DNA of 64,000 bases. Source: Cladocopium goreaui. Taxonomy: Eukaryota; Sar; Dinophyceae; Suessiales; Symbiodiniaceae. The stretch lies in the NCBI GenBank assembly GCA_947184155.2, contig CAMXCT020001502.1, positions 570,942 to 634,941 on the forward strand, read 5' to 3'. Of this stretch, positions 1 through 64,000 are shown one piece after another. The notes beneath the pieces are model-generated. The model searched no databases, was not told the DNA's origin, and saw only the letters and a list, made by a program, of their open reading frames with translations. The position numbers were made by a program, and so were the translations under genes. The stretch's first letter is position 1; the number at the start of each line of letters is the position of its first letter.

Positions 1-460
1 GAAGCTATCCACTTGTGCTGGAAGCAGAGTCTGATCAACTCTGTGTACCTGCAAAATTTGGTTTCAACTGTTGATCAAGCTGTTACACTGCGTTGTTTCG
101 AATCTACACGGTTGCCACAATCTGTATTGCATGCATCAGAACCTTCCTCAGATTTTCGCCGAAACCATATCGCCGACAGTATTATGATTTTTTGACATAT
201 TTTCGCCGAGATCATGTCGCCGACGAACTTTGGGTTATTTTGGGAAACAATCGCCGAAACATTATTGTGGATTCTCAACATGCTGGTTAAAACTCTATGG
301 ATTCTGGTTTTGACTTCGTTTGACAACATTGGATGCCCTACATCGTTTTCGAGAAGTACCTCATGTGGCTCCTTTACTAATCTAACGATCTAGGCTGGTT
401 TGCATGTTTCAGGATTCAGTTCCTGCCGGATCATATAATGATCCATTCTTGTCTAGTGTG
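1..460 (+). repeat. Left terminal repeat, type A (partial)
   Basis: Identical, as read, to 12,549-13,008. It begins inside the pseudoknot linker (GAAG of AACGAAG) and contains the 3' arm of stem 2, the hairpin CAGAGT/ACTCTG, a possible intron from GTACCTGC (45) to TTTCAG (ends 412), and a terminal segment with the perfect hairpin GGATCAT-ATA-ATGATCC (428-444). It ends CTAGTGTG, and the element interior starts with ATTTCC. Confidence 0.85.
156..257 (+). promoter_or_regulatory. Phased TCGCCGA cluster in the terminal-repeat intron, type A
   Basis: TCGCCGA occurs five times, starting at 156, 170, 203, 217 and 251. Spacing alternates 14, 33, 14, 34 bases. The same cluster is in the right copy at +12,548 and a similarly spaced one is in type B. 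It may bind a protein or promote transcription; the function is not known. Confidence 0.4.
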
Positions 461-975
461 ATTTCCATGGTGGCTCCGACATGGTGCCATGGAGCCACTT
501 GAGGCAACCCTTTTCAGGGTGAGTGTTGACAGTCTTGAACTCTGAATTCACACATTTTAATTTGGTAATTCGTTTACGTAATGTGCAACAGCTGGCCTTT
601 CCGTTTTGCACCTTTTGTGATGTCCCGCGCTTCCGGCTGTCCTTTATGAACCCAGTGAATGCATCTCTATTGAGTGAAGCCACTTCGAACTACCAGAAAC
701 CTTTTTTCTCTGCAGCTTGCGCATTTGAAGTTCAACATGACATTCACGACAAAAGGCAACAGGCATGTCCTTTTCCTGCAGGTGTGGTCTCTTTGGTTTT
801 TGGTGAGGTGAAACATTTTGTGCATCTAATTCGTTGGAATTTGGAAGCTGTTTTATGCCTTCGTGGCACGACTTGACCACGGTCCCGGTGCAGGGAATAA
901 TTGCACGACATCTTAGGCAGTTAGGGACTGAATCCTGTATGTGATTGTTCACTTTTGTTTTCATCTACTGAAGCG
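461..975 (+). other. 5' leader of element A, non-coding and structured
   Basis: About 515 bp between the left terminal repeat and ORF1, with no conserved ORF. It begins with a hairpin GTGGCTCC/GGAGCCAC (470-498) and then ACCCT/AGGGT (507-520). Leaders of B (13,568-14,105) and C (26,429-26,909) align with it; B keeps stem 1 of the first hairpin and C has it partly eroded. It ends in a pyrimidine-rich tract two bases after which ORF1 starts. Confidence 0.6.
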
Positions 976-3597
976 ATGCATCCGTGGAACCCTCCGCCAA
1001 CGTCCTGGCCTGTTCCACCGCAGCCTACGAACGCACCTCCGACGTGGCCGCAATCATCACAGAACGTACATCTATTTGGACATCCTTCAGCCTTGCATCC
1101 TACATGGTCTTCTTCAGCTTCGATCATGCCGTCTACATCATCCCCAACATCGTTGCCGTTTACCTCATTGTCTCCGGCTCCTCATGCAGTACCAGGCCCA
1201 CAGCTCGTACCCACCATGCCTGCACCTTTGACCTCCGAACCCACAATGGCGCACACCGCTCCTTCGACTTTCCCATCTCCTTCGGCACCCACCGCTCCAC
1301 CTGCCTGGCCTTCTCCACCGACTTCATCTCCTACGTCGACTCCACCACCTACATCGACTATGCCACCGACACCTTTGCCAAGTTCCCCTTACCCACCCCA
1401 TCACATTCAACCTCCATTACAAACGAACGCATTGATGGTTTCTCCTGATGAACATCCTCCACGGCCTCCTGCAGTTAAGGCAGCTCCCAGACCTCGCTCT
1501 GACAAAAGAATGGATCGACCGCGCAGGCCAGCTTCAAAAGCCCCTTCTTCGACTACACCACCAGCACCCACGGCAGCACCGACGTCATCCGTGCCACCCG
1601 AACTGGTTGCATTGGGTTCCACTACACAACAACTTGCGGAATCGGTTCGACTTATTCAAGCTCAGCAACAGGTGATCATGGATACTCAACGGGCCCAAGA
1701 ACAACGTCAGCTACTTCTCCAACAAGATGGACCTCCACCGAACCCTATTCCACACATACCACCACCTACGCCCGTGCCACCACTGACAGCCACACCTCCA
1801 CCCGCACCGAAAGCCAGACCTACCGAACCTGACGTTCCGGACCTTCGCATTGTTCAAGCCCCGGCCATTGCTCCTCCTCATCCACTACCAGTTCCATCAT
1901 CCCCAACACGTCGACCAAGATCTAGGACTCCACGACCACGTTCCCTTCGACCTTCGGTACATTCTCATCGCCATCGCTATTCTCCTCCACGAGCAGAGCG
2001 ACCTCGTTCTCCTCTCCCTCGTCATCGATCATCCACAAAACCGGACAAGGGCCGCAGAACCCCATCTCCATACAGACGACGCTCCCCACCACGACGCCGC
2101 TCTCCCGTGGTCCCTCGACGTCATCGATCTCGGCCACGTCCACGTTCCGCGACACCACGTCACAGATCCAGAGGCCGTGAAGTCATACTCCGACCAGCTG
2201 CAAACCCATCGAATCCGAACTACATCCCCACTCCCGATGCTGATGACACCTGGGGTACATGGAACGACAGTCACTACACCGACAACGACCATCACCACAA
2301 TCCTCGACCCAATTCTCCTGCCGGTCCACCACCAACGGAACCACCAACCAACCCACCAACCCACACTTCAGCACCACTCGGCGCGGTGTCCTTCCGAGTT
2401 CCGGACGGCGACAGTGAAAATTCTGAATTTACAGATACAATTTCGCTCACCAAGTTTGACACGAATGACATCGACCTCGATGAAATGGTGGCGGCGGCCA
2501 ATGACCCCCATAGGGTCCGTTGCCTGACTGAACTTGACCCCGATCATGTTGTTCCTCTACGCCGATCATTGACCCCGGCTATCTCGCAGCTCTTCAACCA
2601 GTTTGTGGACGCGATGTTCGAAAGGTTGGCTCAACCATACCGCACCGTCAACAACCATCGTATTTACATCAAAGCAAGTCAAGCCACCGTCAGGAATATT
2701 GCCAGGGCCTTTGCACAATCCGACTTACTGGACATCGAACTCGCAAGGCAAACACAGGCCTTCTACATCGAGCCAGAAAACTTGCTGACCATCACGGTTC
2801 CCACAGGATTGAAGAAGAAACCAATCTACCGTGGCGAACACATGGGCACCTACCTGATCTACCACAAAACGAGTTGGGAATCAGTTGCCAAAATTCTTGC
2901 GGAGGACTGCATTCGCCCGGCAACTTGGACCAAAAACGAAGCCGGCATGCCGACTCAATACCCATGTTACGGGTTCTTCGGAATGTCCTCAGAGATCGCA
3001 GACATCGACCACCTACCCGGCTATGCTGTCAAGATCTGTACCTCTCAGCTCTACAAAATAGGCAAAGGACAAAACCCATCAGGCCTAATGGCCATATGCC
3101 GCTCACCCAAATGCATCCGTGCCCTAGCTGGAGGAAATGACCAAATCCAACGCTTGTGCAACCTTGCGGGCATCGCCAAGGGCAAAGACAATGCAACGGC
3201 TATGAACTCAAGCGCCGCATCTATATGCTACGTTGCCTCCACTCACACGGTTTTCCCGGGCTTGATCACACACCAGACTGCAGAGACCAATGCACCTTCG
3301 GAACCTCCTGATGATTCTACACGTCCAGTACGACCTGACCCTTCTGCTGACGCCCCTGAACCTTCGGAGCCGGCCCCGGACGACTCTCGCGACACACCGA
3401 GCCACCGCGAAACCGCTGCCTCTGGCTCTCGGGACTATGCTCGCCGATCTTGGCACGACAATGCTTCTTGGGACAATTCCACCTACAGCCACCGAGATCG
3501 CCGATCCTCATACCAGGAAGACCACTCTCGTGACCAGCACCATGAAGGCCGACCTCGTTCTCGACATTCGACCCACTACTCTCGATCTCGTTGGTGA
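976..3597 (+). CDS. ORF1 of element A: proline-rich, RS-rich protein with ordered C-terminal domain
   Basis: 873 residues. The ATG at 976 is chosen because the ORF1 of element B starts at the aligned ATG. Residues 1-300 are proline/threonine-rich, with a glutamine-rich helix around 218-240. Residues 311-405 form an arginine/serine region like those of SR splicing factors, probably nuclear and RNA-linked. Residues ~476-765 are ordered and best conserved between the elements. They include YRGEHMGTYLIYHKTSW at about 618, followed by several conserved cysteines. The Y-H-x-T start, an 'AKIL' helix and a later GFFG turn recall ADP-ribosyltransferase-fold domains, but I cannot confirm it. A second RS tail ends the protein. 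Its place before ORF2/RT and its basic RS blocks suggest an RNA-binding role in the particle or nucleus (inference). Confidence 0.85.
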   Translation: MHPWNPPPTSWPVPPQPTNAPPTWPQSSQNVHLFGHPSALHPTWSSSASIMPSTSSPTSLPFTSLSPAPHAVPGPQLVPTMPAPLTSEPTMAHTAPSTFPSPSAPTAPPAWPSPPTSSPTSTPPPTSTMPPTPLPSSPYPPHHIQPPLQTNALMVSPDEHPPRPPAVKAAPRPRSDKRMDRPRRPASKAPSSTTPPAPTAAPTSSVPPELVALGSTTQQLAESVRLIQAQQQVIMDTQRAQEQRQLLLQQDGPPPNPIPHIPPPTPVPPLTATPPPAPKARPTEPDVPDLRIVQAPAIAPPHPLPVPSSPTRRPRSRTPRPRSLRPSVHSHRHRYSPPRAERPRSPLPRHRSSTKPDKGRRTPSPYRRRSPPRRRSPVVPRRHRSRPRPRSATPRHRSRGREVILRPAANPSNPNYIPTPDADDTWGTWNDSHYTDNDHHHNPRPNSPAGPPPTEPPTNPPTHTSAPLGAVSFRVPDGDSENSEFTDTISLTKFDTNDIDLDEMVAAANDPHRVRCLTELDPDHVVPLRRSLTPAISQLFNQFVDAMFERLAQPYRTVNNHRIYIKASQATVRNIARAFAQSDLLDIELARQTQAFYIEPENLLTITVPTGLKKKPIYRGEHMGTYLIYHKTSWESVAKILAEDCIRPATWTKNEAGMPTQYPCYGFFGMSSEIADIDHLPGYAVKICTSQLYKIGKGQNPSGLMAICRSPKCIRALAGGNDQIQRLCNLAGIAKGKDNATAMNSSAASICYVASTHTVFPGLITHQTAETNAPSEPPDDSTRPVRPDPSADAPEPSEPAPDDSRDTPSHRETAASGSRDYARRSWHDNASWDNSTYSHRDRRSSYQEDHSRDQHHEGRPRSRHSTHYSRSRW

Positions 3598-3859
3598 ACT
3601 ATTTACCCTTGAGAAGCACCGGAACTAGTATCGACTATTCTATGTCAGCGATACAGTGAGCCTAGTGGCCCCGCCCGATCATTTTGGAGTAACAATGCTT
3701 CTCCCGACATTCGGTATTGCCGCCACTTCTTCCTCAAAAGGTTTGTGAATCGCTGCATGCTCATATTGTTGATCTTTTCGCCGATTCGTTTTCACTTCAC
3801 GTTTCACACACGGGGACCACGTATTATGTCTCACACTTTTTCAATTTCACATTACCTTT

Positions 3860-3883
3860 GTCTCACCTCGACATTTTCCGCAG
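3860..3883 (+). promoter_or_regulatory. Candidate trans-splice acceptor before ORF2 (A)
   Basis: A pyrimidine-rich stretch ends CCGCAG, 58 bases before the start. The same CCGCAG ends at 17,020 in B, 59 bases before its ORF2. Confidence 0.45.
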
Positions 3884-3941
3884 CTTTCCTTCGGCAGTTC
3901 GAGCGCATTTTGATCTATTATCTCGTGACCCTCGCTACATC

Positions 3942-5246
3942 ATGGCGTCCCAGGACCTGATCTCCCAATATAGCGCGGATGTGAATGGAATTCCTCCTTC
4001 CCAGCCGGATCGCTCGCGCACTCCACCTCGTCATCAACATGGATGGCACCAAGCAGTACCGGCGTTTCGTGGCCCGATGCACTATGCCATGACGACCCAT
4101 CGACCCTTTTGGAACCCTTCCGGAATACCGCCTCCGCCACCTACCTCTCCATCGTTCCCAACACGCCCACCATGGACTTCACCTACGGCACCTTTCCCGC
4201 CCACGCCGCCTCCGAGCTCACAGACACCTCCCAACCACGCCAACTTTGCACCTCAACGTCACCCTTTTACATCGAGATCACCGAGACCTATGTCATCCCC
4301 AGGAGCAAGTTCCTCTGTCAACGAAGGATATACATGCAGACCAATTGAAATCCCGCCAGTGGAGAACTGGAAACCGGATGTCGACTTCCACGACTCCAAC
4401 AAAATCAATGGTTTGGACTTCCCTTCCAGAATCCGACAGAGCAGATTTTCAAGCTACAAGGACATTGAAGGGATGGATCCTTTACAAGTCCCACTCTGGA
4501 AGTTCTTGTACCAGGGCTTACACAATACTTGGCTTCGTCGAGTTGCATACGGAAGAGAAACCTTCGTCCTTCCTTTTGACAACATAGGCACTACAGTATT
4601 TGTGGCCGAATTGGTATCCCAACTACGCACCCGCAATGTAGACTTGGACAAACTTGCTACATTTCGAGCTCGTTCAGCAGGCCAATGTCTCAACCAGAAG
4701 GAAGCCACCCAAAACATGGCCAAAGATGTTGCTCAACTTCTCCAATCTTGGCTCCCGACTCAACCTTCTGCTGACGTGGCCAGCCAACAACGCATTCTTG
4801 AACTGGAAGCAGAACTGGCCAAGGTCAAATCGGCCGCTACTACCTCACCGGCTACAGCACCTCCGGGCTCAACTCCGGCTACGACACCGATAGGACGTGC
4901 ACTTCAAGGACAACCTGCCGCTTCTACGACCTTCGAACCCTCCACTCTGCTTATCTCTCCGGGCTCCGTGAACACTTGGCTCGTCGACAACCAACCCACA
5001 TCATTGTCGGATACTCAATATACCAAGTGGTTGAAAGCCTTGAAGCTACCCCAGCCCAAACAGGACATCCTGGAGAAGAACTTGGAAAAGGTCAATGAAT
5101 GGTGGCAAAACCAACCCGATGATGCTTCGAAAACTATCCAACGCGCAAGCGTGGCTATGGGGATTGACCCCTGCAAGCACAAGGGGGCATCCACGGATGA
5201 AGTCGTCCTCAAGGTCATGACGGTGGCGTTATTGATGCAATCCTGA
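3942..5246 (+). CDS. ORF2 of element A: gag-position protein with coiled coil
   Basis: 434 residues. The ATG at 3,942 (MASQDL) is conserved in element B, whereas upstream in-frame sequence is not. Residues 1-110 are proline-rich. A globular block at about 125-260 is almost unchanged between A and B at the protein level although many third positions differ. A short heptad-like helix (QQRILELEAELAKVKSA) lies near 281-297, and a helical C-terminal block with KQDILEKNLEKVNEWW follows near 370-410. The position before the RT ORF and the coiled coil suggest a structural, gag-like protein, but I recognise no capsid or zinc-knuckle motif. Confidence 0.88.
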   Translation: MASQDLISQYSADVNGIPPSQPDRSRTPPRHQHGWHQAVPAFRGPMHYAMTTHRPFWNPSGIPPPPPTSPSFPTRPPWTSPTAPFPPTPPPSSQTPPNHANFAPQRHPFTSRSPRPMSSPGASSSVNEGYTCRPIEIPPVENWKPDVDFHDSNKINGLDFPSRIRQSRFSSYKDIEGMDPLQVPLWKFLYQGLHNTWLRRVAYGRETFVLPFDNIGTTVFVAELVSQLRTRNVDLDKLATFRARSAGQCLNQKEATQNMAKDVAQLLQSWLPTQPSADVASQQRILELEAELAKVKSAATTSPATAPPGSTPATTPIGRALQGQPAASTTFEPSTLLISPGSVNTWLVDNQPTSLSDTQYTKWLKALKLPQPKQDILEKNLEKVNEWWQNQPDDASKTIQRASVAMGIDPCKHKGASTDEVVLKVMTVALLMQS

Positions 5247-5291
5247 CTAGCAGCCTATTTGAAAGCACCTGGCTCAAAAGCAGCCAACATT

Positions 5292-8016
5292 ATGCGAACT
5301 TTGGCCGTGGCTCATTCCTGTATTCTTGTTCTTGCACTTTTGACTCCTTTCACGTTGTCCCCTTCTGTTGATGTCTTTTTTGTTTTTCGGATGCTCCAAA
5401 CAGTATTGATGGGCCAATATGTGTTATTACATCCACGGGCCAATCCGAAACTCCAAGCCTTGCTCAAAGGCACTCCGATGCAGAGTATTTTCTTTTGCAG
5501 ATCCTGGGATGACTTGTCTGTCGCCCTCCAATGTTTCAAGCATCCTCAGGCGGTGTATATCCGTTTCTGTCACATTGCGAATTTTCAACCTAAGTTTTAT
5601 GTTGGGTCCACGTCTTCCTTTGTTTTGGACCGCGAACACTCTCGCTATCGGAAATTTCTGCAAGTGCAACAACATAAATTCGTGCTGGCCGAAGTTGCCT
5701 TACGGTTTTGGTGCAGATTTGACAATTTCTGGATGTGGTCTGTTTTCCCGATCTACACCAATAAATCCAACTTTTGGGCCTTGGAACAGGCCTTAATTCA
5801 ATTGTGGCAACCTCGATTGAACACCCCGTTCATTTACCAGTTTTTCAATTGCCGAAAGGGACTCATTGCACGTACCAAATTTTCCGCCTCTCGACAATTT
5901 GGAACATTTTCCTTGTGGCGGAAACTTCGCTGGCGATCTACACCTCATCATGTTCGACACGCCCTTCATAGTCCTCTTTTCCATCGACGAGTACAACTTT
6001 GGGAGATTATCCAGGATTTGGGCAGTAACTCCGTTCGACGCTTCCACATGGAGAAGAAACTACGATCCAACGAAATTGGAGTTCAAGGCTGCTACTTTAT
6101 CCGACGTCTTGCCAACAATCTTGGAGAACCTCAAAGGTCGTACGCCGTCAATGCCGTTGACCGAGCTTTGACCTTCTGGAAAGCCAAACGAGTCAGAAAA
6201 CCGGTTCCTCTTCGTGCGCCTTGGCTACTATGCCCCAACTGGACTCGGGATCTTCGACGCCTACTCACCTCCCACGTTCATCAAACCCGACACTACAACA
6301 CCACATTGCAGACTCCTTCCACGGCGATTGTCTTCACAAAGTTCCCCTCGGTGATGGATAGCTTGTGCAATCACAAAGAAGCCGCTACCAAATGGGCTGA
6401 CGGCGAAACCCCAAAGTGTGCCTGTGATGCCTTGCGACCTCATGCTCTTCGTGGTCTCCCACCCGATCAACACCTGGTCCTCGACGGCGACAACCTACAT
6501 TTCGATGATGGCCCACACACATCCATTGCGACTGGTTCGCTTCAAAACAAAATCTTCCCACCTTCCAAAGAAATCCAGACATCGCTTCGCCTGGCTTTGC
6601 GGACATGGACTACCCGAAACTCACTCCCTTCCTTACAAAAGTCCCATATTGATGAGCTTTGGCATCGTTCTATTCAATCCCACTACCACACACTCAACAA
6701 CCACATCACTCACAAAGACATCGGCCGCTTCAAACGTCTTTTTCCAGAAGCCGTCTTCCACAACGAGGACAAGCGAGCTACATCCCTACGAATCTACTGC
6801 CCCGTACTCTACTTCCAGTGCCTCACCACCACCTTTGCCGACCCGTTGGTATTTCGTAAATTGGAGCAAAGCCCGAGTGACATCATCGAGCGGACCATCG
6901 CCGAGATCAATCGCCATTTTGGCAAAGCATACCCATGGGCACTTGGAGCTGGACGAGATCTGCCGAATGCCTATGTTCTACCCAAAAGGAAAAAACAGTT
7001 CAAGGCTGGACGACCTATTGTCAGCTTCTTCACGGCACCTTTCCGACCTATGTTGAACTGCACTGCCAAGCTGATTTACAACCTTCTACCTCAAGCGTTT
7101 CCCCACAACCTGGCCAGGGGTGATGTATTTGATCTCATCAAGCTCCTCAAGGACACTGACTTTGATTCGCTCCCCACTCCACGAATACACAACCAAGATC
7201 TTGCGGGCTTTTTCACAAGCATTGACACTGACCGCTTCATCGCGAGCTGGCGACTGACCTTGCAGTTCCTCTCGACCCTCATGAATACCGACCCCGATGA
7301 GATCATCTCCGTGAAGGCAACTCCGGGCAACAACACAGGGGACGTTGTAAAAGGCCGCACATGCCGTACACTCAATGTGACCAGGAAGATCTTCATTCGG
7401 GACATTGAACGCATCATCCTCATGTCTTTGAAGATGACTCAATTCTCCATTGGCACTACGGTTTTTGAACAAATCCGAGGATCCCCGATGGGCTCCCCAC
7501 TGAGTCCAGCTTTGTGCATGATGGTTGTCGCACTGTCTGAAGAAATCTGGTACAAAACCTACCGCACCACCCTTAGCAACATGGATCTTACAGCTCGCCT
7601 CCTTCGCTATGTGGACAACAGACTGTGCTTGTCGGACCCCAGCTGGGACTACGAAATTTGCTTCGCCAATTTCCTCCACCCGGAGTTCTACGGCCATCCT
7701 ATCATTTTGGAAACGGAACCGGACCAGGAGTTCTTGGGCTTTTGCATCGAGTTTGAGCCTTTTGCCCTTCGCTACAGCCCCACGCGACTTCAACCAGGTC
7801 ATGGCGCCATTCTCCGCATCACCTTTGGCCGTCCAACTTTCAGGCTTTGTTTCACGATTATTTCTGGTCGCCAAATGCGCGCACCCTACACATGAACGAA
7901 CACGAGGTTTTGCCGCATTGCATCGTTTGTACAGATCTGCAGGTTTCACCGAGTCCGATCTTTTCGCTGCCGCCAAGCCGATTCGTCAATATTTGCACGT
8001 TTCCTTATTGTGGTAA
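5292..8016 (+). pseudogene. ORF3 of element A: GIY-YIG nuclease plus reverse transcriptase, frameshifted near the C-terminus
   Basis: The start at 5,292 (MRTLAVAH) is shared with B. A GIY-YIG domain lies at residues ~88-180: VYIRF (Y89), FYVGST (Y103, G105), basic residues in DREHSRYRKF (from about 110), glutamate E165 and asparagine N177 in the LxxAL...P-x-LN region. The RT follows: GRPIVSF in the fingers, QDLAGFFTSID (636-645; motif A), GSPMGSPLSPALC (730; motif B), RYVDN (772-776; motif C, with N in place of the second D), and EFLGFCIEF (motif D). Near 7,786 two bases of a CG run are missing compared with B. The original frame ends at 7,895, while the conserved C-terminus continues in another frame to 8,016. 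The undamaged protein would have been about 908 residues. It probably nicked target DNA and copied the element RNA. Confidence 0.85.
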
Positions 8017-8115
8017 AATCCTGAACCGTCTTGCCGCTGGCGCTTACGTTTCATTGCTCACACCTTGCTGAAAGTCTCACCCCTTTGGACCTTATTTGAA
8101 TTTATTTGATCACGG

Positions 8116-8131
8116 AACAGTGCTTTTCTAG
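8116..8131 (+). promoter_or_regulatory. Candidate trans-splice acceptor before ORF4 (A)
   Basis: CTTTTCTAG|CTGGCTTACC, 58 bases before the start. In B, TTTTTCAG|CTGGCTCACC is at the same distance. Confidence 0.5.
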
Positions 8132-8189
8132 CTGGCTTACCCTCAAACTCGGCTTCATTTACTTGTTGGCCCATACTCGACGCATTGTC

Positions 8190-8822
8190 ATGGCTTCCTC
8201 GTCTCCTACGACGTCAATTCCGATCCAAGAACCAGTGTTTCTTCAATTTCTTCATGATGTTCACCATGCTTACCTTCTACTACATCGAGCAATGGCGCTA
8301 CTACCACCTACACTCATTCCCAACATTGAACCTACTCCTCTTCCCAGTACAGACGTATGGAATCAACCTGATGGGCTACGACCACACTATTCGGACCAGA
8401 CCAATGCCTTCATTGACAATGCCCCCATCCCATCGCCGGATCTGGAGGAGGAAGAGACACTTATGGATGAACTGGTGGAAACCCATCTCCCTGAGCCGCA
8501 CCAACATGTTGCTGCTCCGCCTCCTGATGTTTTACCTGCACCTTCGAAGCTTTCTACTAGAACACCATCACCGCCAAGTCGCAAACAGAAAGCCAAATCC
8601 GCTCCAAAGGCTCCTGCCAAGCGTCGTCGTCGACGTGACCAATCCCGATCCCGCTCCTCGAGCCCACTGTCACTCTGGACCTCTGAAGACAAACAGAAAC
8701 TACGCACTCTGAAGGCTGACGAGAAATCTCGATTTTCATGGAAGGTGATCTCGACCAAGATGGGCAAGTCTGAAGAAGATGTTCGCTCTATGTGGAATAA
8801 GATCAAAGACCAACTTGGCTGA
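8190..8822 (+). CDS. ORF4 of element A: Myb/SANT-like DNA-binding protein
   Basis: 210 residues; the ATG at 8,190 (MASSSPTTS) is conserved in B. The N-terminal third is hydrophobic/helical, the middle acidic and proline-rich, and a basic cluster KRRRRRDQSRSRSSSP (near 143-158) looks like a nuclear localisation/RS segment. The last ~50 residues match the Myb/SANT pattern, with three tryptophans at 163, 184 and 202, spaced about 20 and 18 residues as in Myb repeats, and the phrase WKVISTKMGKSEEDV. It may bind the element's own DNA or a target site, or steer transcription; this is inferred from the domain only. Confidence 0.85.
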   Translation: MASSSPTTSIPIQEPVFLQFLHDVHHAYLLLHRAMALLPPTLIPNIEPTPLPSTDVWNQPDGLRPHYSDQTNAFIDNAPIPSPDLEEEETLMDELVETHLPEPHQHVAAPPPDVLPAPSKLSTRTPSPPSRKQKAKSAPKAPAKRRRRRDQSRSRSSSPLSLWTSEDKQKLRTLKADEKSRFSWKVISTKMGKSEEDVRSMWNKIKDQLG

Positions 8823-8997
8823 CCAATGACATATGCGAACCAAAAGAAAAAGGTACGTTGCGGTACGGTATTCCTGTTTCACCAACCAGTTGGCCTTCCT
8901 TTTGGGAATTTTCTTCTTGTTAATCTTCAGAACCATGGGCGCTGTTGTCCCATTGAATTCTGACACGTCGTATCACACAACCCGCCAGCCATTTATT

Positions 8998-9669
8998 ATG
9001 TCTCTCCGCGTTCACCTGGACCGCTATTGCCAACAGCGAGCTATGTCCCACGAGAGGATCTCACCTACACGACGCTCACGCTCTCCAACCAGGACGTCAT
9101 CTTCCGCTATGGGCTCTACGTCATTTCAGCACCCACCCAACCGGTCTTCGCCTCCGACACCTCACCGACCGGTTATTTTCCAGTTGGACCTGAAGCCGAT
9201 GCAACAACTGGCCGTACGCAACCCTTATTACAACATCTTGAACCCCAAAGTCGCGGGCAACCTTCCTACGGCCACCTATGACAGCTTGTTCCAGACGTTC
9301 AAGGTGATCTACCCGGACTATGCTCGCAGTCATTTCGTTTCAGACCTCAAAACCGTCGTCACCGACACGTTGCTACAACGCTGGTCCATACACCTACCAG
9401 CGTCGGAGTTCTACATGATGATTGACACCGATCAAGGAGCTCAGATGCTTGACGACCTTCCTCATTCTCTTCTGGATGTTTTGAATTGGTTCTACCCGAG
9501 ATGGAAAACTCATCAACATCTCGATGCCTTCACGACCCGTGAGTGTTCACCATTGCTGCTGACACCCCATCCAGATGCACAAGACACCGGCTTTGCTGTA
9601 CATGTTCAAGTGATTCCACGTGGGCATCCATTCGTCACGGCCACCCGATACACTAAAGCCGCTGAGTGA
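8998..9669 (+). CDS. ORF5 of element A: unknown protein, paralogue of ORF7
   Basis: 223 residues; the ATG at 8,998 (MSLRVHLDRY) is conserved in B, and sequence before it is not. A short RS-like stretch (SPTRRSRSPTR) lies at about 21-32. The rest is a single ordered domain starting RPVIFQLDLKPMQQL and including LLQRWSIHL and LLDVLNWFYPRWK. ORF7 has the same layout (RPVLILVDFSPLQAL; LRSQWDIQI; LLEAYRPEWR), so the two are related by duplication. I recognise no known family. There are no membrane segments or signal peptide. Confidence 0.82.
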   Translation: MSLRVHLDRYCQQRAMSHERISPTRRSRSPTRTSSSAMGSTSFQHPPNRSSPPTPHRPVIFQLDLKPMQQLAVRNPYYNILNPKVAGNLPTATYDSLFQTFKVIYPDYARSHFVSDLKTVVTDTLLQRWSIHLPASEFYMMIDTDQGAQMLDDLPHSLLDVLNWFYPRWKTHQHLDAFTTRECSPLLLTPHPDAQDTGFAVHVQVIPRGHPFVTATRYTKAAE

Positions 9670-9833
9670 TTAGCTGTCTTGATGGATCTTGGCACGGCTC
9701 ATGTCTATGAGGAAAAAGACCAACATTCGTTATGATGTCCACCACCCCGGTTCTGATTTTCCCTTGTGTCATCCTTTTCTCGTTTTCCATTGGGTGATAT
9801 TCGTTATTTATTCCTTCATCATTGACCTTCCCC

Positions 9834-9856
9834 ACGACCTTTTGGCTTCAGTTCAG
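9834..9856 (+). promoter_or_regulatory. Candidate trans-splice acceptor before ORF6 (A)
   Basis: TTTTGGCTTCAGTTCAG ends 32 bases before the start. The same GGCTTCAGTTCAG stands 32 bases before ORF6 of B. Confidence 0.45.
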
Positions 9857-9888
9857 TATTTCTCGTTATCATACTCTTGTGATCGTAC

Positions 9889-10578
9889 ATGATGACCTCC
9901 AACACGGATCATCCTGCTCGATTGGTCTCGCACCGTTCACCACCTACATCCATACATGGCCTTGCCTCACACTTGCCACCTGATGATCCTACCTCGGCAT
10001 CCTATATTCCTCGTGCAGCGAGAATGATTCCGACCTCTACCACTGTCCACTCCGTCTTCATCAAGAAGCTGAGCTATCCTTTGTCTAACCGTTCAGATGA
10101 ACTTTGGATCGTGGAAAGGACACTTGATGGTCTTGAAACGTGGAAACCAGTGGAAACATTCCTGGAGAACATGCACCTCACCAACGACCAGGCGACCTTG
10201 CGTACTACAGCTAACCATTGGCGCAGATACTATGACGTACCAATTCAATCATCATCCTCCTCCCCTACGGCAACTACTGTTCCCGTTTTACCACACCCTG
10301 AACACTCCAACGTCTCTGTCTCACAGCCGTACGAAGCGATACCGGACCACCTCCATATTTTACAGTCATGCTGGGGACGCTCTGCCCAACACCATTCTCA
10401 AGGAACTACTACCTCTTTATATTGGCCACCTTGGCGGTCTACACCACCTTCTTCCCCACCGGCAACACTACAACGTACTGTACATCTCACTCGCCCCGCT
10501 GTCCCTCCTCAACAAGTACATGGTCCGCTGGATGCGAATGATATTGACCCGATGGATACGTCGGACTCAAGTGTGTAA
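9889..10578 (+). CDS. ORF6 of element A: unknown protein, paralogue of ORF8
   Basis: 229 residues from the ATG at 9,889, which aligns with the start in B. The N-terminus is flexible. A conserved core at ~45-125 contains VHSVFIKKLSYPL, ELWIVERTLDG and LRTTANHWRRYYDVPI. ORF8 has corresponding VHQIQFK, ELFIEE and LRTADYWRHHFEIPL, so the pair is homologous. The C-terminal 100 residues are serine/proline-rich and vary between elements. Function unknown. ORF6 sits with ORF5 as the first of two similar gene pairs. Confidence 0.82.
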   Translation: MMTSNTDHPARLVSHRSPPTSIHGLASHLPPDDPTSASYIPRAARMIPTSTTVHSVFIKKLSYPLSNRSDELWIVERTLDGLETWKPVETFLENMHLTNDQATLRTTANHWRRYYDVPIQSSSSSPTATTVPVLPHPEHSNVSVSQPYEAIPDHLHILQSCWGRSAQHHSQGTTTSLYWPPWRSTPPSSPPATLQRTVHLTRPAVPPQQVHGPLDANDIDPMDTSDSSV

Positions 10579-10698
10579 TATACCACATTATTTGTCGGCA
10601 GGAAAAAGACCTGTGATTCATCGTCTCTTTGTGTGACCATTTACTAGGTACACCGTTTCTCGTTCATTTCTAACACTTTGAGCTGGTTTCTGTGGCTA

Positions 10699-10716
10699 TT
10701 CCAACCCATTTTGCAG
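10699..10716 (+). promoter_or_regulatory. Candidate trans-splice acceptor before ORF7 (A)
   Basis: TTCCAACCCATTTTGCAG followed by CTTGGGCTT, 43 bases before the start. Confidence 0.45.
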
Positions 10717-10759
10717 CTTGGGCTTTTCGCTTTATCCTCGATACTTCACATTCGACGCA

Positions 10760-11353
10760 ATGGCTCGTTCTTCTCGACCCAATCCATATCGCGCTACATC
10801 CACGATTGAGACACCGCTTGGTACACGAACCGTTGGATGGATTGCTGGACATCGAGGCCTTCCTGGTGATGCGAACCCTCCTCCAAACAGACCTGTCCTT
10901 ATCTTGGTTGACTTCTCTCCCCTACAGGCATTGACTCACCGAAGCGAACCTGACCGTGAACACTACATGGCTCTGGTGAACTCCAATTTTAGACATGTCA
11001 GTGGCTTTGAACTTGCAGCTTTGTTTACCTGGTCACGTCAGATGGAACCAGTTGAAGCCGGCCTCATCCCAATTGCCGAACTTCGCTTCTGTATCTCCAA
11101 AAGATTGAGGTCCCAATGGGACATCCAAATTGATCCCTCGAATCTGGAGTTTCGCTTTTGCGACCTGGACGGTGAGACATTCCAAGTTTCCAATGATATG
11201 ACGGTCTTGCAGCTTTTGGAGGCATACCGACCTGAATGGCGACTTCGGCAGTACAACTCCCGTGAATCTTCTTTCCTCATTCCGGGTACCAGACAGCCTT
11301 TCGTACTACGTTTGCAATGCTACAAAATTAGCTCCGGTGTGATCCTGCCCTGA
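10760..11353 (+). CDS. ORF7 of element A: unknown protein, paralogue of ORF5
   Basis: 197 residues; the ATG at 10,760 (MARSSRPNPYRATS) is conserved in B. It lacks the RS stretch of ORF5 but aligns with the ordered domain of ORF5 from RPVLILVDFSPLQAL to the end. The conserved aromatic positions in LRSQWDIQI and EAYRPEWRLRQ are shared. An AG after a pyrimidine-rich stretch (TTTTGCAG, ends 10,716) lies 43 bases upstream. No known family recognised. Confidence 0.82.
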   Translation: MARSSRPNPYRATSTIETPLGTRTVGWIAGHRGLPGDANPPPNRPVLILVDFSPLQALTHRSEPDREHYMALVNSNFRHVSGFELAALFTWSRQMEPVEAGLIPIAELRFCISKRLRSQWDIQIDPSNLEFRFCDLDGETFQVSNDMTVLQLLEAYRPEWRLRQYNSRESSFLIPGTRQPFVLRLQCYKISSGVILP

Positions 11354-11544
11354 TACGCTAGCCGGCCAAAAAAGACCATGCTAGAGGGTTTTCAATTCTT
11401 CCTTGACAACCCACTAACACACAGGATTCTTCGATTTCTATTTTATTTGACTTTGAGCTGTGGCTTCTCCGTCGCAATTGACCCACTTGCTTGAGGACTG
11501 GATTTCACTTTTATCATTTTTGTGAATATTATCATTTTCGGGAT

Positions 11545-11575
11545 TGGCTTTTTTCTGCAATTCTTGATGCTTCAG
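11545..11575 (+). promoter_or_regulatory. Candidate trans-splice acceptor before ORF8 (A)
   Basis: A T-rich stretch ending GATGCTTCAG, 41 bases before the start. Confidence 0.45.
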
Positions 11576-11616
11576 CCGTTGTTGCACTATTTCTCGCATT
11601 TGTGACAGTTTCACCC

Positions 11617-12345
11617 ATGGAACACAAACGAGACGCGACCGTGGCGGGCTTGTCTTGGCCTTCGAATCCTACCCGTGGACTCGCTCCTACCAATCCAGTT
11701 CAAGTACCAGACGCCCAGACTTCTGCACTATGTCACTCAGGAGCTCCCGACACTACGACCAACCCTACGTCGGCACCTTTGGTCACTGACAGTACGGCAC
11801 CTGCCACGGATACTATGGCCCATCCTGATACATATTCAGGACCAGCACCTCCTTGCGTCCCGTTTCCAATGGAGTCAAGTTCTGCACACAACTACCTCCA
11901 TCGTGCTCAATTCTCTTCTCGCGTGGTTCACCAGATCCAATTCAAGGTCATTACCCACTCCAACAACACCAGGGAGCTTTTCATTGAAGAAATCCCCTTG
12001 CTAGGGCATTCCCGCTGTCGTGACCCTGAACACTACTTTTATGGTCTTTCGGGCAATTGGGAGTGGTCCCTACGTACAGCGGACTATTGGCGACATCATT
12101 TCGAGATTCCCCTTGTACACGGACACCATCCTTTTCACAATGTGCCCATTGAGACGACATCTCCAGCAGAGGAACCGAGCCTTACCACCCGGATCCACGA
12201 ATTAGCCACGGATCTTTCTGAGGCCTTGAAGGCTGCTACGGCATCTGGGGAATTCAATGAGACGTGGGCGATGGTTGAACGCATGAGCTTCCACGATGCT
12301 TTCGAAGTCCTTCTACAAGCTCCGAATTCTTCTTCTTCTGACTGA
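11617..12345 (+). CDS. ORF8 of element A: unknown protein, paralogue of ORF6
   Basis: 242 residues from the ATG at 11,617 (MEHKRDATVAGL), the start shared with B. The N-terminal ~95 residues are low-complexity. The core (about 105-175) with RVVHQIQFKVITHSNNTREL, a YFYGLSGNWEW loop and LRTADYWRHHFEIPL is the counterpart of the ORF6 core. The C-terminus is helical and acidic. Function unknown. It is the last ORF before the 3' non-coding segment and right terminal repeat. Confidence 0.82.
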   Translation: MEHKRDATVAGLSWPSNPTRGLAPTNPVQVPDAQTSALCHSGAPDTTTNPTSAPLVTDSTAPATDTMAHPDTYSGPAPPCVPFPMESSSAHNYLHRAQFSSRVVHQIQFKVITHSNNTRELFIEEIPLLGHSRCRDPEHYFYGLSGNWEWSLRTADYWRHHFEIPLVHGHHPFHNVPIETTSPAEEPSLTTRIHELATDLSEALKAATASGEFNETWAMVERMSFHDAFEVLLQAPNSSSSD

Positions 12346-12454
12346 AGTGATCGCCCGTTTGTACATTTGGTTTTTACAGGTTCACTCTCACTGGTGTATT
12401 GCCGATTCCGCCAGCGAAGTTCTTCCAAAAAATCCAACCTCGCTATATGCGAGG
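12346..12454 (+). other. 3' non-coding end of element A with terminal hairpin
   Basis: About 109 bases after ORF8. It contains a TTTTTACAG acceptor-like site, the conserved box GTTCTTCCAAAA, and hairpin CCTCGC-TATAT-GCGAGG (12,438-12,454) directly before (TG)n. In B the same box is followed by CCGC-TACAT-GCGG (25,586-25,598). In C the position holds CCCGGC/GCCGGG (27,156-27,172). Confidence 0.5.
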
Positions 12455-13006
12455 TGTGTGTGTGTACCATCTGAACAGATGTAAAACTTCTGATTGGTTT
12501 TCACTAGTTTGCAGGGGGGTGCAGAGCACAGTGGAGACTGCACCCAACGAAGCTATCCACTTGTGCTGGAAGCAGAGTCTGATCAACTCTGTGTACCTGC
12601 AAAATTTGGTTTCAACTGTTGATCAAGCTGTTACACTGCGTTGTTTCGAATCTACACGGTTGCCACAATCTGTATTGCATGCATCAGAACCTTCCTCAGA
12701 TTTTCGCCGAAACCATATCGCCGACAGTATTATGATTTTTTGACATATTTTCGCCGAGATCATGTCGCCGACGAACTTTGGGTTATTTTGGGAAACAATC
12801 GCCGAAACATTATTGTGGATTCTCAACATGCTGGTTAAAACTCTATGGATTCTGGTTTTGACTTCGTTTGACAACATTGGATGCCCTACATCGTTTTCGA
12901 GAAGTACCTCATGTGGCTCCTTTACTAATCTAACGATCTAGGCTGGTTTGCATGTTTCAGGATTCAGTTCCTGCCGGATCATATAATGATCCATTCTTGT
13001 CTAGTG
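12455..13006 (+). repeat. Right terminal repeat, type A
   Basis: A complete type A repeat. In order: (TG)n, hairpin CATCT/AGATG (12,468-12,481), pyrimidine-rich stretch to GCAG (ends 12,514), GGGGG and the pseudoknot, hairpin CAGAGT/ACTCTG (12,573-12,591), a possible intron from GTACCTGC (12,593) to TTTCAG (12,960), then the terminal segment with hairpin GGATCAT/ATGATCC (12,976-12,992) ending CTAGTGTG. The next element (B) begins in the shared TG run. Confidence 0.85.
12515..12591 (+). ncRNA. Candidate pseudoknot RNA, type A
   Basis: Stem 1 pairs GGGTGCAG (12,517-12,524) with CTGCACCC (12,538-12,545). The bases between the two arms hold the 5' arm of stem 2 (AGCACAGTGGA, 12,525-12,535). This pairs with TCCACTTGTGCT (12,556-12,567) beyond stem 1, with one bulged T, giving an H-type pseudoknot. 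The crossing loop starts AACGAAG (12,546-12,552). A hairpin CAGAGT/ACTCTG follows. GCAG stands just upstream and GTACCTGC just downstream, so the structure would be one whole exon. Confidence 0.7.
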
Positions 13007-13070
13007 TGTGTGTGTGTAACATCTGAACAGATGTAAAACTTCTTTTGTTCTAATCTTTTCACATTTGCAG

Positions 13071-13150
13071 GGGGATGGAGAGGACATATGAGGCTCCATC
13101 CAACGAAGCTCCTCATATGATCCTAGGATATCACCAGGGACGCCTGGTGA
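13071..13150 (+). ncRNA. Candidate pseudoknot RNA, type B (left)
   Basis: Stem 1: GGATGGAG (13,073-13,080) with CTCCATCC (13,094-13,101), 8 bp. Loop 1: AGGA. Stem 2: CATATGAGG (13,085-13,093) with CCTCATATG (13,111-13,119), 9 bp. There is no base between the stems. Crossing loop: AACGAAGCT, 9 nt. A hairpin TCACCAGG/CCTGGTGA follows. None of the stem sequence is shared with type A. Confidence 0.75.
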
Positions 13151-13322
13151 CGTACCTGCAGTTCGAATTTTCTGGAATAGCATGGGGCCAAGCTAAGAAC
13201 CCCAAAGACGAACATGATACATTTGCACGGTTGTCACAATCTGAACTTCACGTCGTGTCGCATCAGAACCTTCCTCAGAGCAAGGACGTAGAAAACATTT
13301 TTGTAACATTTTGTTTACATGA

Positions 13323-13389
13323 TCGCCGACAACATCGTCGCCGACATATTTATTTATTTATTGGCTAATCTTCGCCGAGACATCGCCGA
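13323..13389 (+). promoter_or_regulatory. TCGCCGA cluster in type B repeat
   Basis: TCGCCGA starts at 13,323, 13,338, 13,372 and 13,383 (spacing 15, 34, 11). The surrounding sequence is unlike type A, so conservation of motif and approximate spacing stands out. The same cluster recurs in the right B copy near 25,919-25,985. Confidence 0.4.
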
Positions 13390-13567
13390 TGATAGTATTG
13401 CTGGTTTATTTATTCTTTGTGATGTCGATTCTGAACCCGATGACCATTCTGAAGTACTTCTATTATTCGTAGGATGCATCGGTAATTTCATTGTTTCGTA
13501 TCTAATCTGCATGTTTCAGGATTCAGTTCCTGCCGGATCATATAATGATCCATTCTTGTCTAGTGTG

Positions 13568-14105
13568 ATTTCCATGGTGGCTCCGATATGGTGCCATGGA
13601 GCCATTTGAGGCAACCCTCTTCAGGGTGAGTGTTGACAGTCTTGAATTCTGAATTCACACATTTTAACTTAGTAATTCGTTTAAGTAAAGTGCAACAGTC
13701 AGCCTTTCGGTTGTGCACCGTTTTTGGGTATTCTCGCTGCTCCGGCTGTCCCTTGAGACCCTTTTGAGAATTGCATTCCTTACAGAGTGAGGCCGTTCTG
13801 AACCGCCAGAAACTCCATTTTTTTACTACTGCCGCAACCTTTGCAGCTACACGACATCATTTCAAGACATTGTGAAAAGGCAGGCACATGTCTTTCAGGT
13901 GTGGTCTTTTTCCTTTTGGTTGTCTGGTGAGGTGAAACATATTGTGCACCTAATTCGTTGGAACTTGAAAGCCGTCTTATGCCCTTGGGGCTGACTGGAC
14001 TACGGGCCTGGATTGGCACAACGCACGACCTGTAGGTTTAGGAGCTGAATCCTGCGGTAAATCCTTTTGTGTGACTTTCCATTGTAGTTTTTCTTTACCT
14101 GAGCA
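13568..14105 (+). other. 5' leader of element B, non-coding and structured
   Basis: Homologous to 461-975. The first hairpin keeps TGGCTCC/GGAGCCA (13,578-13,604) and the ACCCT/AGGGT hairpin is present. The leader ends TTTCTTTACCTGAG two bases before the ORF1 start codon. Confidence 0.6.
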
Positions 14106-16732
14106 ATGTACCCGTGGACTACTCCTCCGACTTCATGGCCTGCCCCGCCGCAGCCTACGAATCCATCTTCGACGTGGCCACAATCAACGCAGAACGCGCA
14201 TTTATTTGGACAGCCTTCGCCACTACATCCTACATGGTCTTCGTCGTCTTCGCTCATGCCGTCTACGTCAGTTACACCATCTTTACCATCCTTGCCATTT
14301 ACATCACTGACTTCGGCCCCTCATGCGGTACCAGCCCCTCAAATCGTGCCGACAATGCCCACACCTCTGGCCCCTGAAACCACTATGATGCACACCGCTC
14401 CACCGACCTTCACTACTCCTCCGGCACCCACCGCTCCACCCACATGGCATTCTGCTCCAGCTCCATCGCCTATAACGACTACTCCACCGACACCATTGCC
14501 GAGCTCTCCATACCCACCTCGCCATCCTCACCCTCCACTATTGACGGAAGCATCTATGGTTCCTCCAGATGAACCTCCATTACCGGCAGTTAAGGCTGCC
14601 CCAAAGCTTCGCTCCGACAAGAGACCTGACAAACCACGTCGTTCAGCTCCCAAAGCCTCTGCCCCTGCGGCACCACCGGCACCAACGGCAGCACCGTCTC
14701 CATCCATTTCACCAGAACTTGCAGCGCTGGGCTCCACTACACAACAACTTGCCGAATCTGTTCGTCTTATTCAAGCTCAACAGCAAATGATTCTGGATTC
14801 TCAACGCGCCCAAGAACAACGTCAGCTACTTATTCACCACGATGTACCTGCACCGGACCCTACACCGCCTACACCATTACCTACAACAACCACACCACCT
14901 ACGGCCATGCCCCCACCTGCACCCAAAGCACGACCCACCGAACCTGAAGTTCCTGACCATCGCATCCTTCCTGGCCCAGCCACTTCTCCTCCTCACCACC
15001 TACATGCTCCAACATCGCCAGCGCACAGACCACGATCCAGGGCTCCACGATCACGCTCTCGTCGACCTTCTGCACAACCACATCATCGTCGACATTCTCC
15101 TCGCCGTGATGTTCGACCTCGTTCTCCCCTTCCTCGATTTCGGTCTTCCACGAAACACGACAAGGACCGCAGAACTCCTTCTCCATACAGACGACGATCA
15201 CCGCCAAGACGCCGCTCCCCCGTGGTTCCTCGACGTCATCGATCTCACCCCAGACCACGTTCCAACACCCCTCGTCGACGTTCCAGCGGCCGCGAAGTCG
15301 TACTACGACCAGCTCCACGCCCATCCAATCCGGCCTACATCCCCACACCTGATGCTGATGACACCTGGGGCGAATGGGACAACAGTCACTACCCCGACGA
15401 CTACCATCACAGCACTGCTCGACCCAACTCTCCCGCCGGACCACCACCACCTGAACCATCCACCAACCCACCATCACAACCCGCAGCACCACTTGGAGCC
15501 GTGGCCTTCCGCGTCCCTGACGGTGACAGCGAAAACTCCGAGGTGACAGATACATTTTCGATCTCAAAATTTGACACGAATGACATCGACCTCAGTGAAA
15601 TGGTTGAGGCGGCCAATGATCCACTCAAGGTACGTTGCTTGACCGAGCTCGAACCCGACTACACAGTACCCCTACGCCAATCCTTGAACCATTCCAACAT
15701 GCAGCTCTTCAACCAGTTCGTTGACGAAATGTTCCACCAGTTGGCTCAACCATATCGCACCGTTAACAACCAACTTATTTTCATCAAAGCAAGTCAAGCC
15801 ACCGTCAAGAACATTGCCAGGGCCTTTGCACAATCCAGATTACTGGACATCGAGCTGGCGAAGCAAACCAAAGCGTTTTATATCGAACCAGAGAACCTGC
15901 TGACCATCACTGTCCCAACGGGATTGCCCAAGAAACCGATCTATCGTGGCGAGCACATGGGCACCTACCTGATTTACCACAAAACGAGTTGGGAAACAGT
16001 TGCCAAGATCCTTGCTGAAGATTGCATTCGCCCGGCAACTTGGACAAAAAACGAAGCCGGCTACCCGACTCAATACCCATGCTACGGGTTCTTCGGCATG
16101 TCCTCGGAGATTCCTGACATCGATACCCTACCGGGCTATGCTGTCAAGGTATGTACATCTCAGCTTTACCGTATAGGGAAAGGACAAAACCCATCTGGCC
16201 TATTGGCCATTTGTCGCTCTCCCAAATGCATACGGGCCCTATCTGGAGGAAATGACCAAATTCAACGCTTGTGCAATCTATCGGGCATCTCCAAGGGCAA
16301 AGACAATGCAACGGCTATGAACTCCAGCGCTGCATCAATATGCTATGTTGCTTCTACTCATTCGGTTTACCCAGGCTTGATCACACACACCAGGCAGCGG
16401 AAACAAACCCACCCACTGCCGCAGCACCCACTGAACCACCAGCTGATCATGAACGTCCAGCAGGCCCTGACCCTACCGCTGACACACCTGCACCTTCAGA
16501 CCCACCTCCAGACGACTCTCGAGCGACAACCAGCCACTACGAGACTGCCGAACATGCCCCACGAGATCATGCTCGCCGACATTGGCACGACAATGCTTCT
16601 TGGGACAGTTCAACCTACAACCGTCGGGATCGCCGTTCCTCCTATCGCGAAGGCCATTCTCGAGATCAGCACCGTGAAGGCCAACCTCGTTCTCGAAACT
16701 CGACATACAACCAATCCAGATCTCGCTGGTAG
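14106..16732 (+). pseudogene. ORF1 of element B, broken by a 2-bp insertion
   Basis: Aligned to ORF1 of A over its whole length, starting MYPW against MHPW. At about 16,381-16,390 the short CA run has one CA more than in A. The frame then shifts and runs on as a false extension to 17,111, through the spacer into the region before ORF2. The true RS-rich tail continues in another frame and ends at the TAG at 16,730-16,732, matching the SRSRW end of A. The proline-rich part, RS region and ordered domain are intact up to the break. Confidence 0.8.
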
Positions 16733-16996
16733 ATACTTCACCCTCGAGGAGTACCTGGCAAACTGTCGACTATTCCGCGACAGCGATCCAGTGAGCCTAG
16801 TGGCCTTGCCCGATTCTTTTGGAGTAACAATGCTTCTCCCGACATTCGGTATTGATGCCACTTCTTCCATCAAAAGGTCTTTGAATCGCTGCATGCTCAT
16901 GGTATTGGAATTTTGCGTTACCTCGATTTTCACCTCACGTCTCACACACGGACTGTTTACCATGTTTCACACCTTTCTGATCGCACGCCACCTTCG

Positions 16997-17020
16997 TATC
17001 ACCTTTTCACCTTACCGCAG
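16997..17020 (+). promoter_or_regulatory. Candidate trans-splice acceptor before ORF2 (B)
   Basis: ACCTTTTCACCTTACCGCAG, the counterpart of the site ending at 3,883, at nearly the same distance from the start. Confidence 0.45.
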
Positions 17021-17079
17021 TTTTCAGTTGGCTAATCGAGCTTATTTTGATCTATCACCTCGTGGTTCCCGTCTACATC

Positions 17080-18384
17080 ATGGCGTCCCAAGATTTGATC
17101 TCCCAGTATAGCTCCGACTTGAATGCAATTCCTCCTTCCCAGCCGGATCGCTCACGCACACCTCCTCGACATCAACATGGCTGGCACCAAACAGTACCTA
17201 TGTTTCGTGGCCCAATGCACTATGCAATGGCGACTCATCGACCCATGTGGAACCCTTCGGGAATACCACCTCCGCCACCTACATCTACATCGTTCCCAAC
17301 ACGCCCACCATGGACTCCATCTACGGCACCTTTCCCACCTACACCGCCTACGTTTTCCCAGCCACCTCCCAACAACGCCAATTTTGTCCCTCAACGTCAT
17401 CCTTTCACACCGAGATCGCCGCGACCTATGTCATCTCCGGGAGCATGCTCTGCTGTCAATGAAGGATATACCTGCCGGCCGATTGAAATCCCACCGGTTG
17501 ATCAATGGAAACCCGATGTCGACTTCCACGACTCCAACAAGATCAATGGCTTGGATTTCCCCTCCAGAATCCGACAGAGCCGTTTTTCAAGCTACAAAGA
17601 CATTGAAGGTATGGATCCCTTACAAGTCCCACTCTGGAAGTTCTTGTACCAGGGCTTACACAACACCTGGCTCCGCCGTGTTGCATACGGACGAGAAACC
17701 TTCGTCCTTCCTTTTGACAACATAGGCACTACAGTATTTGTTGCTGAATTGGTCTCACAACTACGCACCCGCAATGTGGATTTGGACAAACTTGCTACTT
17801 TTCGATCTCGCTCGGCTGGCCAATGTGTGAATCAAAAGGAAGCCACTCAAAATATGGCCAAAGACGTCGCCCAGCTGCTCCAATCTTGGCTCCCTGCTCA
17901 ACCCTCTGCGGATGTGGCGAGCCAACAACGCATTCTTGAACTGGAAGCGGAACTGGCAAAGATGAAATCAGCCGCCAGTACGTCACCGGCTACGGCACCT
18001 CAGGGATCTACACCAGCCACGGCACCGATCGGACGTGCACTCCAAGGACAACCCGCAGCTTCTACATCCTTTGACCCTTCGTCCCTGCTGATTTCTCCGG
18101 GATCCGTGAACTCATGGCTCGTGGACAACCAACCCTCATCGCTGACCGATACCCAGTACAAGAAATGGTTGAAAGACCTGAAGTTACCCCAGCCCAAGCA
18201 GGACATTTTGGAGAAAAACTTGGAGAAGGTCAACGAATGGTGGCAAAACCAACCCGATGATGCCTCCAAAACTATCCAACGCGCAAGCGTGGCTATGGGT
18301 ATTGACCCCTGCAAGCACAAAGGAGCTACTACTGACGAAGTCGTCCTTAAGGTCATGACTGTGGCGTTATTGATGCACTCCTGA
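17080..18384 (+). CDS. ORF2 of element B: gag-position protein with coiled coil
   Basis: 434 residues, the same length as in A without a single net indel. The stretch from KINGLDFPSRI to LDKLATFR is identical in protein while the DNA carries many synonymous changes, which indicates purifying selection. The preceding spacer keeps the pyrimidine tract and CCGCAG at the same distance from the start. Confidence 0.88.
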   Translation: MASQDLISQYSSDLNAIPPSQPDRSRTPPRHQHGWHQTVPMFRGPMHYAMATHRPMWNPSGIPPPPPTSTSFPTRPPWTPSTAPFPPTPPTFSQPPPNNANFVPQRHPFTPRSPRPMSSPGACSAVNEGYTCRPIEIPPVDQWKPDVDFHDSNKINGLDFPSRIRQSRFSSYKDIEGMDPLQVPLWKFLYQGLHNTWLRRVAYGRETFVLPFDNIGTTVFVAELVSQLRTRNVDLDKLATFRSRSAGQCVNQKEATQNMAKDVAQLLQSWLPAQPSADVASQQRILELEAELAKMKSAASTSPATAPQGSTPATAPIGRALQGQPAASTSFDPSSLLISPGSVNSWLVDNQPSSLTDTQYKKWLKDLKLPQPKQDILEKNLEKVNEWWQNQPDDASKTIQRASVAMGIDPCKHKGATTDEVVLKVMTVALLMHS

Positions 18385-18429
18385 CTAGCCTCGTACCTGA
18401 AATCACCAGGCTCAAAAGCAGCCAACATT

Positions 18430-21137
18430 ATGAGAACTTTGGCCGTGGCTCATGCTTGTATTCTTGCCCTTGCATTGTTGACCCCCTTCACTTTGTCTCC
18501 TTCTGTTGATGTCTTTTTTGCTTTCCGGATGATTCAAGCTGTATTGATGGGCCAGTATGTGTTATTACATCCACGAGCCAATCCGAAACTCCAAGCCTTG
18601 CTAAAAGGCACTCCGATGCAGAGCATTTTCTTTTGCACATCGTGGGACGACTTGACAGTCGCCCTCCAATGTTTCAAACACCCTCAGGCGGTGTACATAC
18701 GCTTCAGCCATATTGCTAATTTCCAACCAAAGTTCTATGTGGGTTCCACTTCTTCTTTTGTTTTGGACCGTGAACACTCTCGCTATCGGAAATTTCTGCA
18801 AGTGCAACAAAACAAATTCGTGTTGGCCGAAGTTGCCTTACGGTTTTGGTGCAGATTTGACAATTTCTGGATGTGGTCTGTTTTTCCGATCTACACCAAT
18901 AAATCCAACTTTTGGGCTTTGGAACAAGCCTTAATTCAACTATGGCAACCTCGACTGAAGACTCCGTTCATTTACCAGTTTTTCAATTGCCGCAAGGGAC
19001 TCATTTCGCGTACCAAATTTTCCAATTCACGGCAATTTGGAGCATTTTCGTTGTGGCGGAAACTCCGTTGGCAATCTACACCTCAGCATCTTCGACGCGC
19101 TCTTCATAGTCCTCTTTTCCATCGACGAGTACAACTCTGGGAGATTATTCAGGATTTGGGCAGCAACTCCGTCCGACGCTTCCACATGGAGAAGAGACTT
19201 CGATCAAATGAAACTGGCGCCCAAGGATGCTATTTCATTCGACGCCTTGCCAACAACCTTGGAGAACCTCAAAGGTCGTACGCAATCAATGCCATTGACC
19301 GTGCCTTGACCTTCTGGAAAGCCAAACGAGTCCGAAAACCGGTTCCCCTTCGTGCACCTTGGCTACTAGCACCCAATTGGACCCGCGACCTTCGACAGTT
19401 GCTCACTTCCCATGTCCATCGAACCCGATGCTACAACACCACCTTGCAGACTCCTTCGACCGGGATTGTCTTCACAAAGTTTCCGTCGGTTATGGACAGC
19501 TTGTGCAACCACAAAGAGGCCGCTACCAAGTGGGCTGATGGCGAGACTCCAAAATGTACCTGTGACGCTTTACGACCTCATGCTCTTCATCATCACCAAT
19601 CTGATCACCACTTGGTCCTGGAGGGCGACAACCTACATTTCGATGAAGGCCCACACACATCCATAGCGACGGGCTCGCTTCAAAACAACATTTTCCCACC
19701 CTCCAAAGAAATCCAGATATCCCTTCGCCTTGCTTTGCGGACGTGGACTACCCGGAACTCACTCCCTTCATTACCAAAAACCCATCTTGATGAACTTTGG
19801 CACCGATCTATTCACTCCCACTACCACGCCCTCCACAATCACATCACGCACAAAGACATCGTACGCTTCAAACGCCTCTTTCCAGAGGCCATCTTTCACA
19901 ACGAGGACAAGCGAGCTACATCCCTACGAATCTACTGCCCAGTACTCTACTTCCAGTGCCTCACCACCACCTTCGCCGACCCGTTGGTGTTTCGAAAATT
20001 GGAGAACAGCCCAAATGACATCATCGAGAAGACCATCGCCGAGATCAATAACCAATTTGGCAAGGCGTACCCATGGGCCCTTGGCGCTGGACGGGACCTA
20101 CCGAATGCCTACGTCCTGCCCAAGCGGAAGAAACAGTTTCGGGCTGGGCGACCCATTGCTTTCCGGCCCATGTTGAACTGCATCGCCAAACTGATCTACA
20201 ACTTACTGCCCCAAGCGTTTCCCCACAACTTGGCAAAAGGCGATGTCTTCGACCTCATCAAGCTCCTCAAGGACACCGACTTCGATACGTTCCCTACTCC
20301 GCGTATACACAACCAAGATCTTGCTGGTTTTTCACAAGTATTGACACTGACCGCTTCATCGCCAGCTGGCGACTGACCTGGCAATTCCTCTCGACCCTCA
20401 TGAGTACCGACCCCGACGAAGTCATCTCAGTGAAGGCGACCCCTGGCAATACCACAGGCGACGTAGTCAAAGGCCGCACGTGTCGTACACTCAATGTGAC
20501 CAGGAAGATCTTCATTCGTGACATTGAACGCATCATCCTTATGTCCTTGAAGATGACCCAATTTTCCATTGGCACTTCTGTTTTCGAGCAAATCCGCGGC
20601 TCTCCTATGGGCTCCCCACTGAGTCCGGCGTTGTGCATGATGGTCGTCGCACTTTCTGAAGAAATCTGGTACCGAACTTACCGTACTACCCTGACTACCA
20701 TGGATCTTACAGCTCGCCTCCTTCGCTATGTTGACAACAGACTGTGTTTGTCGGATCCTTCGTGGGACTACGAAATCTGCTTCGCCAATTTCCTTCACCC
20801 GGAGTTCTACGGCCACCCAATCATTTTGGAAACGGAACCGGACCAGGAGTTCTTGGGCTTTTGCATCGAGTTCGAGCCTTTCGCCCTTCGCTACAGCCCT
20901 CCGCGCGACTTCAACCAGGTCATGGCCCCATTCTCCGCATCACCTCTTGCAGTTCAACTTTCGGGTTTCGTCTCACGATTATTTCTGGTCGCCAAATGTG
21001 CGCACCCTGCACAAGAACGAACGCGAGGTTTTGCCGCATTGCACCGTTTGTACAGAGCAGCAGGTTTTTGCGAATCCGACTTAGCTGCCGCTGCCAAGCC
21101 TATCCGTCAATATTTGCACACCTCTTCATTGTGGTAA
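18430..21137 (+). pseudogene. ORF3 of element B: GIY-YIG plus reverse transcriptase, doubly damaged
   Basis: Aligned to ORF3 of A from MRTLAVAH to the end SLW. Two lesions are seen. First, an 18-bp in-frame deletion at about 20,157 removes the residues between GRPI and FRPM, part of an RT fingers motif. Second, one T is lost from the T run at 20,328-20,332 inside motif A, so the frame shifts and the first part stops at 20,376. The remaining RT motifs B, C (RYVDN, 20,724-20,738) and D, and the C-terminal region intact here but broken in A, lie in the next frame up to 21,137. The GIY-YIG domain (from about 18,690) is intact. Confidence 0.85.
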
Positions 21138-21239
21138 AATCCGGTGCCGCCCTGACACCTGTGCTTATGTCTCACGTTTCACATCCTGCTGAACGTCTCA
21201 CCTCTCCCATCCACACTTTATTTTACCCGATGTCGGTGT

Positions 21240-21252
21240 ATTGATTTTTCAG
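21240..21252 (+). promoter_or_regulatory. Candidate trans-splice acceptor before ORF4 (B)
   Basis: GATTTTTCAG followed by CTGGCTCACC. The AG is kept exactly 58 bases before the ORF4 start although the tract itself differs from A. Confidence 0.5.
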
Positions 21253-21310
21253 CTGGCTCACCCTCAAACTCGTTTCCATTTATACCTTGGGCCTTATTCG
21301 ACGCTTCGCG

Positions 21311-21943
21311 ATGGCTTCTTCGTCTCCTACAACTTCAATCCCGATTCAAGAACCAGTGTTTCTTCAATTTCTTCATGATATGCACCATGCTTACCTCCTA
21401 CTACATCGAGCAATGGCGTTACTTCCACCTACTCTTATCCCCAATATTGAACCTACACCTCTTCCCAGCACAGACGTATGGAATCAACCCGATGGGCTGC
21501 GACCGCACTACTCGGACCGGACCAACGCCTTTATTGACACTGCCGACATCCCTTCTCCGGATCTAGCTGAGGAAGAGGCACTTATGGATGAACTTTTGGA
21601 AACCCATCTTCCTGAACCACATCACCACGTTGCTGCCCCGTCACCTGAAGTCCTCCCTGCACCCTCGAAGCTTTCAACCACCACACCATCACCTCCGAAT
21701 CGCAAACAGAAAGCCAAAGCAGTCCCCAAAGCACCTGCAAAACGTCGTCGCCGACATGACAAATCCAGATCCCGTTCCTCGAGCCCATTGTCATTCTGGA
21801 CCTTTGAAGACAAACAGGAACTTCGTACTTTGAAGGCGGACGAGAAGTCTCGATTTTCGTGGCGGGTGATCTCGACCAAGATGGGCAAATCGGAGGAAGA
21901 CGTTCGCTCGATGTGGAATAAGATCAAAGACAGACTTGGCTGA
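21311..21943 (+). CDS. ORF4 of element B: Myb/SANT-like DNA-binding protein
   Basis: 210 residues, same length as in A. The Myb/SANT-like C-terminus is nearly identical; LWTSED becomes FWTFED, but the three tryptophans and their spacing are kept. The basic/RS segment is kept (KRRRRHDKSRSRSSSP). The spacer upstream keeps TTTTTCAG|CTGGCT at exactly the same distance (58 bases) from the start as in A. Confidence 0.85.
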   Translation: MASSSPTTSIPIQEPVFLQFLHDMHHAYLLLHRAMALLPPTLIPNIEPTPLPSTDVWNQPDGLRPHYSDRTNAFIDTADIPSPDLAEEEALMDELLETHLPEPHHHVAAPSPEVLPAPSKLSTTTPSPPNRKQKAKAVPKAPAKRRRRHDKSRSRSSSPLSFWTFEDKQELRTLKADEKSRFSWRVISTKMGKSEEDVRSMWNKIKDRLG

Positions 21944-22147
21944 CCACCGGTGACGCGCAAACAAGAAAAAGATGTCCCGCGGCACCGTGTAACATTTTCA
22001 ATACCCGAACTCCTGTTATCTATTCTTCTTGACGTCAAGGTATTGCTTTACCTCGAACTATACTTTTTCACTATCACAACCATTTTGGCATGGTTGCTCG
22101 ACTCAAACCTTGAACTTCCACATTATACACACCGCCAGCCGTTTACT

Positions 22148-22822
22148 ATGTCTCTCCGCATTCACCTTGATCGATATTGCCAACAGCGAGCTATGGCCCA
22201 CGACAGTATCTCTCCTACCCGACGATCACGCTCTCCAACCAGGGCACCGTCTTCCGCTATGGGTTCTTCGCCTTTTCAGCACCCACCAGACCGGACATCT
22301 CCACCTTCTACACCCCATCGACCGGTTATTTTCCAATTGGACCTGAAACCTATGCAGCAATTGGCCGCCAGAAACCCATATTACAACATCCTGGCCCCCA
22401 AGGTCGCGGGCAACCTCTCCACTGACGCATATGACAGCCTGTTCCAGACTTTCAAGGTGATCTACCCGGACTACGCCCGCAGTCATTTCGTTTCAGACCT
22501 AAAAACAGTGGTCACGGACACGCTTCTACAGAGATGGTCGATACACTTACAGGCGACGGATTTCTACATGATGATAGACACCGATCAAGGAGCTCAGATG
22601 CTTGATGACCTCCCTCATTCTCTCCTGGACACTTTGAACTGGTTCTACCCGTCATGGAAGACTCATCAACATCTAGATGCCTTCACGTCCCGTGATTGTT
22701 CACCTTTGTTGCTGACACCCCATCCAGATCCACAAGACACGGGCTTCGCTGTCCATCTTCAAGTGATTCCTCGAGGGCATCCATTCGTCACCGCCACCCG
22801 ATACACTAAGACTGCCGCGTGA
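22148..22822 (+). CDS. ORF5 of element B: unknown protein, paralogue of ORF7
   Basis: 224 residues starting MSLRIHLDRY. Relative to A one proline is added in the proline-rich linker. The ordered domain is strongly conserved (FQTFKVIYPDYARSHFVSDL is identical). The 5' spacer differs more from A than other spacers do, and no matching acceptor-like AG is evident. Confidence 0.82.
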   Translation: MSLRIHLDRYCQQRAMAHDSISPTRRSRSPTRAPSSAMGSSPFQHPPDRTSPPSTPHRPVIFQLDLKPMQQLAARNPYYNILAPKVAGNLSTDAYDSLFQTFKVIYPDYARSHFVSDLKTVVTDTLLQRWSIHLQATDFYMMIDTDQGAQMLDDLPHSLLDTLNWFYPSWKTHQHLDAFTSRDCSPLLLTPHPDPQDTGFAVHLQVIPRGHPFVTATRYTKTAA

Positions 22823-22990
22823 CTAGCCTTTTGAGATATAACCTTGATTCGCTCACGTCTAGGAAAAAGGGAAAAGCACAGGTCGTGAAGTCCTCCGCCT
22901 TGATATTGACCTTTTTTGTATCCCTTGTTTCTCATGTCTCCCTTTTTGTGCTTCTCGTGGTTGTTTATTTCAATATGGACGCTTTCCAAC

Positions 22991-23011
22991 GGAATTTCGG
23001 CTTCAGTTCAG
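22991..23011 (+). promoter_or_regulatory. Candidate trans-splice acceptor before ORF6 (B)
   Basis: TTTCGGCTTCAGTTCAG, the counterpart of the site ending at 9,856. Confidence 0.45.
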
Positions 23012-23043
23012 TTCGTTTCGATATCATATTACTGCTTCTGTAT

Positions 23044-23730
23044 ATGACGACCTCCGCCACTGATGATGCTGCTCGGCTGGTTTCAACCCGCTCCTCACCT
23101 ACATCAGTACATGGCCCAGACCCACATCTCCCACCTGATGATCCTACTTCAGCATCGTATATTCCCAGGGCAGCTAGAATGATTCCAACCTCTACAACCG
23201 TTCATTCCGTATTCATCAAGAAGCTGAGCTATCCCTTGTCTTCTCGTCCTGATGAACTTTGGATCGTGGAAAGGACACTAGATGGTATTGAAACGTGGAA
23301 GCCAGTGGAAACGTTTTTGGAGAACATGCACCTCACCAGTGATCGTGCCACCCTACGCACTACGGCTAATCATTGGCGCCAGTACTATGATGTACCCATC
23401 CAATCATCCTCCTCCTCTACGGCAACTTCCGTTCCTGTTCTCCCACATCCTGAACACACCAATGTCTACGTTTCTCAACCGTACGAAGCGATACCGGACC
23501 AGCTTCACATTTTACAATCATGCTGGGGACGTTCGGCTCAACACCATTCACAAGGTACCACTATTTCTTTATCTTGGCCACCATGGAGATCTACACCACC
23601 TTCTTCACCATCGGCAACATTTCACCGGACCTTACATTCCAATCACCCTACCGCACCTGCTCACCATATACATTGTCCACTGGATGTAAACGACCCTGGC
23701 CCGATGGATATGTCTGACTCCAGTGTGTAA
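23044..23730 (+). CDS. ORF6 of element B: unknown protein, paralogue of ORF8
   Basis: 228 residues. The ATG at 23,044 is preceded at 32 bases by GGCTTCAGTTCAG, the same motif and distance as in A. The core from IPRAARMIPTSTTVHSVFIK through DVPIQSSSS is nearly identical to A. The C-terminal tail is diverged but ends in the same MDxSDSSV. Confidence 0.82.
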   Translation: MTTSATDDAARLVSTRSSPTSVHGPDPHLPPDDPTSASYIPRAARMIPTSTTVHSVFIKKLSYPLSSRPDELWIVERTLDGIETWKPVETFLENMHLTSDRATLRTTANHWRQYYDVPIQSSSSSTATSVPVLPHPEHTNVYVSQPYEAIPDQLHILQSCWGRSAQHHSQGTTISLSWPPWRSTPPSSPSATFHRTLHSNHPTAPAHHIHCPLDVNDPGPMDMSDSSV

Positions 23731-23847
23731 CACACCACATCATGTTGCGGAAGGAAAAAAGAACAGTGACTAAACTTCGATTCGTGACTATTCACTATGT
23801 ATACCGTCTTCTTCCATTCTTTGCTTGTGGGCTTTATTTTTCGATCA

Positions 23848-23869
23848 TTATAGTATTCTTATGTCGCAG
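23848..23869 (+). promoter_or_regulatory. Candidate trans-splice acceptor before ORF7 (B)
   Basis: A T-rich tract ending GTCGCAG and followed by CCTGGGCTT, the counterpart of 10,716. It is 29 bases before the start because of a 14-base deletion in between. Confidence 0.45.
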
Positions 23870-23898
23870 CCTGGGCTTCACGCTTGATACTCGACGCC

Positions 23899-24492
23899 AT
23901 GGCTCATTCTTCTCGCCCTCACCCATATCGCGCTACATCCAGGGTTGATACACCACAAGGTCCCCGAACTGCTGCATGGCTTGCCGGACACCGATGCCTT
24001 CCTGGTGATGTGGACCCTCCTCCATACAGACCTGTTCTGATTTTAGTTGACTACTCTCCTTTACAGGGATTGACACACGGTAGTGAACCTGACCGTGATC
24101 TCTACATGGCTCTTGCCAATTCAAATTTCAAGAATGTTAGTGCAGGCGAACTGGAAGCTCTTTTTACCTGGTCACGCCAGCTGGAACCAATTGAAGCAGG
24201 CATTCTTCCCATTCGAGACCTACGTCCCGCCATCACAACAAGATTGAGGACCCAATGGGACATCCAATTTGACCCTTCGAATTTGGAGTTTCGCTATTGC
24301 GATCTGGAAGGTGATGCATTCCAAGTTCCCAATGATTGGACTGTCATGAAGCTTTTGGAAGAATACCGTCCTGACTGGCGAATCCGGCAGTACAACTACA
24401 TCGGATCCACTTTGCTCGTACCAGGTACTTCACAGCCTTTCGTGCTACGTCTGAGATGCCATAAAGTTAGCCCTGGAGTTATCCTACCCTGA
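23899..24492 (+). CDS. ORF7 of element B: unknown protein, paralogue of ORF5
   Basis: 197 residues, the same length as in A. Most changes are conservative (for example DFSPLQAL to DYSPLQGL). The start context GACGCCATGG and the upstream GCAG|CCTGGGCTT correspond to GACGCAATGG and GCAG|CTTGGGCTT in A. Confidence 0.82.
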   Translation: MAHSSRPHPYRATSRVDTPQGPRTAAWLAGHRCLPGDVDPPPYRPVLILVDYSPLQGLTHGSEPDRDLYMALANSNFKNVSAGELEALFTWSRQLEPIEAGILPIRDLRPAITTRLRTQWDIQFDPSNLEFRYCDLEGDAFQVPNDWTVMKLLEEYRPDWRIRQYNYIGSTLLVPGTSQPFVLRLRCHKVSPGVILP

Positions 24493-24696
24493 TGTGCTTC
24501 ACTGGTGAACAGGAAAATGCCCGACTTGTTCTTTTCCTTTCATTCATGACATTTTATTGACACGGCGGACTCCTTGCAATTTCACCTCTCGATTCATTTC
24601 CACCACTGTAGGTTCCGTGCATTGCTCTTTCCGTGGATTCAGAACAATAGGATTGACCATTGGATATTACTACTATTATTATTCTCTGGCTCGGCC

Positions 24697-24720
24697 TATT
24701 TATTTTTCCTGATTCCTCAG
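24697..24720 (+). promoter_or_regulatory. Candidate trans-splice acceptor before ORF8 (B)
   Basis: TTATTTTTCCTGATTCCTCAG, 43 bases before the start. The sequence following the AG (CCTTTG) matches CCGTTG in A. Confidence 0.45.
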
Positions 24721-24763
24721 CCTTTGGTTTTGCCATTTAACGCATTTTCTGACCGTCTCACCC

Positions 24764-25489
24764 ATGGAGCATAAACGTGACGCTACCGTGGCGGGCTTGG
24801 TTTGGCCTTCGAATCCCAACCGTGGACTCGCTTCCACAGCCCTTGATCCAGTGTCAGATGGCCAGGCTTCTGAACTATGTCACTCTATCGCCCCTGACCA
24901 TACGACCTCGACCACCTCGGCACCTTCGGCAGCTGACACTACAACCAACGACATCGGAACCACGCCCCACACCGATACATACTCAGGCCCTGCACTTCCT
25001 GATGTTCCGTTCCCGACTGAGCCAAGTCCTACCTACAACTTCTTCCATCGTGGTCACTTCTCATCACGCGTGGTCCACCAGATCCACTTCAAGATCATTA
25101 CCCACTCCAACAATACCAGGGAGTTATTCATCGAAGAGATCCCCATGTCGGGGCTCTCCAAATGTCGTGATCCCGAGCACTACTTTTATGGTCTTTCGGG
25201 CAATTGGGAGTGGTCCCTGCGCACTGCGGATTATTGGCGCCATTACTTTGAAATTCCTGTAGTACATGGGCACCATCCTTTTCACAATGTTCCCATTGAG
25301 ACCACTTCTCCTACGGAGGCAACCCGCTTAACTACGAAGATCCAGGAGCTGGCCAAACAACTTTCAGCCACTTTGACGGCCGCTATGGCATCTGGGGAAA
25401 TCAACGACACGTGGAGGATGGTTGAAGGCATGAGCTTCCGTGACGCGATCCAAATACTTCAACTCGAAGCGAATTTCCCTTCTGAGTGA
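24764..25489 (+). CDS. ORF8 of element B: unknown protein, paralogue of ORF6
   Basis: 241 residues. The start and the core are conserved with A (ITHSNNTRELFIEEIP and FYGLSGNWEWSLRTADYWRH identical). The linker between residues 30 and 90 is variable in sequence. A pyrimidine tract ending CCTCAG lies 43 bases upstream of the start. Confidence 0.82.
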   Translation: MEHKRDATVAGLVWPSNPNRGLASTALDPVSDGQASELCHSIAPDHTTSTTSAPSAADTTTNDIGTTPHTDTYSGPALPDVPFPTEPSPTYNFFHRGHFSSRVVHQIHFKIITHSNNTRELFIEEIPMSGLSKCRDPEHYFYGLSGNWEWSLRTADYWRHYFEIPVVHGHHPFHNVPIETTSPTEATRLTTKIQELAKQLSATLTAAMASGEINDTWRMVEGMSFRDAIQILQLEANFPSE

Positions 25490-25598
25490 ATGACCGCGGC
25501 TATGTACACTAGCACCGTGTAGCCTTATTGGATTTGAGTGGTTCTGCTGACCTCAGCCGCGATGTTCTTCCAAAATAATCAAACCCCGCTACATGCGG

Positions 25599-26162
25599 TG
25601 TGTGTGTGTGTGTAACATCTGAACAGATGTAAAACTTCTTTTGTTCTAATCTTTTCACATTTGCAGGGGGATGGAGAGGACATATGAGGCTCCATCCAAC
25701 GAAGCTCCTCATATGATCCTAGGATATCACCAGGGACGCCTGGTGACGTACCTGCAGTTCGAATTTTCTGGAATAGCATGGGGCCAAGCTAAGAACCCCA
25801 AAGACGAACATGATACATTTGCACGGTTGTCACAATCTGAACTTCACGTCGTGTCGCATCAGAACCTTCCTCAGAGCAAGGACGTAGAAAACATTTTTGT
25901 AACATTTTGTTTACATGATCGCCGACAACATCGTCGCCGACATTATTTATTCATTTATTGGCTAATCTTCGCCGAGACATCGCCGATGATAGTATTGCTG
26001 GTTTATTTATTCTTTGTGATGTCGATTCTGAACCCGATGACCATTCTGAAGTACTTCTATTATTCGTAGAATGCATCGGTAATTTCATTGTTTCGTATCT
26101 AATCTGCATGTTTCAGGATTCAGTTCCTGCCGGATCATATAATGATCCATTCTTGTCTAGTG
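25599..26162 (+). repeat. Right terminal repeat, type B
   Basis: Nearly identical to 13,007-13,567. I see one indel and one substitution in the AT-rich part near 25,940, and one substitution near 26,070. It is followed without a gap by the (TG)n start of type C. Confidence 0.85.
25667..25746 (+). ncRNA. Candidate pseudoknot RNA, type B (right)
   Basis: Same sequence as the left B copy: stem 1 at 25,669-25,676 and 25,690-25,697, stem 2 at 25,681-25,689 and 25,707-25,715, linker AACGAAG at 25,698-25,704. Confidence 0.75.
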
Positions 26163-26428
26163 TGTGTGTGTAACATCTAAATAGATGTAAAACTTCTCTC
26201 TCTTTTTCTTCCTTTGTCCTCTCCCTTTCTAATTCTAAATTCAATGCAGGGGGCCACCGGGGTCCCGGGGGGGTCGGTGGCCACCGAAGACACCCCCCCG
26301 GGACCCGTGTAAACGTACCTGCATTATTCGTAGGATGCATCGTTAATTTCATTGTTTCGTATCTAATCTGCATGTTTCAGGATTCAGTTCCTGCCGGATC
26401 ATATAATGATCCATTCTTGTCTAGTGTG
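26163..26428 (+). repeat. Left terminal repeat, type C
   Basis: A shorter repeat (~266 bp). It has the hairpin ACATCT/AGATGT with loop AAAT, a long CT-rich tract, GCAG, a pseudoknot with a very GC-rich stem 2, GTACCTGC at 26,315, and only ~65 bp to TTTCAG before the common GATTCAG...CTAGTGTG end. The intron-like part with the TCGCCGA cluster of A and B is missing. Confidence 0.8.
26250..26306 (+). ncRNA. Candidate pseudoknot RNA, type C (left)
   Basis: Stem 1: GGCCACCG (26,252-26,259) with CGGTGGCC (26,275-26,282). Loop 1: GGGT. Stem 2: CCCGGGGGGGT (26,264-26,274) with ACCCCCCCGGG (26,292-26,302); pairing can extend by four more bases. Crossing loop: ACCGAAGAC (26,283-26,291), 9 nt. Confidence 0.75.
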
Positions 26429-26909
26429 ATTTCCATGGTGGATCCGACATGGTGCCATGGAGCCATTTGAGGCAACCCTCTTCAGGGTGAGTGTTGACAG
26501 TCTTGAATTCTGAATTCACACATTTTAACTTAGTAATTCGTCTAAGTAAAGGGCAACAATCAGCCTTGCGGTTTTCCAGCCTTTTGAGGTTGTCCCGCTG
26601 CTCTTGTGGTCCCAGGGATTACTCGCCAATGCGTTTCTTCAAATGTGAAGCCGTGCCGAACTTCAGAAACCTCCTTTTTTCGCAGCTGCTTTTGACGATC
26701 CATGACAACAGCATTGGATACAGGAATCAGGCAGGCACATGACTTTCAGGTGTGGTGTTTCTTTCTTTTGATGGTTGTCTGGTGAGGTTAAACATTTTGT
26801 GCATCTAATTCGATGGAACTTGAAAGCCGTTTTATGCCCTTGTGGCTGACTGGAACACGGGCCTGGATTGGCACAACGCACGATCTGTAGGTTTAGGAGC
26901 TGAATCCTG

Positions 26910-27171
26910 TCTTTTATTAATTGTTTTGGTTTCTTGCCTGTCATTAACTAGTCCCCCATTTGGTCCCTAATTTTCCCCGCGTGCCTCTCCGTAATGTGTC
27001 GTGGGGTTTAGGTGTGTGCGCTGTTTTTGGTCAGGTCCGTTTCGCCGTGTAGGTTGGTTCCGGAGGTCCGTCTGTTCCCCTCCCCCCCCTGCGCTGTTTT
27101 TGGCCGTTTGCCCGTCGTGTGTCCGCTTTTTTCTTCCTCTTGCCTTTCAGGGTTGACCCGGCTCCGGCCGG
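26910..27171 (+). other. Unrelated interior segment of element C
   Basis: No similarity to A or B and no ORF. It is G/T- and C/T-rich, and ends in TTTTTTCTTCCTC and TTTCAG followed by a GC-rich hairpin next to the right terminal repeat. Confidence 0.4.
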
Positions 27172-27440
27172 GTGTGTGTGTGTAACATCTAAATAGATGT
27201 AAAACTTCTCTCTCTTTTTCTTCCTTTGTCCTTTCCCTTTCTAATTCTAAATTCAATGCAGGGGGCCACCGGGGTCCCGGGGGGGTCGGTGGCCACCGAA
27301 GACACCCCCCCGGGACCCGTGTAAACGTACCTGCATTATTCGTAGGATGCATCGTTAATTTCATTGTTTCGTATCTAATCTGCATGTTTCAGGATTCAGT
27401 TCCTGCCGGATCATATAATGATCCATTCTTGTCTAGTGTG
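27172..27440 (+). repeat. Right terminal repeat, type C
   Basis: Matches 26,163-26,428 with one visible difference (CTCTCC versus CTTTCC in the pyrimidine tract). Its CTAGTGTG end runs directly into the start of module D. Confidence 0.8.
27262..27318 (+). ncRNA. Candidate pseudoknot RNA, type C (right)
   Basis: Identical in stems and linker to the left C copy: stem 1 27,264-27,271 with 27,287-27,294, linker 27,295-27,303, stem 2 3' arm 27,304-27,314. Confidence 0.75.
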
Positions 27441-27549
27441 TGAACCATCTGAAGAGATGTAAAACTTCTAAGTTTCGCAGGGGGCCCATGGGCACTTGGA
27501 TGGCACGGGCCAACGAAGACCCGTCCAAGTTTCTGTGCAAACGTACCTG
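27434..27549 (+). ncRNA. Terminal module D with candidate pseudoknot
   Basis: Starts GTGTGTG with hairpin CATCT/AGATG (loop GAAG), then a short pyrimidine stretch to CGCAG (ends 27,480) and GGGG. Stem 1: GGCCCATG (27,483-27,490) with CACGGGCC (27,504-27,511), one A-C mismatch. Loop 1: GGCA. Stem 2: CTTGGATGG (27,495-27,503) with CCGTCCAAG (27,521-27,529), one T-G wobble. Crossing loop: AACGAAGAC (27,512-27,520). GTACCTGC follows at 27,543. No GATTCAG end and no second copy lie in the window, so this may be a solo, older or host copy. Confidence 0.65.
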
Positions 27550-28440
27550 CAATTTTTGAATCGTGATGGGGTGTGGCCAACCCAAAAACCATTATGCCGT
27601 TTTTCAACGAGAATCACATCAGGATTTTTGAATTCAGCACATGAACGGATGAAGGTGACTTCTCATTTATCTTTCTTCACAGTCGGCGCAATCTGAGACT
27701 GCGGTGAATCCCTTGTCCACTCCAATTTTCTGCTGATATTTCGGAGTTTCTCCTGGCTTCTATTGATTTTATTCATTCTTCAAGGTGGCGACGAAAGAAT
27801 TTTCCTTTCAGTCCACACCAAACACCCTCCTGTTCCTGTCAGGTGTAACTGGATTGTTTTTGCACGTGAGATGCGCTCCACAACAGAATTCTCAATGACA
27901 GTTCTGAGCAAGTGTGTGTGTTTGTGTGTGTATATACTGTACACTGAACTTTCTGAAGGGGAAGCTGCCTACTACTGCCTACTTGACATGAAATATTTGA
28001 TGATGGAATACACATTTGAATGCAGTCATTCCTGCTTGCAAATTCTTCGAAGTTCCAGGATTCAAGATAGTGATCGAGGGACCTGGATCAAATTTGAAGC
28101 TCCCAGAAACCAAAACCGATGCTTTCAAGCTCCCAGAAACTATTCATGAATTATTTTAAACTTCGAGAAGTAAAAAGAAAAAATGAAGTTCCGCTGGGTT
28201 CAGATTGTTCTCTTCATAAAATAGTGTTTTTGAAAAGGGCATGGATCCAAATGCTGACGTCGATCCTTTTTGACTTGCAATGGATGAGAATGATGACAAA
28301 GTGGTTTTTGAAGTGCTATTAAAGTAAATATGTCAGTATATAGAACCAAATTCGGTTATCTACAAATATATCTCTCTTTTAAGACTTACTTATGATAAAC
28401 ATAATTGAAATCTTTGAAAAGGTAGGCACTGGAGGGGCCG
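27550..28440. other. Flank right of the element chain, no gene recognised
   Basis: After GTACCTGC of module D there is a possible intron end TTCTTCACAG at 27,681. The rest is unique-looking sequence with only short ORFs, and a small duplication of AAGCTCCCAGAAAC near 28,097 and 28,130. Confidence 0.4.
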
Positions 28441-29495
28441 CTTAGCATATATATATATAGTATTTGTATCAATGTAATCATATATAAACGTGAAAGTGTA
28501 TATATGTAAATATGTAGATATGTTATATATACAAATGTAAAGCTGTATATGTATCTATATGTCTATATGTAAACATATACATATTTATACAAATGTAAAT
28601 ATGTATATATGTATGTATGCAGGTAGGTATGTATGTAATGTACTGTACTGTAATGTAATGTAGTGTAACGTCATGCAATGTAATGCAATGTAATGTAATG
28701 TAATGTATTTTCTGTATGTATGAATGAATGCATGTTATGTTATGTCATGTTTTGTTATGTTATGTCATTTTATGTCATGTTATGTGTGTACGGTATGTAA
28801 GTATGTATTTATGTTAATGTAATGTAATGCAATGTCAGTGAAATGGTAATGTAATGTTAATGTAATGTTAATGTAATGTTAATGTAATGTAATGTAGCGT
28901 AGTGAAATGACATGTAATGTTAATGTAATGTAATGTAATGTAATGTAATGTATGTACATTAGTATATGTAGATAGTATGTAGATAATATGTAGATAATCT
29001 GTAGATAATCTGTAGATAATTTGTAGCTAATATGTAGATGATATGTGGATAATACGTAGATAGTATGATAATAGGTATATACCTATATACCTTTAAATGT
29101 AAATTTGTAAATATGTATATATGTACAAATGTATATATGTAAAAATGTATTTGTGTATATGTGTGTATTTGTGTATATATGTATATGTACGTGTATATGT
29201 AGATATATGTAAATATGTATTTATGTACATGTGCATATATGCAAATGTGGATATATGTAGATATACATAGCTCTGCATACATATATACATATATGTATAT
29301 ATGTATATATGTATATATGTATTTATGTATTTATGTATTTATGTATATATGTATATATGCAAATATGTATATATGTATATATGTATATATGTAAATATCT
29401 ATATCTATATCTATATATATGTATGTATAAATGCGATATATATATACACATGTATATATGTATAAATGTATATATGTATATTATACCGGTTGGCA
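28441..29495. repeat. AT-rich microsatellite block
   Basis: Runs of ATGTA and TATATG units in several register shifts: (AATGT)n around 28,640-28,960, (GTAGATAATAT)-like around 28,970-29,060, and (TATGTA)n around 29,100-29,480. ORFs in it are repeat artefacts. Confidence 0.8.
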
Positions 29496-29635
29496 TCAGT
29501 AGGACACATTCCTAGTGTTTTTTTGTGTCCATGAGACCATGGAAAGATCGGCAAGGACTACGAAATGCATGCGATCTGCTTATGGGCTCCACTGGATTCA
29601 GTGCAACAGCGGGGAAACCAACGCTCATTGAAGGC

Positions 29636-30064
29636 CTGCGCGATGTCAACGCCATGTTTGCGACATGCACAATGTGGAGATCTGGAGTGGTTTCAAATAT
29701 ATGGGAGATTCCGGGAAGTTTTCAACCAAGAACGGGAGCTCTGAACGGCTGGTTTTACAATGTCTTGAATATCCAAGCAGCCAACAACTGGAGTTACTGC
29801 AAGGGGATATGTATATATATATATGTACACATATATATGTAGAGAATCAAGTGAGTGCTGGTTGGTTATCTCAGTTGAATTTGTCCAATTGAAAGTGTGA
29901 GAACATGTGTCACCACAGAGCCACAGACCAACTGGGTCCCCCACATGGCCAGGCTGGAAAAGCATTTACTCCGAAATTTCACACGCCAAGCTGACTCTTG
30001 GCTCCACTCTCTTGAGGTGCTGGAAAGACTGCATCAAATCGGCGGGGACATGTTACTTTCTTGA
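29636..30064 (+). CDS. Possible two-exon gene fragment of unknown function
   Basis: Two protein-like stretches lie in different frames. The first is near 29,665-29,811 (VEIWSGFKYMGDSG and QQLELLQG). The second is at 29,921-30,064 (NWVPHMARLEKHLLRNF and LEVLERLHQIGGDML, then TGA). They join in frame if an AT-rich intron begins GATATG after GGG and ends CACAGAG, i.e. a GA-AG intron, a type known in dinoflagellates. The start is not identified because a stop lies just upstream. I do not recognise the product, and this may be a decayed gene. Confidence 0.22.
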
Positions 30065-30600
30065 ATTCAGTATCAAAACGAAGAACAGATTTAGAGGAAC
30101 ATGACAATTTACACCATACTAAAAAGAAACAACCATCAGGGAGGTTTTAGTGTAAATTTTCATTCGACCAATTCCGTGAAGACTCAGGTGCAGGTTCCTT
30201 GGAGTTTGGGCGACATTTTGACCTGAAGATCCGGGAGGGATGTCGTCACTATTGTAGTGGCTGGACCTGCAAATGGGCCTCAACTCTTTAGCGGTGGTTG
30301 GGGTGGTTGGTAAATGGATGTTTTGTAGGCTTTGGAGTTCTCCCCCAAAAAGATTGAGCAGCAAAAATCATTATCAAAGTAGTGGGAATTGCTCTTCCAT
30401 TTTTTGTTGAGACCTGCATGGATCTATGGATCTACAGCAGCCCAGGTCTTATTTGCTACGACAACACAGTGAAGCCTAGTCACCCTGACTCTCGGCAGCA
30501 TGGGCATGGATCAAATGTGCTGCACAGCATTGGAGATGAAAGCAATACGACGCGCACCCAGAAGACCAACGATAGGTTCCAAAGTCTTGAGACCCACTTC
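30065..30600. other. No gene recognised
   Basis: Unique-looking sequence with only short overlapping ORFs on both strands. Confidence 0.35.
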
Positions 30601-30648
30601 ACAAATAAGCATATATGTACAGTATACACATATGTGTATTGTATAATG

Positions 30649-30680
<32 letters not shown>

Positions 30681-31790
30681 GTTGAGATATATCAGGATGA
30701 ACTATAAAGGCCTCACTGCGATGCCACTGAAATGGTGGTCAAGAAGGGGAATACCCAAATGGCCTTATCAGTATTTCAGGTTGGTGCATTATTATGATGT
30801 ATCCAGATATATGTAGATTCGCATATACATGATATGGATTAATATGTATATATATACATATATATATATATGTTCCCGGTTCCCGGTTCGGTAGCCCCCC
30901 CCTCCCCCCGATGGTATGGTACCCCCCTTCCCCCAAATAAATCTACCATTTGCATCATTTCAGAGTCAGGGCCTCCCATTTGCATGCTATTTGCAGCATT
31001 TCAGAGCAACAACCTTCCACTTGCAACCTATTTGCAGGATTTAAGAGCCGTATACTTCCTACAAAATATCTTGGTACTAACTATGTACTACCTGCATGCT
31101 ACCTACGTATTAGCTATATACATCTATGTGTATTTCTTTTCCACGTATCTACGACCAATAGGATACCTATGTAACTACTCGTATGTAATCCTACTATTTG
31201 TTCTATACTATATATTACTCATTGCGTGCGTGTATGCAACACACACACACATATATATATATATATCACTCATAGCGCCTATACACTACCTCTGTCCTAT
31301 TCATCTACGACTGATAAGCTGCATCAACCCCCCCAATCCCCCCCACCCCCCACACCACAGGGGGAGGGGGCAACCACATACACTGCCTAGATACCTCATA
31401 CTAATGATAAATATGTACATCTATGTGTATATTTGTATATGTATGTATAGTACCTACATATTCTATATACTTGCTACCTGTAATACCAAATCTCTACTTA
31501 TTTACTACCTATACACTGCCTATATACTACCTATACAACACGATTACAAATAGATAGACACTACCTATGTACTACATGCATACTATCATATGGCACTTAT
31601 GTACCACTGACTGTATTTGGATGCACCAGCTATCATATATTCCCAATACAGCAAATGCACCCCCCCTTCCCACCCCAACCCACACCCACAGGGGGGTGGG
31701 GGGGATACCATGACCATGGGCGGGGGAAGGGGGGGACCCAGAACCTGGAACATATATACAGATATATAGATAGATACTACCAAGCTTATT
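30601..31790. repeat. AT microsatellites with C-rich and G-rich islands
   Basis: (TA)n at 30,645-30,675, 30,845-30,870 and 31,250-31,265. C-runs lie at 30,895-30,930 and 31,327-31,360. A C-rich then G-rich island (31,660-31,745) has several runs of four to seven C or G in a row and could form a quadruplex. CTACCTATA-like units lie around 31,490-31,580. Confidence 0.5.
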
Positions 31791-34780
31791 GATTCTGTTG
31801 CTTGCCCTTTGAACTCAGCTGCAAGGGGCAAGCGTCTTTGTTCTGGTGCAGAACCACAAAGAAACAGATACACATGTAGAGACGCACAGACCCAAAATTC
31901 ATCAATGTGCACTAGCTTTGCTTAGAAAAACATTTTTTGTGTGTTTCATGTTTCAAGTATTTCTTTGCTGCACACTCTATGGACTTTGGTGGCTCACCCA
32001 GGTACACTTGGTAGAGTTCGAGCTGGGCCCTTGGAGCCCCTGTCCCCTGCACATTGGCGCCATGTTTTTGGCCGATTTGTTCTGTGAATAGTAAATGTAG
32101 TAACTGTATTGCGTGCCTTTGGACCGATTGCAGGGCAGTGGTTTCCATAAAGAAAAAGCAACACAGGAAACCGAGCATTGCCGTTTTGAAGGTTTTAGAC
32201 CATCGATGCTTGTTCAAGCTTGCCCATTGCCCATGGTATTTTGAGTGGAGTTGGAAGTATGTCGTGCTGAGGCACCTGATCAAGATGGGCCCAGAGGAAA
32301 CCAAGGAACATATCAGAAACTGCATGTGGCTCGGTGTGCACAATGGATTCATCCAGTAGAAACGATCAGAGGATAGAGCTTGGGCGTGTGTCAAGAGCTT
32401 CACAACTTCTGTTTTTTCCAGACTCCTCCTCATGTTTGTCCAGGTTGAGTGCATCCAATCAAGTTGCAGTGCAACAGTGATGAGATAGTTAGCATGGAAT
32501 TCACAAGGACTTGTCTCACCATTGCAAAACCTAAGAATCGACTGTACTGCACTACTCTTTCACTGGATTCTGTTTGCCGCAACACTGGCGATGGACCAAG
32601 TAGCATCCATGGTATGCGGATGTTTGGACCCCCTATATTGTCTATCAACTGCAGCTACAAACATTTTCTGGAACACCAAGATTTGCCAACAAGATGCAGC
32701 AAGATGGATAAGCATGAGACTGGTGATAGCGCACCATAATTTTGCCACCATTTTGGATAAGTGAGTCATCTACCAAGGCTCGCAAGAGCTGCGTATATGA
32801 TCGAGCACGGTGGATCTAGAGCAGCTCGATGGATCGGAGTCATGCTGGGGACCATCGGTTGATGCAGGGACATTTACCCATGTTAAAGGGCAACCAATCG
32901 AAAGGGAAACATGTTTTGGGCCCCCCGAGGGATGATGTACAAACATGTGAACGGTAGCAGAATGAAGAGACCCATTCCCCTAACACTGCTTGGACAGTTT
33001 CGAATGCGACGCCTATGCTTTGAGGCTTTTATTTGGTTTGATCCATGAGACCCGGGCAAGATGTTCCCAATGGTTCCCATAAACCTCCCTCGACGGGCGA
33101 AGCAAACGTGACCAATTTCCACGGACCTGGATTGCCCCGCTGATTCTCCAGGCTTCTTCAGACATTGCATCGACCCCACTTTTGGTGTTGCCCACATCAA
33201 ACACCAGCCACTCTTCTGGAATGAAAAAGCAGGAGAATGAAGAAAAAGTGGGATAACGCATTTTGCTGAAGTATGAAGGAGGCATCCAAATCACAGGGAA
33301 ATGTACGCGGCCTGCTGCTGTTAAAGAGTTGTTTGGAGAGCAGGGGTGCTTATAATTTTTCCATATTCTTGCACGATTCAAGAGCTTGAACACATCACTT
33401 TCTCAAGGGGCTTGTCCAAGAATAGGGGATGGGCGGGTAACTGCCACGGAAATATGGGGAACTGAGTTTCGCCATGAAATTTTGGGGTAGTCTTGATGTT
33501 TCAACAGTGTTGACCGTCCGACAGCTAAGGTGATCGGCTGCCTCCGTTTGGCTGTCTTGGCAGCATGTTGCAGGCGCTACCGAATTCTTGGCCAAACATA
33601 TGATGGGGGAATACGGTATTTTAACATGGCGATGAGTGGGGAACCTGCTCTTATTTTTTTATCTAACTGTGCTGTGAAATGGGGAAGTCGAATCTCCTGC
33701 TGAGGGTTAGAGCCTTGTTGAAACAGTAAGAGACTCGATATAGGATGACCTATGGCTAGTGGAATAGCAACAGGACCCAATGCATCCTTCGAGGATTTGG
33801 CTTGTTCGTAGCTTGTGAAGCTAGGAAATCAGAGCTCCAAAACCCCAAAAGGCAAAAATCTGTCCAACACAGGGACACATGTCAATACCGTCAATACCGT
33901 CAATACCCATAGGATCCCAAAGCACCATTTTTGGCGGTATGGCATCGACTCCCCGGCGATTTTGTGGGAATGCAAACGCTCGAGAGATGCCATGGCTGCC
34001 ATGTCCCCGCAATTTTTTTGGGAAGGGTCGAAGGGCTTTACACAAATGTGTGGGAATGAATTCTGTTGTGTGGTGGTGACAATTGCATGGAGAATCATCA
34101 GATATGATTACGCAAAGCGACTTCTTTTCAGATCTTTTCAGAAGGCCATTGATTAGAATGGTTGTACTAGTTGTACACGCATATCCTTTGCTCCTTTGTG
34201 GATTGTAAACCCACAGTAAAATCGCTAGTAGTGATTAGCCATTTTCATAGGATTGGAAAGTGATCCGTGGTCTTGGAAGGTTGATGCTTTGAGATGGGTG
34301 TTGGAATAGATTTCTGGCGCAGAACACCGGGTCCAAGAGATTCCTGGTGACCAAATGTCGTGAGTTCACTCGGAATTGGAAACTTTTGCCAGCTTGCACT
34401 GGTGATGCTGCTCGGACTGTGTCGCTTGGTCTGTTTCTAATGCTTGGAGCCAAGGGTACTGACACCAGTTGTGGTGCTCTGAGTTTGGTTCTTTTGATCT
34501 CATGGTTTGGCGTTGCAAACACAGCCCCCTTGTGCTTGGTCGCCCATCAACGCCGGTGCTTTGGTGTTGAGATTTGGTTGGATTTCTGACGGAAGTGAGC
34601 TTGTTTGCCTCCATTGCGAGGGTCCTTCGTTTGATCTGGGATGCTCGTCACGGTCGAGGTGAGACTCTCTGACCTTTCATCTGCTGGATCTCGTCCCTGG
34701 GTTCTTTTGGGATCGCCCTCCGGTTGTTTGGTGACTGAGGCTGTCTGGTTGCGGGTGGTCCGTTTGGGGGGCCAGGTACG
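31791..34780. other. Unique-looking stretch, no gene recognised
   Basis: ORFs of up to 180 codons (31,912-32,454 on the minus strand) and about 126 codons (33,013-33,393, minus) are present, but none matches a family I know and overlapping ORFs compete in other frames. Some could be exons or decayed genes. A short GTCAATACC repeat lies at 33,883-33,907. Confidence 0.35.
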
Positions 34781-34786
34781 CTTCAA

Positions 34787-34793
34787 ACTACTA

Positions 34794-34828
<35 letters not shown>

Positions 34829-35070
34829 ACTGCTCCTGCTACTGCTGCTGCTACTGCTACTGCTACTGCTCCTGCTACTGCTCCTGCTCCTGCTGCTGCT
34901 GCTACTGCTACTGCTACTGCTACTGCTCCTGCTCCTGCTCCTGCTCCTGCTGCTGCTGCTACTGCTACTGCTACTGCTACTGCTCCTGCTGCTACTGGCA
35001 CTGCTACTGCTACTGCTACTGCTACTACTACTACTGCTACTGCTACTGCTAATGCCACTGCCACCACCAC
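34787..35070. repeat. CTG/CTA/CTC triplet-repeat array
   Basis: About 280 bases of trinucleotides of the form CTN (TACTGCTGC, CTCCTGCTAC). The leucine-, serine- and alanine/valine-rich ORFs on the two strands are products of the repeat. Confidence 0.9.
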
Positions 35071-35259
35071 CACCCATTTTCACTTTGTGGTTTGGGGGAT
35101 TAAAACCCCACTAATCAATGGTAGGATTGGCCACCTTCCAACCAGTCTGCTGACAGGCAGCAGTTCGCCGGGGACGACGACAAGGTCTCCTTTGCGGGCT
35201 CTTTTTGGCGCCTTAGACTTTTCATATTGAGGATGGGATAATTTTAACCACTCCAAGTA

Positions 35260-35442
35260 TACATATATATATATATAATCTATGTATATACATATATATA
35301 TATAATCGATGTGTATATATATATGATACATAGTATATATATATGATATATAGTATATATTATAATCTATGTATATATATAACATGATATATATATATAT
35401 AACATGATATATATATATAATATGTATATATATATATATAGA
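35260..35442. repeat. AT dinucleotide-rich block
   Basis: (AT)n interrupted by TATAATCTATGTATA-like units. Confidence 0.8.
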
Positions 35443-35573
35443 TTTATTTTCCTGTGAAAAGGTAAAGAACCATGGGCCCTGATGCCGAAGACCTTCCCTT
35501 AAATCCAGGGTATGATACTATGGGTCCAGCGTCTCCTTTTCATTTACCACTTGTGAAGAACATGTAAAGAACA

Positions 35574-35640
35574 TGGACGATGGAGAGGATGAGGATGGAG
35601 AGGATGGAGAGGATGGAGAGGATGGAGAGGATGGAAAGAA
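35574..35640 (+). repeat. 9-bp GGATGGAGA minisatellite
   Basis: Seven or so imperfect GAGGATGGA units, giving a GED or MER repeat depending on frame. Confidence 0.75.
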
Positions 35641-37480
35641 CAGACTTAGCCGCCCTCGGCAACCAAGGCCTTGGTGTTTTTTTCTCCCTTACTCTATTGG
35701 ATATGACTTGCAGAGCCTCGGACGATTTGGACAGGTCAGACATGCAGTTTTCATGGTTCAAGTGCTTAGAAGGGTGCCTGCAGAACCATGCAAACACAAA
35801 TTTGTGGGGAGCAGAAGACTGAGTAGACCGGAGAAGAACCCAAGTTTGGACCCAAGTGTTGCGATTCAAACTCGACCAAGGCAGCTGGGTCATATAGGCA
35901 GAGACCTCCACTGCCGGATGAGAAGCCCATCTTTTGAATGTTCTTCGTGACCTTTTTATGACCTGAACTTGTCAGGAGAGGCTCTTTTTGGGAAGTGACA
36001 GCAGTTGACAGCCCCAAAACTGGATTGAGTGTCAAATGTGCCTTTGGGAAAACAAAAGGCAACGAATGCTGTTTTGCTGATTAGACGTGTGACATTCTGT
36101 AAGACATGCGTTGTTTTGCACCCCAGCAAACGTGGTGGTGTTTGACAGCTTGAAACTCGAGGCAACGATAGCAATAATTCCCAATTTTGCCAAGTTCAAA
36201 GATCAAAGCAGAAAAGAAAGCTCATCCAAGTTTGCATCCTGCAACATTCAAACATGCGTCCTTTTATCCAGGACTCAACCATCTGAGTGTTTGGGAAGTC
36301 TTTCCCAACTTCTTTTTCTGGTCTCCATTCTGGCCGAAGTCTACCTCAAATGAGCTCGAAAAACCCCGATGCTTTCTGTTGGGATTTTCTGCCGGGCTTC
36401 TGGCAGTTTTCTGAAATGTGGTTGTCTCAAAATTTGAACACCACAATTTTTTAGTGATCATCAAAATTTCTGGTAGCCCCCATATTTTGCAAGACTTTGG
36501 CCGGAATGTTACGCTATTATGTAGACCTCTCTACGCACAAGTGGGACATTTACCCGCGCGAGCAGTGACCAAATCATTTTAATGAGTCAATATACAGGGC
36601 TAATAAAATTTTGAACCACCATCGGGAATCCATATCAACAGCAGTGTAAAGTGATGATTTTTGGACACTGCTTGATATGAACAACCGCAAGCTATCGCTA
36701 TTGGGGAAATATATACCCCACACTTCTCCGCTCTCGGAGAGCCCCTGTGCCCGGCATCCGATTTCCTTGGAGCTTCGTTTTTTTTTCGAAATGTTTTTTC
36801 CTTGTGTTCCAGCCGAAATCAGAGATGATAAGTAATAAGATTCATTTTGGCGTGGGTTTTGAGTCTCGAAATATCTGAAGTTGGGATCTGACAGATTTTT
36901 GATGATTTTGATGATTTTGATGATTTTTGATGATTTTTGTCCGTGTTTCCACGGACAACTTGCGACTCATTTGTCTCTGAAACTCCATTCCAAACATGGT
37001 CGATGTGATGCGATACAACATCTCCTTGGCCGATTCCTTCTCTGTCAGAAGTGGACGAAAAAAGGTCCGGTCTTTGGGAAATTCTGGATGGTCTCTAGAA
37101 AACTGGTAGCTGGTGGTGGCATACGGCATATGCCTCAATAGCGTTGGCAGAGGACATTTCATTGAACTCAACATTGGCTCTGAAGCAAGATTTAGTGAAG
37201 ACGATCTTGCCAGCCTCACCTTGACAGCTCCAGCAACGAGCTCAGGGTGTGTGAATTGACAAGTCCAATTCACTTCACAGGGCTTTTGAAATGTACTATA
37301 CCATTTGAACATCACCAAACATTTGGGGTATCGCTACCAATAACTCCCAAAAATGGGACGTTTTCCTACCCGTCACTCATTTGCATTTTTTTGCTGCTGA
37401 ATTCTATTTGAGGTGAAAGCTTGACTTAGATTGTAAGCTGTAGCGTGCAAATTTCCCACTTGTCGCTTGATGAATATAGG
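35641..37480. other. No gene recognised
   Basis: Unique-looking. It contains a TGATGATTTT repeat (36,899-36,935) that runs into a 9-bp hairpin TTGTCCGTG/CACGGACAA (36,937-36,958). The minus-strand ORF 36,842-37,318 is not recognisable. Confidence 0.35.
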
Positions 37481-37575
37481 GATATCCATTTTTACAAACC
37501 ACTGGTAAATGACCCATAGGGATATCCATTTTTACCATTAATATAGGGATATTAATATAGGGATATCCATTTTTT
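37477..37575. repeat. ATAGGGATATCCATTTTT repeats
   Basis: Three near-identical copies of ATAGGGATATCCATTTTT, with a fourth shortened one, within 100 bases. Confidence 0.65.
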
Positions 37576-39110
37576 GCAAACTGACCCATCTACTTTTCCC
37601 AAATCGCAGACAAGGATCTGTCATGGCCGCCTTGCTCTTTGCCATCTATGTTGTCAGTGCCCTCGCTGCGCGGTCTGGCAAAGGAGGTTGGGGCATGTTG
37701 CCCATGTCCGGTGTTCTTGGGAAGCCACAAGATGGGCAACTGCCACAAGATGGGTTTGGGAGAATATCGCAGATCTTTCGCGGATGCAACCTGTCCAGGC
37801 CCTAGCAGTCTTTCCTCGCTGGGCCCGCCAATGGACGAGGCCTAGTATTGTCAATTGCATGCCTGGACTCTGGTGGGTTCAGTGGCTTACAGTGAGTCAC
37901 TACGCGCATGTACGTGCATCAGCAAAATGATATGTGAGAGAAAATCACGTTCCAAAACCGCAAAATTTGTCAAACTTTCTGTCAAAGCAGCTGTAGCTGT
38001 AGCGTTGCTTAGGCATTTGGCTAGTGCCTGTGCTAAGGCTGCCTGGCAGGGCATTAAGATCACTGATGTGATGCCTGGCTTTCGTGTGAAGGCCCTGTGG
38101 GTGGCATGAACGGCTCTGGGTGTTTGGCTTTGGCCCACAGAGGTTTAATGTTCTTTTTGGGATCCCAGTTTTGAGCGGAACCCACAAACTGGTCAAAAGA
38201 TGGGGAGCCCAAAAACAAGAATGCATGCGCAGGGCTCATGGGGAGAGAACCTGAGTGCATTCTGCCTGTTGCTGTTCGCATGTTCTGAAGAATGCTCTGA
38301 TGGGAACGGCCCAATAATGAGCAGAAAGACTAGCGTCCAGCAAACAAACATGGCAAAAGAAGACATCCTTTGTCAAACATGTTTTTCATAGGATCATCAG
38401 ATATTCATCTGCAAATTTGCGATTCTCAATTGCCAGAGTAGCAGAGTAGATCTGAGGAGATTGATATATCGATGGCGCATATATTTATATATATAATTAT
38501 ATATATATAATGTATATATACGGGGCAGATCGGGGCAAGTCTTCCTGTGCCTTTTACACTTTGAAGCCAGTTGAGCTCAGCTCATTTGAGTTTTATTTTT
38601 CAGGACCTGAAGCTTGCGACGAAGTGCTCCAGACAGGCGGCTCCATCAGCTAACGATCATTCCTGCCTTTCTAGCCAAATTTGCGACATCTAACGATCCA
38701 AAAAGGCAGTCCTTTGAAAGGCCATGATTTCTCCGCGATGCAGTTTTTTTCAGGCTATGCAAGTCACAGATATTGATCATCCTGTCAACCCTTAATGCCA
38801 ATAAGGAGTAATAACTGCCGGCCTGTATCCAGGGGTACCACTTTGTTGGCAAATGAACATTGTTTTGCGGGGAACCTCCTAACCAACCATGGTTTATTGA
38901 TGTGGGGCATGTGTCGACCTTTTTGGAATTGGTGGAAGCAGCAGGGGATATGTTAGACACATATTGTTATTATTGTTGTTGTTACCAGTAGTACCGCACA
39001 AGGCGGTGGCGGAAGTTTCAAAAATAGGAAACCTATAGGAGAGCTTGGTTGTTGTGAATCCGGGATGGCAGAGCGAAGCCACTGATGGACTGAAAGGTGC
39101 TTGATCTCTC
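37576..39110. other. No gene recognised
   Basis: Several 60-118 codon ORFs, among them 37,929-38,109 reading KLSVKAAVAVALLRHLASAC, but no known domain. A short AT run lies at 38,480-38,520. Confidence 0.35.
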
Positions 39111-39320
39111 TCACTCTTTCTCTCTCTTTCTCTGACTATCTACCTACCTACCTATCTATTTTCTATGTATCTATCTATCTATCGATCTTCCTAGTGTAGT
39201 GTAATGTAGTGTAGTGTAATTTAGTGTAGCGGTGTGTACTGGAGTGTAGTGGAGTGTAATTGTGTAGTTCTGTAGTTGTAGTTGTAGTGTTGCGGAGTGT
39301 AGTGTAGTGTAGTGTAATGA
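39111..39320. repeat. CT/CTAT and GTGTAGTGTA microsatellites
   Basis: CTCTCTTTCT and CTATCTAT runs followed by GTAGTGTAGTGTAAT units; it borders the 94-bp array. Confidence 0.75.
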
Positions 39321-39339
39321 CCCGAAGCGAAGCAAAGCG

Positions 39340-40045
39340 ACATCTGAACCTCCAAAAGTGGTCCGAACCCCTAGTGTTTTGTAAATTTTGACTTCGAAAT
39401 GTGCTTCGCGCTACAACGGCGTGCACTTTTTCGAGATCTGAACCTCCAAAAGTGGCGCGAACATGTGGTGTTTTGTACATTTTGACTTCGACATGTGCTT
39501 CGCGCCACAACGGCGTGCACTTTTTCGACATCTCAACTTCCAAAAGTGGTCCGAGAATGGTGTGTTTTGTACATTTTGACTTGGAAATGTGCTTCGCGCC
39601 ACAGCGGCGTGCACTTTTTCGACATCGCAACTTCCAAAAGTGGTCCGAACCTGGTGTGTTTTGTACATTTTGACTTCGAAATAGGCTTCGCGCCACAACG
39701 GCGTGCACTTTTTCAACATCTCAACTTCCAAAAGTGGTCCGAACCCCTCAGTTTTTAACACATTTTACTTCCAAATGTGCTTCGCGCCACAACGGCGTGC
39801 AACTTTTCATCTCTCATCTCCCCAGATGTCTCCGCACCCGCCGCTTTAGCGAGCCTACTTTTCAACCCTCCGGAGCCACAAAACCACGAAAAAATACAGT
39901 GTTTCGCGACTTTCCTACCTTTTCGCGCACCTGCATCTTCTTTCTTCTGATCTTTTCTCTTCTGACTCTTCTCCCTGCTGACTGCTTTTTCATCTCTCCA
40001 TATTGTCGGAAGTTTGACTTCCAAACTTCCTTCTATTATTAATCC
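39340..40045 (-). repeat. 94-bp satellite block, copy 1
   Basis: Five units of exactly 94 bp; the marker GTGCTTCGCG starts at 39,401, 39,495, 39,589, 39,683 (diverged) and 39,777. Next comes ~220 bp of conserved flank containing CCGCTTTAGCGAGCC and ending in TATTGTCGGAAG. The same block occurs in the opposite orientation at 62,770-63,400. ORFs on both strands are repeat products. Confidence 0.85.
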
Positions 40046-40500
40046 TTTCCTCCTAATACTACCCCCCAATTAATAAACACCTCAGGTAGCTTTTAGTATT
40101 AGGGTGGTATTTATTATTAGGGAACCCTATTAATAAAATTAAACCCTTTATAATAAAAACTATTTTTTCCGATCTCAAAATCAATTAAATTTCCTTATAT
40201 AACGCAATTAAACTATTGCCAGAAATTGGTGTTCGAAGCGGGCCCTAATAAGAAATTCAAAGCCCTAATATAAAAAACTAAAAAAATTGGACGGACCCTA
40301 ATAATAAACACCCCGGGGTTAACTGGTTTTTAGTATTAGGGGGCAAAACCCACAAATAGTAACTTTATTCTTAAATTGTTTTCTAAAGGGGATCAATTAA
40401 AAGTCAAATTGGCCAATGTTTTCCGAAATTGGAGATGGACCCCTGTTTTTAGTATTTGGGGGACGTTTAGTAATAGGGGGAAGGGATTTTATAATTAATC
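40046..40500. repeat. TATTAGGG/CCCTAATA inverted motif cluster
   Basis: CCTAATA and TATTAGGG motifs alternate in both orientations, for example CCTAATACTACC with TTAGTATTAGGG and CCCTAATAATAAACACC. It is AT-rich with no ORF. The motifs look like telomere-related heptamers but are not a telomere array. Confidence 0.45.
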
Positions 40501-40680
40501 ATATATACATAATTCATTATATGTATATACACATATATATATAATTAATTAATTCCGTAACTAATTAATTAATTAAATCAATAAATAAGTAAATAAATAC
40601 ATAGATAAACTAATGATTTATATGCATCTATATTTGATATCTGTATTATTATATCTTGCTCAGGTGCGTCGCGGTGATGC
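40501..40680. repeat. AT-rich block
   Basis: ATATAT and TTAATTAATTAA runs, no ORF. Confidence 0.6.
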
Positions 40681-43600
40681 AGTCCGTGTCTTTCTTCGGG
40701 CGCAGACGGGTCCGCAGCATGAAGAGGCCAGAAACATTGCAAAAGCTCCTAGAAGTACCTGCCCCTGATGCTTCAAGGTACTTCTAGATTCCAGGTGCAG
40801 GACAAAATATTTGTACTTTTAAAAAGTGATACTATGATCTTGAAATCTGCTTTCTTAACGTGATTACATGTGATTATCTGTTGATGACATGTTTTTTTTC
40901 ATTTTTTTGTTGCATCATCATCCGCTTTTCTTGGTGTCCCATTGTCATAAACAACCACACTGTTGCCCTCCCCTGCAGCAAGCCACTTCAAAAGACGATG
41001 CCGAGCAGAATTTCATCGTGGGCAACTCGCTGGGCTTAGCTCTTCGACTGACTTCAAGCTGTGAAGGATAGTTTCTTTGAACATTTTGCCATTTGATCTA
41101 AGGAAATTCATTGATATTTGATGTTTGATATTTGATATTTGGGAATCCAAAGGATCCCAGCTTTTGACAAGGAAATGGATGGAACTGGAATGATATTTGA
41201 TCATTGGCTAAGAGGAAAGTTACCTCACAATGTACTGGATATCTATCATCCCAAAACTAGCACTACTTCAAGATGTCAGTTTATGTGTCTCTGGAATCGG
41301 AAAGACGTGTACCGCACCCCACCTCACCTCATACAGAATGATTGGGAAGATGTTGAGATCCTGCATGAAAGCATTGAAGACTTCGGGATGCTCTGCCAGG
41401 ATCCAACTCTGATTGAGACATGATTTTTTGGTCGGTTGCAGGCATAGCATCCCTGCGATCAACAAAGGAATGATCGGCATGTGCCCAGGACACAACTGTT
41501 TCCGCAGTGCTTGCCTTGGTCCTGTGTTCTCCCTTTTTTAAACATGTTTTAGCTGGCTGAGTTTGGGATTAGAAAAATAGCAAACTCTTGGGTTTGCCGT
41601 GTGAGTTCATTTCATGCTGGTGGGTTTGCCAGGAAGTTTACGCCGGATCACCGTTGAATCCCATGCTATTGACTACATGGTCAACCTCACGGAGATTGAG
41701 AGCGGGAGCCTTGAGAAGGGAAACAGCGAAAATGGCTGCGTTACTTCTCAGTCTTCACATGTCTTCACACCTTTTTCTCTGTAGGTTTTGGATTCTGTTG
41801 CTCTCAAGGTGGGAGAATGACTTTTTTTGTGTTGAGAATCCCCAATCCACTTTTTCTTTTTTCCCACGGAGAGGTTGTCCCAACCAGCAACCAGATGACC
41901 AAAGACAAGGTGGACCATTGCGCATCAAGGAGGCCCTTTGATGAGCCGCATGGTGCGCGAAAATGGTCACTAGTATATGGGCTTGCCAGATACAAGGTGG
42001 AGAAGTGCAGAAGAGCTGTACAATCAGGTTTGTTGATGTTTTTATGTTATGATTCAATCATATGATCATACAATACTGTTTACTGTTTACTCATTCTATA
42101 CATGACTTACTGTAGGTCTCGGACTGATGTTTCCCTTGCTTTGATTGTTGGATATCAACTGCTTAGAAAACGATTCTTGTTTCCCAAGTTACCCTTGCTC
42201 TCAGAGGCTTTTCCAAGGCTGGCAGATCTCTTGGTCTCACGATTTACAGATTTTGTGAATCGGTGACCTGCATAGTTTCTGGAGCGAAGCACAGGGATTT
42301 GTTGCTTCGCTGCCACTTCCTGCTCGTGTCTGAAGAGAAGGGAGCACAAGATTTTCCAAAGTCCTTGGAAAGCCGATGTGCACAGGGGGATCATACATGA
42401 TCATATGCCAGGATACTGGTTGAGCCTTCTTTCAGCTGCTGTCCAAGAAAGAATCCATGCTGAATCTGAGCTCCCAGAAGCTCCTGTGCTCTCTTCCAAC
42501 GCGAGTCAGTTTCGTTGCTCTGGGTTGTTCTGGCGCGCAGGAGAATGTGCACAGCCTCCTGGGCAGGTCGTGGGGGACCTGCCAATCCGCTCCGAGTGAT
42601 CGACAAAGTGGGTTTGTCCCCAAAACATCCCAAAATCAAGTGGTTTGTCATTTTCCCCACTTTTTTGATGACCATACAATGGGGCATTTTTCATCATTAA
42701 AGCTGCAATCGGACAAATCCCGAAAATGGTCCCTGAGGCCATTCGAGCGCAGTAGTCATATACCGTAGCTGTTTCAGCCACCCGCTTTCAGATGAAGGAG
42801 ACGAAAAAGCTGGGAGCGAAGGAGCAATACCCTGATCGCTGGTGGATTTTTTTTTCTAATTATATCTATATAGGGTTAATCCGCTGGTTCAGGGAGGGAT
42901 TATAATGAATTCAGGAACCCCTGTTGACCAAGCGGGGTTATGATTCTGGACTCCGGACTCGGTGATCAGAGGAGAAGTCTTTGTGTTGGCTCTGCCTGTA
43001 GGTCCAATCTGCAGCTGGTCGCCTACCAAGGTGTGGAAGTTTGCTGTGGAAACGGGACACTTCCAACGGAATCCAGAGCAATAAAAAGTACAGATGACTC
43101 AGGTGAGTATACACCCTAGTTCCTGCGCCACGCAGAGTTTACAATTTGCAGACACCTGGAAGGTTTGAGGGTTTTCCTATGTTTTTCCTTTTTTTTGTGA
43201 CATGCACTTCTTCGTTTGGGCCATTCGATTGTGTTGGATCAGCTAGTTCCCCGATGAAGGACCTGCATGACCTATTGTGTCACCAGCCAGGTCTGTGGTT
43301 GTTCAAGAGCTGGCAGCCAAATGCCTGCAGCTTGCGGGAAAGAAGTAGCGGAAGTAGCGGAAGTAGCTCCAACATGGGCGTCCAGGTTGGATAGCTTCCA
43401 CATGGGATGGTCAAACACTTGACTTATTAGAATATAACAAATGGCAACTTAATAATCTAGGTTTCCCTGGATAATCATTCTTGACCCGGTCCCATGTAGC
43501 TCAGTGCTACTGTAAAAAGAAGGACCAGGTTGCGCAAAACTTGCTCCAGTGCTGAGGGGCTATTGGGCACTGGTTTTGATCTGAATGCAGTTTGCAGCTC

Positions 43601-44100
43601 TCAACTTCAAAGTTTCACGGCCGCCATGCAATGACTACACTGGCCAGCTGGAGCATGGTGAAAAGCAGTGTCTCTTCTCGTAAACAGCACTTCATGCCTT
43701 CCAATAAAATAGGATCGGGCAACTTTCGACATAGGCCAGCCAGGACGGATTAGAAACTTTGCGCAATTCGCACCAGCAGTCATTTTTGCACTTGGGTTGG
43801 GGTGAGATTGAAGATCCCCCAAAACAAACATTCAAGGGTAATTTTTGGTACGAAATCATCACATATCATCACAGGTTAACCGGTTTGGGAAAATGTGATT
43901 GGCTGAAATCCCCAAGTCTCCTGCTTGAATCTCCATTTGTATTTTTGCTTAAACCATCCCTTTCTTGCAGTATCCAATTTCAATTTTTTCAGCAGTCATT
44001 GAAGGCTCCTGGCAGCATGCGGCCAGGTCGGCTTTGCCTGACTGCCCTTCATTACCAAAGACCAGCCTCTGGAGGCACGAAACCAAGCCAGATCATGCCA
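40681..44100. other. Unique-looking stretch, no gene recognised
   Basis: ORFs of 60-120 codons overlap in several frames (for example 41,139-41,423 plus and 41,268-41,495 minus; 42,391-42,687 minus). None shows a known motif. Repeated TTTGATATTTGA occurs near 41,110-41,145. Confidence 0.35.
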
Positions 44101-44121
44101 TAAACGGTGTCAATTTTTTCA

Positions 44122-44202
44122 AAAATGGGGGTACCCCAATAGCTGGATGGTTTATAATGGCAAACCCTATTTGAATAGATGATTTAGGGGTACCCCCATT
44201 TT
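44122..44202. mobile_element. 81-bp inverted-repeat element
   Basis: A perfect 16-bp inverted repeat (AAAATGGGGGTACCCC and its complement at 44,187-44,202) brackets 49 bases. It may be a tiny MITE or a snap-back element; no clear target duplication. Confidence 0.4.
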
Positions 44203-44715
44203 AGGAACCCCCCAACTCTGTCAATTTTGTCAAGTGTCAAATTCTCCGTGAGGCAAATCTGCCCTTCCGAGGAATTCGCTGGAGCCTCAAGGTTCAGTGG
44301 TCGTGGTCTGCAAGTGAAACTAAGACCAGATGACTGCCAACTTGTGCAAAACCCAATACAAGTTCCCTACATCCTTCAGCATGGTAGTCCTGGTAAGACA
44401 TCGTTTTCTTTGCAGAAAGCTTGTTCACTGGTCACCAGATGAAGTGGTTCGTTTCGCATGAGGTGAAGCACCGTGCTACTGAGCTCTTCCAGTGACCTTG
44501 CAGCGGTATATGCTGCTTACACATATGGGTCTGTCATGTTTGTCCAAAAAATCTGTGATACACAGAAAAGGCTGTAGAAATGACAACTAGTTTGATGTCG
44601 GGTGCCCAACGGCCTAAGGTATCTCAGCACAGCCATTGCGCTGGCACAGAAGGCACAAGCAACTAATTGGGGAATGGTACTCTCTGGCAATCGAACACTG
44701 CAGTACAGAAAACCC
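44203..44715. other. No gene recognised
   Basis: Unique-looking sequence with short ORFs only. Confidence 0.35.
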
Positions 44716-45295
44716 ACATAATATCTGTATATATATATAATATATAAATGATATAATATATATATAATATAATATTTATAATATATACAATATAATATAT
44801 ATGATGTATATAATGTAATATAATATATATAATATATATAATATATATAATATATATAATATATATAATATATATAATATATATAATATATATAATGTAA
44901 TATAATGTAATATAATATAATTCAATATATAATATAATATAGTAGAATATAATATAGTATACTATAATATATAATATATAATATATAATATAATATAATA
45001 TAATACAATACAATACAATATAATATAATATAATATGATATGATATGATATGATATGATATATATGTAATATATATATATATAATATATATAATATAACA
45101 TGATATATGATATATATAATATAATATAATACAATATAATATAATATGCTATAATATAATATAATATAATGTAATGTAATATAACATAATAAAATATCAT
45201 ATAATTTAACATAATATAATATTATATAATACAATATAATATAATATAATATAATATAGTATAATATAATATAATATAATAATATATATATACTT
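44716..45295. repeat. AT-rich (TATAA)n/(TA)n block
   Basis: Nearly pure A/T of (ATATAATAT) and (AATAT) units. The tyrosine/isoleucine ORFs are repeat products. Confidence 0.9.
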
Positions 45296-45449
45296 TATAA
45301 TACCAGTAGTACCCGCACGAGGCGGGGCAGAAGTTGCCTTAGGGATATACTATAAGACCTTTCTCATCTATAGAACTTGCATGCGCCGTGCGCCAGCCAG
45401 GCCCGTGCGTGCGTGCATTCTGCGAAAGTGGTGTCCTGTTTCACATGTC

Positions 45450-45622
45450 ACATTTGAAGCTCCACTTCGCACTTCACACTTCTCACTGCAATCTTCACAC
45501 TCCACACTTCACACTTCACACTGGTCTCTTCGCACTCCACACTTCACTTCACACTGCACTCTTAAGACTCCACACTTCACACTTCACACTTCACACTTCA
45601 CAGTCCGCACTTCAAACTTCTC
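45450..45622 (+). repeat. CACTTCACA minisatellite
   Basis: Degenerate 9-10 bp CACTTCACA units; it runs directly into the 324-bp satellite. Confidence 0.75.
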
Positions 45623-45626
45623 ACTT

Positions 45627-47034
45627 CATCGCCGGCTGCAACCACTTTACACGGAAAAATGCAAGGTTTCGTGCTCCGGCTTCCTCCCCAAAACAAAGCC
45701 CAGGCAACATTCATGCAGCCATTACAATACGTTTCGCAGCATCACGTAGCAAACCTGCGTCTCTCTACACACATGGCAACACCAGATGACAACAATCATG
45801 CAGCCATTCCAATGCGATCTGCAACCACAGATTCAAGAAACGCATAGAACTACGCACATAGACACAACCACTCGTTGCAGAACACACAGGAGGAACCCAT
45901 TACGTCCGGAACGACCCCAGCTGCAACTGCGGCACACACGAGGTACCTTTCATCGCCGGCTGCAACCACTCTACACGAAAAAATACAGGTTTCGTGTTCC
46001 GGCTTCCTCCCCAAAACAAAGCCGAGGCAACATTCATGCAGCCATTACAATACGTTTCGCAGCATCACGTAGCAAACCTGCGTCTCTCTACACACATGGC
46101 AACACCAGATGACAACAATCATGCAGCCATTCCAATGCGATCTGCAACCACAGATTCAAGAAACGCATAGAACTACGCACATAGACACAACCACTCGTTG
46201 CAGAACACAGAGGAGGAACCCATTGCGTCCGGAACGACCCCAGCCGCAACTGCGGCACACACGAGGTACCTTTCATCGCCGGCTGCAACCACTTTACACG
46301 GAAAAATACAAGGTTTCGTGCTCTGGCTTCCTCCCCAAAACAAAGCCCAGGCAACATTCATGCAGCCATTACAATACGTTTCGCAGCATCACGTAGCAAA
46401 CCTGCATCTCTCTACGCTCATGGCAACACCAGATGACAAGAATCATGCAGCCATTCCAATACGATCTGCAACCACAGATTCAAGAAACGCATAGAACTAC
46501 GCACATAGACACAACCACTCGTTGCAGAACACAGAGGAGGAACCCATTACGCCCGGAACGACCCCAGCTGCAACTGCGGCACACACGAGGTACCTTTCAT
46601 CACCGGCTGCAACCACTTTACACGAAAAAACGCAAGGTTTCGTGCTCCGGCTTCCTCCCCAAAACAAAGCCCAGGCAACATTCATGCAGCCATTACAATA
46701 CGTTTCGCAGCATCACGTAGCAAACCTGCGTCTCTCTACACACATGGCAACACCAGATGACAACAATCATGCAGCCATTCCAATGCGATCTGCAACCACA
46801 GATTCAAGAACCGCATAGAACTACGCACATAGACACAACCACTCGTTGCAGAACACAGAGGAGGAACCCATTACGTCCGGAACGACCCCAGCCGCAACTG
46901 CGGCACACACGAGGTACCTTTCATCGCCGGCTGCAACCACTCTACACGGAAAAATACAGGGTTTCGTGCTCCGGCTTCCTCCCCAAAACAAAGCCCATGC
47001 GACATTCATGCAGCCATTACAATGCGTTTCGGAG
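45627..47034 (+). repeat. 324-bp tandem satellite, about 4.3 copies
   Basis: Units begin CATCGCCGGCTGC at 45,627, 45,951, 46,274, 46,598 and 46,922 (spacing 324, 323, 324, 324). Copies are >95% alike by eye. A 323-bp unit changes the frame, and the ORFs of 62-141 codons inside are not conserved as frames. Not considered coding. Confidence 0.9.
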
Positions 47035-47288
47035 CATTCCCTTCATCACCATTTCCCTTCGTCACCACTTCCCAAAGTCACCACTTCCCAAAGTCACCAC
47101 TTCCCATCGTCACCACTTCCCATCGTCACCACTTCCCTTCCTCATCACTTCCCTTCGCCACCACTTTCCTTAGTCATCACTTGCCAAAGTCACCAGACTC
47201 CCTTCGTTACCACTTCCCGAAGTCACCACACTCCCTTTGTCACCACCTCCCTTCGTCACCACTTCCATTAGTCACCACTTCCCAAAGT
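47035..47288 (+). repeat. CGTCACCACTTCCC minisatellite
   Basis: About 14 units of ~18 bp (CACCACTTCCCAAAGT type) directly after the satellite. Confidence 0.8.
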
Positions 47289-47778
47289 CAGCAGTAGCAG
47301 TAGCAGTAGCAGTAGCAGCAGCAGCAGCAGTAACAGTAGCAGTAGCAGTAGCAGTAGTAGGAGTAGGAGTAGGAGTAGGAGTAGGAGGAGGAGTAGTAGT
47401 AGTAGTAATAGTAGTAGTAGTAGTAGTAGTAGCAGTAGCAGTAGCAGTAGCAGTAGCAGCAGCAGCAGTTATCAGTAGTAGTGGTAGTAGTAGCAGTAGT
47501 AGGAGTAGTAGTAGCAGTAGTAGTAGTAGCAGTAGTAGTAGTAGTAGCAGTAGCAGTAGCAGTAGCAGGAGTAGTAGTAGCAGTAGTAGTAGTAGTAGCA
47601 GTAGCAGTAGCAGTAGCAGTAGCAGTAGCATTAGCAGTAGCAGTAGCAGTAGCAGCAGCAGCAGCAGTAGTAGTAGTAGCAGTAGTAGGAGTAGTAGGAG
47701 TAGTAGTAATAGTAGTAGGAGTAGGAGTAGGAGTAGTAGTAGCAGTAGTAGTAGTAGCAGCAGTAGCAGTAGCAATTA
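47289..47778. repeat. AGC/AGT/AGG triplet-repeat array
   Basis: About 490 bases of AGN trinucleotides, the complement type of the CTN array at 34,787. Poly-serine, poly-valine/alanine and poly-leucine ORFs here are artefacts. Confidence 0.9.
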
Positions 47779-47939
47779 GTACTAGTATTACTACTAGTAC
47801 CAGAACCATGAATACTAGGACGGGGGGGGGTGACCTTGATTCAGACGAAGCCAAAGTGCGCAGGAAGAGAAGAAAGGAACAAGTACAAGCCAAGAACAAA
47901 AACAAGAACAACACCTTCCAATCAGACACGCGGGCAGGC

Positions 47940-48775
47940 CGGCCGATTATATATTATATTTTATATATTGTATTTTCAATATTGTGAATAATGTATTATT
48001 TATAGAATGTTTCATATTCTACATATTATATAATGCTGATTTTATATTACTTTTACATTTTATATTTTATATATTTGTATTATATAGTATGTTTTATATA
48101 TTTATTATATACTTTAAATTATGTATGCAAAATTATTATATATTATATATGATTATTGATTGATTGTAAAGATTATATATATATATTTAAAAAATATTGA
48201 ATATTATTTATGTTTTTAATATATATATATAGATATGCAAATATTTTATTATATATATATATATATTTTTTTTTTATTTTTTCTGTTTTATATATCGTAT
48301 ATAGTATATTATTTGCAATTTGTTATCTATTATTTTTAAATACTATATATTGTATATGACATTTGAGATATATTACATTATATATATTACATTGTATATT
48401 ACAATGTATATTACATATTATATATTATTTGTACAATATTTTTAAGTATGTATAATATATGTTACTTTGTATTTAAATGATGTATTATATCTTTTTGTAT
48501 ATCACATATATAGTGTATACTCTATATGATATATTATAGATTTTGTATGATATATAATATATATGTTTTTGTTATGATGCATTGTAAATACAATTTTTGA
48601 TTTTTCATATATCCTATATTATACATTATTTTTTGTATATGATATGTTTTATTGCATAGACCATATATTATATTCTATTATATTCTATTGTGTTATATAT
48701 ATATTTATTATCTAAATTAAATTATTTAAATTAAATTAGATTTTAATATATTACTATATTATATGTTATATGTTT
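47940..48775. repeat. AT-rich block
   Basis: About 830 bases with almost no G or C: TATATTATAT and TTATATA variants. Confidence 0.85.
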
Positions 48776-48842
48776 CCCCAGATAGCTGGCAAGCTATAGG
48801 GGTTCTTACTTCTCAAAGGTGGGGTCTTCGGTGGCGAACTTT

Positions 48843-49305
48843 TGAGCAGGGTGCTGTGCAGGGTGCTGTGCAGGGTGCTGTGCAGGGTGCTGTGCAGGGT
48901 GCTGTACTAGTGCGGTGGCGAAGTCTGGCAAAGGTGCTGTGCAGGGTGCTGTGCAGGGTGCTGTCCAGATTGCGGTGCAGAAGTCTGGCAAAGGTGCTGT
49001 GGAGGGTGCTGTGCAGGGTGCTGTTCAGACTGCAGTGGCGAAGTCTGGCCAAGGTGCTGTGCAGGGTGCTGTGCAGAGTGCTGTTCAGACTGCAGTGGCG
49101 AAGTCTGGCAAAGGTACTGTGGAGGGTGCTGTGCAGGGTGCTGTGCAGGGTGCTGTGCAGGGTGCTGTCCAGACTGCGGTGACGAAGTCTGGCCAAGGTG
49201 CTGTGCAGGGTGCTGTGCAGGGTGCTGTCCAGATTGCGGTGCCGAAGTCTGGCAAAGGCGCTGTGCAGGGTGCTGTGCAGGGTGCTGTGCAGGGTCTGAG
49301 CCAAG
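48843..49305 (+). repeat. 12-bp GTGCTGTGCAGG minisatellite
   Basis: Runs of GTGCTGTGCAGG are separated by spacers of the type GCGGTGGCGAAGTCTGGC, giving a higher-order period of about 60-100 bp. The unit is a multiple of three, so long ORFs with an AVQG repeat arise on both strands. Confidence 0.85.
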
Positions 49306-49319
49306 GCGCTTTTTCGTTG

Positions 49320-52300
49320 CCGCATATCATTTTGACATGCGCATTTTTCGTGCAAAAACATTTTTATGCCGGCCCATCAGCCAAACGCAAACATTCCGCT
49401 ACCGGTCCATTAAGCAAAACAAAAGGTTCTGTTACCGGCTCAGTAAACAAAACAAAACAACATTAAGAACCATGATTTTTATCTTTTTGGAATCAACAGA
49501 TCCTTCCACTGGTAACGTTACTTTTTCAGGCTTGGAACCATGAGTTTCAAGCTTTGGGAACCCGCAGTTCCTTACAATGATAGCCGCTTAGCTTCGAAAG
49601 CATAAATTCTAACTTCTGGGAACCGGCAATTCCTTGCAATGGTAACCTCTGGTTCCCAGGTTGGGAAGGTCTGGGAACCGGCAGTTCCTTGCCATGGTAC
49701 CCTTTGGTTCCCACGTTGGGAACCATCAGTTCCAACCCTTAGCAATTGGAAGTTCTTTGCGATGGTAACCTATGGTTCCCAGGTTGGGAACCATGACTTC
49801 TAACCTGTGGGAACCGGCAGTTCCTTGCCATGGTAACCTTTGGTTCCCACGTTGGGAACCATCAGTTCCAACCTTTAGGAATTGGAAGTTCTTTGCAATG
49901 GTAACCTATGGTTCCCACGTTGGGAAGCATGAGTTCCAACCTCTGGTAACCGGCAGTTGCTTGCAATGGTAACCTCTGGTTCCCAGGTTGGGAACCAGGA
50001 GTTCCAACCTCTGGGAACCGGCAGTTCCTTGCAATGGTAACCTGTGGTTCCCACGTTGGCAACCGTGAGTTCCAACCTTTGGGAACCGGCAGTTCCTAGC
50101 CATGAACCAAACGCAAACATTCCGGTAGCGGTCCATTAATCAAAACAAAGCGTTCTTTACCGGTCGATTAAGCAAAACCATAAAGTTGTAAAGAAAATGT
50201 TTTCATATCATTTTAACATACACCTTTTCGTGCAAAAACATTTTTATGCCGGCCCAGCAGCCAAACGCAAACATTCCGATACCGGTCCATTAAGCAAAAC
50301 AAAAGGTTTTGTTACCGGCTCAGTAAACAAAACAAAACAACATTAAGAACCATGAGTTTTAACGTTTTGGAATCAACAGATCCTTCCACTGGTAACGTAT
50401 GCTTTTTCAGGTTTGGAACCATGAGTTTCAAGCTTTGGGAACCCGCAGTTCCTTACAATGATAGCCCTTAGCTTCGAACACATAGAGTTCTAACCTCTGG
50501 GAACCGTCAATTCGTTGCAATGGTAACCTCTGGTTCCCAGGTTGGGAGCCGTAAGTTTCAACGTCTGGGAACCGGCAGTTCCTTGCCATGGTAACCTTTG
50601 GTTCCCACGTTGGCAACCATCAGTTCCAACCTCTAGTAACCGGCAGTTGCTTGCAATGGTAACCCATGGTTCCCAGGTTGGGAACCAGGAGTTCCAACCT
50701 CTGGGAACCGGCAGTTGCTTGCAATGGTAACCCATGGTTCCCAGGTTGGGAACCAGGAGTCCCAACCTCTGGGAACCGGCAGTTCCTTGCAATGGTAACC
50801 CATGGTTCCCAGGTTGGGAACCAGGAGTTCCAACCTCTGGGAACCGGCAGTTCCTTGCAATGGTAACCTGTGGTTCCCACGTTGGCAACCGTGAGTTCCA
50901 ACCTTTTGAAACCGGCAGTTCCTTGCCATGAACCAAACGCAAACATCCGGTACCGGCCCATTAAGCAAAACAAAGCGTTCTGTACCGGTCCATTAAGCAA
51001 AACCATGAAGTTGTAAAGAAAATGTCTTCATATCATTTTAACATGCACCTTTTTCGTGCAAAAACATTTTTTTGCCGGCCCATCAGCCAAACGCAAACAT
51101 TCCGCTACCGGTCCATTAAGCAAAACAAAAGGTTCTGTTACCGGCCCAGTAAACAAAACAAAACAACATTAAGAACCATGAGTTCTAACTTTTTGGAATC
51201 AACAGATCCTTCCACTGGTAACGTATGCTTTTTCAGGTTTGGAACCATGAGTTTCAAGCTTTCGGAACCCGCAGTTCCTTACAATGATGGCCGCTTAGCT
51301 TCGAAAACATAAATTCTAACTTCTGGGAACCGGCAATTCGTTGCAATGGTAACCTCTGGTTCCCAAGTTGGGAACCGCAAGTTTCAACGTCTGGGAACCG
51401 GCAGTTCCTTGCCATGGTAACCTTTGGTTCCCACGTTGGGAACCATGAGTTCTAACCTTTAGGAACCGGAAGTTCTTTGCAATGGTAACCTATGGTTCCC
51501 AGGTTGGGAAGCATGAGTTCCAACCTCTGGTAACCGGCAGTTGCTTGCAATGGTAACCTCTGGTTCCCAGGTTGGGAACCATGACTTCTAACTTGTGGGA
51601 ACCGGCAGTTCCTTGCAATGGTAACCTGTGGTTCCCACGTTGGCAACAGTGAGTTCCAACCTTTGTGAACCGGCAGTTCCTTGCCATGAACCAAACGCAA
51701 ACATTCCGGTACCGGTCCATTAAGCAAAACAAAGCGTTCTGTACCGGTCCATTAAGCAAAACCATAAAGTTGTAAAGAAAATGTTTTCATATCATTTTGA
51801 CATGCACTTTTTTCGTGCAAAAACATTTTTATGCCGGCCCATCAGCCAAACGCAAACATTCAGCTACCGGTCCATTAAGCAAAACAAAAAGTTCTGTTAC
51901 CGGCTCAGTAAACAAAACAAAACAACATTAAGCACCATGAGTTCTAACTTTTTGGAATCAACAGATCCTTCCACTGGTAACGTATGCTTTTTCAGGTTTG
52001 GAACCATGAGTTTCAAGCTTTGGGAATCCGCAGTTCCTTACAATGATAGTTGCTTAGCATCGAAAACATAAGTTCTAACCTCTGGGAACCGGCAATTCCT
52101 TGCAATGGTAACCTCTGGTTCCCAGGTTGGGAACCGTAAGTTTCAAGGTCTGGGAACCGGCAGTTCCTTGCCATGGTAACCTGTGGTTCCCACGTTGGGA
52201 ACCATCAGTTCCAACCTTTAGGAACCGGAAGTTCTTTGCAATGGTAACCTATGGTTCCCAGGTTGGGAACCATGACTTCTAACCTGTGGGAACCGGCAGT

Positions 52301-53235
52301 TCCTTGCAATGGTAACCTGTGGTTCCCACGTTGGCAACCGTGAGTTCCAACCTTTTGAAACCGGCACTTCCTTGCCATGAACCAAACGCAAACATTCCGG
52401 TACCGGCCCATTAAGCAAAACAAAGCGTTCTGTACCGGTCCATTAAGCAAAACCATAAAGTTGTAAAGAAAATGTCTTCATATCATTTTAACATGCACCT
52501 TTTTCGTGCAAAAACATTTTTTTGCCGGCCCATCAGCCAAACGCAAACATTCCGCTACCGGTCCATTAAGCAAACAAAAGGTTCTGTTACCGGCTCAGTA
52601 AACAAAACAAAACAACATTAAGAACCATGAGTTCTACCTTTTGGGAATCAACAGTTCCTTCCACTGGTAACGTATGCTTTTTCAGGTTTGGAACCATGAG
52701 TTTCAAGCTTTCGCAACCCGCAGTTCCTTACAATGATGGCCGCTTAGCTTCGAAAACATAAGTTCTAACCTCTGGGAACCGGCAATTCGTTGCAATGGTA
52801 ACCTCTGGTTCCCAGGTTGGGAAGCATGAGTTTCAAGGTGTGGGAGCCGGCAGTTCCTTGCAATGGTAACCTTTGGTTACGAGGTTGGCAGCCATGAGTT
52901 CCAAATTTCAGGATTTGGTAATTGCTGGAAATGGAAATCTATGGTTGCCACGTTGGGAACCATGAGTTTCAATTTCGTGGAAGCGGCAATTTCTGCAATC
53001 GTAGTCCGTTAATGGTTTTGTTCAGTGGCAAGCGTGGAGAACCTAGTCATATGAAAACATCAAAGCGTGATGAAAATTGGAACCTAGTCATATGGAGGCG
53101 TGTGCTTTTACCAAGGACTGCCGCGTGTTACAGATAAGCAATTTGATGCCGGCCCATTAAGCAAAACAAAAGGCTGTAAAGAACATGTTTTCATATCATT
53201 CTAACATTAAGCCAAACAAAGCGTTCTGTTACCGG
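49320..53235 (+). repeat. Higher-order array of ~68-bp GGAACCGGCAGTTCC units
   Basis: Basic units of ~68 bp contain GGGAACCGGCAGTTCCTTGC, itself palindromic (GGAACCGGCAGTTCC), followed by GGTTCCCAGGTTGGGAACC. They are grouped into larger blocks, each opened by CATATCATTTT at 49,323, 50,204, 51,029, 51,788, 52,479 and a degraded 53,192. Block lengths are 881, 825, 759 and 691. ORFs in it are repeat products. Confidence 0.85.
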
Positions 53236-55930
53236 CCCATTACGCAAAACCAAGCAATACCGATGCATGAAAGTTGCCAGGCTTGCTTGAATCGTTGGGA
53301 ACCAGGATTGCCTTCAAATGCGATTTCAAGGTTCCAAGGTTGGAAATCGTGGGCGGCAAGGAAAAACACTTTTTTTTTGACGCAACCTCTGTGATGTCAA
53401 TCCGACACGCAAATCTTTGAGTCCAAACGCATCATCATTTTGATCATTCAACAAGACAAAACAAAACGCGTTTTCAAAGAATATTTGCTCATGTCAATTG
53501 AGTAGGCAGATGCTGTGAAATTTGCTTGTCGAGACATCCGCTATATCACTGACCCATTGACGCGGCATGAAAAAACGTTTCTGAAATCTTTTCTATCTGG
53601 GGTCTATGCCGGTGTAATTTAATTATATTATACTATATTATATAATTTTTATATTGTAGTATATTATATTAAATTATATTATATTACCTTATATACAAGA
53701 ATAACAATAATAGTATGTATATATATATATAACTATTATTCTGTATTCTGAAAAATATGATCTACAAACGGGTAAAAAACTTACAAACGGTTGTAAAATG
53801 AAGATTTTGCATTGCCACCCTTGTTTACCTGAGGGTTCGTGCACAGTGGGATTGTTTTTTCTTGATGCCAAAAATCACAAGTTGAATAGTAGATAAATGC
53901 TGCCTAGACACACACACACACACACTGTCACATACACAGTTCGGAGATGTTAGACAGATTGGTATCTTGATATTTCCTACCAGGCCGCAGAAGAATCATC
54001 CTCGGAGTACTGGGATGCGGCTGATGTATGCAAGGGCCTTTGTGTGTAAAGGTTTCGTGCAAGATACATCAAAATACCTTGAAGGAAACATAATTCACTT
54101 AGAGCATCTTAGAACAGTTTCACCTGGAGTGATTAAATGCTGATGTCTGTTTGTTCCTGGTAGTTTGACCTTTCATTTTGTGATTGCACCACCCCAAAGC
54201 GATGTTTTTCACACTATGAAAGAGAATGGTGTCACAAGATTGCATAGAAAGGAAAACCTATAGAAGTGAAGCAAAGACTGGAATCACAATGTAATATTAT
54301 ATATTCTAATTAAGGTTGGTCGAGAAGTACGGCGTGCGGTGTCAGGGAAAAATCTAAACTAACCGCCAAGCCACAAGAACAATGAAGAAACACGTAGGAA
54401 GAACAGATGCAGCTCACAACCGGGACTTGAGAGAATCAGATTTCGAGGAAAACACAGCAAAAATGAAGACCACCAAGACATATCAAGACCATCAAGTAAT
54501 CTCTCGTTGAGCCAAGGTGTCAACTTGCCCATTTTCCTTGGCATGCAGGAGACAGAGATCAGCGATCAGGGATCCTTATGTCCGTGACACCCATGACATC
54601 CCATGGCTAGACTTTTCATATCTTTTCATTCTGATGTCTTTCAATTATATAGTTTTCCAGAAGCAACACAAAACAAAGGGACAAATTAAGTTTGTTCAAG
54701 AACAAAATGCTTCTTCGTTTCTTCGATCTCAGCCAGCCAGACATTCTTGCCTGTTTCGCGGCATGTTTGGCTCTGCGGCCGCGAGTTCCGAGTTCCTAGT
54801 CACGCTTTCTCACGACGTGAGGGTCGGCAGGCACCCGGGAGGGTAGACTGGAGGATGTGGATATGGCTCAAACATCGGGGGTGCCAGATCTCTTTATGGA
54901 ATAGACCATCCGATTGACCATCCGATTGTTAGGGTCAGTCATTTTGAGCCATGCCCAAATGTGCATGAAGTGTCAGCTTTCAACCCTTCCCACTTCATCC
55001 TGGATTTTGTGGAAGTTGGAGACAATGGAGACAACATTTAGGGAAGCCTGTGCGGAACTGCGGAAGTGTCAGGAGCTGGTTCTGGTTTCATTCACCATGC
55101 CCAACCCTTCCCTTGCAACCTGGCGTTGACAAGACTAGACATGACCGTTGGCCCTGGTGCCGCGGTCATAGTTGGCATGAGGCAGACACAAACAAGGAGA
55201 TATTTGGATAGATTTCTGAGTCCATCAAGTAAAACATATACATGATTATACATGCCTGCACATGTTTCAACATGTTTCAACCGGCAAAATCAAACAATGC
55301 TACCATGGTTCAAATGCTGAGGACTTGGAAGAAGCAGCAGAGACACTGCCGACGTTGCTGAAGGTGTCGGTCGAGCCATGTGAAATATAATTTGACAAAT
55401 GGGGGTACAGTTCGCCACAGAGACAAAAACTCATCATATAATCCGGCTGGTGGTTTCAAATCGTTCCATTTTTGGGAGTATCAGACCAATTGAGTAACAT
55501 GTTTGGGATGGCTTCAAGTCACCGGGTCAAGTTGGAAGCCGGTTTCAGCAGTAGATCTGCAGCTTGTGCCAGACCGAGATTTGCTATGCAACTCCGAAGA
55601 AGGCCCTGATTGCGTAATTTTATTTACATTAAGAGGTATGTGTCACAGCTATCCACAGCTACTTGGATTCACTTCATTACGGTTCATTCAAACACATTCG
55701 AAAAGACTGTTCTGGGATACGTACAGCAAATAGTCACGCCTCCGGGAGCCAGGATGATGGCTACAAGACCGTCATCGTGGAAACGCCGCCGCGCAAGGCA
55801 ACTCATTTGATGGTTGAGCCGAGTGGGACTTGGGCGTGTCGGCTGTTGCAGACCACACAAAGGTCAGATCTTCAGTTGGTGTCTCACAGGTTCTACAACG
55901 CGCCCAAACTTGCCAGGAGGTTCCGGGGCA
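53236..55930. other. No gene recognised; short AT blocks
   Basis: AT-rich stretch at 53,615-53,740 and (CA)n at 53,910-53,926; otherwise unique-looking with short ORFs. Confidence 0.35.
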
Positions 55931-55973
55931 TCGTCGCAAGATGTCGCAAGATGTCGCAAGATGTCGCAAGCCC
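55931..55973 (+). repeat. 10-bp ATGTCGCAAG repeat
   Basis: Four tandem copies of (G)ATGTCGCAAG within an otherwise unique stretch. The surrounding open frame 55,663-56,250 is not recognisable as a protein family. Confidence 0.7.
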
Positions 55974-56451
55974 CTGTCAAAAACACTCTTTGCTATTCTT
56001 TGCTTGTCCGTTTGCACCTTCCTCTAGTTCTGACGAAGTATCCATGCGACAGTGTGTACTCAGCACTACTCAGCTGCTGATCCGGTGGAATGTGAAGCTT
56101 ACAATAGCTGGGATGATGATGTCATTAGGATGTAGCCAAAGCAGCATCAAAACGCAGGCGCGAGGCAGCGACACAATCCACAGCGACACAATCCACGTGA
56201 AGAGTAAGGTCAAAAAGGACGACCAGCCTTGTATGAAGCTGTGTGACTGAGCAAATCATGCCTAAACATTTCGATCTAAGGAGACTTTACTGTTCCAATG
56301 TTAAAGAGGCAAATCAAGAAACCCAGTTGGTTGATGATCGCAGTGGCTCGCAGACTTCCCAAGTAAATTGCTGGTTCTCATAGGTCCGAAGGCCCTGCAG
56401 ATCAATCTGCATAGAAAACCAACCAATCCATTGAGGGGATTTTTCAGAAGG

Positions 56452-56577
56452 TATCCTCTGGTATTGAACATGACCATTTATAGTGGATTTACCCATTGAA
56501 AATGGTGATTTTCCATAGTTATGTTAGTTTACCAGAGGGTATCCCATAAAATATCCCATAAAATATCCCATAAAATA
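56452..56577. mobile_element. Small TIR element, decayed, with adjoining 12-bp array
   Basis: The right end (to 56,541) matches the perfect TIR of the element at 56,729 (CCATAGTTATGTTAGTTTAC, then CCAGAGGGTA). The left end (TATCCTCTGG at 56,452) is diverged. Directly after the right end are three TCCCATAAAATA units. Confidence 0.55.
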
Positions 56578-56728
56578 TCCATGATTCCCAGGTAATCTCG
56601 CCAGGACTACCGTCGGAGCTTGTCTGCGCCAGAGCGGCTGCAGGGCACCCTGCAGGGCGCTGGGCAACAGTTGGAGAGTGCCGAGATGGGGATGGGGATG
56701 GGTAAAAATGTTGTGTCATTCCTTGTGT

Positions 56729-56833
56729 TACCCTCTGGTAAACTAACATAGCTATGGAAAATCACCATTTTCAATAGGTAAACCATCTATAAGTGGGCCA
56801 TTTTCCATAGCTATGTTAGTTTACCAGAGGGTA
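56729..56833. mobile_element. 105-bp MITE-like element with perfect 34-bp TIRs
   Basis: The first 34 bases (TACCCTCTGGTAAACTAACA...) are the exact reverse complement of the last 34 (56,800-56,833). If the outer TA on each side is the target duplication, the TIR is 32 bp starting CCCTCTGG, as for Tc1/mariner-type MITEs. It has no coding capacity. Confidence 0.7.
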
Positions 56834-59160
56834 GGACCTAACTGTTGGGATGTATTAGGTCAATTTAGGTCATATCAGACCATCCAAGTTTTAGAGGTCA
56901 ATTTGTCCCATTTTTTTTTTATGGCGGTGCCATGCAGCTTTATCCATGCCAATGGCGTCTAATGGCTCTTCATTTCCAGGAGAACAGGTGCTTCTTTGTA
57001 CTGCCCATCACCGTGTGGACGATGATTATGATGATTGTCGTTGTGATGCTGCCATGCGTCGCATCTTGTTAAGAGGTTGTTCTTAAATGTTCTTAAGATA
57101 TCTTAAGAATTCTTAGGATTCTTTTGACTCAATGATTTGTTACTCTCGCTTACTAGACATGGTCGTTGTGCACAAATCCGGCATCCCAAAATCCCTTGGT
57201 TGATGATTATTTTCCATATTTTTCCACTAGAATTGTACGACCTTCACATCCTTCATTTCAAGTTACCCACATCACAAGAAAGGCTCGGGGATTCGCGGCT
57301 TAAACTCGCCCTGCTGTGACCAGTAACGCAGGTGCTTGGTTCTCCGCTAGAGATGCTTGGCTGCGGCAACAGTTTGTTTTCATGCTGAGCTGCTGACGTT
57401 TGATTTGGGGAAGAGTAACATACAGAAATGGGATCAAATGGATATTTAGTCAACAGAAATGGGGAAGTCAACCAGTCAAACGAGTAGATCTGGATAATTG
57501 ATGGGACGGGTCAATACCTGTGGCAAATTCTTTTGGCACGACTGGGGCACATTGGGGCACCAGGGATCCAGGGAACGTGAAACATCCCCAGGCCATCCAC
57601 ATCAGTGACCGAAACCTTGTTGAGTTGAATTACCAGGGAATTATGAACCATCTGCTTTATGGAGGTCATCATGATGTTTTTTGAGCCCTTTCGAACAAAC
57701 AAAACAACTTTCGGTTGTTTGGAAACTGTCATGAGTCATGACTTTTCAGGACAAACTATGGCAGATGTTAACTTCTTCTCGTCAGCCCCAACTCATTTGC
57801 GCAAGCTTCGGCCCCTTGGAGAACATGGGTCATGGATGTCATGGGATAGAGGAAGCTGCTTTGATTTTCTGGGGATCACCAGGTGACTTGTCGGAACTGT
57901 GGATCTTACTCTTGTCGTGTCTCGTCATGGGCCATGGCTTTCCCGAAGCGATCGCCAGCGCAGGTATGTCCACGCCGTACTGGACTGCGCGGCATGTCCG
58001 CTAGGCATGTCGTGTCTAGCGGCATAGTCCTCGCAGCCGGGAATGTATGACCTGAGCGGCAACAAAGCGAAGCCAAAGATTGCCCAACAGAGCGTGGTGC
58101 AACGTTGCGGAAAGTGTAAACTGCATGATGAACTGAAATTGTATTTGCAGATTCATCACATTCTATGGTTTTTTCAGTTCCCTTTGAGATTGCACCGCAC
58201 GAAACATAGAAACATTGATCCTGTGAAGGATCGAGATTCTCTGCAGGATGTAAACAACTTTTGACCAACTTTGTTAGTGAAATAAGCTACACTTCGTGTA
58301 TCATCACCTAGATGGTTTCAGGCCTGTGAAATTTGCAAGCCCGTGGGCTATCTTTCTTTTTGGATGCTTGTGGCAATGGTTTCCGATGCAACACATTTTT
58401 TAGAGCATGCAGCTATGTGCCTGCGATATCTGGCTGGGGACGATCTTTTGTGTACATTCTGGCTGAATCTTTTTTTTTTTCCCAGGCATGCATGAGGCAT
58501 TGGGGATGATTGGTGATGATTGTTGTTCAACTGTTGAAGCACCACGCTCTGCGCCATGCTCGGCGTTGCAGGGGGCTAGCCGATGCCTCATAAGTATGGC
58601 ATGCAAAGAGTGTTCAGTGCCGATCCCAGGAGCAAGACAAATTGTGCTAAGATGTGCTAAGCATTCTTCACATGTTTTTGCTCAGCATCCTAAGCATCCA
58701 GGGGCTTGCCAACAAAAATCCCCTAGAGGCACTTTGATCACTTTTCGATTCTTTTCTTGTCATATTTTTTCTTGTGCTTCTTCTTGAATCCACGGCTGGT
58801 CATGTCTGAACAAAGAATTTCAGTATGTGTCATGGAAAACAAAGACTGGCAAAGGATCAAGACCGTCAGGCGCTTGACACGATGCCGACCCTGCGGCAAT
58901 TCGGCGAAATTCGGCTGTCTCAAAGTCTCCATATGTCGACTGCAAGTCCGTACGCTTTGACTATGCCTTCGATACATATGAATCTTCCAGAATGCACGCG
59001 TCTAGATTACATGAAAAGGCACTTCCTTTCCGACAGTCCCTGCAAACCAGAACTAGTATGCCGCAGCATGCCACAACCAACATCCTATGACTCTATTTTG
59101 CTGCCACACTTCCAAAGCACTGCAAGGGTGCTGGGCAGGTTATGCATGTCATAGTAGTGA
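56834..59160. other. No gene recognised
   Basis: Unique-looking sequence with short ORFs in all frames; small CTTAAGATATCTTAAG palindromic motif near 57,085-57,110. Confidence 0.35.
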
Positions 59161-59275
59161 TGATAATGAACAACATTATATATATATATAGTATTTACCA
59201 TTAGTATATATAACTATACATATACTATTATATAACTATATATATGTATAGTATTTATTAGTATTTACCATACTT
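59161..59275. repeat. AT-rich block
   Basis: (AT)n with TATAGTATTTA units. Confidence 0.7.
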
Positions 59276-62200
59276 GGGGAGAGTGTTTGTAGGACGTGTG
59301 ATGAAAAATCGATGTGTTGGCGTTTGTTTTTGGTGCCTAGGTATGCCGCAGCATGGATTTTTAATGCCATTGAATGACTCGCAGCTTTTTTACTTGTAAA
59401 TGCCATGGAAATGCCATGTAAATGCCATGTCACTCATTGCAAATTCTCGGAATGTCTTTTTCCTGAACCGCAATGTATCGCGCAATGTCATGCGCAATGT
59501 GATGTCTGTCGATCTACAGTAGCCGAATCTAACATCGCGCAGCCGAATGTAGTATTATGTGATGCAACACATGCTATTGATGTGCACAGTGGTCAGATGT
59601 CATGTTCTGGTAAGGGAAAGCAGGCTGAGGTAAAGGAATGTGCCGCAAGGTTTTTGAAAGGGTTTTGAAGGCGAGGTAAAGCAATGTACCATGTATATAA
59701 AATGTTTGAAACGGCACTAAAGAATGTACTGCATCATTGCTTGGAATGTAGAGGTGGAGTGTAGCGAGGGTGGATATACAGTATCTATAATTATATATAT
59801 ATAATATCATCATAACATACTGTACTACATTATATGTGTTGAAACCATATTTTGTATGGATATGATTTCCTCACGGCAAACACTGTTGTTGGGTTTCAAT
59901 CTCTGCGCCTCAGACTGATGCATCACAGATACAAACCACTCAAAACCGGAACACGATCAAGGAAGCTAGACCTTGAACCTTGGAACCTGGAACCTCGTAC
60001 TGCTGTTTAGTTTGAGGCATACATATGCATGTAACATGTCCTCGCATGCAGGCACACATGCAGACACTGTACTTTTTGTATTGAGTGTAAGCCACAGAAT
60101 CAAACACATTGCATATCTTACCCACCAGAAGTAAGTTGAGAATCACAAACACAGCAATCGTTGCAGTCATGTTGCAATTAGGACACTTCATACGCCATGA
60201 ATTATTGACAACATGTGACCGCACAGTACCTGCGTCAGACTCGGATGCTTCATACACAACGCATACCGATGCTGGATAGGGTTTGGAACAGTAGGATGTC
60301 AGTTCGCATCTCCCACTTACCTGCGTTGGTGTCTGGATTCCGGAACTTGTGATTCAACGCCTACGCTGGTACAGTAGCTGTACTCTTCGTCCTTTTCCCC
60401 GTGTATTTGGCGCACAGATTTGCACATGTCCGGAGTGCCAGTCATGCCTGCATGCTTGCGCGTATGTGTTCTTTTTTGAGATACAGTACTTGTGTAGGCA
60501 CAGCTTATTTTTCTCCGAAACCAGCTTGAAGACTAGTATTTATATAACAGTATTTACAGGTACGGTACAAGCACATACCCAGGTATATCCAGAATCCATG
60601 CTTGCTGGCAGACACGACCAGAGACCAAACGCCCTGTTGGTGAATGGTTCATAGACCCTTTTGTGGTTGAGAATGCCGCAGGGTATATGATAATGTAGAT
60701 CCCGTATGACCAACATCAGTGTTTTCAGATTTCATGGATCCAAGTGATCCAAGTGTCAGAAAGGAAGGGCTTTTCTGTCTAGTAGTCTGTGGCAGCTCAT
60801 CTTTTGGGGCCAGGCTCTTCAAATAGAAGCGAAATCAATGGCCTTGATTTGTACAGATCTGTTGATCTCCGAGTTCCAGTAACGACTTCACACCAAGTGC
60901 GCTGCATTCTCGGTGGAGTTTCTGTCCATGAAGTTTGTTGCGACATGTAGATTTACAACATGATCGAAACACGCGTGGAATTTTCATGTCAATCTATGGA
61001 CCGTGAAACATTTTTCACAGCAGCGTCGGATGTTTTCAAGAGTGCATTAGACGAAACTCTGCCTGGGATGCGGGCAGTAAAGTGCTTCCGTGGTATGGAC
61101 ATTTGAGACGGTGTGAATGCCCCCGCACTTCTCAAGCGCTCCTCAGATGACTAAAAATGTACTATGCCTTGATCGGAGGTGGAGACTCCTTTTCAATTTC
61201 AGGTCGCTTGGTCGCAGCCAGGTACAAGCGGAGCACATTATGATTTATAAAAAGTCCTGAACCAATGAAGAATGACAAAATCCTCGTCACAAAGTCAAAG
61301 GAGCGGTTTGAAACCATTTGTGGTTTGCAACATATGCAGAGTTTTCTGCACTTGATCCGTACTACCATGAAGGGGCTTGGCTACTTCACGGTTGTACCAT
61401 CAAAATGGTTGGATTTGTGGCGCTTAACAGTGTTCAGGGTTTCCTGTTTCCCAATGTCATAGCATTGGCCAGCTTTAAAATGTACCCCGACAGCCTGTTT
61501 AGGATTTAGCATTCCGTGGCAGGGCCCACATCCTGGCGTTGTGAGACGAGAGAAGTGCGACGGGAGTTTAAATAATGCCTGTTGAACTCGCGGCCGCAGA
61601 AAGTGACGCTGCTACTGTCCAAACAATTGCAGTGAGATGCTTCCTTCTTTGGCATGGACCCTCACTCTTGAGCTTTCTAGCTGCCCAATCTGAGACCAAT
61701 CAAACAAAGTATATTGATTGGATTTGATTCCGAATTCATTTCGCGCATCTAATTTTTCTGAGATTTTGTCACCAAGTTGCAAGAAAAAACAATGCTAAAT
61801 GTACTCGATGTGGTCCTGCCATGCTGATTGTTTTAAGCCCGTGAAGCAGAGCATGCCGCTGGTTGGAGTATCATGTCATCATATCCTCGCACCGATGGAC
61901 TGGAAATTGTTCAACGGGGGATACTAAGGCATCAAAATATGGTTTACTATGGTTCAACCAACAGCAATAGAGGCTCAAGCAAGAACCATTGGGATAGAAC
62001 GAGCCTACTCCAATTACGCAGTACGGCTCCACGACTCCCACTTTCAAGCTTCACAGCCTGCCTAGGGCACGATGTTTTGACTCTTGTGCCTGTACGAAGA
62101 ATGAAAAAATCGCGGCTACTCTAGCCATTATATGCCATTATTGTATTGTAAATCATTCACAAAACCAACTTCACAAGCACAATCAGTGGTTCTCAGTGGT

Positions 62201-62415
62201 TCACATTTGGCGCTCTCCAAATCTATCAGTACAGAAGGCACAGCCGAATGTGGTGAAGCATCCCCCTCAGGCGATGTGTGTAACCCATGGTCACCTGCAC
62301 TGGGGACGCACAGAACCTGCTTCCCCATTGCCGCGTTTTGTTGCACAGCGGCTGACCACCATATGACCGGCAAAAGAACGGGTTCAAGAGGAAGGCCCTG
62401 GTTCCGCAAAGATGT
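59276..62415. other. No gene recognised
   Basis: Includes an ATGCCATGTAA repeat near 59,400-59,430 and a short (AT)n at 59,785-59,815. ORFs up to 113 codons, none recognised. Confidence 0.35.
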
Positions 62416-62416
62416 A

Positions 62417-62634
62417 CCATCTGGTAAACGTTTACATTGTTTACATAACTATGGAAAATCACCATGCTATTAATGGGTAAATCAACTATTTCTATGGCCA
62501 TTTCCAATAGCAAACTGTTAGTTTACCAGAGTATATCCCATTAAATCACTATAAAATCCCATTAAATCACTATAAAATCCCATTAAATCACTATAAAATC
62601 CCATTAAATCACTATAAAGTCACCAGATGGTAGA
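62417..62634. mobile_element. TIR element with internal 21-bp tandem array
   Basis: The outer ends TACCATCTGGT and ACCAGATGGTA are inverted repeats. Inside, CTATGGAAAATCACCAT and GTTAGTTTACCAGAG are shared with the elements at 56,452 and 56,729. After that inner end come four exact 21-bp units CCCATTAAATCACTATAAAAT (62,537-62,618). Confidence 0.6.
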
Positions 62635-62769
62635 TTCCATTGATTTCCCTCGCAGGAGGCCTCCGACTCCGAGGAACGACCCTGGACGCTACCATCAGCG
62701 GAGGCACGACCCGGTCTGTTGATTTCTGGGAACACCCATTGATTGGGGGGGTCATGTGATAAATCACAC

Positions 62770-63400
62770 ATGTGCACATTATCGAAGGAAGTTTAGAAGT
62801 GAAACTTCCGACAATATGGACAGTTGAAAAGCAGAGGTGAGAAGAGTCAGAAGAGACAAGATCAGAAGAAAGAAGATGCAGATGCGCGAAAAGGTAGGAA
62901 AGTCGCGAAACACTGTGTTTTTCCAATGATTTGTGGCTCCGGTGGGTCGAAAAGTGGGCTCGCTAAAGCGGCGGGTGCGGAGCCAGCTGGCCAGATGAGA
63001 GATGAAAAGTTGCACGCCGTTGTGGCGCGAAGCACATTTCCAAGTCAAAATGTACAAAACACACCAGCTCCGGACCACTTTTGGAAGTTGAGATGTCGAA
63101 AAAGTGCACGCGGTTGTGGCGCGAAGCACATTTCAAAGTCAAAATGTACAAAGCACACCATGGTCGACCACTTTTGGAAGTTGAGATGTCGAAAAAGTGC
63201 ACGCGGTTGTGGCGCGAAGCACATTTCCAAGTCAAAATGTACAACACACACCATTCTCGGACCACTTTTGGAGGTTCAGATGTCGAAAAAGTGTCGAAAA
63301 AGTGCACGCCGTTGTGGCGCGAAGCACATTTCGAAGTCAAAAGTGTAAAAAACTGAGGGTTTTGAGCCTTTTTTGACGCGAAGATGTCGAAAAAGTAGAC
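62770..63400 (+). repeat. 94-bp satellite block, copy 2 (inverted relative to copy 1)
   Basis: The flank with GAAACTTCCGACAATA and GGCTCGCTAAAGCGG is followed by four units with GCGCGAAGCAC at 63,025, 63,119, 63,212 and 63,317 (94, 93, 105 apart; the last gap has an 11-base duplication of GTGTCGAAAAA). It is the reverse complement of the block at 39,340-40,045. Confidence 0.85.
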
Positions 63401-63460
63401 ACTGATTAACTTAACTAACTTGACTAACTGAACTAACTTCACTAACTTAACTACCCTAAC
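63401..63460 (+). repeat. ACTAACTTA repeat
   Basis: (A)ACTAACTT units between the satellite block and the triplet array. Confidence 0.6.
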
Positions 63461-63464
63461 TTCG

Positions 63465-63995
63465 ACGACAACAGCCACAACAACAACAACAACAACACCA
63501 ACCACAACAACAACAACAACTACAACTACAACTACAACTACAACAACTACAACTACAACTACAACAACTACACAACAACTACAACTACAACTACAACTAG
63601 AACTACAACTAGAACTACAACTACAACAACTACAACAACAACAGCAACAACAACAACAGCAACAACAACAACAACAACTACAACTGCAACTACACAACAA
63701 CTACAACTAGAACTACAACTACAACAACAACAGCTACAACAACAACAACAACAACTACAACAACAACAACAACTACTACTACAACAACAGCAACAACAAC
63801 AACTACTACAACAACTACTACAACGACAACAGCTACAACAACAACAACTACTACTACTACTACAACTACAGTACACAACAACTACAACCACACAACAACT
63901 ACAGCTACAACTACAACAACAACAACTACAACTACAACAGCTACAACTACAACTACAAAACAACTAGTTACAACTATATGACTGCAACTACACTA
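63465..63995. repeat. CAA/CTA triplet-repeat array
   Basis: About 530 bases of ACAACTACAACAACA-like trinucleotides up to the window end. Cysteine/serine- and valine-rich ORFs on the minus strand are artefacts. Confidence 0.9.
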
Positions 63996-64000
63996 CACTA

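Follow-up and report, generated by a model that had tools for sequence, protein, structure and literature searches.

How Penelope-like reverse transcriptases (RTs) choose the RNA that they copy is an open question. What presents itself as the first in vitro study of an active Penelope-like element (PLE) reports internal initiation and proposes a binding region, and its available part contains no defined recognition fold (PMC11167929). In the same paper, the hammerhead ribozyme of an anole PLE is described as protein-assisted and as dispensable for insertion in vitro (PMC11167929). For a rotifer PLE, the terminal repeats (pLTRs) alone were judged sufficient to move an unrelated gene in trans (PMC3846280). 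Outside the PLEs, vertebrate R2 proteins bind a pseudoknot-hinge-stem structure in the 3′UTR to start TPRT (PMC12180492; PMC12222951), and GACG tetraloops as well as palindromic loops are documented dimer or packaging elements of retroviruses (PMC516450).

The window, i.e., the whole stretch of 64,000 nucleotides of dinoflagellate DNA that was analyzed, contains six full copies of a structured module, all on the plus strand (Table 1). They were detected with the pattern GCAGGGGN{6,30}AMCGAAG, which gives no match in 100 shuffles. A covariance model, the training families of which include window modules A and B, retrieves the same six copies and a seventh that is truncated by the start of the window (38 bits, 5′ end cut). 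A copy of core A is located at C1502:570910, immediately before the window. No description of the module was found in the open-licence PMC literature.

Table 1. Positions of the modules, terminal repeats and RT genes discussed in the text (window coordinates).
Feature	Position	Strand	Remarks
Module A, 3′ part	1..52	+	belongs to element 1's upstream terminal repeat; truncated at window position 1
Element 1, RT ORF	5259..7895	+	878 aa; N-terminal GIY-YIG-like; RT motifs GSPMGSPLSP and RYVDN
Element 1, 3′ terminal repeat	12454..13003	+	(GT)n start; ...TCTA end, followed directly by the next element's (GT)n; boundaries placed by (GT)n and repeat comparison
Small hairpin (ACCATCTGAACAGATG)	12466..12481	+	directly 3′ of (GT)n; stem changes paired between families
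Module A, full unit	12511..12600	+	closed by P0
Module A, P0	5′ 12511-12515; 3′ 12596-12600	+	
Module A, S1	5′ 12517-12524; 3′ 12538-12545	+	
Module A, S2	5′ 12525-12537; 3′ 12556-12567	+	one bulged base
Module A, loop AACGAAG	12546-12552	+	
Module A, P4	12572-12578/12586-12592	+	loop CTGATCA 12579-12585
Module A, GTA	12593-12595	+	
Element 2, 5′ terminal repeat	13004..13567	+	carries module B; 3′ boundary approximate
Module B, 5′ copy of element 2	13067..13159	+	P4 loop GACG
Element 2, RT ORF	18430..20376	+	648 aa; 90% identical to that of element 1; continues out of frame 20073-21137
Element 2, 3′ terminal repeat	25598..26159	+	
Module B, 3′ copy of element 2	25663..25755	+	
Short element	26160..27435	+	module C in both repeats (second repeat 27172-27435); inside the (GT)n end of element 2
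Module C, first copy	26246..26322	+	P4-less class (mini-hairpin GTG-TAAA-CGT); loop ACCGAAG
Module C, second copy	27258..27334	+	1012 bp downstream of the first
Single terminal repeat	27436..27911	+	carries module D; ...TGAGCAA end before GTGTG
Module D	27477..27550	+	P4-less class; within the single terminal repeat

The modules of the window are RNA units of about 75–100 nt (GCAGG...CCUGC) that are closed by an outer helix, P0. Inside P0 there are an 8-bp stem S1, a stem S2 and the crossing loop AACGAAG; most modules also have a 3′ hairpin, P4. A first-pass annotation had proposed a pseudoknot built on four unrelated sets of stem sequences, and the six copies indeed fall into the types A, B, C and D. 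Its 8-bp stem 1 holds for all four types, with a single A·C mismatch in D, and A[AC]CGAAG is found directly 3′ of S1′ in the window copies. The proposed loop 1 of about 4 nt does not exist, as stem 2 begins at the first base past S1 in 31/32 of the families defined below. Stem 2 itself is present, not with the 7–11 bp given for it but with 8–15 pairs in 31/32 families and 6 in the degenerate family L074. Moreover, the unit extends over 12511-12600 instead of 12515-12591, since the GCAGG/CCTGC closure and the 3′ hairpin belong to it.

A typical S2 has an outer part of 4–5 bp and an inner part, separated by a bulge or small internal loop. Such an interruption, by a bulge or an internal loop, occurs in 27/32 families, and S2 is continuous in 5/32. 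As S1 and S2 follow each other without a 5′ spacer, a long straight S2 could hardly be bridged, so the break is read as a needed hinge. Such a hinge would leave the five continuous families, including L024 of the C group, unexplained. S1 is of constant length and is spanned by a loop of seven nearly invariant bases plus two, which suggests that these bases lie in the S1 groove, whatever the sequence of S1. In fold predictions for six single sequences either S1 or S2 appears, the method being unable to show both together, and two folding z-scores are weak, at −1.01 (module A) and 0.15 (module D). Fold prediction alone therefore does not establish the pseudoknot.

The pairing evidence comes from comparison between families. 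In the fetched loci (40 regions) and the window, 103 copies were found (overlapping loci counted repeatedly), with 50 distinct cores and 32 families. Only letters served as anchors, pairing being disregarded: a copy had to contain GCAGGG, the loop and GTACC, so that copies having lost these fall outside the sample, and the degenerate family L074 was retained among the 32. The alignment of the 32 families was built on sequence only and is not fitted to the structure. The strong covariation that had been claimed from four stem sets now extends to 32 families, with a score of 0.718 as compared to 0.159 (sd 0.013) for shuffled and 0.09–0.13 for slid alignments. S1 is paired at at least 7/8 positions in 32/32 families vs. 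8.7% of cross-family pairings, and its inner 6 bp are perfect in 31/32 families vs. 2.0%. When the five helices are taken together, 90.7% of the cells are paired, against 59.6% after shuffling and 32–40% after sliding; by helix the values are 99.4% for P0, 99.2% for S1, 78.3% for outer S2, 74.2% for inner S2 and 99.4% for P4. The pairing is weakest in the S2 helices of this sequence-only alignment. The median energy of S2 with its own partner is −17.65 kcal/mol vs. −5.6 across families, and the own partner is the best of all in 26/32 families. At the base of P4, A·C (19) and G·U (8) interchange over all 27 P4-bearing families. The dinucleotides that follow the loop and S2′ co-vary as well (AC/GU 15, CU/AG 6, CU/GG 5, GC/GU 1), the exceptions among the 32 families being CU/UG (3), CU/AA (1) and one gap.

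P0 is near-invariant (GCAGG/CCTGC), apart from one lineage group with the double change GCGGG/CCCGC, first met in L159. The compensated form GCGGG...CCCGC occurs at 153 places in the genome (79 + 74) vs. 22 in the control (12 + 10), and 98 of the 100 matches listed are modules by eye. The single-sided search covered the 3′ (C-side) change, which alone occurs at 29 places (15 + 14), 14 of them modules by eye, with 213 + 181 in the control. As the copies with the double change are all related GTCACCG/GATCACCG modules, they may stem from one or few events. An arrangement of the form (GT)n...TTTGCAG/G resembles a dinoflagellate intron, and a splice site was considered for this reason; it was rejected, as the compensated change fits a helix and not a splice site. 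On the sense strand G·T exceeds A·C by 14 to 4 in P0, S1, outer S2 and P4, and by 16 to 10 in inner S2, which is a modest sign that the transcribed structure is the sense-strand RNA.

The module is abundant. In the searched genome of 1.17 Gb, the pattern of the first-pass annotation matches 2381 + 2298 places vs. 181 + 173 in a reversed control. A GC-rich repeat in L018 and L072 fits GCAGGGG...ACCGAAG without the fold (L018, 16 bits) and is a false match of that pattern. The ends-only pattern GCAGGGGN{52,82}GTACCTGC matches 4,622 places (2339 + 2283) vs. 77 in the control (39 + 38), and all of the 100 matches listed are modules by eye. Although this pattern leaves the loop free, 84 of those 100 carry A[AC]CGAAG; the variants among them are AATGAAG (10), AACAAAG (2) and four others that differ singly. 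AATGAAG and AACAAAG resemble CpG decay. The exact 21-nt spliced-leader sequence of dinoflagellates is present at 81 + 91 places and absent from the control, which identifies the host genome as that of a dinoflagellate. An exact pattern gave 74 matches in viral contigs (IMG/VR), with model scores of at most 24.3 bits and 19 of them at E ≤ 1. In prokaryote contigs (one genome per species), 13 matches to a slightly longer pattern were obtained, at 11.6–22.7 bits. Full dinoflagellate copies score at least 34.9 bits, and both groups are therefore taken as chance matches; no credible module was found by these exact patterns, which variants would escape, in IMG/VR or the one-genome-per-prokaryote-species set. 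Rfam returned neither a ribozyme nor another credible match, for the window at gathering scores and for seven loci at E ≤ 10.

Elements A to D of the window follow one another head to tail, each beginning in the (GT)n end of the preceding one. The terminal repeats share one plan: (GT)n, the small hairpin, the module, and then a ...AGTGTG end against TG-rich flanking DNA. These ends were read by eye at the loci with a visible right end, i.e., L039, L042, L052, L077 and window position 27912. The stem of the small hairpin differs across families and stays paired (CATCT/AGATG, ACCGTT/AACGGT, CCCT/AGGG, TCCGC/GCGGA, ACTGC/GCAGT). The module lies about 100–410 nt from the 3′ end of the repeat, as placed in window coordinates. 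Of 68 distinct copies read with at least 150 nt upstream, 66 are preceded by a (GT)n run at no more than 220 nt (24–138 nt away), so that most inserted copies read do not start at a point within the motif. In a genome this rich in TG, some of these runs may be accidental. Short elements of about 1.0–1.4 kb, in which the longest stop-free stretch is 90–206 aa (11 fetched regions), follow the same plan as RT-coding elements of 7.6–12.6 kb. The short C element likewise lacks a long ORF, its longest stop-free stretch in 26160-27911 being 126 aa. Direct terminal repeats in tandem, a PLE feature, are present: two repeats surround one body in L039, L042 and L052 (right flank seen), and L077 has three, at both ends and between the bodies.

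Other structures accompany the repeats. Just 3′ of the module there is a second hairpin (window 13184-13203; L041, L044, L046 and others) whose 4-bp stem varies while its 12-nt loop stays similar, i.e., GGGG-CCAAGCTAAGAA-CCCC, CCGG-CTAAGCCAAGTA-CCGG and GTGG-CTAACCCAAGAA-CCAC; by eye, the repeat thus seems to contain a further covarying RNA element. A GC-rich hairpin ends the element body right before the next (GT)n (window 12440-12456, 25583-25598 and 27155-27172; L041, L050, L077). Tandem arrays with units of 323–324 bp and 68 bp, at 45625-47037 and 49453-53059, are unrelated to the module.

The first-pass annotation had connected the repeats with Penelope-like elements, and the hosts do look Penelope-like, with RT and GIY-YIG motifs and direct terminal repeats in tandem. 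RVT_1 (Pfam) is found in 3/6 proteins, weakly, with a best E of 0.002 and 14.3 bits in P0002 against a curated cut-off of 29.6. The N-terminal GIY-YIG match is weak as well (2/6 proteins, E 0.16 in P0002), and a profile search gave no PDB match. In the alignment of the six proteins, the RT motifs RPIV, D-x-AGF, GS-MGS, YVDN and LG can be read, and FY-G-T...RE and CxC...H...H are invariant. An N-terminal EN with CCHH is a feature of the Naiad/Chlamys clade. From the motifs, the weak Pfam scores and the pLTR-like arrays, the elements are likely Penelope-like. A hammerhead in the pLTR, which is a common although not universal PLE trait, has no Rfam match in the window. RTs of module-bearing elements are down to 23% identical. 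For a 931-aa RT ORF at least 19 full-length copies with 99–100% identity, 18 of them without a stop, are present among the matches listed, and these near-identical copies indicate that activity may be recent. Elements 1 and 2 contain several more long ORFs beside the RT (window 955-12345 and 14106-25489). Ten ORFs of element 2 have no match above the curated cut-off in Pfam. A multi-gene Penelope-like element would be unusual.

The module travels between unrelated elements as an exact cassette. Among 75 copies compared, cores that are at least 90% alike lie within unrelated flanks (L019/L034, L047/L061, and the C group with L017); conversely, near-identical flanks enclose different cores (window A type/L047 and L052/window C). 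The 30-nt S1–S1′ core GGCTGCAG... is present at 159 places (75 + 84; control 0). The 41 same-strand spacings among the 100 places listed comprise 23 of 4.3–4.9 kb, 7 of 1.0–1.4 kb, 7 others and 4 of 8.19 kb, each of the latter with an intact 913-aa RT ORF, RT presence being scored among the RT matches listed. Twenty of these copies with flanks (18 fetched, L041 and L044) show an RT-bearing flank type, common to the 4.4–4.9-kb and 6.3-kb copies read, and nine others. Compared to the RT-bearing type, the nine have an identity of 0.47–0.62 upstream and 0.54–0.74 downstream, and some of them have one flank in common with each other. Core A of the window is present at 122 places (51 + 71; control 0), with 31 spacings among the 100 places listed (18 of 12.5–12.8 kb, 7 of 1.06–1.37 kb, 6 others). 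From 14 fetched copies of core A, three (L185, L188, L189) have the window's flanks, L190 is degenerate, and ten were compared closely.

In nine of those ten comparisons module A is unchanged over 90 nt and in the tenth it carries a single change, while the flanks differ up to the edges; eight copies with the GGCTGCAG core show 0–2 changes of 96, one of them with a 3-base insertion. Left out of these 18 comparisons were L171 and L174, in which the P0 start is altered, and RT-type copies. Identity stops 0–3 nt upstream of GCAGG in 18/18 and 0–4 nt downstream of CCTGC in 14/18; the other four run on for 12–35 nt into a shared downstream part. L169 joins the upstream part of one type, the GGCTGCAG module and the downstream part of the window A type (by eye), so that three parts make up one mosaic repeat. 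L047 and L061 have S1/S2 in common and differ in P4, which indicates that breaks inside the module occur too. One and the same module is used by both RT-coding and short elements. Such exact transfer between unrelated elements suggests that the module is probably a handle for RNA pick-up and copying, and identical modules in RT-coding and short elements that otherwise share little, amid unrelated flanks, are what a mobilization signal predicts. The packaging or priming RNA that had been mentioned in the first-pass annotation is supported as a possibility.

We consider it about an even bet (probability roughly 0.5) that the module is a cis-acting mobilization signal recognized by the RT complex, functionally like the avian R2 3′UTR pseudoknot. 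According to this model, the RT complex would read the nearly invariant single-stranded parts, i.e., AACGAAG along S1, the GAUA/GUACC junction and the GCAGG/CCUGC base, with the helices as a scaffold that is free to change in sequence. The end of the repeat (...AGUGUG) would prime on (CA)n target DNA, and the self-complementary P4 loops would kiss, pairing two RNA copies. Since P0 closes off the domain, an RT that is copying could then switch templates at the base of the domain and exchange whole domains, by which a short element could acquire the module of another element; a switch at this point of a stable structure would account for the exact edges of the cassettes. The structure, the copy number, the position in the repeats, the exact-cassette exchange and the presence of one module in both RT-coding and short elements are observed, and RT recognition, (CA)n priming, kissing and template switching as the exchange mechanism are inferred. 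The distance of about 100–410 nt to the 3′ end of the repeat speaks against an R2-like placement, as the R2 pseudoknot nearly adjoins the RT start. A further step, to be taken tentatively, is that the module may act as a transferable “mobility handle” that is closed by its own helix and makes any RNA copyable by Penelope-like RTs in trans, with P4 kissing leading to handle swaps by template switching. If so, the thousands of elements in this genome would be one recombining population of handles and payloads.

The P4 loops of the 32 families, partly read by eye, are GACG (11), AACG (1), TGATCA (10), CGATCA (1), TGCTCA (1) and TGGCCA (3), with five families lacking P4. Self-complementary loops on a stem (TGATCA, TGGCCA), as in the retroviral DIS, are present, GACG being self-complementary at its central CG only. 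In the genome TGRYCA loops number 1,335 (684 + 651; control 0); by eye, the 100 listed comprise 83 TGATCA, 17 TGGCCA and no mixed form, i.e., neither TGACCA nor TGGTCA. A double change of neighbors between AU and GC within one loop is understandable when two copies of that loop pair with each other, and P4 with a self-complementary loop probably lets two RNA copies kiss. A genome search for TGYNCA loops gave 5 places, none palindromic, and TGTACA and TGCGCA were not found in it, so that the case for kissing consists of two palindromes and GACG. A protein that tolerates just these loops would yield an identical picture.

One alternative gives P4 the leading part. The module would then mainly be a genome-dimerization and packaging signal, similar to the retroviral psi/DIS, in which kissing P4 loops pair two RNAs for co-packaging. 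All 27 P4-bearing families do have GACG/AACG (12), TGATCA or a one-base variant (12) or TGGCCA (3), the mixed loops are missing from the 100 matches listed, and GACG tetraloops and palindromic loops have a retroviral precedent (PMC516450). The 5/32 families without P4 and the lack of TGYNCA-type palindromes beyond the two argue against it, and it leaves the pseudoknot itself unexplained. Moreover, Penelope-like elements are not known to form particles, and this reading seems rather improbable. About as improbable is a new self-cleaving ribozyme that has taken the place of the hammerhead and cuts tandem transcripts to unit length. Its location would match that of hammerheads in pLTRs (PMC11167929; PMC6431247; PMC4918200), which keeps a ribozyme in consideration; the module is compact and pseudoknotted with nearly invariant unpaired bases, and in a tandem array such as L077 the three repeats both flank and separate the bodies. 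Neither the window nor the seven loci searched at E ≤ 10 match an Rfam ribozyme family, 66/68 copies read reach the upstream (GT)n instead of a fixed start in the module, and a ribozyme would not require that unchanged modules are shared. The hints of self-cleavage in the first-pass annotation consequently find no support. Its statement that the module is not a hammerhead stands, as the window has no Rfam match and no CUGANGA/GAAA core with three stems was seen. By eye, the six block orders of permuted hammerheads in the available part of PMC10085705 do not fit either. A hammerhead that is not circularly permuted was tried from the P4 loop CTGATCA, which is similar to CUGANGA, and was rejected: the place of G8 is a C and other families have GACG or TGGCCA. 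The absence of an HDV P3, also stated earlier, was borne out, since S2 fills the 10–15 nt between the S1 strands and leaves no room for this hairpin; Rfam was negative here as well. Hammerhead, HDV and other known ribozymes were thus rejected on Rfam (the window and seven loci) and on topology.

It is a less probable reading still that the stems serve as a strict address, in which every RT family would recognize its module by the stem sequence, while short elements would carry the module of their helper. The modules of RT-coding families do differ (L043 GCGTGCAG, L157 GAGTGCGG, L158 GGCTGCAG), short elements bear those of RT-coding elements with 0–2 changes, and in the module-A elements L205/L206 the RT is spread over several frames, which would be expected of parasites that depend on an active helper; the RTs of L205/L206 may indeed belong to parasites. 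Against an address speak the RTs of elements 1 and 2 in the window, which are 90% identical while the modules are unrelated, and the unchanged module A in the L184/L186 elements, the RT pieces (L205/L206) being 36–57% identical to the RT of the window. Both observations favor reading of the invariant parts instead of the stems. The exact cassette edges could also point to a single-stranded-DNA or site-specific-recombination structure, similar to attC, with GCAGG/CCTGC as exchange sites. The modest sense-strand excess of G·T over A·C (14 to 4, and 16 to 10 for inner S2) argues against this, as does the lack of a recognized recombinase among the ten ORFs of element 2 in Pfam alone, and we regard such a structure as highly improbable.

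The mobilization signal that we prefer bears on how RNAs are chosen for copying. A compact domain marks RT-coding as well as short elements; it exists in thousands of natural copies, comprises dozens of unrelated stem sets and covaries very strongly. Recognition, dimerization and cleavage can each be tested directly on such a domain, for which transcripts of about 90 nt suffice. Its exchange as an exact cassette shows that an RNA domain is inherited separately from the element surrounding it. For repeat annotation in dinoflagellates, the module is a reliable tag.

Compared to known systems, the module resembles the hammerheads of Penelope-like pLTRs and retrozymes in being a structured RNA at the same position in the repeat and in occurring in coding and non-coding elements. 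It differs from them in topology, in lacking the CUGANGA/GAAA core and an Rfam match, and in showing no sign of cleavage. HDV ribozymes have the strand order P1-P2-P1′-CGAA-P2′. The module follows this order, but it is without P3, P1.1 and the P4 of HDV and possesses an additional P0 and 3′ hairpin. Non-coding elements that share their tail with a LINE, as SINEs do, have mainly RNA structure in common with the RT-coding partner; in contrast to such tails, the module is an internal, exactly bounded domain that has been exchanged many times, also across RT lineages. The R2-A 3′UTR RNA of birds and testudines resembles it in having a small pseudoknot, an A-rich linker of specific sequence and a following stem, and R2 RNA is recognized by the RT for the start of TPRT (PMC12180492; PMC12222951). 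The RT clade and the fold differ, however, as the module has P0, an 8-bp S1 and a hinge in S2, with AACGAAG instead of the R2 hinge GAAAAG. Unlike in R2, it is present in both terminal repeats, about 100–410 nt from the repeat end, where the RT presumably starts. With HIV DIS and the GACG hairpins of MLV and alpharetroviruses it has palindromic hairpin loops and GACG tetraloops in common (PMC516450), although the host element is not a retrovirus. Finally, the 3′ fold of Athena terminons is likewise a structured RNA in a PLE, with repeats that match the nearby target; terminons combine a hammerhead with telomeres (PMC6431247), whereas the elements described here combine a pseudoknot with (TG)n.
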